A stretch of DNA of 37,814 nt, from the NCBI RefSeq assembly GCF_003148805.1, contig NZ_QGGX01000029.1:1-37814 (forward strand), given 5' to 3'. Both the position numbers and the translations under genes were made by a program. The stretch is from Aminobacter sp. AP02. Its GTDB lineage: Bacteria; Pseudomonadota; Alphaproteobacteria; Rhizobiales; Rhizobiaceae. This document shows positions 1-37,814 of this stretch, one piece after another. Below the pieces are notes generated by a model, which was not told the DNA's origin, searched no databases, and saw only the letters and a list, made by a program, of their open reading frames with translations. Each line of letters begins with the position of its first letter. Position 1 is the stretch's first letter.

Positions 1-126
1 CACGGCACCTCCGAGCCATGGACCATCGGCACCGAGGCCTCGTCGGGCTGCATCCGCATGATCAACGAGGACGTCATCGATCTCTACGAAAAGGCTTCGA
101 ACGGAGCGCGCGTCGTCGTGTTGTAG
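1..126 (+). CDS. L,D-transpeptidase (YkuD domain), C-terminal end only
   Basis: The window begins inside this gene; only the last 41 codons and the TAG stop are present. The fragment contains S-S-G-C-I-R-M followed by N-E-D-V-x-D-L-Y, which is the catalytic-cysteine signature and the helix after it in YkuD/ErfK-type L,D-transpeptidases. These periplasmic enzymes make 3-3 peptidoglycan cross-links or attach proteins to peptidoglycan, using the cysteine (here residue 17 of the fragment) as nucleophile. The tail after the motif is short and ends in V-V-V-L, as is usual for the family, so the 3' end looks complete. The signal peptide and the rest of the domain lie outside the window. The family call is secure; which paralogue it is cannot be told. 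Confidence 0.85.
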   Translation, partial: HGTSEPWTIGTEASSGCIRMINEDVIDLYEKASNGARVVVL

Positions 127-592
127 GCCCCGCCCGCACCGGCCCAGCATGTCGCGCGACCTCGCCCGTCGCGCCGGGTGCTCGCCATCTACCGTGAACA
201 GGGGTAAGCGAAGTTGACTTCGCAGGGCGATTGAACTTCAATGACCAGATGCCTGCGTTCTCTTACATTCCGGCTCTTTTGCGGCTGATCCTCCTCCGAG
301 GCCTGTAGCCTGGTTCGGTTACCTTGCAGTCGCAAGAACCGGGCCAGGATTTCTCACTTCATCACAATGACATTGGTTTGCCCGTCGCAGACGGGCTGAC
401 GATTGCCGGTGTGTGGGAAGCGCCTCGGGTGACCGGGAGCCGCATGACGAACAGATGCAGTGCATCGGCCCGAAGGCGTCTTTGTGCGCCCATACGGACC
501 CATGGCGCTCTGATGCCGTCAATGGCGATCGCAGGAAAAACGATCACCGCAGCAACCACGCCCGCACTCGTCGAGCATATGGAGTAGCGGTA
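127..592. other. Gene-free stretch after the L,D-transpeptidase
   Basis: I see no convincing gene here. Open frames on both strands have no credible start, no recognisable motif and arginine/proline-rich composition typical of antisense frames in high-GC DNA. No T-rich terminator stem was found after the transpeptidase stop. The end of the stretch must contain the promoter or leader of the 68-aa gene that follows. Confidence 0.4.
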
Positions 593-799
593 ATGAGCTA
601 TAAGTACGGAGTGTCCGTTCCGGCCACCGGATCCAACAAGATCCCGCGATTCAACGCCTGGGCCAGGGAAAATCTACCTGAGGTGGAGTACAAGCTACCG
701 CCACAGGTTCCGGTCAAGGCCGAGACCTTGGCCATACGCCTGCGTTCATCCGAGCACCGCGATCAGCTGCTGGCAGCCTTTCCAGCCACCTTGCCTTAA
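593..799 (+). CDS. Small hypothetical protein, 68 aa
   Basis: The protein begins M-S-Y-K-Y-G-V and is hydrophilic with no signal peptide, membrane segment or known motif. I chose the ATG at 593 because GGAG lies at 581-584, a suitable distance upstream, and because the longer in-frame extension back to 413 has poor composition. The reading frame is followed by a GC-rich hairpin (812-835) and then by a strong intrinsic terminator (863-899), which suggests a short single-gene transcript. I do not recognise the family. It could be a real small protein of the Rhizobiales or a chance frame; the ribosome binding site and the terminators favour the former. Confidence 0.5.
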   Translation: MSYKYGVSVPATGSNKIPRFNAWARENLPEVEYKLPPQVPVKAETLAIRLRSSEHRDQLLAAFPATLP

Positions 800-811
800 A
801 GCGATGACAAG

Positions 812-835
812 GGGGCGGAATGTACATGCCGCCCC
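812..835. terminator. GC-rich hairpin after the 68-aa gene
   Basis: GGGGCGG (812-818) pairs with CCGCCCC (829-835) around a 10-nt loop, 12 bases after the stop codon of the 68-aa gene. There is no T tract directly after it, so it is at best a weak or Rho-assisted terminator; the stronger one follows at 863. Confidence 0.35.
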
Positions 836-862
836 TGATCTAGCTCATTCCTAATATGGAAA

Positions 863-899
863 GGCCGCCGCGAGGGTGTTTCTCGTGGCGGTCTTTTTT
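863..899 (+). terminator. Intrinsic (Rho-independent) terminator
   Basis: A 12-bp stem is formed by 863-874 and 882-893, all positions pairing (two G-U), with a 7-nt loop, followed by six T at 894-899. This is a textbook plus-strand terminator. It ends transcription from the 68-aa gene and insulates the deo operon regulator downstream. Confidence 0.85.
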
Positions 900-1047
900 G
901 CAAAGAGAGCGTGGACACCTCGAAGGACTGAAATAGCCTCCGCGACGCCATAGATGGCTTTTGTGGGCAGGCCACAGCCATAAACGACAAAACTGCCCGC
1001 GCGACGGTACCCTATTTGCCGCAGGGTGCGCGGTTGGAAAATACGTT

Positions 1048-1061
1048 TGAATATTAATTCA
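1048..1061. promoter_or_regulatory. Candidate operator upstream of the SorC/DeoR-type regulator
   Basis: TGAAT-ATTA-ATTCA is a perfect inverted repeat inside an AT-rich island (about 1040-1085) in otherwise GC-rich DNA, about 165 bp before the regulator start. SorC-family DeoR of Bacillus subtilis binds a palindrome built from TGAA/TTCA half sites, and this one has the same core. The link to autoregulation by the adjacent regulator is inference. The rest of the 900-1226 gap holds no gene I can support. Confidence 0.4.
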
Positions 1062-1226
1062 TAGTATGCATTATTATCAATAGTGGTCGGGAGCCCTCCC
1101 ACAGTGACCGAACAGCTGTTTGCGGCCAATGTTGTGACTCGTTCTCGACCGACATGCGGGTTTTCTGCGTGACCTTTGAGCAATTGACGGCATCGCCATT
1201 TGCATCGGCCAAGGGAGACAGAAACG

Positions 1227-2213
1227 TTGAACGAAACGTCCGGCGACTGGCACAAGTACAACGTAGTGAAAGCTGCGTGGATGTATTTCATCGGCGGCAA
1301 AAGCCAGGCTGAGATCGCCAAGGCACTGCACATGTCCCAGCCGAGCATAAACCGCCTTATCGCCCAGGCGCAGCGCGAGCGGATCGTGCAGGTATCGATC
1401 AGCAAACGCCCGAGCGAGTGCATCGAGCTCGAGATGGAGCTTTGTGCTGGGTTTGGACTCAGCAACTGCGTCGTCGTCCCGATTGATGCTGCGTCATCGC
1501 CCCGGTTCGAAGACGTCCTTCAACCCGTCAGCAAGATCGCGGCGGCTTACCTGACCTCGGTACTGTCCGACGTGTCGATCAAGCGCATCGGTATCGGCAT
1601 GGGCAGAACCCTGGCTGGCACTTTTGCCGAAGTGGTTGCGATCGAGCGGCCGGATCTCGAGGCGGTGTCTATTTCCGGGTCGCTCACCCGGTCCCTCGCC
1701 ACCAACCGGATGGACCCGGTTCAGGTTCTTGCCAGAAATGTTCGCGGAGACATGTACTTCCTTCCAGTTCCCTATCTCGCCAACAGCGTGGAGGAAAAGA
1801 GCGTTTTCCTATCCCAGCCCAGCGTTCAACAACTGCTGGACAAGGCCCGCGCGTCGGATCTGTTTGTCGTCGGCATCGGCTCGCTTGGCCGCGAAGATCA
1901 CCTGTTTGCAAATCAGGTGATCACCGAAGCCGAGTACGAAGCGCTCATAGCCACCGACGCGGTGGGGGACCTGATGGGCCGGTTCTTCGACATCAACGGC
2001 CAGCTGGTTCCCGTTGAACTCACCGACAAGGCTGTCGGTATTTCTCCCACCGACGTGTCAGATCGGCGATGCATCGCCATCGTTTGCGGAGAGAGCAAGG
2101 CCAAGGCAACACTGGGCGTGCTGCGGAGCGGGTACATCAACGAGTTGGTCATCGACGAAGCTCTTGCAAGACGCGTGCTCAAGGGCTTCGATAGCGGAAA
2201 GCTGGTGCCATGA
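1227..2213 (+). CDS. SorC/DeoR-type sugar-binding transcriptional regulator
   Basis: This 328-aa protein has an N-terminal helix-turn-helix (about residues 20-50; G-K-S-Q-A-E-I-A-K-A-L-H-M-S-Q-P-S-I-N-R) followed by a SorC-type sugar-phosphate-binding domain to the end, with the family's G-I-G (V-G-I-G-S-L) and D-x-N-G motifs. SorC regulators sense phosphorylated sugars; those next to deo genes respond to deoxyribose-5-phosphate. I chose the TTG at 1227 because AAGGGAGA (1211-1218) is well placed before it; a further TTG at 1200 is in frame but has no ribosome binding site. Its TGA overlaps the deoB start (ATGA), so it is cotranscribed and probably translationally coupled with the genes it controls. 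Enteric DeoR is an unrelated family. Repressor and ligand roles are inferred from context. Confidence 0.85.
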   Translation: MNETSGDWHKYNVVKAAWMYFIGGKSQAEIAKALHMSQPSINRLIAQAQRERIVQVSISKRPSECIELEMELCAGFGLSNCVVVPIDAASSPRFEDVLQPVSKIAAAYLTSVLSDVSIKRIGIGMGRTLAGTFAEVVAIERPDLEAVSISGSLTRSLATNRMDPVQVLARNVRGDMYFLPVPYLANSVEEKSVFLSQPSVQQLLDKARASDLFVVGIGSLGREDHLFANQVITEAEYEALIATDAVGDLMGRFFDINGQLVPVELTDKAVGISPTDVSDRRCIAIVCGESKAKATLGVLRSGYINELVIDEALARRVLKGFDSGKLVP

Positions 2214-3445
2214 CGAACAACCGAGCCATCTTGATCGTTCTGGATTCCGTCGGGATCGGCGGTGCCGACGACGCGGCCCTGTACGGCGACGACGGCTCCA
2301 ACACCCTTGGCCACATCATCGAAGCGGCCAACCAGGGGAAAGCCGATCTCAAGGGCATTCGGAGTGGCCCGCTGATGCTGCCCAACCTGGCCGCCCTGGG
2401 CTTGCTCGATGCGTTGCGGCTGGCCTCCGGCGAGACATCTGCCGGACAGTCGGCAACAGGCACATGGGGCGTAGGCATAGAAAGCTCCAAGGGCAAGGAT
2501 ACCACATCGGGCCATTGGGAGATTGCCGGAACACCGGTCAGCAAGGACTTCCACTATTTTCCGAACCAGGTGCCCGCCTTTCCCGGCAACCTGATCGACG
2601 ACATAGTCGCCCGCTTCGGCCTGCCGGGCGTAGTTGGCAACAAACACGCGTCGGGCACGCAAATCATAGAGGAGTTGGGCGCCGAACATGTCGCCACCGG
2701 CAAGCCCATTTTCTACACTTCCGCGGACTCCGTCATCCAGATCGCCGCTCACGAAACTCATTTTGGCCTCGACCGGCTTTACGCGCTTTGCGCGTTCGTG
2801 CGTGATCTGGTCGATCCGCTGATGGTCGGGCGCGTCATTGCCCGGCCATTTGTCGGCGATGAGAATGGCTTCGTGCGGAGTGCAAACCGCCGGGACTTCT
2901 CGCTGCCTCCTTTCGACCAGACCCTGCTCGACGAGCTTGTTGCCGCAGGAAGACACGTGACCGGCGTTGGCAAGATCAGCGACATATTTGCCGGCAGAGG
3001 AATATCGGAATCGCGAAAGGCGACAGGCATCCAAGGCACTGTCGACGCCACGCTCCAGGCGATGCGCGACCTGCCGGCTGGCGGACTGATCTTTTCAAAC
3101 ATCGTGGAATTTGACAGCGAGTTCGGACACCGCCGCGACGTAGCAGGTTATGCCAACGCGCTGGAAACAGTTGACGGGCTCATTCCCTCCATCCTGCGCG
3201 AGCTTGGTCCAGACGACCTGCTCATCGTGACCGCCGACCATGGCAACGATCCGATCTGGGCAGGAACCGACCACACCAGGGAAAGAACGCCAATCCTGAT
3301 CGCTGGGCCGGATGCGCAACCGGGATCGGTCGGGCTCAGAGGTTTTGCCGATATCGCCGCGACGATCGCGGCGCATCTTGGCGTCAAGACGAACATGCAA
3401 AGCAACAGTATCGACTGGAAGGGGAACGTGGATGTCCATGCCTGA
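2210..3445 (+). CDS. deoB: Phosphopentomutase
   Basis: The 411-aa product interconverts (deoxy)ribose-1-phosphate and (deoxy)ribose-5-phosphate in the cytoplasm, passing the products of nucleoside phosphorylases to DeoC. It is an alkaline-phosphatase-superfamily enzyme with two Mn ions. Visible signatures are V-L-D-S-V-G-I-G (metal Asp near residue 11), K-D-T-T-S-G-H-W-E (phosphorylated Thr), E-F-D-S-E-F-G-H-R-R-D, T-A-D-H-G-N-D-P and T-D-H-T-R-E. Length is normal for the family. One small deviation is E-F-D-S-E-F-G-H-R-R where many members have D-F-D-x-x-Y-G-H-R-R; the metal-binding Asp and His remain. The start overlaps the regulator stop by 4 bp and the end overlaps deoC by 14 bp, so this is an operon. 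Confidence 0.97.
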   Translation: MTNNRAILIVLDSVGIGGADDAALYGDDGSNTLGHIIEAANQGKADLKGIRSGPLMLPNLAALGLLDALRLASGETSAGQSATGTWGVGIESSKGKDTTSGHWEIAGTPVSKDFHYFPNQVPAFPGNLIDDIVARFGLPGVVGNKHASGTQIIEELGAEHVATGKPIFYTSADSVIQIAAHETHFGLDRLYALCAFVRDLVDPLMVGRVIARPFVGDENGFVRSANRRDFSLPPFDQTLLDELVAAGRHVTGVGKISDIFAGRGISESRKATGIQGTVDATLQAMRDLPAGGLIFSNIVEFDSEFGHRRDVAGYANALETVDGLIPSILRELGPDDLLIVTADHGNDPIWAGTDHTRERTPILIAGPDAQPGSVGLRGFADIAATIAAHLGVKTNMQSNSIDWKGNVDVHA

Positions 3446-4445
3446 AATCGGCGAAGGGATTATCCCTTCCGCCCTCGTTGCCCCGCATGGGCACAATCTG
3501 CCTCGCAATCCCGGGATGGCACTCGATCTCGATTGGGTCGAGGCCGTGCGGGCGAACACCTCGGCGATCGAGCGCCGGACCAAGAGCCTCGTTGCGAGAA
3601 GGACCGCCAAGAAGGATTACCAGGCAGCCTGGCTGTTGCGGGCCGTGTCATGCATCGACCTGACCACATTGTCGGGCGACGACACCGAGGGGCGGGTGCG
3701 GCGCCTTTGCGAGAAAGCCAAGCGGCCGATACGTGCCGACATCCTTGAAGCGCTCGGCATGTCCGGAGTGAACCTGACGACCGGCGCTGTCTGCGTCTAC
3801 CATGAGATGGTCGCGCCGGCGAAACGCTTCCTCAGCGGCAGCGGCATCCCTGTCGCTGCGGTTTCCACGGGCTTTCCCGCCGGCCTTTCGCCACTCGAGC
3901 TCAGGCTGAAGGAGATCGAGGCGTCTGTTGCTGCGGGTGCGAGCGAAATCGACATCGTGATCTCGCGGCGCCATGTGCTCACCCAGAACTGGGTGGAACT
4001 TTACGACGAGATTTCAGCGTTTCGCAAAGCTTGTGGCCATGCGCACATGAAGTCCATCCTTGCCACTGGCGAGTTGAAGACTTTGCGCAACGTCTACAAG
4101 GCGTCACTGGTTGCGATGATGGCCGGCTCCGACTTCATCAAGACCTCCACCGGAAAGGAAGCGGTGAACGCGACGCTGCCGGTATCGCTCGCCATGGTAC
4201 GCGCCATTCGCGACTACCATGAGCGGACCGGGCATTTTGTCGGCTACAAGCCAGCGGGCGGCGTCAGCGCGGCCAAGGATGCGCTTTCGTACATGATCCT
4301 GATGAAGGAAGAACTGGGGCGCCGCTGGATGGAGCCTGATCTCTTCAGGTTTGGCGCGTCCAGCCTGCTTGGCGACATCGAACGCCAGCTCGAGCATCAT
4401 GTCACCGGCGCATACTCCGCCTCTTTCCGCCACCCGCTTGTCTAA
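3432..4445 (+). CDS. deoC: Deoxyribose-phosphate aldolase
   Basis: This 337-aa class I aldolase cleaves 2-deoxyribose-5-phosphate to glyceraldehyde-3-phosphate and acetaldehyde. The Schiff-base lysine is K237 in F-I-K-T-S-T-G-K; K273 (G-Y-K-P-A-G-G) and D174 (E-I-D-I-V) match K201 and D102 of the E. coli enzyme with near-identical spacing. It belongs to the longer, eukaryote-like DERA group, with about 80 extra N-terminal residues relative to the E. coli form. The ATG at 3432 follows GGAAGGGGAA and lies inside the end of deoB (14-bp overlap); an ATG two codons later is also possible. The ALDH gene starts 14 bp after its stop. Confidence 0.96.
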   Translation: MSMPEIGEGIIPSALVAPHGHNLPRNPGMALDLDWVEAVRANTSAIERRTKSLVARRTAKKDYQAAWLLRAVSCIDLTTLSGDDTEGRVRRLCEKAKRPIRADILEALGMSGVNLTTGAVCVYHEMVAPAKRFLSGSGIPVAAVSTGFPAGLSPLELRLKEIEASVAAGASEIDIVISRRHVLTQNWVELYDEISAFRKACGHAHMKSILATGELKTLRNVYKASLVAMMAGSDFIKTSTGKEAVNATLPVSLAMVRAIRDYHERTGHFVGYKPAGGVSAAKDALSYMILMKEELGRRWMEPDLFRFGASSLLGDIERQLEHHVTGAYSASFRHPLV

Positions 4446-4459
4446 AGGGGCTCAAGGCT

Positions 4460-6787
4460 ATGAACGTAAGAGAGATCTTCGAAACGATGGAATACGGCCC
4501 GGCTCCCGAGAGCAAGTCCGAAGCTCTGGCCTGGCTGAACGCTCATGACCGCCGGTTTGGGCTATTCCTCGATGGCGCGTTTTCGGCTCCCTTGACCGGC
4601 ACGACCTTCAAGACGACCTCGCCGGCCTCGGGCGAGACGCTGGCCGAGATCGCGCTTGCCGGCGACGCCGATGTCGATGCGGCGGTGAAAGCGGCGAGAC
4701 GCGCCCAGCCGGCCTGGGCTGCCCTGAAGGGCAGCGAGCGTGCGCGCTTCCTCTATGCGCTGGCCCGCCACGTGCAAAAGCATGCGCGCCTGTTTGCCGT
4801 GCTTGAGACCATGGACAACGGCAAGACGATCCGCGAAAGCCGCGACATCGATATCCCGCTCGCCGTGCGACATTTCTATTATCACGCCGGCTGGGCCTCG
4901 CTTCAAGCAAAAGAGTTCGCAAGCCATGAACCGCTTGGGGTTGCAGGCCAGATCATCCCCTGGAACTTCCCGTTGTTGATGCTGGCGTGGAAAGTTGCGC
5001 CTGCGATCGCGATGGGCAACACGGTGGTGCTCAAGCCGGCCGAGCAGACCCCCCTAACCGCGCTCCTGTTTGCAAAGATCTGCCAGGAAGCGGGACTGCC
5101 TGCAGGCGTTGTCAACATCATCACCGGCGATGGCGGAACGGGTGCCGCGCTTGTCGATCATCCCGATGTCGACAAGGTCGCTTTCACCGGGTCCACGGCT
5201 GTGGGCAAGCTGATCCGCCAGCGCACCGCCGGCAGCGGCAAGAGCCTGACGCTCGAACTCGGCGGCAAGTCGCCCTTCATCGTGTTCGACGATGCCGATC
5301 TGGACAGCGCCGTTGAAGGGATCGTGGATTCGATCTGGTTCAACCAGGGTCAGGTTTGCTGTGCCGGATCGCGTCTGCTGGCCCAGGAGGGCATTGCCGA
5401 AAAACTTTATGCCAAGCTCGCCGCGCGCCTGCGCACCATGCGTGTCGGCGACCCGTTGGACAAATCTGTCGACATGGGCCCCATCGTTTCGGCCGAACAG
5501 CTGGAGCGCATTCGCGAGCTGGTAAAAATCGGAACCAGCGAAGGCGCTGAAATCGTCCAGGCGCCCTGCGACCTGCCTGAGACCGGCTATTTCTATCCGC
5601 CTACGCTTTTGACCAATGTCGAAACCTGTCATCTGGTGGCACAAGAGGAGATCTTCGGCCCCGTGCTGGTGTCGATGACGTTCAGGACACCCGGCGAGGC
5701 GGTCGAGATCGCCAATCACACGCGCTATGGGCTCGCCGCAAGCGTGTGGACCGAAAACGTCAATCTCGCGCTCGACATGGCGCCGAAGCTGAAGGCCGGC
5801 GTGGTGTGGGTCAATTCGGCCAACCTGTTCGACGCGGCAGCCGGCTTCGGTGGCGTCAAGGAGTCCGGCTATGGCCGCGAAGGCGGGCGTGAGGGGCTGT
5901 TCTCCTATCTGAAGCCCATAGCTCCTGCAAAAGCGGCCCAGAAGCCGGCCAAGAAAAGCAAGATACAAGCGGTAGAGGGTGTCGATCGAACGCCGAAACT
6001 GTACATCGGCGGCAAACAGGCACGGCCCGATGGCGGGTACTCCATGGAGGTTAACGCAGCTGACGGTTCCTTACTCGGCCATGTCGGCCTGGGTGGCCGC
6101 AAGGATATCCGCAATGCCGTGGAAGCCGCGCAAAAGGCAGGCAGTTGGGCCGGCGTGTCGGGCTACAACAAGTCGCAGATCCTCTATTTTGTCGCGGAAA
6201 ACCTGGCCGCGCGCCGCCAGGAATTCGAGGCCAGGATCGCGGCCATGACCGGCCGGGACGATGGCGCCGCCGAGCTGGACGAAGCGCTCGACATTCTGTT
6301 CACCTATGCGGCGTGGGCCGACAAGCATGATGGCGCCGTGCATTCCGTTCCGATCCACGGCGCGGTGCTGGCGATGAACGAGCCCAACGGCGTCGTTGGC
6401 ATCGTCTGCCCGAATGATCGTCCCTTGGCTGGTCTGCTCGCGCTGGTCGCGCCGGCGCTTGCCACCGGAAACCGCGTCGTCGTCGTCCCCAGCGAGACGC
6501 ACCCACTGTCGGCAACCGATCTGTACCAGGTGTTCGACACATCCGACCTGCCGGCCGGCGTGGTGAACATCGTGACCGGCAACGCGCTTGACCTGGCGCA
6601 GGTGCTGGCCCAGCACAACGACGTTGACGCGCTCTGGTATGACGGCCCTGGCGAGGGTGTAGCGCCGGTGGAAAAGGCGTCTGTCGGCAATCTGAAAAAG
6701 GTCTGGATAGTCGGCCCCGAAGGCGACCGCGACGTGCTCCGCCACGCGACACAGGTCAAGAACATCTGGATCCCGTACGGAGAGTAG
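4460..6787 (+). CDS. ALDH16-type aldehyde dehydrogenase with a second, incomplete ALDH domain
   Basis: The 775-aa protein has two aldehyde-dehydrogenase domains. Domain 1 (about residues 20-485) is complete: W-N-F-P, G-S-T-A-V-G, the general-base E266 in L-E-L-G-G-K and the nucleophile C300 in G-Q-V-C-C-A-G. A Pro/Ala/Lys-rich linker (about 488-510) leads to domain 2 (about 511-775), which resembles the NAD-binding half of an ALDH (N-G-V-V-G-I-V-C-P, P-A-G-V-V-N-I-V-T-G) but stops before the catalytic-cysteine region. This layout is that of the ALDH16 family, in which the second domain is non-catalytic. Placed just after deoC, it most plausibly oxidises the acetaldehyde made by DeoC to acetate; the substrate is inferred from context. 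It starts 14 bp after deoC and is the last gene of the operon. Confidence 0.9.
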   Translation: MNVREIFETMEYGPAPESKSEALAWLNAHDRRFGLFLDGAFSAPLTGTTFKTTSPASGETLAEIALAGDADVDAAVKAARRAQPAWAALKGSERARFLYALARHVQKHARLFAVLETMDNGKTIRESRDIDIPLAVRHFYYHAGWASLQAKEFASHEPLGVAGQIIPWNFPLLMLAWKVAPAIAMGNTVVLKPAEQTPLTALLFAKICQEAGLPAGVVNIITGDGGTGAALVDHPDVDKVAFTGSTAVGKLIRQRTAGSGKSLTLELGGKSPFIVFDDADLDSAVEGIVDSIWFNQGQVCCAGSRLLAQEGIAEKLYAKLAARLRTMRVGDPLDKSVDMGPIVSAEQLERIRELVKIGTSEGAEIVQAPCDLPETGYFYPPTLLTNVETCHLVAQEEIFGPVLVSMTFRTPGEAVEIANHTRYGLAASVWTENVNLALDMAPKLKAGVVWVNSANLFDAAAGFGGVKESGYGREGGREGLFSYLKPIAPAKAAQKPAKKSKIQAVEGVDRTPKLYIGGKQARPDGGYSMEVNAADGSLLGHVGLGGRKDIRNAVEAAQKAGSWAGVSGYNKSQILYFVAENLAARRQEFEARIAAMTGRDDGAAELDEALDILFTYAAWADKHDGAVHSVPIHGAVLAMNEPNGVVGIVCPNDRPLAGLLALVAPALATGNRVVVVPSETHPLSATDLYQVFDTSDLPAGVVNIVTGNALDLAQVLAQHNDVDALWYDGPGEGVAPVEKASVGNLKKVWIVGPEGDRDVLRHATQVKNIWIPYGE

Positions 6788-6800
6788 ATCCGAAGCATGT

Positions 6801-6832
6801 CGATCGACGCCATTTTGCCGGGCGGTCGATCG
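6801..6832. terminator. Hairpin after the deo operon
   Basis: CGATCGACGCC (6801-6811) pairs with GGCGGTCGATCG (6821-6832) with one bulged base and a 9-nt loop, 14 bases after the ALDH stop. It could end the deo transcript or protect its 3' end; the lack of a T run argues against a strong intrinsic terminator. Confidence 0.4.
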
Positions 6833-7285
6833 GCAAGGCTCGGCAGATAAAGTGCCGCTGCAACGCTGGCCAACGTCCCGAGCTTGTGGACGGTGGCCCC
6901 AAAGACAGCGCTCATCGCGGGCGCAATTTGTGCCCGCGCCGGGCTGAAGCGAACTGCTAGCTCGGCAATTCCACGATCACACACCGACCACCCGGCCAGG
7001 GTACCCTGAGCCGGCAAACACGCAGGCTTCGGCCAACTGCGGCCCTCGCTTTGGCGACTGCGCAATCATGCAATCATGCATGCCATGCCCCATGGCCTGA
7101 TGCTCGCTTGACCACGCAACAGGTCATTTTCCCTCCCCTCGCCGGCCCCACTCGTCCATCCTACAAACCGCTTCAGCTGCGGGCTTGAGAAGCCCGCGAG
7201 CGCGGTCGTGCTGCAATTTGTGGGTCTGAGAGGAGCAAGCACAACCTCCGCTTGACGAAAGGTAAGGCAGATGAGATAACGATCC

Positions 7286-7317
7286 ATAACTAAGTTATAG
7301 ATTACATAGTAATGTAA
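7286..7317. promoter_or_regulatory. Two adjacent AT-rich inverted repeats before the importer operon
   Basis: ATAAC-TAA-GTTAT (7286-7298) and TTACAT-AGTA-ATGTAA (7302-7317) stand side by side 22 bases before the substrate-binding-protein start. Their composition is far more AT-rich than the flanks. They are good candidates for binding sites of the IclR-family regulator encoded at the end of this operon, or for part of the promoter. Function is inferred from position only. Confidence 0.45.
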
Positions 7318-7338
7318 CAATCGGGAAGGGGACCAAGC

Positions 7339-8877
7339 ATGAAACACATGACAACGATTGCCATTTCGCTGGCTGCGATGCTGCTGCCGGCGACTGGCGT
7401 TGCGTGGGGACAGGCGAAGGGTGGCGTGATCGACGTCGCCACCATCGGCGAGCCGCCGACGCTCGATCCGATGGCATCCACCGCCGACCTGGTGGGCATC
7501 GTCACCCAGCACATCTACGAAACGCTCTACACATTCGATAAGGATTGGGGCGTCACGCCGCTGCTCGCCGCCGACATGCCGCAGATTTCGGCAGACGGCA
7601 AAACCTACACCATCGCGCTGCGCACCGGCATCAAGTTCCACGATGGCTCGGACATGAATTCCACCGACGTGGTCGCTTCGCTGCAGCGCTGGATGAAGGT
7701 CGCGACGCGCGGCAAGCAGACCGCGGAAACCGTGACCGCCATCGAAGCCGTCGACGACAACACCATCAAGATCACCCTCAACAAGCCGTTCGCGCCGCTG
7801 CTTTCACTGCTGTCGCTGAACAATGCCGCAGCCATCATCATCCCGTCGGAAGTCGCCGCACAGGACCCACTGACCAGCTTTGTCGGCACCGGCCCCTACA
7901 TGCTGAAGGAGCGCAAGCCCGACCAGTTCATCCAGCTCGCCCGCTTCGACGGCTACAAGTCGCGTGACGGCGAGGCGAACGGTTATGGCGGCGCGCGCAA
8001 GCAGTATCTCGACGAGATCCGCTTCGTGCCGGTTCCCGATCCGAACACCCGCATCGAAGGCGCTGTCTCGGGCCAGTTCGCCTATGTCGATTCACTGCCG
8101 GTGGAATCCTTCGACAAGATTTCGGGTGGCAAGACCGCGCCCGTGATGCTGAAGCCATTCGGGTGGCCGGTGTTCTTCATGAACACCAAGGAAGGGCTGA
8201 ATTCCGACATCAAGATCCGCAAGGCGATCCAGGCAGCACTGGCACCGAAGGACATGATGCTGGCGGCCTTCGGGTCGGAAGAGTTCTTCTCCATCGACGG
8301 CGCCATGTACCCGCAAGGCTACAAGTGGCACAGCGAAACCGGCACGGAGCCCTACAAGCCCGAAGGCGACACCGAAGCCGCGACCGCCCTGCTCAAGGAA
8401 GCGGGCTATGACGGCTCCAAGCCGCTGCGTATCCTGACCAGCCGCCAGTACGAGTTCCACTACAAGCTGGCTCAGGTCGCCGCCGAGTATCTGAAGGCCG
8501 CTGGCTTCAAGGTGCAGATGGATGTTGTCGAATGGGCAACGCTCACAAAGAACCGTACCGATCCGGCCTTGTGGGACATCTACATCACCCACAGCCCGTT
8601 CCTGCCGGAGCCGTCCCTGACCGGTTTCATGTCCGATACCGCGCCAGGCTGGTGGGTTTCCGACAAGAAGCGTGAGGTTCTCGGCGCCTTCAACGCGGAA
8701 TCCGATCCGGCAAAGCGTATTGCCTTGTGGCCGGCAGTTCAGCAGGCCGTCTACGACGAGGTTCCTGCCTTCAAGGTCGGCAATTTCAACGCGCTCGCCG
8801 CCCAGGCACCCAATCTGAAGGGTGTGACGCCGGCCCCGTGGCCCTACTTCTGGAATGCCTATCTCGAAGCCAAATGA
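7339..8877 (+). CDS. ABC importer substrate-binding protein, family 5 (DppA/OppA/NikA type)
   Basis: The 512-aa periplasmic protein has a Sec signal peptide (hydrophobic core I-A-I-S-L-A-A-M-L-L-P-A, cleavage likely near A-W-G-Q-A, about residue 28). The mature part starts with the family 5 pattern I-G-E-P-P-T-L-D-P-M, and has the expected L-A-A-D-M-P and F-H-D-G-S motifs; its length fits the family. It delivers a peptide-like or other amino-containing solute to the two permeases encoded next. The start is supported by GGAAGGGGA at 7323-7331. It is the first gene of a nine-gene plus-strand operon, and a stable hairpin (8942-8968) after it may favour its higher expression. The ligand cannot be read from sequence; the downstream deacylase and PLP enzyme suggest an acylated amino compound. 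Confidence 0.93.
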   Translation: MKHMTTIAISLAAMLLPATGVAWGQAKGGVIDVATIGEPPTLDPMASTADLVGIVTQHIYETLYTFDKDWGVTPLLAADMPQISADGKTYTIALRTGIKFHDGSDMNSTDVVASLQRWMKVATRGKQTAETVTAIEAVDDNTIKITLNKPFAPLLSLLSLNNAAAIIIPSEVAAQDPLTSFVGTGPYMLKERKPDQFIQLARFDGYKSRDGEANGYGGARKQYLDEIRFVPVPDPNTRIEGAVSGQFAYVDSLPVESFDKISGGKTAPVMLKPFGWPVFFMNTKEGLNSDIKIRKAIQAALAPKDMMLAAFGSEEFFSIDGAMYPQGYKWHSETGTEPYKPEGDTEAATALLKEAGYDGSKPLRILTSRQYEFHYKLAQVAAEYLKAAGFKVQMDVVEWATLTKNRTDPALWDIYITHSPFLPEPSLTGFMSDTAPGWWVSDKKREVLGAFNAESDPAKRIALWPAVQQAVYDEVPAFKVGNFNALAAQAPNLKGVTPAPWPYFWNAYLEAK

Positions 8878-8941
8878 CCGGCTGCCACAGCCGTCGAATG
8901 GCGACATCACGCAAACCCTCTGAATGGCCGTCTCGCGGCCA

Positions 8942-8968
8942 CCTCTCCCCTGTTCGAGGGGGGAGAGG
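8942..8968. repeat. REP-like hairpin between binding protein and permease genes
   Basis: CCTCTCCCC (8942-8950) pairs perfectly with GGGGAGAGG (8960-8968) around a 9-nt loop. Palindromes of this CCTCTCCCC...GGGGAGAGG type are, from memory, frequent between genes in rhizobial genomes. Located between the binding protein and the first permease, it could stabilise the upstream mRNA and lower permease expression. It lacks a T tract. Confidence 0.55.
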
Positions 8969-9023
8969 AAGAGCGTTGCCCTTTTAGCCGAAAATGCTTT
9001 TGAAGCCAGGACGTGAAAAGACA

Positions 9024-9965
9024 ATGCTGCGTTCGATCATCAACAGACTGCTCGGCATGATCGTCGTGATGGCGATCGTCGTCACGATCGTCTTTGTCAT
9101 TGTGCGCGTCACGCCGGGCGACCCTGCCGCCGTCATGCTCGGCCCGGAAGCTACCGCCGCCGATATCGCGGCATTGCGCACCAAGCTCGGCCTCGACGGG
9201 TCCATCCTCGAACAATTCGGGCACTATGTGCTCGGCGTGGTTCAAGGTGACTTCGGCCAGTCGATCTTCCTCAACCAGCCTGTCACCGAAGCACTTGCCC
9301 AGCGCGCCGAGCCGACTTTCTTCCTGACGATCTTCTCGCTCTTGATCGCCACAGTTATCGCCTTGCCGGTCGGCATCCTGTCGGCCTACTGGCGCGGCTC
9401 GATCTTCGACCAGGCGGCCACGACCGTTGCCATGTTCGCCGCCAGCGTTCCGAGCTTCTGGCTAGGCCTTTTGCTGATGCAGTTTTTCGCGGTCAAACTC
9501 GGCTGGTTCAACACGTCGGGATACGGCGGTCCGGGCGCCTCGCTGAGCGAGCGGCTCAACCATCTGGTGCTGCCGGCCCTGGCGCTCGGCCTTGTCAGCT
9601 CGGCGCTGATCACCCGCTTCACCCGCGCCTCCATGCTCGACGTGCTGAACGACGACTATGTCCGCACGGCGCGTTCGAAAGGCATGAGCGAATGGCGGGT
9701 GGTGCTGAAGCATGCCTTCAAGAACGCGCTGATCCCGATCCTCACCGTGCTCGGCCTGACCGCTGCACTGCTGATCTCGGGCGCGGTGGTTACCGAAACC
9801 GTGTTCGGCCTGCCGGGCGTCGGCAACCTCGTCGTCTCCGCCGTACTGCGGCGCGACTATCCCGTCATCCAGGGCGCGCTGCTGGTGATCGCCGGCCTCT
9901 ACGTGTTGGTGAACTTCGGCATCGACATGCTCTATCTGCTGGTCGACCCAAGGGTGCGCTACTGA
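9024..9965 (+). CDS. ABC importer permease (DppB type)
   Basis: This inner-membrane permease (313 aa) has an N-terminal helix (about residues 8-32, M-I-V-V-M-A-I-V-V-T-I-V-F-V-I), the T-P-G-D-P motif that follows helix 1 in DppB/OppB proteins, five further membrane segments and the EAA loop that docks to the ATPases (D-D-Y-V-R-T-A-R-S-K-G, about residue 215). I prefer the ATG at 9024 because the protein then starts with the usual short M-L-R basic stretch before helix 1; an in-frame ATG at 8994 would add ten residues without a ribosome binding site. The TGA overlaps the start of the next permease by one base (TGATG), so the pair is translationally coupled. Confidence 0.93.
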   Translation: MLRSIINRLLGMIVVMAIVVTIVFVIVRVTPGDPAAVMLGPEATAADIAALRTKLGLDGSILEQFGHYVLGVVQGDFGQSIFLNQPVTEALAQRAEPTFFLTIFSLLIATVIALPVGILSAYWRGSIFDQAATTVAMFAASVPSFWLGLLLMQFFAVKLGWFNTSGYGGPGASLSERLNHLVLPALALGLVSSALITRFTRASMLDVLNDDYVRTARSKGMSEWRVVLKHAFKNALIPILTVLGLTAALLISGAVVTETVFGLPGVGNLVVSAVLRRDYPVIQGALLVIAGLYVLVNFGIDMLYLLVDPRVRY

Positions 9966-10828
9966 TGGCTGCGATCTCCACTCCGCTGCAGAGCGAACCC
10001 GGGCTGCTGTCGCGCCTCATCACCCGGCGCACCTCGCTGCTCGGCTTGATCGTGCTTGCCATCGTGGCACTCGCCGCGATCCTGGCACCTGTGATCGCGC
10101 CCTATGCGCCGACGAAACTGTCGATCGCCAACCGATTGCACGCGCCCAGCCTGCAGTTCTTGTTCGGCACCGACGATCTCGGCCGCGACGTGTTCACCCG
10201 CATGCTTTATGCGGCGCGGGTTTCGCTGTCGGTCGGTTTCGCCGTGGTAGTTCTGGCTTCCGTCATCGGCATCGTACTCGGCTTGACATCGGGCTTCTTC
10301 CGCAAGGCGGACGCGCCGGTTTCCCGCGTCATCGACGCCATGATGGCCTTCCCCGACATTCTGCTTGCGATCGCGTTGGTCGCGGCGCTAGGCGCCTCGG
10401 CCACCAACGTCGTGATCGCGCTCGGCATCGTCTACGCACCCAGGCTGGCACGCGTCGTGCGCGCCTCGACGCTGGTCATCCGCGAATTGCCCTATGTCGA
10501 GGCGGCACGTGCGCTCGGCGTACCGACGCCAGTAATCCTGGTACGCCATGTGCTGCGCAACGTCACTTCACCACTTCTGGTGCAGGGCACCTTCATCTTT
10601 GCAAACGCCATCCTGGCCGAAGCCGGCCTGTCGTTCCTCGGCGTCGGCATTTCACCCGACATTCCAACCTGGGGCACCATGATCAGTGTCGGCCGCCAAT
10701 ACATGGATCAGGCGCCCTGGATCATGATGATTCCGGGCGGCGCCATCGTCATCACTGTTCTGTCGCTGCAACTGGTCGGCGACGGATTGCGCGATCTCCT
10801 CGACCCACGCCTGGCAAAGGACATCTAG
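9965..10828 (+). CDS. ABC importer permease (DppC type)
   Basis: The 287-aa partner permease has a helix near residues 25-48, the family motif F-G-T-D-D-L-G-R-D-V-F-T-R after it (about residues 62-74), and an EAA loop (P-Y-V-E-A-A-R-A-L-G, about residue 178) for contact with the ATP-binding subunits. It ends with D-P-R-L-A, typical of DppC/OppC. The ATG at 9965 overlaps the stop of the DppB-type gene. The amidohydrolase gene begins 6 bp after its stop, which is unusual in that an enzyme gene is placed between the permease and ATPase genes of one transporter. Confidence 0.94.
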   Translation: MAAISTPLQSEPGLLSRLITRRTSLLGLIVLAIVALAAILAPVIAPYAPTKLSIANRLHAPSLQFLFGTDDLGRDVFTRMLYAARVSLSVGFAVVVLASVIGIVLGLTSGFFRKADAPVSRVIDAMMAFPDILLAIALVAALGASATNVVIALGIVYAPRLARVVRASTLVIRELPYVEAARALGVPTPVILVRHVLRNVTSPLLVQGTFIFANAILAEAGLSFLGVGISPDIPTWGTMISVGRQYMDQAPWIMMIPGGAIVITVLSLQLVGDGLRDLLDPRLAKDI

Positions 10829-10834
10829 AGCGAC

Positions 10835-12054
10835 ATGATCGGCAATCGTTTTCCCAAGGCCGAGCGGCCACTGCTCATCAAGGGCGCGCGACCCATCGGT
10901 TTCGGCACGGCATATGACCAACCGGTGGACATCCTGATTGGCAAGGACGGACGCATCGCCGAGATCGGCACCGCTGTCGCCGCCGGCGACGACGCGCGCG
11001 CGCTCGACGCCAAGGGTGCCTGGATGTCGCCGGGGTGGACCGACATTCACGTCCATGTCTGGTATGGCGGCACCGACATTTCGCTGAGACCCGCGCAGTG
11101 CGGCGCAGCACACGGCGTCACCACCATGGTCGATGCCGGGTCGGCCGGCGAAGCCAATTTCCACGGCCTGCGCGAATTCATCATCGAGCCGGCCCAAGAA
11201 AACATCTACGCTTTCCTCAATCTCGGCTCGATCGGGCTGGTCGCCTGCAACCGGGTCAGCGAACTGAGCGACATACGTTCGATCGACTTCGACCGCATCA
11301 TCGCCACAGTCGAAGCCAACCGCGATGTCATCGTCGGGCTGAAGATACGCGCCAGCCATGTCATAACCGGCGGCTGGGACCTGACGCCGGTCAAGCTCGG
11401 CAAGAAGCTCGGACGCATCCTCAAGCTACCGATCATGGTGCATGTCGGCGAACCGCCCCCGCTTTATGACGATGTGCTCGGCCTGCTCACCGAAGGCGAC
11501 ATCGTCACCCACTGCTTCAACGGCAAGGCCGGCAGCTCGATCCTCGAGGACGAAGACCTCTACCGGCTCGCCGAACAGGCAGCCGCGCACGGCATCGTGC
11601 TCGATGTCGGCCATGGCGGCGCCTCGTTCTCCTTCGACGTCGCCAAGGCCGCGCTCGAGCGCGGCCTGCCGCCGAAGACGATCTCGACCGACCTGCACAA
11701 CCGCTCGATCGACCGCTCGGTGTGGGACATGGCGACGACGATGTCGAAGCTGCTGTCGCTCGGCATGAAGATGGAAGACGTGGTGACGGCTTCCACGACG
11801 GCGCCGCGCCGCGCCATCGGGCTGGCCGCAGACGGGCTGTTGCAAAAGGGCAAGCCGGCCGAATTCACGCTGTTCGACGTCGTCGACGCCGACGTGACCG
11901 TGAAGGATTCGCAAGGGGCCACCAGCACCCTGCACCGCATGTTCGAGCCGCGCCACGCCATCCTCGGCGCCGAGCCTGTCGTCGCGCATCGCTACATGCC
12001 GCCGGCGCGCGGCGGCACCGAGCCACACGCCTGTCCTCATTGCGGATGGAATTC

Positions 12055-12058
<4 letters not shown>
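10835..12058 (+). CDS. Amidohydrolase/deacylase of the cog3964 (EF_0837-like) type
   Basis: The 407-aa metal-dependent hydrolase is of the amidohydrolase superfamily. It shows the H-x-H metal motif in W-T-D-I-H-V-H-V (about residue 70), further ligand regions at H-V-G-E-P-P-P (about 205), T-H-C-F-N-G (about 226) and the D-x-H of S-T-D-L-H-N-R (about 288). Relatives are often misnamed dihydroorotase; from memory, a family member from Agrobacterium (Atu3266) was shown to be an esterase/deacylase, and EF_0837 relatives sit next to SelA-like PLP enzymes, exactly as here. The likely task is to remove an acyl group from the imported compound. The C-terminus carries C-P-H-C-G-W, a zinc-knuckle-like tail of unknown meaning. 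Its stop overlaps the next ATPase start (ATGA). Confidence 0.88.
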
Positions 12059-13070
<1,012 letters not shown>

Positions 13071-13074
<4 letters not shown>

Positions 13075-14066
13075 GTGCCGACACCTTGAAGCCCGAAGCC
13101 AGCGATCAGAAACCGCTGCTCAGCGTCCAGGGCCTGACCAAGCATTTCCCGGCCCGCAATGGGCGCATCGTCCATGCCGTCGAAGACGTCAGCTTCGACG
13201 TCAAGCGCGGCTCGACTGTCGGCCTCGTCGGCGAATCCGGCTCCGGCAAGACGACTGCGGGCCGCTCGGTGCTGCGCCTTGTCGAGCCTACCGGCGGCAA
13301 GGCCATGTTCGACGGCGTCGATCTTTTCGCGCTGTCACCGCGCGAGATGCGGGCCTATCGCCAGCGCCTGCAGATCGTTTTTCAGGACCCGTTTTCGAGC
13401 CTCAATCCGCGCATGCGCATTTCCGCGATCATCAGCGAAGCGCTCGACGCGCGGGGCTTTCCGCGCGGCGAGGCGCGAACCGAGCGCATCGCCGAACTCT
13501 TGACCCTTGTCGGCCTGTCGCCGGACCATGCGACGCGCTATCCGCATGAGTTCTCCGGCGGCCAGCGCCAGCGCATCGGCATTGCGCGTGCGCTGGCGGT
13601 AGAGCCGGAGTTCGTCGTCGCCGACGAGCCGGTCTCCGCACTCGACGTGTCGGTGCAGGCGCAGGTGCTCAACCTGCTCGGCGAATTGCAAAAGAAGCTC
13701 GGGCTGACGCTGCTGTTCATCGCGCACGACCTGTCGGTTGTCGAATATCTCTGCGACGAGGTGGTGGTGATGTATCTCGGCCGCGTCATGGAGCGCGGCC
13801 CGAGCAAAACCGTCTACGCAGCACCCCGCCATCCCTACACCAGGGCGCTGCTTGCAACCGCACCGGTGCCCGATCCGACGCGCCGCCGTACCCATGTTCC
13901 GTTGCAGGGTGACATTCCGAGTCCGATCAACCCGCCGTCGGGCTGCGTCTTTCGCACCCGTTGCCCCGAGGCGATCGGTGCTTGCGCCGAAGTCATCCCG
14001 CCGGTCGAGCATGTCGGTGGCGGGCACCACGTGGCCTGTATCCGCCACAGCGAACCAACTGCCTGA
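13071..14066 (+). CDS. ABC importer ATP-binding protein (DppF/OppF type)
   Basis: The second ATPase (331 aa) has Walker A G-E-S-G-S-G-K-T from residue 54, Q-loop [10 protein letters not shown], signature F-S-G-G-Q-R-Q-R, Walker [14 protein letters not shown] and the H-loop I-A-H-D-L-S-V-V. The C-terminal extension ends with G-C-V-F-R-T-R-C-P, as in OppF. Start and stop of the two ATPases overlap (ATGA at 13071-13074). With the binding protein and two permeases the importer is complete: one binding protein, two permeases and two ATPases. The RidA gene starts 13 bp after its stop. Confidence 0.96.
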
Positions 14067-14079
14067 CTGGAGTACGCAT

Positions 14080-14571
14080 ATGACCTTTTCCGAGGCTTTG
14101 AAGCGTCCGGAAAACACGCCCTATGACCGGCTCAAGGCGCTCGGAATAAAGCTTCCCGATGCACCGCCTCCGATCGCCAATTTCGTTACCCATGTGCAGG
14201 AGGGCAAGCTCTTGTTCCTCTCTGGACAGGGACCGACCGAAGGCAACGGTCGCCAGCATACGGGCAAGGTTGGAGCCGAAGTCAGCGCCGAGGCCGCCTA
14301 CGGCCATGCAAGGCTGACCGGCATCAACCTGATCGCCGTCATGCATGCCGCGCTCGGCGACCTTGGCCGCGTGCGGCGCGTGGTAAAGCTGCTCGGCATG
14401 GTCAATGCGGCACCCGACTTCGCCGACCACCCGTCGGTGATCAATGGCTGTTCGGATCTCTTCATCGACGTGTTCGGGGAAAGCGGCATCCATGCCCGCT
14501 CGGCGGTGGGTCAAGGTTCGCTGCCGGGTCAGATCACCGTGGAAATCGAAGCCATCGTGGCGATTGACTGA
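14080..14571 (+). CDS. RidA (YjgF/YER057c/UK114) family protein
   Basis: The 163-aa protein belongs to the RidA family, whose archetype hydrolyses reactive enamine/imine intermediates such as 2-aminoacrylate released by PLP enzymes. It is of the longer, about 155-165-residue subgroup, with L-F-L-S-G-Q-G-P near residue 45, V-V-K-L-L-G-M-V-N near 105 and a carboxylate-binding R in H-A-R-S-A-V-G near 140. That arginine is the conserved ligand-binding residue in active members. It lies directly before a SelA-like PLP enzyme gene (35 bp apart), which makes imine clean-up for that enzyme the natural hypothesis. GGAG at 14069-14072 supports the ATG at 14080. Confidence 0.9.
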
Positions 14572-14592
14572 GGATACCTGTAATGGACATGC

Positions 14593-14598
14593 GGGAGG
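14593..14598 (+). promoter_or_regulatory. Ribosome binding site deciding the start of the SelA-like gene
   Basis: GGGAGG (14593-14598) stands 8 bases before the ATG at 14607. The reading frame also contains an earlier ATG at 14583, but that has no comparable site and would put this strong site inside the gene. I therefore take 14607 as the start. Confidence 0.6.
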
Positions 14599-14606
14599 GA
14601 AACACC

Positions 14607-15806
14607 ATGCCGAAAGACGATATACGCAGCCGCCTCGGCTTGAGGCCGGTGATCAACGTCTCCGGCACCATGACCTCGCTCGGCGCTTCGATCGTGGTGC
14701 CGCAAGCAGTGGAGGCAGTTTCGGCGATCCTCAGCGAATTCGTCGAACTCGGCGACCTGCATCGGCGCGCCAGCACCGTGATCGCAGACCTGACCGGCGC
14801 CGAGGCCGGTTTCATCACCGCCTCCTGCTCTGCCGCGATCAGCCTCGCGGTCGCGGCCGCCATGACCGGGCCTGATCTGGCGGCAATCGAGCGCCTGCCC
14901 GACACCACGGGCCTCAAGGACGAGATTCTCATCCAGTCAGGCCATCTCGTGAGTTACGGCGCGCCGGTCGATCAGGCGATCCGGCTCACGGGTGCAAAGG
15001 TGGTGCCAGTCGGCCAGGCGACGAGCGCGTCGGCCTACCAGCTACGCGGAGCCATCACCGAGCGCACCGCTGCCGCCGTCTATGTCGTTTCGCATCACGT
15101 GGTCGACTATGGGCAGATCCCGCTGAAAATTTTCGCCGCCGTTGCCCATGAACGCGGCGTGCCCGTCATCGTGGATGCCGCTTCCGAATACGATCTGGCT
15201 GGCTTCCTCGCCGACGGTGCCGACCTGGTGCTTTACTCCGGCCACAAATTCCTCGGCGGCCCGACCTCCGGCATCGTCGCCGGGCCGAAGGAAATGGTGC
15301 GCGACGTCTATCTGCAAAACCGAGGCATCGGCCGTGGCATGAAGGTCGGCAAGGAAGGCATCGTCGGCACGCTGGCCGCGCTGCAGGCCTGGAAGACACG
15401 CGACCATCACGGCATCCGTGCCCGCGAGAAGAAGGCCCTCGACTGCTGGGTCGAGGCGCTGGATGGCAGGGCCGGCATTACCGCCACGATCACTGCGGAT
15501 CCGACCAACAATCCGCTCGACCGGCTGATGATTTCGGTCAATCCGGCTGAAGCTCGCATCACTGCCTGGGACCTGGCCGACAGGATGGGGACCGGCGACC
15601 GTCCGGTGATCGTGCGCGACCACGAGGTCGAACACGGCTATTTCTATCTCGATCCCTGCAACCTGCATCCCGATGAGGAATTTGTCGTGGCGGCGCGGCT
15701 TGCCGAGGAACTCGACCGCGCGCGCGGCTCCAACGAGATCATTGCGACGCCCTTCGACGAAAGGCTTTTGGCACGCGAAGCCGCGATCCTCAAATGGCCG
15801 GATTGA
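14607..15806 (+). CDS. SelA-like / D-glucosaminate ammonia-lyase-like PLP enzyme
   Basis: The 399-aa protein is a fold-type I PLP enzyme of the group annotated as SelA-like or DgaE-like. The cofactor lysine is K214 in [10 protein letters not shown], equivalent to the S-G-D-K-L-L-G-G-P-Q of selenocysteine synthase; the Asp that binds the pyridine nitrogen is in V-I-V-D-A-A-S-E (about residue 190). It lacks the tRNA-binding N-terminal domain of true SelA, and no selenocysteine genes are near, so selenocysteine synthesis is unlikely. DgaE of Salmonella, a relative, eliminates ammonia from D-glucosaminate. An alpha,beta-elimination would release an enamine, which fits the RidA gene just upstream. 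The exact substrate is unknown. Confidence 0.85.
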
Positions 15807-15863
15807 CCTGTTCGCGCGCGTGCGGACACCCTACAATGCTTTCGACAAGAATTCTGGATTCCC

Positions 15864-16679
15864 ATGCCGAAAACCGTTGCAAAGCATGACGATAGGCCCG
15901 CTGGCGAACCGCGCCGCTCGCGCACGAGCGGCATCGACCGGGCGCTGCAGATCCTCGACTACCTGCAGAAGACCGAGCGGCCGGCGACCGCCTACGAGAT
16001 CGCGCGCGACATCGGCGCACCGCTGTCGACCATCTACGTGATCGTCGACGATCTCGTCGAAAAAGAGCTGCTCGACCGCCACGATGGCGGCCTTTTGTGG
16101 CTTGGCCCGCGGCTCTATCACTATGGCCTGACCTATGCCCGTACGCTAGACCTGCTCAATGTGGCGGTTCAGGAGATGCATGAGCTTGCCGAAAGCTCCG
16201 GCGAGACGATCCAGATTTGCGGCCGTGACGGCGACCAGATGGTCGTGCTGGCGATGGAAGAGGGCAAGGACCATTTCCAGGTCACATCGCGCGTCGGCAC
16301 CCGCAGCCCGCTCAACTGGACGGCGTCGGGCCGCATGCTGATCGGCCATCTTCCGGAAGCGGAGCGCCGCGAGATATTCGCCCGTTCTGCGACAGTCTCG
16401 CCAACCGGCCGCGCTGAAACCGACAAGGATGTTCTGGCGAGAACTGCCGCGGCAGCGCTGGAAGAAGGACTTTCGATCCAGGCCGGCGAGTCCGATTTTT
16501 CCGTGGCCTGTATTGCCGCGCCGGTTTGCGACAACCAGGGCGCCTGCCGCGCGACGATCTCGATCGTCGTGCCTGATATCAAGCTGAGACAGAAGAACCC
16601 CGACCTGATTGCGTTGGTGAAGACCAGTGCCCGGCGCATCGAGGCACGTCTCGGCTGGCGGCCCAATCGATCGCAATGA
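15864..16679 (+). CDS. IclR-family transcriptional regulator
   Basis: The 271-aa protein has an N-terminal winged helix-turn-helix (about residues 22-85; S-G-I-D-R-A-L-Q-I-L-D-Y-L-Q-K, then A-Y-E-I-A-R-D-I-G-A-P-L-S-T-I-Y) and the IclR effector-binding domain (about 100-262) with the typical T-A-S-G-R-M-L-I. The first 20 residues are basic and probably disordered. It is the last gene of the importer operon, 57 bp after the PLP enzyme, and most likely controls it by sensing the substrate or a product. The AT-rich inverted repeats at 7286-7317 are candidate targets. Whether it activates or represses cannot be told. Confidence 0.93.
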   Translation: MPKTVAKHDDRPAGEPRRSRTSGIDRALQILDYLQKTERPATAYEIARDIGAPLSTIYVIVDDLVEKELLDRHDGGLLWLGPRLYHYGLTYARTLDLLNVAVQEMHELAESSGETIQICGRDGDQMVVLAMEEGKDHFQVTSRVGTRSPLNWTASGRMLIGHLPEAERREIFARSATVSPTGRAETDKDVLARTAAAALEEGLSIQAGESDFSVACIAAPVCDNQGACRATISIVVPDIKLRQKNPDLIALVKTSARRIEARLGWRPNRSQ

Positions 16680-16742
16680 GCGAGCGTGGGACGGCGGCTG
16701 GCCGCCAGTGCGAATTATCGTGTCTGCAATGACCTAAAGCAA

Positions 16743-16779
16743 AAAGTACCGCCACGAGACTTGCTCAGGACGGTACTTT
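16743..16779. repeat. Inverted repeat AAAGTACCG / CGGTACTTT
   Basis: Perfect 9-bp arms (16743-16751 and 16771-16779) enclose 19 bases. The same word occurs twice more downstream as AAAGGTACCGTC (starting about 16895) and AAAGTACCGTC (starting about 17039). The arms could fold as a hairpin at the end of the importer operon, or be binding sites of a recombinase or regulator. Confidence 0.5.
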
Positions 16780-16905
16780 CAACAATTCGACGGCATCAGG
16801 CCAGGATGGGGCTCATTCCCACTCCATTATTTTTTCAGCCGTAAGCAGCTGATATGTCTATGAAAAACAAAATGGTCGGGCAAATATGCCGTGAAAGGTA
16901 CCGTC

Positions 16906-16937
16906 AAAAACCTAGCCTTTTGATTTTGCTAGGTTTT
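16906..16937. terminator. Strong bidirectional hairpin
   Basis: AAAAACCTAGC (16906-16916) and GCTAGGTTTTT (16928-16937) are perfect complements around an 11-nt loop. With A-rich 5' and T-rich 3' arms it can act as an intrinsic terminator for either direction. Confidence 0.6.
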
Positions 16938-17121
16938 TCAGAGCGAATCTAGCTGAAAAAATTCAGTGAACTATCGGCATCTATCGACCGCTTCGCAGCG
17001 AGGCATAGACGGCAAAAGTCGAAACTAGCGCCCCGATAAAGTACCGTCAAAACCGGCAAAATCAGTATACCCGTCTCGATCCTGGATCGCTGGGGTGCCG
17101 GGCTGGGATCGAGCACATCGC

Positions 17122-17293
17122 ATGGACGTCAAAGTTGCAGCTGGCGTTACAGGTACGGCGTTGAAAAAGACCTGTGATCGCCACCACATTCCAACTCCGG
17201 AACGTGGGCACCGGGCCAAGCTGGAATACGGCAAGCGGGCCACCAAGGAAGTGCTAGCGCCACTGACCGAACCAAATTTGTCGACGATCAGGA
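17122..17293 (+). pseudogene. Fragment of a hypothetical protein with an HTH-like N-terminal motif
   Basis: The frame reads V-T-G-T-A-L-K-K-T-C-D-R-H-H-I-P-T-P and then G-H-R-A-K-L-E-Y-G-K. This pattern (V-S-D-x-A-L-x-K-x-C-R-x-x-x-I-P-x-P-x-x-G-x-W-A-K) occurs, from memory, as a helix-turn-helix-like segment in many uncharacterised proteins of plasmids and phages. The usual Trp is replaced by Arg here. It has no credible start or full-length body and runs directly into the antitoxin fragment in another frame, so I regard it as a remnant. Confidence 0.35.
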
Positions 17294-17736
17294 TATCGAC
17301 GCCCCCGCGGACTGCTGAGCTGGCAGCAGGTCACTATTTCGCTCCAGACGCTCCTCGACCATCGCCTTGTCGTTGGCGGCCGGACAGCTCTCGATCTGCA
17401 GGGTTATGCCCATTACCTCTCGAACGGCGGTTCTGAGGTTTACCTTCACGGTCCAACGAAGCCTCCCAAATGGCTCACCGTGCTGCCACTCAAGGAGCAA
17501 TTCGCCTACCGCAACAGCACACCGCTCTTTGGGAGCGACCTCGACGAGGTGCACTTCCCTCCCCTCGTTCCGGGTGCCAGCAAGCAAGGCGACCGGCCTC
17601 TCCAGGAGGCCGGAGTTCGCCCGCTTGCGTGGGGACAATGGGATGGCCGCTCACGGTTTCGGCCCCTGAACGCGCAATCCTTGAGCTTCTCGACGAACTA
17701 CCGGACCAAGAAAGCTTCCATCAGGTCGACGCGCTC
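17294..17736 (+). pseudogene. Truncated, frameshifted AbiEi-type antitoxin (type IV TA)
   Basis: Frame 1 (from 17294) reads Y-R-R-P-R-G-L-L-S-W-Q-Q and later V-V-G-G-R-T-A-L-D-L-Q-G-Y-A-H-Y-L, which is the core of AbiEi-type antitoxins of about 260 residues. A single missing base near 17643 (W-G-Q-W-D then W-P-L-T) moves the rest to another frame, where [15 protein letters not shown] continues the family pattern. The homology ends abruptly at about 17736, where the GroEL-derived sequence begins on the other strand. Both ends of the gene are missing and no AbiEii nucleotidyltransferase toxin gene is present. The intact protein would be a winged-helix repressor/antitoxin; this copy cannot be functional. 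Confidence 0.75.
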
Positions 17737-18714
17737 AGGCACGACGCCCTCCTCAACCGCTGCTCGCGTGGCATTCAGAGCGTCGTCGATACGGTCCTTC
17801 TTTTCCTTGACCTCGGTCTCGGTCGCGCCGCCGACCCGGATCACCGCCACGCCGCCGGCGAGCTTGGCCAACCGCTCCGCTACCTTGAGGCCGCCGCGCA
17901 GCTTGTTGACGACGAGCGTCGCGAGCGACTCGCCCTCGACGGCTTCGGCGATTATCAGCAGGGGTTTGCCGCTCTGAACCACAGCTTCAAGGACCGGCAG
18001 CATGGCCTGAAGGTTGCCAAGTTTCGTCTCGTGGATGAGGATGTAAGACTCCTCCAATTCGACGCGCATCTTCTCGGCACTGGTGATGAAGTAGGGAAAG
18101 CGATCGAACTGCATGCCCTCGACCATGTCGAGCTCGGTCCCAGCGGTCTTGGCTTCCTCGACGGTGATCCCACCTTCATTGCCAACCTTGTCCATTGCCC
18201 TGGCTATCATCTCGCCAATCGTGGCGTCGCCATTCGCGGCAATAGTTCCGACCTGGGCCACCTCAGCCGAAGACTTCACCTTTTTGGCCCTCGCCTGGAT
18301 ATCCTGAAACCTGGCGAACTTCCTAGTGTTTTCAACGGCGGTTGCGGTGCTGCCGTTATCGAGGAAGCCGCGCCAGAAGAACAGGTTGCCGTAGGTTGAC
18401 GAGCGCAACACGAAATAGCCTTCCTCGCCTTCATAACCCGGCGACAAGAGCAGGTATTTTCCGCCCTTGCCCTTGTCGGGACCGGCATTGCCGACATCGC
18501 CGACATATTGGAACCAGTGATCGTCGATCATGCCGAGGATGTTGGGCGGCGTCTCGATGACCAGCGGACCCGCCTTGGTGTCCAGCCGCATCAGATTGTA
18601 GATGCTTTCGGTGTTGCCGGTCAGGAACAGCGAATACGAGTCCATCAGGATTTCCGACAACCGCAATAATGTACAGCCCAAGCCATATAGTGGGACAACT
18701 GAAAGACCACGCAA
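17698..18714 (-). pseudogene. In-frame chimera: DUF1254 fragment fused to deleted GroEL
   Basis: One open frame of 338 codons joins two unrelated proteins. The first part (from about M at 18645 to about 18310) matches part of a DUF1254 domain: [22 protein letters not shown] and [13 protein letters not shown]. From about 18305 to 17737 it is GroEL ([19 protein letters not shown]). Compared with the intact GroEL at 32683-34308 it lacks the first ~130 residues, the G-Y-L-S segment of D-R-G-Y-L-S-P-Y-F, 92 residues between L-K-V-A and E-R-L-A-K, and everything after E-E-G-V-V-P. The last 12 codons read antisense into the antitoxin fragment. Loss of the apical-equatorial continuity rules out chaperonin function. 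All internal joins keep the frame, which is odd for a dead gene. Confidence 0.8.
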
Positions 18715-18744
18715 TCATTAGATTTTTCAGTTCGCATGTCCCAC
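18690..18744. repeat. Two-part inverted repeat GTGGGACA..CTGAAA / TTTCAG..TGTCCCAC
   Basis: GTGGGACA (18690-18697) and CTGAAA (18699-18704) are mirrored by TTTCAG (18725-18730) and TGTCCCAC (18737-18744). It lies between the HTH gene and the chimera and could be the end of a lost mobile element or a terminator of the HTH gene. I do not recognise it as the terminus of a named insertion sequence. Confidence 0.5.
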
Positions 18745-18756
18745 AAATATGAATCT

Positions 18757-19083
18757 CTACCGCCATTCGCGGAAGAAGCGCTCCAATTCGTTCCGATCGA
18801 CCACCCACCTATTCCCCAACTGTTTCGCTCGCAGATGCCCAGATCTAAGCATGTGATAGGTTTGCCGCAGTGTGCGGCCGATTAGATCGGCAATGGCCTG
18901 GATGCCCCAGACAAGGTCGAGCTTAGTTGGTTCCTGCTTTGACGGGTCCGTAGTCGGGCCTCCGTGGGTCGCTCTGCAATGTAGCCGGAGGGCTGTGCGT
19001 AACAAGGATTGACCCGCGGGGAATTCTGAAATCTGACGAAGCACAGCCCTGCCCTTAACCTGTGACTGCGCCACGGCAGGCAA
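18757..19083 (-). CDS. Small helix-turn-helix (excisionase-like) DNA-binding protein
   Basis: The frame gives 108 residues, of which the last 52 look real: L-V-W-G-I-Q-A-I-A-D-L-I-G-R-T-L-R-Q-T-Y followed by L-R-A-K-Q-L-G-N-R-W-V-V-D and an F-F-R-E end. This is the winged-helix pattern of MerR/excisionase-like proteins that bind DNA in phages and integrative elements. The first half has odd composition and no clear ribosome binding site, so the true start may be internal, or the gene may be a remnant fused to upstream DNA. It lies in a zone of broken genes and is read away from the Gly-rich protein gene. Role in element excision or regulation is inference. Confidence 0.55.
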   Translation of the reverse strand: MPAVAQSQVKGRAVLRQISEFPAGQSLLRTALRLHCRATHGGPTTDPSKQEPTKLDLVWGIQAIADLIGRTLRQTYHMLRSGHLRAKQLGNRWVVDRNELERFFREWR

Positions 19084-19125
19084 TGTTGATTGGAAATCAG
19101 TTTCCGCGGAAAAATCTGCTGAAAA

Positions 19126-19159
19126 AACGGCCTGCCGAGCTCAAGATCGACAGGCCGTT
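19126..19159. repeat. Hairpin repeat AACGGCCTG / CAGGCCGTT, copy 1
   Basis: Perfect 9-bp arms (19126-19134, 19151-19159) separated by 16 bases, with an A run before. The same arms recur at 24429-24461 and a shorter version at 24539-24565. Copy 1 lies between the HTH gene and the end of the Gly-rich protein gene, where it may act as a terminator. The flanking 19160-19356 shows nothing else. Confidence 0.65.
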
Positions 19160-19356
19160 CCTTACGGGCCCTCAGAAGCTGCTGGGAGCCATTATAGGCG
19201 CGCGCGCCCAGTCATAGTGCCACTGCAGCATGATAAATAGAAGGTCTGCCGGCGGGATGGGCTTCGCTCCCCTGAGCTCATTACCCCCCCATCGGCGCGA
19301 GCGTCCATTGGGATCCGCTTGATCAAACGTCTTTGTCGGGCGCAGGTCCCGACGCA

Positions 19357-20181
19357 TCAATAGCAGGGCGGATAGGGATAATAGCCGCATTGGCCGTAGC
19401 CGTAAGGGTAGGGCCCGTAGCCGTAGTCGTACGGCCGCGCCGCTGCTGCGCCGACGGCGAGGCCCGTCGCCAATCCGGCGCCGGCATACCAGGCCCCATG
19501 ATATTCGGGAGCGTGCCAGTAATTCGCATGATCGACGCCGCCAATCCTGTCCGAAGCAAAGCGCCCATCGTTGCTGCCAAGTCGGTCGCCGCCGAAATCG
19601 CCACCGCCAAAGCCGCGCGCCCCTCCGCCGAAGTTGCCCCCGCCGAAGCCACCCCCACCACCAAAGTGACCGCCGCCACCGCCACGATCGATGAACAGTG
19701 CCGCAGGTCCACTTGACCCACTTAGGCTTCCTTCCAGCACCGAAACATCGAACGTCAGGGCACCGTCCGCGAGTTTGGGGGACCGCAAGGTCACCACGGC
19801 ATCTTCGACTTTCGATCCATCGCCGCCGAGAACGGAAATGGTAGCGTTGGGCGGGTCCTTGATGAAATTGTCTGCGCCTTCATCCCATTGCATGATGAAT
19901 TGAGCTGTGGTCACGTGGCCCGCCGCACGAACAGGACGGTCGGCAAAGACGATCGAGTTTTGCGCCACACCAGTCATGGTAAGCTTTCCGTCCTTCAGGG
20001 TCGCACCGGCCGAGTTCACGACGAAAAGCGAAGGCACCGGCCCTGTCGGCGTAACAACACCGATAGTTTTCTGAAGGGGAACATGCGGTTTGACATCCGC
20101 GTCCTGTGCAAGTGCTCCGCCGAGGGCCGAACACAGACCGGCGGCAATCAGACCCAGACATGCAAGGTTTGTGGTGAGCAT
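19357..20181 (-). CDS. Secreted Gly-rich protein with a conserved N-terminal domain (DRPxR motif)
   Basis: The 274-aa protein has a Sec signal peptide (L-A-C-L-G-L-I-A-A-G-L-C-S-A-L, cleavage near A-L-A-Q). Residues about 35-170 form a domain with K-L-T-M-T-G-V, F-A-D-R-P-V-R-A-A-G-H and D-P-P-N-A-T-I-S-V-L, which is clearly homologous to the frameshifted gene at 26393-26835. Then follow Gly/Phe-rich repeats (G-G-G-G-H-F-G-G-G-G-G-F-G-G-G-N-F, about 172-205), a short hydrophobic segment (about 232-246) and a Tyr/Gly/Pro-rich tail ending P-Y-P-P-C-Y. I do not know a function; the Gly- and Tyr-rich tail suggests an envelope-associated protein. ATG at 20181 is preceded by GGGAGG. It is probably the last gene of the minus-strand sulfatase set. 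Confidence 0.8.
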   Translation of the reverse strand: MLTTNLACLGLIAAGLCSALGGALAQDADVKPHVPLQKTIGVVTPTGPVPSLFVVNSAGATLKDGKLTMTGVAQNSIVFADRPVRAAGHVTTAQFIMQWDEGADNFIKDPPNATISVLGGDGSKVEDAVVTLRSPKLADGALTFDVSVLEGSLSGSSGPAALFIDRGGGGGHFGGGGGFGGGNFGGGARGFGGGDFGGDRLGSNDGRFASDRIGGVDHANYWHAPEYHGAWYAGAGLATGLAVGAAAARPYDYGYGPYPYGYGQCGYYPYPPCY

Positions 20182-20223
20182 GGCTAAACCTCCCGTGAGC
20201 ATGCAGTTCGTTTCGCCTGATCC

Positions 20224-20697
20224 TCAAGGCGCGGACTTTAGAGTGACCGTCGTAACGCCGCCCGCAATGTTGATGCCTTCCTGACCCTCGACGGCAATTG
20301 GCTGCAGCGAAAACGCGCGGCCGCTCCCACCGACGAGAATATTGGCGCCTGCGCCGACACCAAACGAGGCGTTCGCGCCTACCCCGGCATAGGTACCGGC
20401 CAAGGCCCCAGCCGGAAGGCCGCTGGCCGTCGCGACGACACCCCAGATCAGGTGGCCCGAGCCAACCTCCCCAAGCGCCACGCCGAACTGATCAATGGAT
20501 CCGGTGTAGTTTTCGACTTTGCCGTCCCGGTCCTGGAAGGCGCACGACAATGTCTGCTTTTCAACTACGAACATTGCGATGCCGCGAGACACATCGCATG
20601 AAAGCGTGCCTATCTGCGCGGAATTCTGGGCACTTGCACCCAACGGGATCAGCGCCAGGGCACAGCTGAGAAAAACCTTTCGAGATAGATCAACCAT
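20224..20697 (-). CDS. DUF992 domain protein, exported
   Basis: The 157-aa protein has a signal peptide (F-L-S-C-A-L-A-L-I-P-L-G-A-S-A, cleavage before Q-N near residue 24) and one DUF992 domain: I-G-T-L-S-C-D-V-S, Q-T-L-S-C-A-F, Y-T-G-S-I-D-Q-F-G, L-P-A-G-A-L-A-G-T-Y-A-G-V-G and the Gly/Ala-rich V-G-G-S segment before F-S-L-Q-P. Two cysteines could form a disulfide. DUF992 proteins are small periplasmic proteins of alphaproteobacteria without known activity. AAGGGGA before the ATG supports the start. It lies 42 bp upstream of the Gly-rich gene and 106 bp downstream of the HAD gene, all on the same strand. Confidence 0.88.
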   Translation of the reverse strand: MVDLSRKVFLSCALALIPLGASAQNSAQIGTLSCDVSRGIAMFVVEKQTLSCAFQDRDGKVENYTGSIDQFGVALGEVGSGHLIWGVVATASGLPAGALAGTYAGVGANASFGVGAGANILVGGSGRAFSLQPIAVEGQEGINIAGGVTTVTLKSAP

Positions 20698-20803
20698 TGA
20701 CGTCCCCTTCGTTTTGCCCCGCCTTCAGTGACTTAGCTGTCAGCAACGACTGACGTTGCACTCGCTACGGCGAGGCGGCTTTTTCGCTAAGTGCCGAGCG
20801 GCA

Positions 20804-21817
20804 CTATTTAAGTTCGAACGGGAATATGGTCTTCCAGTCCGTCTTCATGTCGACGACCGTCCAATTGTTCACCGCCGCTGCGTCGAGCGCTTCGTCAAGT
20901 TTGCCAAACTCCGTGTTGCGGTCGTAGGCGTACTCCCGCTCGGCGTCGTTGTGGTGGACGATGAGACCGAAACGCGGGCCGGCGTTCCCGCTGCCCAAGG
21001 TCGTCCATTGCAGCATTTCGAGGTCGCCATCGGAATTGCCGAAGGCGGCGATCGGACGGCGGCCGATCTGCTCGTTGATGCCGGACGGCTTGCCAGCCTT
21101 GTCGTCGATGAAGTTGACCTCAGGCAGCCGAAACAGCGTAGGCGTGCCATCTTTCATCTCGAACTGCGTCTTGATGGACGAACCAATGACCTGCTCTGCC
21201 GGCACTCCATAAACCTTCTCGGTCCATGGCCGCATGAACTCGATGCCGCCGCCCGAAGCGATGAAAGTCTTGAAGCCATTGGCACGCAGATAGGCGAGCA
21301 GTTCGAGCATCGGCTGGTAGACGAGCTCGGTGTAGGGGCGCTTGAACCGGCCATCACGCGCAGTTGCGATCCAATCGGTGACGATTTTCTGGAACTCCTC
21401 GCTGGTCATGCCGGCGTGGGTCGCCATGATGAGTTCCACCAGCCCCTTCTCACCGCCTGCGGCGAGCGTCTTCATGTCATCTTCGAGCACCGCCTTGAAC
21501 GGCTGTGTCTCCTTCCATTCCGGATGCGACGGCGCTTCTGACTTCACGCGGTCGAGCGCAAAGGCAAGTTGGGTATACATCGGGTGCTCGACCCACAATG
21601 TACCGTCATTGTCGAAGACGGCGATGCGATCGGGCTCGGCAACGAAGTCCGGCGAGCCAGCCTTGGTCACTTTCTCGACGAATGCAACGATGGCTGCCTT
21701 GGGGCCGGTGTCGTTCCATGATGGCAGGGGATCGGTCTGGGCCTGCGCCAATGCCGCCGCAAGAAATGCGCAAAGGCCTATGAACGCGCCGCCAACGAGC
21801 CTGGAGAATGCGTGCAT
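20804..21817 (-). CDS. Exported HAD-superfamily hydrolase
   Basis: This 337-aa protein carries a signal peptide (G-G-A-F-I-G-L-C-A-F-L-A-A-A-L-A-Q-A, cleavage near residue 27) and a haloacid-dehalogenase fold. Motif I is A-V-F-D-N-D-G-T-L-W (nucleophile D69, acid/base D71), motif II F-I-A-S-G-G-G, and motif IV F-G-N-S-D-G-D. This is a phosphatase-type HAD like SerB, but periplasmic, so it probably hydrolyses an exogenous phosphate ester. The reading frame extends upstream for 71 codons into poor sequence; the ATG at 21817, with GGAGAG before it, puts the signal peptide at the N-terminus. It is encoded 98 bp after the sulfatase on the same strand; a sulfatase-phosphatase pair suggests joint attack on sulfated or phosphorylated compounds. 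Confidence 0.88.
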   Translation of the reverse strand: MHAFSRLVGGAFIGLCAFLAAALAQAQTDPLPSWNDTGPKAAIVAFVEKVTKAGSPDFVAEPDRIAVFDNDGTLWVEHPMYTQLAFALDRVKSEAPSHPEWKETQPFKAVLEDDMKTLAAGGEKGLVELIMATHAGMTSEEFQKIVTDWIATARDGRFKRPYTELVYQPMLELLAYLRANGFKTFIASGGGIEFMRPWTEKVYGVPAEQVIGSSIKTQFEMKDGTPTLFRLPEVNFIDDKAGKPSGINEQIGRRPIAAFGNSDGDLEMLQWTTLGSGNAGPRFGLIVHHNDAEREYAYDRNTEFGKLDEALDAAAVNNWTVVDMKTDWKTIFPFELK

Positions 21818-21915
21818 CTGAACTCTCCATCGTTGATGTAGTTGGGCCCGAACTGCCGGGCAAGATTTGGTATCGGACGCCCCTGTGACGGGGCGTCCGG
21901 CCTTGGCGGGGTGCG

Positions 21916-23625
21916 TCAGTCGTGACCCGTCTTCATGTCTTTGACCTGCTGCATCACCTGCTCCAGATTGTAGCTTGCAGGGTCCTGAAGCGGCGGATAG
22001 GCGATGTAGGTTTCGAGATGCTTCAGCCACAACTGTTGGCCGATGGGCAGGATGTTCCAGTCATAGACATAGGCCGTCGACGGAGAAGCGATGGAGCCAC
22101 CCATTCCGAACAGCGTCTTGATCTGTTGACCGACCGACGTCTCGAACGGATCGCGTTTGATGTTGACAACCTGCGTCCACGCGTAGGGCTGCACGCCTGA
22201 GATGAAGCCGGCCGGATCGTCTGATACCATCGCGAAATACATCTTCCAGTTCTTGTAGCGAACCGCCGACGGCTCCTTGCCGGAATAGTACAAGAAAGAG
22301 TCGCGCGCGGACGGCGCCTTACCTTCCAGGAAGTCACGCTGGTCGATCCCGTCCAGCGTGGTCTTGACGACGTTCGGATACGTGCCGGCCTCGATCTGTT
22401 TCTTCAGCCCGTCGCCCTTTGGGCCGCCGGCGATGTCGACGAGCGTCGGCACCCAGTCAAGCGAGGCGAAGATGTCGTTCTTGATCGTTCCCGGTTCGAT
22501 ATGGCCGGGCCAGCGCACGACCAGCGGTGCCCGCATGCCGCCTTCCCAGGTGCTGAGCTTGCCACCCTTGAAGGGGGTCGTGCCGCCATCTGGGAAGGTG
22601 ATCGTCTCGGCGCCGTTGTCGGTGGTGAAGACGACAATCGTGTTGTCGAGCTCGCCCATCTCTTCCAGTTTCTTCAGCACGTAGCCGATGTTGTCGTCCA
22701 TCTGCTTCATGCCGGCTTCGTTCATGCCCCAGTCCTTGCCTCCGGGCTCGCCGATCATGTTCAGATATTTGTCCGGCAATACCGTCGTGATGTGCATGCG
22801 CGCCGGGTTGTACCAGACAAAGAACGGCTTCTTGGTCTTTTCCGGATCGTTCCTGTCGAGGAAGTCGATGACTTTGCCTGAAATCTCCTCGTCAATCGTC
22901 TTGGAGCGCTCAAGCGTCAGTGGTCCCTCATCCTTGCATGTCTGGTTGCCCGGCGACCCGTCGGTGGATGTGCACGCGAGTATTGGACGCGGCGGCGTAA
23001 GGCAGGTTGTTGTTTTGGCATCGACGGCTGCGGGATCCTCCCTGAGACCTGGGATCGGTGTATTCTTGCAAGGTGGCGCGATCCCCTGCTCGGTTGGGGT
23101 CTTGTTGATGTCGGGGAAGCTCACGCCTTGCATGGCGTCGAGGTGATAGAGATAGCCCCAAAACTCCTGGAACCCGTGTGCCGTAGGCAGGGATTCGGTG
23201 GTATCTCCAAGATGGTTCTTGCCGAACTCACCTGTCGAGTAGCCGAGATCATTCAGGAACCTGGCAAGGTGAGGCGTTCCAGCGCGCAGGAAGGATGGGC
23301 TTCCGGGAATTTCCGGCAGGACCATGCCGACGCGCACCGGCTGCATGCCTGTGATGAAGGCGGTACGACCAGCCGTGCAACTCTGCTCGGCATAGTAGGT
23401 CATGAATTTCGCACCTTCGTTGCCGATACGATCGATGTTGGGCGTCTCCCCGACCATCAGGCCCTGATGGTAGATGCTCGGCTGCATCCAGCCGATGTCG
23501 TCGCCCATGATGAACAGGATGTTCGGCTTGGTTTGATCCTGTGCTTGGACCATCGAGGTGGTGCTTAGAAGAGCGGCGGCAATGGCCGTTGCCGCTGCAA
23601 CGCAAGTCACGGTTGCTGCTTTCAT
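21916..23625 (-). CDS. Arylsulfatase-like sulfatase, exported (CTAGR motif)
   Basis: The 569-aa enzyme has a signal peptide (A-A-A-T-A-I-A-A-A-L-L-S-T-T-S-M-V-Q-A-Q, cleavage near residue 29) and a type I sulfatase domain. Metal ligands D42 and D43 are in M-G-D-D-I-G-W; the formylglycine site is C83 in C-T-A-G-R, matching the C-x-(P/A)-x-R rule with the less common Ala; F-G-K-N-H and T-T-D-N-G-A follow. An insertion at about 195-235 contains four cysteines. Activity needs conversion of the cysteine to formylglycine by an FGE/SUMF-type enzyme that is not in this window. Start supported by GAGGAGG nine bases upstream. It heads the minus-strand set with the HAD, DUF992 and Gly-rich genes. Substrate unknown; it and the 815-aa sulfatase at 28876 are distinct subfamilies. 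Confidence 0.93.
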   Translation of the reverse strand: MKAATVTCVAAATAIAAALLSTTSMVQAQDQTKPNILFIMGDDIGWMQPSIYHQGLMVGETPNIDRIGNEGAKFMTYYAEQSCTAGRTAFITGMQPVRVGMVLPEIPGSPSFLRAGTPHLARFLNDLGYSTGEFGKNHLGDTTESLPTAHGFQEFWGYLYHLDAMQGVSFPDINKTPTEQGIAPPCKNTPIPGLREDPAAVDAKTTTCLTPPRPILACTSTDGSPGNQTCKDEGPLTLERSKTIDEEISGKVIDFLDRNDPEKTKKPFFVWYNPARMHITTVLPDKYLNMIGEPGGKDWGMNEAGMKQMDDNIGYVLKKLEEMGELDNTIVVFTTDNGAETITFPDGGTTPFKGGKLSTWEGGMRAPLVVRWPGHIEPGTIKNDIFASLDWVPTLVDIAGGPKGDGLKKQIEAGTYPNVVKTTLDGIDQRDFLEGKAPSARDSFLYYSGKEPSAVRYKNWKMYFAMVSDDPAGFISGVQPYAWTQVVNIKRDPFETSVGQQIKTLFGMGGSIASPSTAYVYDWNILPIGQQLWLKHLETYIAYPPLQDPASYNLEQVMQQVKDMKTGHD

Positions 23626-24185
23626 ATCACATATCCTCCTCAGTCAGCGGCAGCCTCGGCCGGTACGGCTCAGGCTCGCTAACAACGAGCGAAAGGTTGG
23701 GTGAAATGTTCGCCCGACGCGCGAATGCGGATCGGGGCAGTCAAAGACTCCATTCCCCTTGCATGCGGTCTTGATCGCCAGATGATGATGATGATACCCT
23801 GCAACAGTGCAACCTATATGACGTGGCGTCAACCTATTTCGCGGCTCGCGGTCGCGACTGCCTATTTGGGCAATTGTTCAACGACATAATTTCGAAGGTT
23901 GCCGGTTCGCGCACCGACGATTCCAACGCCGCTTCCTCAATCAGGTCCCCCATGGGAGAGAACAAGGTGAGGCTGTCCGCGCGAGTGACTGAGGTCTTGA
24001 TGCCTTAATCGCAGAAACGGCAATGAGGGGTACAATCCCCACATCGATTGATGAAACGTTCATCGCGGAGGCCAGTTGCTAGTGCTGATTCTATTGGTAA
24101 AGGTAGAATTTCGACAGGCGGCTCTTGCTGCGCCCCGAAGCTAAATATCTTGTCAGACTTTTACCGATATCGAGAGATCCCGATA
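23626..24185. other. Gene-free stretch upstream of the left sulfatase set
   Basis: No gene is supportable. The part near 23640 must include the promoter of the sulfatase set. Open frames over 60 codons exist but have no ribosome binding site or motif. The word ATCGCAGAAACGGC occurs at 24008-24021 and again at 24421-24434, where it leads into the copy-2 hairpin. Confidence 0.4.
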
Positions 24186-24365
24186 TTGTCACAAGCACCC
24201 GAGTACAAAAACGCCCCACTTGGCTTTAAAGTGCGTCCCTCCTTGAAGGAAGCACTCGAAAAAGCAGCCAAGGATGATCTTCGATCCACTTCAGCCATGG
24301 CAGAAACAATCCCGGCCGCATGGCTTCGGGACAAAGGCTACTTGGCACGGGAAAACATGAAGTAA
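24186..24365 (+). CDS. Small ribbon-helix-helix-like protein, about 59 aa
   Basis: The conserved part reads P-L-G-F-K-V-R-P-S-L-K-E-A-L-E-K-A-A-K-D-D, then S-T-S-A-M-A-E-T-I and W-L-R-D-K-G-Y-L. This is the pattern of small MetJ/Arc-type (ribbon-helix-helix) proteins encoded by phages and plasmids. There is no ATG at a sensible place; I take the TTG at 24186, preceded by GAGAGA, though the frame is open back to 24048. It lies beside the decayed prophage genes and reads toward them. It is likely a repressor or a toxin-antitoxin orphan; target unknown. Confidence 0.5.
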   Translation: MSQAPEYKNAPLGFKVRPSLKEALEKAAKDDLRSTSAMAETIPAAWLRDKGYLARENMK

Positions 24366-24428
24366 CCTGGCAACATTCGGTTTGATACCACACAAAACCG
24401 GCCCCCGTTGACGGGCCTGATCGCAGAA

Positions 24429-24461
24429 ACGGCCTGCCTAGCAAGGTTTGACAGGCCGTTC
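24429..24461. repeat. Hairpin repeat AACGGCCTG / CAGGCCGTT, copy 2
   Basis: The 9-bp arms at 24429-24437 and 24453-24461 are identical to those at 19126-19159; the first loop bases (CC) and last ones (GA) also agree, while the loop middle differs. Confidence 0.7.
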
Positions 24462-24538
24462 TAGCCGCCCCCTGAAACCTGCCGAAGACATCAGTGGCGC
24501 GCGCCAACTATACTCCTCGGTTGGCTAGAAACCAAAAA

Positions 24539-24565
24539 GGCCTGCCAGCGGGCGGCCGACAGGCC
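24539..24565. repeat. Hairpin repeat GGCCTG / CAGGCC, copy 3 (shorter)
   Basis: Arms 24539-24544 and 24560-24565 share the core, with CC after the first arm and GA before the second as in copies 1 and 2. The outer three pairs of the longer copies are lost. Confidence 0.55.
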
Positions 24566-24573
24566 CTATGCTA

Positions 24574-24608
24574 GAGCGACTTGCCATGAGGGAATAGCTA
24601 AGTCGCTC
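24574..24608. repeat. Inverted repeat GAGCGACTT / AAGTCGCTC
   Basis: Perfect 9-bp arms at 24574-24582 and 24600-24608 separated by 17 bases. It lies just past the 3' end of the prophage lysis remnants and may be their terminator, without a T tract. Confidence 0.5.
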
Positions 24609-24746
24609 CACGGAGACCCACCATTTACGGCGCGATGGGATTTCCTCCGCGCGACCCAACGTCGTTCGATCCATCCGGTTCCCAAAAACAGAAAAAGCTC
24701 CGCCACCTTTCGGCAGCGGGGCGATTATTTGGCGTCGGGAAAATGA

Positions 24747-25086
24747 TCAGGGCGGCGGCCGGCCAGTGAACCACGTGTAAAGGCCAAGCAGCCACCCAGC
24801 CGCGCCAACGATGGCAATCCCTGCGTTGAGCAGTACCCGCCCAGCGGTGCCAGCCTTGAGCTTGGGTGCGCAGGGGCACCACATCGTCGGTCACCGTCTG
24901 CATGGTGGCTTGGCTACCGATCACCAAGACAAGGTCAGCTTCAACTCTGGTGATTCGCTGGACGAAGTCGTCCAGCCGGCGGTGAACTCCCGCCCTGCTC
25001 TCGTCCGCCCGATCCATCCGATCCAGAATGGCCGTGAGCTGGCCCTTGAGTTCGCCAAGCAACAGGTGGGTGCTGCGTTCGCTCAC
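24747..25086 (-). pseudogene. DUF1515 phage-type protein, frameshifted
   Basis: From a GTG at 25086 the frame reads V-S-E-R-S-T-H-L-L-L-G-E-L-K-G-Q-L and D-R-M-D-R-A-D-E-S-R-A-G-V-H-R-R-L-D-D, which is the DUF1515 coiled-coil pattern found in rhizobial prophages. After L-R-T-Q-A-Q (about 24870) the family continues only in another frame (A-G-T-A-G-R-V-L-L-N-A-G-I-A-I-V-G-A-A-G, a membrane helix, then Y-T-W-F-T-G-R-P-P-P and stop at 24747). The total of 340 bases is one more than a multiple of three. The start overlaps the stop of the Rz1-like gene (GTGA), as in an intact lysis operon. The function of DUF1515 is unknown; helix and coiled coil suggest a membrane-bound lysis accessory. Confidence 0.7.
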
Positions 25087-25286
25087 TTGCGGCTGTCCTT
25101 CCCATGGCGGGCGCACTCGCTCTTGGTCCACACGCCACCCGCACAAAGCCCCGCAGCCGTTTCGTCGATGCCAGCCTGGTCAGCCGGCGTCTTGCCCTTG
25201 GCGCCTATCAGCGAGGTGCCGACGACAGCGCGCAGCCCTTCAGTGCTGGCAGGTGCCGGTTTCGAAATCGAACAGCCCGCCACCAT
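25083..25286 (-). CDS. Rz1-like small lipoprotein (o-spanin candidate)
   Basis: The 67-aa product starts M-V-A-G-C-S, which looks like a lipobox (V-A-G-C) with almost no preceding hydrophobic stretch, followed by S-K-P-A-P, G-L-R-A-V-V-G-T-S-L-I-G-A-K-G-K-T and two later cysteines. Proteins with this sequence pattern follow endolysin and Rz-like genes in rhizobial prophages. It overlaps the 3' part of the Rz-like gene in another frame, the classic nested spanin arrangement. The very short N-terminus could mean the real start is further upstream and lost. Given the damage around it, function is doubtful. Confidence 0.5.
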   Translation of the reverse strand: MVAGCSISKPAPASTEGLRAVVGTSLIGAKGKTPADQAGIDETAAGLCAGGVWTKSECARHGKDSRK

Positions 25287-25474
25287 CAGTGCAGCGGCGA
25301 AAGCTCAGCGCGCCATTTCTCAGCGGCGTTTCCCGCATCGTCATTCTCCTTGGTGATCATTGCGGCAAAGCTCGCCTGTTCGGCTGAGCGGCCGAAGCGG
25401 TAGGCAGCCGTATGGCTCCAGACGAGGGCGGCGGCCGGTGCCGCCCCTACCCCGGCAAGCAGATAGGCTTTCAT
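25240..25474 (-). pseudogene. Rz-like membrane protein (i-spanin candidate), frameshifted
   Basis: The frame from the ATG at 25474 gives an N-terminal membrane helix (A-Y-L-L-A-G-V-G-A-A-P-A-A-A-L-V-W) and a polar helix ending A-G-N-A-A-E-K-W-R-A-E-L, then stops at 25286. One base out of frame the usual C-terminus appears: R-C-T-D-G-G-G-L-F-D-F-E-T-G-T-C-Q-H and stop at 25240. The 235 bases are one more than a multiple of three, so one base has been gained. The start overlaps the endolysin stop (ATGA). In phages this inner-membrane protein pairs with the Rz1-like lipoprotein to break the outer membrane. Confidence 0.65.
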
Positions 25475-26215
25475 CCGCCCATCTCCGCCTTCAGCTCCTT
25501 TACCGCCTTGAACAGATCATTCCGGCGTTTGATGCCGTAGATCGCGAAGGCGCCGATGACCGCGACGATTGCAAGCTGAACGCGCCAGTCGAGATTGCCG
25601 AAGGCCGCGAGCGCCGATGGCGGCGAGCAGCCAGGTCCGGAACGTCTTGCTCTTGGCGGTCGGGGTTTCGAGCTCGCCCGGGTCGGCCACGACTGGCTTT
25701 TCGATGATGACCGGTTCGGCTGGGGTGGCGGCCCGCGCCCATTTCCTGCCGCCTTCGCCCGGTCAAGCAGCGCCTCGACATTTGCGGGCGTCGTGCCGAC
25801 CTTGTTGATGCCGTCGCCCAGATAGTAGCTTTCGCCGGCGATGGGCGCCCTTGCAGGCCGCGGCGCTTCAGCAGGTGGAAGGCAAGCCGGTCATGAAAGT
25901 CGGCGTTGAAAATCTGTGCGCCGCTCAGGTGCAGTTCCTTCGCAAGGTCAATCAGGTGTCGCCCGCATGACCTGCGCCGCACGCGCAGCCGAGGACGCCT
26001 TGTCGGAACGGAACTTCTTGGCCCAAACCTTCGTCGACCATGTCTTTTGCGCATCGATCAGGTCGCCCAGCGTCATCTTGGTGATGGGCTTGGAAAGTCC
26101 ACTCTGGCCGATTGCCGAAGATCGTCTCATAGCACTCAGGCGGGGCCTTACCGGCGTCTGTTCGATAAATGAAGTCGAGCAGAAGCGCCGCTCCGATGGG
26201 AACGGTCTTGTCCAT
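25471..26215 (-). pseudogene. Prophage endolysin remnant with several frameshifts and a deletion
   Basis: Pieces of one protein are found in successive frames on the minus strand: A-A-L-L-L-D-F-I-Y-R-T-D-A-G-K-A-P and Y-E-T-I-F-G-N (26215 to about 26111), K-P-I-T-K-M-T-L-G-D-L-I-D-A-Q (about 26100-25960), L-I-D-L-A-K-E-L-H-L and D-R-L-A-F-H-L-L-K-R-R-G (about 25945-25865), S-Y-Y-L-G-D-G-I-N-K-V-G (about 25850-25790), and a C-terminal membrane helix I-V-A-V-I-G-A-F-A-I-Y-G ending K-E-L-K-A-E-M-G-G at 25471. The order matches endolysins (muramidase-type) of rhizobial prophages. Between the third and fourth pieces the segment that normally includes A-L-A-Q-E-W-A-S-F-P is missing. At least four frame changes make it non-functional. 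AAAGGA before 26215 marks the start. Confidence 0.7.
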
Positions 26216-26303
26216 GGAACTATTCCTTTGGTTGTCGAGTTGAATCCGCCAGGAGGCGCTGGCGCAGGCGGTTGCTGGCGCAGGAATTTACTGGCGAAAC
26301 GCG

Positions 26304-26381
26304 ATGACTATCGAAGACACTGTTTTCGTGGTGGCACTCGTCGCCGTGGCGAGCGCCGTGTTGTGGTTGGTTGGCCTGTAG
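26304..26381 (+). CDS. Possible 25-aa single-helix peptide
   Basis: ATG at 26304 opens a 25-codon frame, M-T-I-E-D-T-V-F-V-V-A-L-V-A-V, ending W-L-V-G-L and TAG. It would be a single membrane helix. A second start 12 bases after the stop (26393) encodes another membrane helix of similar style. Such tiny frames can arise by chance; there is no clear ribosome binding site, so this is only a possibility. Confidence 0.2.
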   Translation: MTIEDTVFVVALVAVASAVLWLVGL

Positions 26382-26392
26382 CGAGGCGCTTT

Positions 26393-26835
26393 ATGACGTG
26401 GGCCGATTGGTTGTTTGTCGCCGTAGCATTTGGCACGGCGTGCGCTATTTTCTGGCAGCGCAAGGCGACGAGCAAGCTGACGCTCGAAGGAGTTGGCGCC
26501 ACGACATTATTTTTCTCCGACCGTCCCGAGCGTATTGCCGGGAATGTGGATACGGCGGCTTTCGTGCCGTTCTGGAGCAAGGGCAAGCAAGGACAGCTTC
26601 CAGTCCGATCCGCCGAATGCCGACCTGTCGATCCTCGAAGGGAACAAGCTCCAGCAGGTCGTCGTCGTCCTGGAGGATCCGGAACTGAGCGGCAATAACC
26701 TGACCCACACGGTAAGGGTTGGTTGGCGGCGAGATACCGGAGAAGGGGTCCGAGATTTCCGTGTTCATCGATATCATCGGCACGCCGTTGACGCCGCTTT
26801 CCTATGCAGGCGTGGCCAGGCGCGGCGCCGTCGAG
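26393..26835 (+). pseudogene. Broken paralogue of the DRPxR-domain protein
   Basis: After a membrane helix (W-L-F-V-A-V-A-F-G-T-A-C-A-I-F-W) the frame reads K-L-T-L-E-G-V, F-S-D-R-P-E-R-I-A-G-N and F-V-P-F-W-S-K-G-K. A 4-base tandem duplication (GCAAGCAA, 26583-26590) then shifts the frame; D-S-F-Q-S-D-P-P-N-A-D-L-S-I-L-E-G-N continues in the second frame, and near 26722 a second shift leads to V-F-I-D-I-I-G-T-P-L-T-P-L-S-Y-A-G-V-A in the third. The three parts align end to end with the domain at residues about 35-170 of the Gly-rich protein (19357-20181). The helix at the start probably comes from fused prophage DNA. It precedes the DUF1254/DUF1214 gene, with which intact relatives may be associated. 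Confidence 0.75.
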
Positions 26836-26938
26836 CCGTCCTTTTCTACAGGCTGCCTGCTCTTTGCTAGTAGGACTGCCAGAAACGTTGTAATAGACTT
26901 CGTAATAGACTTCGAGCCGATCCTGAGGGGAACTGCAA

Positions 26939-28369
26939 ATGTTGACGAAGCGCGATCTACTCCGCTCCGCTGCGGCGATCGCCGCCGGCGCCGCGATTGC
27001 ACGGCCGAGCCGCCTCATGGCGGAGAGCTACCCCGACATTATCGAGGCGAAGGACATCGCCGAGGAAGGCTTCATCTACGGACTGCCGATCGTGATGAAC
27101 TATGCCATCATGTACGAGTACGCCGTCGATCAGAATTCGGGGCAGTTCAAGGCGCCGTTCAACCAGCTCAAGAACGAGCCAAACGTCTACACCTACAAGG
27201 ACACGGCAATCGTTACGCCCAACAGCGACACGCCCTATTCCTTCGTGTGGCTGGATTTGCGGGCGGAGCCATTGGTGCTCTCGGTGCCGGCGATCGATCC
27301 GAAGCGCTACTACTCGGTCATGCTCTGCGACGGTAACACCTACAATTACGGCTACATCGGCACCCGCGCTACAGGCGGCGAAGCAGGCGACTATATGGTG
27401 GTTGGACCCGACTGGAAGGGTGAAACTCCGGCGGGCATCAAGCAGGTGTTTCGTTCGAGCACGCAGTTTTCCCTCGCGGGCTATCGCACACAGCTTTTCG
27501 GCCCGGATGATCTCGACAACGTCAAAAATGTGCAGGCCGGCTATAAGGTGCAGATGCTCTCGGCCTATCTGAATCAGACGCCCCCGCCGGCTGCGCCAAC
27601 CATCGACTTCCCCAAGATCGACAAGGAACTCTTGAAGACCAACTTCCTCGACTATCTCGACTTCGCGCTCCAGTTCGCGCCTGCGCAGGACAACGAGAAG
27701 GAGATACGCGCCAAGCTGGCACGCATCGGCGTCGGGCCGGGCAAGACCTTCGACTTCAAGGACTTGCCAATGGAGCATAAGCTGGAGATCGGCTTGGGTA
27801 TGAAGGAGGGCCAGCGAAAGGTCGACGAGGCCGTCGCGACGGCCGGCAAGACGATCAATGGCTGGCAGGTCGCCGGTCTTCCAGGCGATAGCGCCCACTA
27901 TAATGGCGACTGGATGAAGCGCGCCGTCGCCGCCCAGGCCGGCATTTTTGGCAACGACCCGGAGGAGGCGACCTATCCCTACACGCGCGTCGATGGCGAC
28001 GGCCAGACGCTTGATGGCAGCAAACACAATTACACGCTGACCTTCCCGGTGGGACAATTGCCTCCGGTGAACTCATTCTGGTCGGTGACGATGTACGACG
28101 GCAAGAGCCAGCTGCTGATCGAAAACCCGATCAACCGTTACCTCATCAATGCACCGATGTTGCCCGGTATGAAGAAGAACGAGGACGGCTCGCTCACCCT
28201 CTATATCCAGAAGGACAGCCCCGGCGCGGACAAGGAAGCGAACTGGCTGCCTGCGCCCAATGACACGATCTATCTGGTGATGCGCCTCTACTGGCCGAAA
28301 ACGGAAGCGCCATCCATCTTGCCAGCTGGCGAAGGCACTTGGCAGCCGCCGGCGGTCGTAGCGCAATGA
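26939..28369 (+). CDS. DUF1254/DUF1214 protein, exported
   Basis: The intact 476-aa protein has DUF1254 in the first half (about residues 55-205; T-P-N-S-D-T-P-Y-S-F-V-W-L-D-L and R-Y-Y-S-V-M-L-C-D-G-N) and DUF1214 in the second (about 340-465; F-W-S-V-T-M-Y-D, L-Y-I-Q-K-D-S-P-G and L-R-L-Y-W-P-K near the end). The N-terminus T-K-R-D-L-L-R-S before an Ala-rich helix resembles a Tat signal with K-R in place of R-R, ending near A-E-S; a Sec signal is the alternative. Proteins of this double-domain family are widespread and exported, with no established activity. GAGGGG precedes the ATG. It lies between the broken DRPxR gene and a DUF1214 fragment and shares strand with the second sulfatase, so a role with that sulfatase is plausible. 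Confidence 0.9.
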   Translation: MLTKRDLLRSAAAIAAGAAIARPSRLMAESYPDIIEAKDIAEEGFIYGLPIVMNYAIMYEYAVDQNSGQFKAPFNQLKNEPNVYTYKDTAIVTPNSDTPYSFVWLDLRAEPLVLSVPAIDPKRYYSVMLCDGNTYNYGYIGTRATGGEAGDYMVVGPDWKGETPAGIKQVFRSSTQFSLAGYRTQLFGPDDLDNVKNVQAGYKVQMLSAYLNQTPPPAAPTIDFPKIDKELLKTNFLDYLDFALQFAPAQDNEKEIRAKLARIGVGPGKTFDFKDLPMEHKLEIGLGMKEGQRKVDEAVATAGKTINGWQVAGLPGDSAHYNGDWMKRAVAAQAGIFGNDPEEATYPYTRVDGDGQTLDGSKHNYTLTFPVGQLPPVNSFWSVTMYDGKSQLLIENPINRYLINAPMLPGMKKNEDGSLTLYIQKDSPGADKEANWLPAPNDTIYLVMRLYWPKTEAPSILPAGEGTWQPPAVVAQ

Positions 28370-28407
28370 GGGCCGCTGGCCATTTTGATGCGTGAGGAGG
28401 AGCGATC

Positions 28408-28613
28408 AACGCAGACTCCGCGGTCGATGTCTGGTTGGGCCCGACAGTGCCGGAAGGCCATGAGACCAATTGGGTCCAGACAGTTCCCGGCAAGGGGTGG
28501 AACGTTCTTCTTCGCCTCTATGGGCCGCGGGGCCGTGGTTAGACAAGACCTGGAAGCCGGGCGAGTTCGATTGGTGGGGAGTGATCAGCAACCACTTTAG
28601 CTTTGAACAATAG
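28408..28613 (+). pseudogene. DUF1214 C-terminal fragment, frameshifted
   Basis: The sequence reads N-A-D-S-A-V-D-V-W-L-G-P, then N-W-V-Q-T-V-P-G-K-G-W and L-R-L-Y-G-P, a typical DUF1214 C-terminus. One base is missing near 28535, which brings a TAG at 28540; in the neighbouring frame W-L-D-K-T-W-K-P-G-E-F completes the family pattern and stops at 28613. It is not a piece of the intact upstream gene (the residues differ) but of another DUF1254/DUF1214 protein, perhaps the one whose N-terminal part survives at about 18310-18645. The gap 28614-28875 holds no other gene I can support. Confidence 0.7.
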
Positions 28614-28875
28614 CGAGCGTTGAATTGATCCAACATTTTCTATTGGGATGGAAATTCCTGTCGGTCGGAGTGGCGTTAGCGTACTGGCCAGTTTCGGCGC
28701 AGGGCGCAATCGCTAACACGCTGGCAACCTCTTCTGAAGACTGGGCCAGTTTTCACTTGGACAGCTTCTGCTATTGTCGGGATCGAATGACGGTTTCGAT
28801 CACTGGCCTCTAGCGAAGCTATGCATCAGGACTGCCGCCGTTCGCTTGCTTCGCAAGGCCAAGAAGGGACTTGGC

Positions 28876-31323
28876 ATGCGCTTTCATTGTCATATGCCTA
28901 AAATTCCGCGGAGCTTTGTCGCAGCTCTGAGTTTCACGGCTCTTTCGGGACTGTCCGGCCCTGCCTTTACCCAGGAGGTGACGGGAACCCTCGGCGCACC
29001 CGGCTCCACGACCACGATCGACGGCAAGCAGCTTCCGCCCGCGCCGCCGGCATTCGGCGGGGTGATCAAGCAGAAGGCATCGGACTCGCAGCCCTGGTGG
29101 GCGCCGCGCGTGGTGCCGCCGAAGGGCGCACCCAACGTGCTCCTCATCATGACGGACGATCAGGGTTTCGGCGCACCAAGCACCTTCGGTGGGGTCATAC
29201 CGACTCCAGCCATGGATCGCATCGCCAACGCGGGTCTGCGCTTCACCAATTTCCACTCCACATCGCTGTGTTCACCGACACGGGCGGCATTGATCACCGG
29301 GCGTAACCATCACTCGGTCGGATCTGGGGTGGTCGGCGAAATCGCGACCGGCTTCCCTGGTTACGACTCGATCATTCCGATCGAGAAAGGCACTATCGGC
29401 ACAATCCTCAGGGAAAACGGTTACGCCACTTCGTGGTTCGGCAAGAACCACAACACGCCGTCGTTCCAGTCGAGCCAGGCGGGACCCTTCAATCAATGGC
29501 CGAACGGCATGGGTTTCGAGTATTTTTATGGCTTTGTCGGGGGTGACGCGAGCCAGTGGCAGCCGAATCTCTACCGCAACACGACAGCCATCTATCCCTT
29601 CGAGGGCAATCCGGGCTGGAACCTGGAAACGGCGATGGCCGACGAAGCCATCCAGCACATGAAGCAGTTGAAGGAGCTCGCGCCGGAAAAGCCGTTCTTC
29701 GTCTACTACGTGCCGGGCGCCACCCATGCGCCGCATCACCCGACGCAGGAATGGGTCAAGAAGATCAGCGATATGCACCTCTTCGACGAGGGCTGGAACA
29801 AGGTTCGCGAGACGATCTTCGCCAACCAGAAGAAGCTAGGCATCATGCCCGAGAACGCGCAGTTGACGCCGTGGCCGTCGACGCTGCCGGCGTGGGATTC
29901 GCTCGGCCTCGAAGAGAAGAAGCTGTTCATCAAGCAGGCCGATGTCTATGGCGCCTACCTTGCCTATGCCGACAATGAGATAGGCCGGGTCATCCAGGCG
30001 GTGGAAGATCTTGGCGAACTCGACAACACTTTGATCATCTATATCGGCGGCGACAACGGCGCCAGCGCCGAAGGCAATCTCGACGGGACCCCGAACGAGT
30101 TTACCTCGTTCAACGGCGTCAACGTGCCGGTCAAGGACCAGTTTCTCTGGTATCCATTCTGGGGCTCGGAACGGACATTCCCGCATTTTGCCGCCGGCTG
30201 GGCTTGGGCGATGGATACGCCGTTCAAGTGGGTGAAACAGGTGCCGTCGCATTTCGGTGGAACATCACAGGGCGTGGCAATGTCCTGGCCCGGCCACATC
30301 GCTGACGCGGGTGGCATCCGCCGCCAGTTCCATCACGTCATCGACATCGTGCCGACCATCCTCGAAGCGACCGGCATCCCGGCGCCCGACGCCATCAACG
30401 GCATCGAACAGAAACCCATCGAAGGCGTCAGCATGGCATACGCTTGGGACAGGGCGAACGCTGACGCGCCCTCCGCACGCAAGACCCAGTATTTCGAGAT
30501 GCTCGGCAACCGCGCCATCTATCACGAGGGGTGGGTGGCGGCGACCACCCCGGTGACCACCCCCTGGGCGATGAGCACCGCCGCGCCGCCGGACGTTATC
30601 ACCGGATACAACTGGGAACTCTACAACGTTCAGGACGACCCGACCCAATTCGACGACCTTGCGGCGAAGATGCCGGACAAGCTCAAGGAATTGCAGGATC
30701 TCTTCTACTCGGAGGCAGCGAAATACGACGTCCTGCCGCTCGACAACTCGACGCTCGCCCGGTGGAACACGCCACGCCCGAGCCTCACGGCAGGACGCAA
30801 GGAATTCAGCTATTCGGGCGAGTTGAGCGGCGTGCCGGCTGGTGCCGCGCCGAGCATCCTGAACAAGTCCTTTACAGTCACCGCCGAGGTCGAGATTCCC
30901 GAGGGTGGCGCCGAAGGGATGATCGTCACCGAGGGTGGGCGTTTCGGCGGCTACGGCCTGTTCCTGAGCAAGGGAGAATTCGGCGTCGGTAGCGGCAAGG
31001 TGGTGTTCCTCTACAACTTCCTCGACCTGAAGCGTACGATGTGGGAGGGACCCGAACTGGAAGCCGGCAAGCACACTATCGTCTTCGACTACAAGTCGGA
31101 CGGCCCGGAGTTGGGCAAGGGCGGTACGGGCGTGTTGTCCGTGGACGGCAAGCAAGTCGCCACGAATTCGCTGGAACACGGCACGCCGGTCACTTTCCCC
31201 GAGGATGAAGCATTCGACGTGGGTCTGGACACTCGTACGGGCGTTGCCTTGGTAGAATACCGATATGACTCTCCGTTCAGGTTCACTGGCAAGATCGACA
31301 AGCTGACGTTCAAGCTGCAATAG
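28876..31323 (+). CDS. Arylsulfatase, exported, with C-terminal accessory domain (CSPTR motif)
   Basis: The 815-aa enzyme has a signal peptide (F-V-A-A-L-S-F-T-A-L-S-G-L-S-G-P-A, cleavage near residue 32). The type I sulfatase core has D94/D95 in T-D-D-Q-G-F-G, the formylglycine cysteine C132 in C-S-P-T-R, G-K-N-H and G-G-D-N-G-A (later metal ligands). Residues about 635-815 form a beta-rich accessory domain after Y-S-G-E-L-S-G-V-P-A-G-A-A-P-S. It belongs to the long arylsulfatase group (760-830 residues), distinct from the 569-aa enzyme on the left. AAGAAGGGAC stands 5 bases before the ATG at 28876; an ATG six codons later is also possible. The formylglycine-generating enzyme must be encoded elsewhere. 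Substrate not known. Confidence 0.94.
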   Translation: MRFHCHMPKIPRSFVAALSFTALSGLSGPAFTQEVTGTLGAPGSTTTIDGKQLPPAPPAFGGVIKQKASDSQPWWAPRVVPPKGAPNVLLIMTDDQGFGAPSTFGGVIPTPAMDRIANAGLRFTNFHSTSLCSPTRAALITGRNHHSVGSGVVGEIATGFPGYDSIIPIEKGTIGTILRENGYATSWFGKNHNTPSFQSSQAGPFNQWPNGMGFEYFYGFVGGDASQWQPNLYRNTTAIYPFEGNPGWNLETAMADEAIQHMKQLKELAPEKPFFVYYVPGATHAPHHPTQEWVKKISDMHLFDEGWNKVRETIFANQKKLGIMPENAQLTPWPSTLPAWDSLGLEEKKLFIKQADVYGAYLAYADNEIGRVIQAVEDLGELDNTLIIYIGGDNGASAEGNLDGTPNEFTSFNGVNVPVKDQFLWYPFWGSERTFPHFAAGWAWAMDTPFKWVKQVPSHFGGTSQGVAMSWPGHIADAGGIRRQFHHVIDIVPTILEATGIPAPDAINGIEQKPIEGVSMAYAWDRANADAPSARKTQYFEMLGNRAIYHEGWVAATTPVTTPWAMSTAAPPDVITGYNWELYNVQDDPTQFDDLAAKMPDKLKELQDLFYSEAAKYDVLPLDNSTLARWNTPRPSLTAGRKEFSYSGELSGVPAGAAPSILNKSFTVTAEVEIPEGGAEGMIVTEGGRFGGYGLFLSKGEFGVGSGKVVFLYNFLDLKRTMWEGPELEAGKHTIVFDYKSDGPELGKGGTGVLSVDGKQVATNSLEHGTPVTFPEDEAFDVGLDTRTGVALVEYRYDSPFRFTGKIDKLTFKLQ

Positions 31324-31388
31324 CCGCAATGCGGTGAAGCAAGGAGCCCGGCGGCAAACGTCGCCGGGCAAGACCAAGGGGGGTCCAA

Positions 31389-31793
31389 ATGTTTGGCACC
31401 ACGGGAGCCAACCCGAAGCTGCTGCTACCAATCACTGGCGCGGTCGAGGCGGCGACCGGGCTACTACTGCTCATAGCGCCTTCGATACTGGTCGAACTGC
31501 TGCTCGGTGAGCCTCTTGGTTCGCCCGCGGGCATCACTGTCGCCCGGGTGACTGGCGCGGCGCTGCTTACGCTCGGCATTGCCTGTTGGCTCGCGCGTCA
31601 AGACGCGGCAAGCCGTGCCGCAAAGGGTTTGATTGTGGCCATGCTGCTCTACAACGTGGCGGTGGTCGCGGTGCTGGTCATCGCCTGGACAAGAGAAGGG
31701 CTTTCCGGAATCGGGTTGTTGCCCGTCGTGCTGGCTCACGCTGTTCTGGCCGCCTGGTGTGTTGCGGGCCTTTTGATGCGAGCCGGGTCATAA
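31389..31793 (+). CDS. Small four-helix membrane protein
   Basis: This 134-aa protein is almost entirely hydrophobic, with four predicted membrane helices (about residues 10-35, 45-68, 78-100 and 107-130); the first reads L-L-L-P-I-T-G-A-V-E-A-A-T-G-L-L-L-L. I do not recognise a named family. A strong site (AAGGGGGG) precedes the ATG, and the gene starts 65 bp after the sulfatase stop on the same strand, so it is likely cotranscribed. It could be a membrane partner of the sulfatase set. An inverted repeat with 7-bp arms (31829-31851) after its stop may end the transcript. Confidence 0.7.
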   Translation: MFGTTGANPKLLLPITGAVEAATGLLLLIAPSILVELLLGEPLGSPAGITVARVTGAALLTLGIACWLARQDAASRAAKGLIVAMLLYNVAVVAVLVIAWTREGLSGIGLLPVVLAHAVLAAWCVAGLLMRAGS

Positions 31794-31828
31794 CGGCATC
31801 TACCCCGCTCCAGCATGGCAGTGACACA

Positions 31829-31851
31829 ACACTCTGCGTGACGGAGAGTGT
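31829..31851. terminator. Hairpin after the sulfatase set
   Basis: ACACTCT (31829-31835) pairs with AGAGTGT (31845-31851) around 9 bases, followed by CCTTT. It is a weak terminator candidate between the plus-strand sulfatase set and the leftward groESL set. Confidence 0.35.
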
Positions 31852-31974
31852 CCTTTCATGGCAACCCAAAGCGGACATTGATCTGATCAGACAGTCCATG
31901 AACGAGCAGGATGCGATCATCGCTGTCGCAGCGGCGGGAACAAATACCGATGCATAAGTCTCTTCGTGCTACGC

Positions 31975-32142
31975 TCAAATCAGCCGATTGTCCTCGGCCT
32001 TCTGCCGGTCCCGACGGCGTGTGCCGTCGGTGTCCGCCTTTCGGTGCCGTTCAGCAGCCGCCTTTCGGATCTGCTCGAAACGATTGTCTTCGACTTGCTT
32101 GGACGTCTGCTGCGGATGTGTCTTTTTCGCGAACGCTATCAT
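31975..32142 (-). CDS. Small basic hypothetical protein, 55 aa
   Basis: Read leftward from ATG at 32142 (GGAG about 8 bases before it), the frame encodes M-I-A-F-A-K-K-T-H-P and continues rich in Arg, Lys, Gln, Glu and Asp (F-E-Q-I-R-K-A-A-A-E-R-H-R-K-A-D) to a stop at 31975. The charged, helix-friendly composition is unlike a chance antisense frame. It lies 72 bp after the membrane-protein gene downstream of groEL on the same strand. I do not know the family; it could be a small nucleic-acid- or ribosome-associated protein. Confidence 0.45.
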   Translation of the reverse strand: MIAFAKKTHPQQTSKQVEDNRFEQIRKAAAERHRKADTDGTRRRDRQKAEDNRLI

Positions 32143-32214
32143 TGTTTAGGCTCCATGCTCCAACGGGTGGGAGCGCTCCGGCGTTTGCCTGAGCGCTTTG
32201 AAAACCGGCTCTTG

Positions 32215-32607
32215 TCAGGCGGAAAGAGCAGTTGAGCATGCCTGCGCACCCAGCCGGTCAGGCGAGGTTTGCCCCGGCATCGTTGCCCAGCCGCCAGCTT
32301 CGACGAACTGCCACTTCTTGAAGCTGTCGGGTATCGCCTTGAACTCGGCAAGTTTCATCGCCGCATCGGGCGCCGCGTTGAACCTTTCGAGGCATATGGC
32401 GGATGCTAGCTCTCCACGCGCCGTGTCGCCAGCGGTCGCAGCCATTTTCTGGGATGTACCGCCGGTGACCCAGCCGCCCCAGCTGAAGCCGACGACGATC
32501 GTGGCGATCATCGCCGCGATGCATGCCCAGACCAGCATGGTCTTCGAAGGCTGGTAGTCTTCCCATCGACGAGAGAGAGATGGTTTCGTGGTGCTCTGTA
32601 CGGCCAT
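32215..32607 (-). CDS. Hypothetical single-helix membrane protein, 130 aa
   Basis: The protein has a cytoplasmic N-terminus (S-L-S-R-R-W-E-D-Y-Q-P-S-K), one membrane helix at about residues 24-47 (M-L-V-W-A-C-I-A-A-M-I-A-T-I-V-V-G-F-S) and an outer domain with two cysteines (S-A-I-C-L-E-R-F, A-Q-A-C-S-T-A) and W-Q-F-V-E-A-G-G-W-A-T-M-P-G. Genes of this kind are common in rhizobia, function unknown. GGAAGGAC precedes the ATG. It starts 75 bp after groEL and may be part of the heat-shock transcript. Confidence 0.75.
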   Translation of the reverse strand: MAVQSTTKPSLSRRWEDYQPSKTMLVWACIAAMIATIVVGFSWGGWVTGGTSQKMAATAGDTARGELASAICLERFNAAPDAAMKLAEFKAIPDSFKKWQFVEAGGWATMPGQTSPDRLGAQACSTALSA

Positions 32608-32682
32608 GGAGATCGTCCTTCCAGGTTGTGGTGCGGATTGCTTTAGTCCGGCCGAACCGGCCGAACGGTTCAGGCACTGCTC

Positions 32683-34666
<1,984 letters not shown>

Positions 34667-34719
34667 GGGGTTCTTTCTGAGGCCGGCGCATAGGGCGACC
34701 ACCTCAGATACATAGCGAC

Positions 34720-34748
34720 TCTGGCACTCGAATGATAGGAGTGCCAGA
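34720..34748 (-). promoter_or_regulatory. CIRCE-type HrcA operator of groESL
   Basis: CTGGCACTC (34721-34729), nine spacer bases, then GAGTGCCAG (34739-34747) form a perfect inverted repeat, extended by one further pair. The consensus CIRCE is TTAGCACTC-N9-GAGTGCTAA; the spacer length and the GCACTC core agree, and the two differences in each arm are symmetric. HrcA binding here would repress groESL without stress. Confidence 0.92.
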
Positions 34749-34777
34749 ATTATTTCTTACGCCTCGAAAAATAACAA
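34749..34777 (-). promoter_or_regulatory. Candidate promoter of groESL
   Basis: Read on the minus strand, TTGTTA (34772-34777), 17 bases and AATAAT (34749-34754) form a sigma-70-like promoter whose -10 box directly abuts the CIRCE element. Transcription would thus start inside the HrcA operator, the usual arrangement for repression. The heat-shock sigma factor alternative was not evident. Confidence 0.55.
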
Positions 34778-35157
34778 TCGGACTCTTCAACACATTCGAA
34801 CGGAAAAACAAAATCTCCCGCGTTCAGAAATATTTTCCACCCGTGTATTTATCACAACGCGAGGAAATAAATAAAAATGCAGATCGCCTTGCAAAATATA
34901 CGATCTTAGCCCATATATATACCTCGTTGATTTGGCCGATTTGGCTTCGCGGTGTCAGAGACTACGACCCGCCATTCACCACCGAATTCTCGATAGCGAA
35001 TGCATCAAGCGCCGTTCCGGCGCACATATCGCTCCTTTCGAACATTGGAATGAACCCCGCCGCTGACCACGGATGTACTGGCAGCACGGAAGTTCGTTCC
35101 GGTTCGAATGGATGATGCGGGAGGCGCGTGAGCGCTCTTCTGCGGAGGAATCCACCC
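34778..35157. other. AT-rich divergent intergenic region
   Basis: No gene is supportable. Bases 34778-34930 are distinctly AT-rich (including an ATATATATA run near 34915) compared with the surrounding DNA and lie between leftward groESL and the rightward small-gene cluster. The open frame from 34732 across this stretch starts inside the CIRCE element and has no protein-like features. Promoters for the right-hand cluster should lie here; TGCGGAGGAA just before 35158 is the ribosome binding site of its first gene. Confidence 0.45.
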
Positions 35158-35421
35158 ATGACAACGCGCACCACGCAAACCGTCGTCCGGTTCACCGCGC
35201 CCTTTATGCTGCCTGGCTTCGACGCCGCGCAGCCTGCCGGTGACTATCGCGTGGACCAGGATGACGAACTGCTGGAGGTATCCTCCCGCCTCGCCTGGAG
35301 ACGTGTAGGCGCCTTTATTCACCTGCCGGCCATCGGCATTGATGGCCATACACATCAGTTGGCGCCGATCGATCCTGCTGATCTCGACGCCGCACTTCAA
35401 AAGGACCACCAACAGTCATGA
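35158..35421 (+). CDS. Hypothetical protein, 87 aa (first of small-gene cluster)
   Basis: The protein begins M-T-T-R-T-T-Q-T-V-V-R-F-T-A-P-F, contains P-A-G-D-Y-R-V-D-Q-D-D-E and I-H-L-P-A, and ends near D-L-D-A-A-L-Q-K-D. It is soluble, acidic and of a type seen in rhizobia, of unknown function. GCGGAGGAA is well placed before the ATG. Its stop overlaps the start of the next gene (ATGA), so the two are translationally coupled. Confidence 0.75.
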   Translation: MTTRTTQTVVRFTAPFMLPGFDAAQPAGDYRVDQDDELLEVSSRLAWRRVGAFIHLPAIGIDGHTHQLAPIDPADLDAALQKDHQQS

Positions 35422-35720
35422 CTTCTACGAGCTTCATTCAACGCGCCGCCCGCCAGTTCCGGCGTGAGGTTCCGACGCATCTCTTCGCGGTGGGGCAGTG
35501 CGTCAAGCTAAAAGGCGGGTTCGCGAGACCCGCTCTTGCCACTGACATTTATCGCATCACCGGCACGCTGCCGCCGCGGGGAGATTCACTGCAATACCGC
35601 ATCCGCAACGACGACGAGCGTCATGAACGCGTGACGACCGAAGACAGCCTCGAGCCGGTCGACATATCGCAATCTGGCAGCGACGCAACGCTCATCGAAA
35701 GGACGTTCGCTCATGGCTAA
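35418..35720 (+). CDS. Hypothetical protein, 100 aa
   Basis: The sequence includes F-A-V-G-Q-C-V-K-L-K-G-G-F and Y-R-I-T-G-T-L-P-P, then Q-Y-R-I-R-N-D-D-E-R-H-E-R-V, which reads like a small beta-barrel (SH3-like) domain. No catalytic motif is visible. It overlaps the preceding gene by 4 bp and the following small basic gene by 8 bp, evidence that all three are expressed together. I do not know its function. Confidence 0.75.
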   Translation: MTSTSFIQRAARQFRREVPTHLFAVGQCVKLKGGFARPALATDIYRITGTLPPRGDSLQYRIRNDDERHERVTTEDSLEPVDISQSGSDATLIERTFAHG

Positions 35721-35856
35721 GGGACAGAAACGAAGCAATCGCGAGATCAGAAAGCCGAAGCAGGAGAAGGCTCCACCCAAGCCTGAAAACAGCTTCGGGA
35801 ATCAGATCAAGGTTGCCGCAAGCGCCAATGGACCTCTTGGCAGGGGCAATCCCTGA
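35713..35856 (+). CDS. Small basic protein, 47 aa (MAKGQKRSNRE type)
   Basis: The frame encodes M-A-K-G-Q-K-R-S-N-R-E-I-R-K-P-K-Q-E-K, then a Pro/Ala/Gly-rich tail ending G-R-G-N-P and TGA. Short proteins with this basic N-terminus recur in rhizobia, from memory, often next to small unknown genes as here. The start lies within the end of the previous gene (8-bp overlap). The lysine/arginine-rich half suggests nucleic-acid binding; function is unknown. Confidence 0.65.
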   Translation: MAKGQKRSNREIRKPKQEKAPPKPENSFGNQIKVAASANGPLGRGNP

Positions 35857-35881
35857 GTTCGTGCTGGCCGGAAGGATGGCG

Positions 35882-36124
35882 ATGCATATCGTGATCGAAT
35901 TCTACCGCATCCGGGACAGGGACGACGCGCATGCGGTTGTCGGTCGGGAGACTGCTGAAGCAGCCAATCTCGACGACGCAATGGAGGTAGCGCGACTTCT
36001 CTTGCAAACGCTCAACATGCCGCAACGACCCGACGCCATGACGATTACCGATGCGGCCGGCGCGGTGCTCTATGCCGGCGCGCTCGAAGCCGACGTGCCG
36101 AACGAGGAAAGGACACGACCATGA
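35882..36124 (+). CDS. Hypothetical protein, 80 aa
   Basis: From ATG 35882 the protein reads M-H-I-V-I-E-F-Y-R-I-R-D-R-D-D-A-H, then A-A-N-L-D-D-A-M-E-V-A-R-L-L-L-Q-T and M-T-I-T-D-A-A-G. It looks like a small alpha/beta protein. I chose 35882 because GGAAGG (35870-35875 region) is then at a proper distance; ATG 35876 lies too close and the longer frame overlaps the basic-protein gene extensively. Its TGA overlaps the next start (ATGA). Confidence 0.65.
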   Translation: MHIVIEFYRIRDRDDAHAVVGRETAEAANLDDAMEVARLLLQTLNMPQRPDAMTITDAAGAVLYAGALEADVPNEERTRP

Positions 36125-36456
36125 ACGCACCCAACAACTACCCGGAGCTGACACACAAGACCGCGGGCTTCGCCATCGAAAGATGGGAAAACGAGGGCGG
36201 CGCGCACGCCCATGATTCCCCGGATCTTCACTATGGCCGCCGTGTTGAGGCGGATCGTTCCTGGACCGTCTACCATGTCTTCACGGGGATTCCGGCCCGC
36301 ATCGACGGCAACACGATGATCGGGCTCACCCAACGGGTTGCGACCGACGGCATGCTGTCGCTCAATCGGCACAACGAACTGCGCCGCCGAAGTGGAGGCA
36401 GCCCGATTGCACGCATCCGGACCGCACCGCGTACGGCAGAGGAATGCCGACGGTGA
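36121..36456 (+). CDS. Hypothetical protein, 111 aa
   Basis: The protein begins M-N-A-P-N-N-Y-P-E-L-T-H-K-T-A-G-F-A-I-E-R-W-E-N-E-G-G and contains V-Y-H-V-F-T-G-I-P-A-R-I-D-G and M-L-S-L-N-R-H-N. It is soluble with no known motif. It starts in a 4-bp overlap with the gene before and its end overlaps the DUF1488 gene by 13 bp, which places it firmly in the operon. Confidence 0.7.
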   Translation: MNAPNNYPELTHKTAGFAIERWENEGGAHAHDSPDLHYGRRVEADRSWTVYHVFTGIPARIDGNTMIGLTQRVATDGMLSLNRHNELRRRSGGSPIARIRTAPRTAEECRR

Positions 36457-36716
36457 CCCTCGAATTCCCTAATCCGAGCCGCAGCTTCGACGAAGTGCGC
36501 AACGCCGTTCGCTTCATCGGACATGATGGCATGTTCGAGGTGCCATTCTTTGTCGAGACTGCAGCGCTGGCAAAAGCCGGCAAGACGCACCTGTCCGAAG
36601 CTGACTCCCTGACGGCTTTCGATACTGCGCGCAGTTCGATCCACGATGTCGCACGCGAGGTCTATTCCCACGGCCGCCGTACCACCTATACGCTGACTGC
36701 TGCCGATTTCCGGTAG
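36444..36716 (+). CDS. DUF1488 domain protein
   Basis: The 90-aa protein matches DUF1488 over its whole length: L-E-F-P-N-P-S-R-S-F-D-E-V-R-N-A-V-R-F, G-H-D-G-M-F-E-V-P-F-F-V-E, then A-F-D-T-A-R-S-S-I-H and Y-T-L-T-A-A-D-F at the end. DUF1488 proteins are small, widespread in proteobacteria and functionally uncharacterised. The gene overlaps its predecessor by 13 bp and is followed after 11 bp by the transglutaminase pseudogene. Confidence 0.85.
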   Translation: MPTVTLEFPNPSRSFDEVRNAVRFIGHDGMFEVPFFVETAALAKAGKTHLSEADSLTAFDTARSSIHDVAREVYSHGRRTTYTLTAADFR

Positions 36717-36727
36717 AGGCACGGTCA

Positions 36728-37539
36728 ATGCTGATCCGCTACGGCTACGAGATCAAGTTGACCTGCCAGCAGCCGACCGCCCTGGTGTGTCTGCTGTCGG
36801 TCCACGAAGACCGGGCAGCCGACATATGCCGGAGACGACATTCACAACACCCGATGTGCCCGTATCGACCTACCGCGATCTGTTCGGCAACCGCTGCCGG
36901 AGGCTCGTCGCGCCCGCTGGCGACCTGACCATGTGGGGCGATGCGACGATCTGGGATGACGGAAAACTCGACAGGGTGCTGCCTGGCGCACGCGAACTCT
37001 CAGTGCCTGAACTTCCGGACCATAGCCTCGTCTACCTGATGGGTAGCCGCTAAAGCGAGACTGACCGCGTCAGCCAGATTGCGTGGGACCTGTTCGCCAC
37101 GATCGAGCCTGGCTGGAGTCGCGTGCAGGCGATCTGCAACTTCGTCCACAACCATATACGCTTTGACTACATGCAGGCCCGATCGACACGCACGGCTTTC
37201 GAGACCTTCAATGAACGCGTGGGCGTTTGCCGCGACTTCGCGCATCTGGCGATCACGTTTTGCCGGCGCCTCAACATCCCGGCGCGCTACGTAAACGGTC
37301 ATCTCGGCGACATCGGCGTCCCGGTCGTAGATCCGATGGATTTCAGCGCCTGGATCGAGGTGTTCCTCGATGGCGAATGGCATACATTCGATCCGCGCAA
37401 CAATGTCCTGCGGATCGGCAGGATCGTGGTGGCGCGCGGCCGCGACGCGACCGACATACCCCTGATCAATTCATTCGGCCCGCATGTTCTGAAGGCATTC
37501 AGGGTATGGACGTACGAAGTGCCGGCTTCGAGTTCGTAA
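36728..37539 (+). pseudogene. Transglutaminase-like (papain-fold) protein, frameshift plus stop codon
   Basis: The protein starts M-L-I-R-Y-G-Y-E-I-K-L-T-C-Q-Q-P-T-A-L-V and reaches D-R-A-A-D-I; a missing base near 36828 moves the rest to another frame, P-E-T-T-F-T-T-P-D-V onward. In that frame a TAA at 37051-37053 (after Y-L-M-G-S-R, where relatives usually have Tyr) breaks it again; then N-F-V-H-N-H-I-R-F-D-Y, V-G-V-C-R-D-F-A-H (catalytic Cys), Y-V-N-G-H-L-G-D-I-G, M-D-F-S-A-W-I-E-V-F and W-H-T-F-D-P-R follow to TAA at 37539. At the position where many transglutaminase-core proteins have His-Ala-Trp this one has Ser-Ala-Trp, so even the intact parent may be unusual. Two lesions make full-length translation impossible; a downstream start could yield a partial protein. 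Confidence 0.8.
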
Positions 37540-37814
37540 CAGTTGTGTTGCAGCCTTAACTTTCCGCGACCTGGACATGCACGATAACGCGGACTTCAGC
37601 GCGAGACGCGGAAGTTGGGCCGGTGTTGAAGGATTTGAGAGCCGAGCAACCGCGACCCTGACTTTAGCATTCGGCATGTCCGCCTTCAGGTCCCGGCGAG
37701 GATCGCCTCAATGGCCGAAATGATGAAGGGTTTCGGGTGCCGGCAGGCGTACGAAAGCCTCCCATGCAGGAACCCGCGAGCCACAGGCGACGGCTTATGG
37801 AGATTTCGGATTTC
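37540..37814. other. Right end of the window, no supportable gene
   Basis: After the transglutaminase remnant I see no terminator and no clear gene. A minus-strand frame entering from the right edge ends with I-S-A-I-E-A-I-L-A-G-T and a stop at about 37688; it could be the C-terminus of a gene beyond the window, but too little is visible. Confidence 0.3.

What the first reader, a model, noticed from the sequence alone, without database searches (positions are those of the whole stretch)
7339..16679. Nine-gene IclR-controlled import and degradation operon with deacylase, SelA-like PLP enzyme and RidA
A complete oligopeptide-type ABC importer is interleaved with a cog3964 amidohydrolase (placed between permease and ATPase genes), then RidA, a SelA-like PLP enzyme and IclR, with start/stop overlaps through most of the operon. 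The family roles suggest a route: uptake, deacylation, PLP-dependent elimination, RidA hydrolysis of the enamine/imine to a keto acid. EF_0837-type hydrolases and SelA-like enzymes are known to co-occur with a KDPG-type aldolase, but none is present here, so the substrate may not be a sugar acid. I know of no described pathway with this gene set.
Basis: partly seen in the sequence, partly recalled or inferred. Interest (0 to 1): 0.75.

Follow-up and report, generated by a model that had tools for sequence, protein, structure and literature searches.

The report
Operon for eating acylated amino-sugar acids
A widely conserved but unnamed soil-bacterial operon that probably imports an acylated D-amino acid, most likely an amino-sugar acid of the kind made from chitin, strips the acyl group and turns the rest into ammonia and a keto acid.

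Summary
Nine + strand genes at 7339-16679 encode an oligopeptide-type importer, a cog3964 amidohydrolase, a RidA-family protein, a SelA-like PLP enzyme and an IclR regulator; starts and stops overlap at 3 of 8 junctions, not most. It is a real unit: of 80 named relatives RidA is found in 78, the amidohydrolase in 72, IclR in 69. The amidohydrolase is of the PDB 2ogj type (Atu3266, name recalled). [quoted passage not shown] In relatives it sits with other importers: polar-amino-acid ABC, gluconate-type GntP, or (divergent forms) sugar ABC with an SDR. The amidohydrolase is in 83 of 85 loci with the oligopeptide importer and 0 of 23 with only another recognised importer. I infer uptake of an N-acyl 2-amino-3-hydroxy acid, most likely an N-acyl-2-amino-2-deoxyaldonate such as N-acetyl-D-glucosaminate, then deacylation, PLP water elimination/deamination and RidA hydrolysis. 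N-acyl-D-Ser/D-Thr is the main rival. The route resembles the ong pathway of oxidised-chitin use, with different enzymes. New variant of a known kind; substrate untested.

The parts
7302..7317 (.). palindrome TTACATAGTAATGTAA, probable IclR operator upstream of the first gene
   Evidence: Only site with at most 1 mismatch in the 5.6 Mb genome; 11 of 17 relatives have an arm match of at least 6 of 7 at the same place, in several with both arms changed together (ATTCCAT..ATGGAAT), 6 have a weaker, shifted or other best repeat; at spacing 4, 9 of 18 regions have 6-of-7 arms (shuffles mean 1.1, max 4) and 2 of 18 have 7-of-7 (mean 0.05, max 2)
7339..8877 (+). solute-binding protein of the oligopeptide (SBP_bac_5) family
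   Evidence: PF00496 230.9 bits, cut-off 32.4; model pLDDT 80.7 closest to class-5 binding proteins, among them binders of agropinic acid, sialic acid, peptides and nickel
9024..9965 (+). ABC permease 1 (alternative start 8994)
   Evidence: PF00528 150.9 bits
9965..10828 (+). ABC permease 2
   Evidence: PF00528 90 bits plus OppC_N
10835..12058 (+). cog3964 amidohydrolase (presumed deacylase), 2ogj/Atu3266 group
   Evidence: NF006689 423.1 bits, cut-off 371; PDB 2ogj 541.9 bits; His72, His74, Lys170, His203, His226, Asp286 invariant in 73 of 73 rows
12055..13074 (+). ABC ATPase 1 (alternative start 12046)
   Evidence: ABC_tran + oligo_HPY
13071..14066 (+). ABC ATPase 2
   Evidence: ABC_tran + oligo_HPY
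14080..14571 (+). RidA-family protein, presumed imine/enamine deaminase
   Evidence: PF14588 62 bits (cut-off 35), PF01042 45.1 (27.3); Arg140, aligned with the Arg of the ARS motif of E. coli YjgF, in 77 of 77 rows
14583..15806 (+). SelA-like PLP enzyme, presumed ammonia-lyase of the DGL (DgaE) kind (alternative start 14607)
   Evidence: PDB 7lc0 (DGL) 256.7 bits; Lys222 in 91 of 91 rows; Cys359 at DGL phosphate Arg346 in 81 of 90
15864..16679 (+). IclR-family regulator
   Evidence: IclR_C 99.9 bits, HTH_IclR 36.3

Best explanation
A locally regulated catabolic operon for an N-acylated D-2-amino-3-hydroxy acid, most likely an N-acyl-2-amino-2-deoxyaldonate (N-acetyl-D-glucosaminate or a stereoisomer, free or at the end of a small saccharide). 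Steps: (1) binding protein, two permeases and two ATPases import the acylated acid; (2) the cog3964 metalloenzyme removes the acyl group; (3) the SelA-like PLP enzyme removes the alpha proton and the 3-OH, giving an enamine/imine; (4) RidA hydrolyses this to a 2-keto-3-deoxy acid and ammonia, sparing other PLP enzymes; (5) the keto acid is phosphorylated and cleaved by enzymes encoded elsewhere. IclR acts from the palindrome at 7302-7317. Shown: gene content, conservation, family placement, catalytic residues kept. Inferred: every reaction, the substrate class, the operator and its sign.
For: Conserved unit. Closest solved relatives of the SelA-like protein are DGL 7lc0 and 8t7j; DGL eliminates the 3-OH of D-glucosaminate-6-phosphate, and its authors discuss RidA as the disposal route for such enamines (PMC9529869, parts 1 and 2 of 3 seen). 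Two of three DGL phosphate arginines are kept, the third is Cys in 81 of 90 rows and Thr in 5: fits an unphosphorylated, ABC-imported substrate. The amidohydrolase tracks the importer: in 83 of 85 loci with the oligopeptide importer, 0 of 15 with only a polar-amino-acid importer, 0 of 3 with GntP, 0 of 5 with sugar importers; on the tree 4 of 4 supported independent pairs go the same way in nearly all of 200 pairings. So the Opp ligand is probably the acylated form and the others carry the free one. The GntP protein is over the gluconate:H+ symporter cut-off (TIGR00791 480.5 bits, cut-off 292.75), its best single models are gluconate carriers (397.2) above DsdX (317.6). Divergent relatives pair the enzyme with sugar importers and SDR (5 of 5), with a gluconolactonase-family gene in L193, aldose epimerase and ROK repressor in L195. 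GH1 beta-glucosidase inside the operon in Martelella L134, an ORF of the same length in that slot in L144. A 6-phosphogluconolactonase-like gene in that slot in L150, an amidohydrolase operon without a SelA-like gene. The ong pathway has the same step order.
Against: No substrate is shown. As recalled (paper not held), Atu3266 hydrolyses N-acetyl-D-serine very poorly and acetyl-(R)-mandelate well, so its true substrate may have a bulky side chain or an ester. The amidohydrolase gene lies inside the Opp gene block, so their co-occurrence is partly trivial, and 4 tree pairs cannot reach significance (p 0.125). R. leguminosarum WSM1325 (L210) and L206 have Opp importer, RidA and SelA-like gene without the amidohydrolase beside them. 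No RidA of 45% identity or more is beside 6 of 15 polar-amino-acid-importer loci. Some relatives sit in amino-acid settings: CuyA/CuyB (L201), DoeB-like deacetylase (L189), gamma-glutamyltransferase and hydantoinase B (L205). No KDG kinase or aldolase was recognised by eye among the 45 largest neighbour clusters. Two phosphate arginines and the His pair that makes DGL release the imine rather than the enamine are retained. The operator is unique in the genome, so no distant kinase gene shares it. GntP also holds D-serine carriers. 28 of 136 loci show no recognised importer.
Confidence: 0.5

Rival explanations
1. Same route, but for N-acyl-D-serine, N-acyl-D-threonine or D-residue-containing small peptides; the keto acid is pyruvate or 2-ketobutyrate.
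For: Opp and polar-amino-acid importers are matched best by peptide and amino-acid systems; GntP family includes DsdX; no kinase or aldolase needed; cysteate racemase and D-cysteine-desulfhydrase-family enzymes near SelA-like genes in L201 and L189; OngC also deaminates D-serine and D-threonine; N-acetyl-D-serine was, as recalled, the first weak hit for Atu3266.
Against: Recalled very low rate of Atu3266 on N-acetyl-D-serine; GntP fits gluconate models best; sugar importers, SDR, gluconolactonase and aldose epimerase beside divergent SelA-like genes; GH1 inside a Martelella operon; the closest assayed relative, DGL, acts on a C6 amino-sugar acid.
Confidence: 0.27
2. The amidohydrolase is an esterase for O-acyl (R)-2-hydroxy acids with bulky side chains, or a deacylase of a D-aryl amino acid; the SelA-like step then acts on a beta-substituted aromatic amino acid.
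For: Recalled: Atu3266 is fastest on acetyl-(R)-mandelate; an Agrobacterium copy of this operon carries a protein about 97% identical to 2ogj (10 differences counted by eye in 388 residues).
Against: An alpha-hydroxy acid is no substrate for a PLP enzyme; that compound came (as recalled) from a focused library and need not be physiological; no aromatic-degradation gene was recognised by eye among the 45 largest neighbour clusters.
Confidence: 0.12
3. The SelA-like protein is not a lyase (for instance aldolase or racemase), and RidA has another role.
For: Scores below the DgaE and selA_rel cut-offs; only homology links it to DGL; the role of RidA (OngD) is unsolved even in the ong pathway.
Against: PLP lysine in 91 of 91 and the paired His in 86 and 82 of 91 rows; RidA in 78 of 80 loci, as expected for a partner of an enamine/imine-releasing enzyme.
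Confidence: 0.08

Closest known systems
ong pathway for N-acetyl-D-glucosaminate, Pseudoalteromonas prydzensis ACAM 620 (PMC9537276, passages and sections 13 and 16 seen; PMC12017989, abstract and outline seen)
   Same: Order of steps: inner-membrane import, N-deacetylation, PLP deamination of a D-2-amino-3-hydroxy acid, RidA-family protein in the cluster and essential for growth.
   Different: SSS symporter instead of ABC importer; OngB is closest to D-aminoacylases and OngC is of fold type III, not cog3964 and SelA-like (fold type I, recalled); the cluster has KdgK, a hexosaminidase and a MurR/RpiR regulator, none of which is among the nine genes here.
Dga pathway (DgaABCDEF), Salmonella, D-glucosaminate (PMC9529869, parts 1 and 2 of 3 seen)
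   Same: SelA-like ammonia-lyase homologous to DGL; PLP lysine, paired His and two of three phosphate Arg kept.
   Different: Dga uses PTS uptake with phosphorylation and an aldolase gene (DgaF); here ABC uptake, a deacylase, no PTS, no aldolase, third phosphate Arg replaced by Cys.
Atu3266 of Agrobacterium (PDB 2ogj; link of name and entry recalled), cog3964
   Same: Amidohydrolase 541.9 bits to 2ogj; an Agrobacterium copy of this operon (L139) carries a protein about 97% identical to 2ogj (861 bits).
   Different: Studied as an isolated enzyme; no pathway known to me (paper recalled, not held).
EF_0837 (TIGR03583; PDB 2ics, link recalled)
   Same: Family-level relative, 308 bits.
   Different: Below the curated cut-off of 432.

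Membership tests
[quoted passage not shown] TIGR01437 cut-off 385.3) | tested here: not met
   303.4 and 311.5 bits
[quoted passage not shown]
   Lys222 91 of 91 rows, His171 86 of 91, His172 82 of 91
[quoted passage not shown]
   Arg314 and Arg345 kept, Cys359 replaces Arg346; position by alignment only
L-seryl-tRNA(Sec) selenium transferase (SelA) | curated score TIGR00474, cut-off 267.9 | tested here: not met
   66 bits
cog3964 / Atu3266 amidohydrolase group | curated score NF006689 (PRK09237), cut-off 371 | tested here: met
   423.1 bits
cog3964 / Atu3266 amidohydrolase group | metal-ligand pattern HxH, Lys, His, His, Asp (pattern recalled for the superfamily) | tested here: met
   all six in 73 of 73 rows
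cog3964 / Atu3266 amidohydrolase group | hydrolysis of N-acyl or O-acyl (R)-acids | not testable with these tools
   enzyme assay needed
EF_0837 deacetylase | curated score TIGR03583, cut-off 432.15 | tested here: not met
   308.1 bits
RidA (Rid) family | Pfam membership and catalytic Arg | tested here: met
   PF14588 62 bits and PF01042 45.1 bits over cut-off; Arg140 77 of 77
RidA (Rid) family | TIGR00004 subfamily score, cut-off 106.25 | tested here: not met
   37.4 bits; so a divergent Rid subgroup
Opp/Dpp-type ABC importer | SBP_bac_5, two permeases, two oligo_HPY ATPases | tested here: met
   no equivalog cut-off met among the families shown, so ligand not assigned
ong pathway | D-aminoacylase-type OngB, fold-III OngC, KdgK, SSS symporter | tested here: not met
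   families of the nine genes against PMC9537276
ong pathway | growth on N-acetyl-D-glucosaminate | not testable with these tools
   growth test needed

The most novel reading that the evidence does not exclude
This is a second, independently assembled pathway for N-acylated 2-amino-2-deoxyaldonates, common in rhizobia and relatives, that feeds on oxidised chitin ends or on the 2-aminogluconate of rhizobial lipid A, and whose SelA-like gene encodes the D-glucosaminate dehydratase (EC 4.3.1.9) once purified from Agrobacterium (enzyme recalled, no paper held) and, to my knowledge, without an assigned gene there.
Probability: 0.3. Interest if true: 0.7.

Novelty: new variant of a known kind. Interest (0 to 1): 0.5.

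Why it matters
The gene set is common (184 plasmid records carry the SelA-like gene, 136 of them Rhizobium; 39 of 397 sampled genomes of the order at E up to 1e-85) yet, in the annotated records seen, is labelled by family only: mostly 'aminotransferase class V-fold PLP-dependent enzyme', once 'seryl-tRNA(Ser) selenium transferase protein', 'amidohydrolase/deacetylase family metallohydrolase' and 'RidA family protein'. A correct assignment would name a carbon and nitrogen source of root-associated bacteria, give a physiological setting to Atu3266 (solved structure 2ogj), and show the same deacylate/deaminate/RidA chemistry reached twice with different enzymes. The hypothesis is testable with a few purified proteins.

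Tried and rejected
Rejected: chance clustering or a recent local arrangement (interleaved tree). Rejected: true selenocysteine synthase. Considered and not supported: that lack of an aldolase excludes a sugar acid. Tried without result: a distant regulon for the IclR operator (one site only); sigma-70 scan of 6700-17300, none found, shuffles mean 1.8, although a TTGAC is aligned upstream in all 18 sequences; Rfam and tRNA scans of the window, none; literature for Atu326x genes, none relevant. The listings of the ten paper searches that ran showed no paper on this gene set; for only 15 of 475 and 15 of 3,111 papers were listed, and one search was badly framed and says little. PMC11103875 searched for IclR, SelA, oligopeptide, amidohydrolase and RidA: no occurrence. 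PMC2842291: one passage seen, about a glucosaminate deaminase in Cupriavidus, not followed. The NagB-type and ROK genes beside the operon in Phyllobacterium and Ensifer were dropped as support because each was seen in one genus only. A rhamnose-isomerase-like neighbour (by eye) found in 11 loci of several genera was not followed.

Rows dropped or doubtful: one search examined 139 loci, 3 had no SelA-like match, 136 are tabulated, 28 of these showed no recognised importer, some because contigs end nearby. For the tree, 1 row (L078) was skipped for a stop and near-identical rows were thinned, 127 to 82, plus 3 outgroup rows. The loci read were picked by me from the search rows, more from the divergent than from the close relatives, so the proportions are not a survey.
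Full report
Observation. The only correction is that starts and stops truly overlap at 3 of 8 junctions; the rest are gaps of 6 to 146 bases. The genome has one strong match each to this amidohydrolase and this SelA-like protein; its other matches are partial or about 31-46% over short stretches.

Is it a unit? Searching those 80 loci with the nine window proteins found SBP 68, permeases 68 and 72, amidohydrolase 72, ATPases 59 and 73, RidA 78, IclR 69; 48 loci have all nine, 18 in the window's exact order; 22 plus 10 have the order SBP, permeases, amidohydrolase, RidA, divergent IclR, SelA-like, ATPase(s). Genera include Mesorhizobium, Labrys, Devosia, Nitratireductor, Microvirga, Phyllobacterium, Rhizobium, Ensifer, Agrobacterium and Brucella (tritici). 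Flanks differ: apart from ABC-transporter ATPases, no non-core neighbour cluster was found in more than 11 loci. More distant members with the same set occur in Sagittula and Qingshengfaniella (Rhodobacterales; one ATPase is not listed in the latter). The gene is patchy: 39 of 397 sampled genomes of the order and 17 of 385 of the class at E up to 1e-85, divergent relatives included. Plasmid records: 184 with the SelA-like gene, 177 with the amidohydrolase.

The enzymes. The amidohydrolase best matches PDB 2ogj (541.9 bits); an Agrobacterium copy of the operon (L139) carries a protein scoring 861 bits to 2ogj over 388 of 388 residues (10 differences counted by eye), so Atu3266, the protein of 2ogj (link recalled), belongs to this operon type. 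Six presumed metal ligands are invariant in 73 of 73 rows. What I recall of the Atu3266 study (not held): N-acetyl-D-serine a very weak substrate, acetyl-(R)-mandelate a good one. The SelA-like protein matches DGL (7lc0, 256.7 bits) and 8t7j (204.7 bits) but is below the DgaE and selA_rel cut-offs. In DGL a docked model places the phosphate near Arg301, 332 and 346 (PMC9529869). By the alignment these are Arg314, Arg345 and Cys359 here; across 91 rows Arg314 is kept in 88, Arg345 in 86, and position 359 (90 rows with a letter) is Cys in 81, Thr in 5, Arg in 3, Val in 1. The paired His of DGL, which in that enzyme favour release of the imine, are kept in 86 and 82 of 91 rows, so a RidA partner would act mainly on the imine or on escaped enamine. 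RidA keeps the arginine that aligns with the ARS motif of E. coli YjgF in 77 of 77 rows.

A natural experiment with importers. Around 136 SelA-like genes (a chosen set, not a survey) I found five importer types. Opp type: 85 loci (one of them, L122, with the polar-amino-acid type too), amidohydrolase in 83. Polar-amino-acid ABC alone: 15 loci, amidohydrolase in 0, RidA in 9. GntP: 3 loci (Paraburkholderia and Caballeronia plasmids L211, L215, L216), amidohydrolase 0, RidA and IclR 3. Sugar importers (CUT1 or CUT2): 5 loci, amidohydrolase 0, SDR beside all 5, RidA in 1. No recognised importer: 28, several cut by contig ends. L122, a Bosea MAG contig, has Opp genes with amidohydrolase and the polar-amino-acid importer in one row of genes. 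On the tree (82 rows plus outgroup, quick method) importer types are interleaved, at least 10 changes over 62 rows; for example the polar-amino-acid rows L086, L088 and L177 (support 99) lie inside a starred 20-row group made up of Mesorhizobium, Labrys, Devosia and other mostly Opp rows. On supported branches 4 independent pairs can be drawn and in nearly all of 200 pairings the amidohydrolase follows the Opp importer in all 4 (3 of 4 in a few), but 4 pairs cannot reach significance (p 0.125), and the amidohydrolase lies inside the Opp block, so the link is partly trivial. Counter-cases: L206 and R. leguminosarum WSM1325 (L210) have Opp without the amidohydrolase. I read this as: Opp brings the acylated form, the others the free amino acid.

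What substrate? Pointing to an amino-sugar acid: the GntP protein is over the gluconate:H+ symporter cut-off and fits gluconate models better than DsdX; the sugar-importer loci carry an SDR with, in L193, a gluconolactonase-family gene and, in L195, an aldose epimerase and a ROK repressor; Martelella L134 holds a GH1 beta-glucosidase between SBP and permease, with an ORF of the same length there in L144, and L150, an Opp and amidohydrolase operon without a local SelA-like gene, has a 6-phosphogluconolactonase-like gene in that slot; DGL itself acts on a D-amino-sugar acid. Pointing to ordinary amino acids: L201 (CuyA, CuyB), L189 (DoeB-like deacetylase), L205 (gamma-glutamyltransferase, hydantoinase B), and the amino-acid importers. 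The binding-protein model (pLDDT 80.7) resembles class-5 binding proteins whose ligands range from agropinic and sialic acid to peptides and nickel chelates, so it does not decide. A possible source in soil is oxidised chitin; another is the 2-aminogluconate of Rhizobium and Sinorhizobium lipid A (PMC5644692, passage seen). This last link is inference.

Regulation. A 16-base palindrome lies at 7302-7317. It is the only such site within one mismatch in the 5.6 Mb genome. In 11 of 17 relatives a repeat with at least 6 of 7 matching arm bases lies at the same place; in several the arms differ from the window's but have changed together. The other 6 have a weaker, shifted or different best repeat. 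This fits a local IclR operator and argues against a wider regulon. Whether IclR represses or activates is not known.

Comparison with the known. The ong pathway (PMC9537276: passages, sections 13 and 16 seen) has import, deacetylation of N-acetyl-D-glucosaminate, PLP deamination to KDG, KDG kinase, and an essential RidA protein of unknown role. Here the sequence of chemical steps would be the same, with a different importer, deacylase family, PLP enzyme family and regulator. It is therefore not a member of ong, but works like it if the substrate guess is right. It is also not DgaE by curated score, and the PTS and aldolase of Dga are absent. I found no paper on this operon in the listings of the ten searches made; subscription journals are mostly not held.

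Verdict. Real and widely conserved; route inferred with fair confidence (about 0.75 for acylated amino acid to keto acid plus ammonia), amino-sugar acid about 0.5, N-acetyl-D-glucosaminate itself about 0.35. New variant of a known kind.

Noticed in passing
17701-18645 (-): A 315-residue ORF whose start matches DUF1254 and whose end matches a chaperonin 60 fragment: looks like a chimera or decayed fusion. A GroES/GroEL-like pair (recognised by eye) lies at 32683-34702.
   Followed up: partly
1227-6787: Upstream cluster that looks like deoxyribonucleoside use: sugar-binding regulator, metalloenzyme (phosphopentomutase-like by eye), DeoC-type aldolase and a 775-residue protein with two aldehyde dehydrogenase stretches.
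   Followed up: no
20807-31320: Two sulfatase-family proteins, an HAD hydrolase and a DUF1254/DUF1214 protein.
   Followed up: no
L086, L088, L177: Two tandem SelA-like paralogues (55-60% and 69-71% to the window protein) after a polar-amino-acid importer and RidA; may act on different epimers or as a hetero-oligomer.
   Followed up: no
L150 (G231 contig 300): Amidohydrolase and Opp importer operon with a lactonase and an NAD-binding 6PGDH-like protein but no SelA-like gene: a possible different fate for the deacylated product.
   Followed up: partly
L201: Divergent SelA-like gene beside D-cysteate sulfo-lyase CuyA and cysteate racemase CuyB.
   Followed up: no
L154, L161: Divergent SelA-like (44-47%) and amidohydrolase (33-34%) genes with an M81/MlrC-family protein.
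   Followed up: no
L134 (Martelella), L210 (R. leguminosarum): The two ATPase genes are replaced by one gene of 611 codons after the SelA-like gene, probably a fusion; many Rhizobium-group loci likewise show a single ATPase hit there.
   Followed up: no
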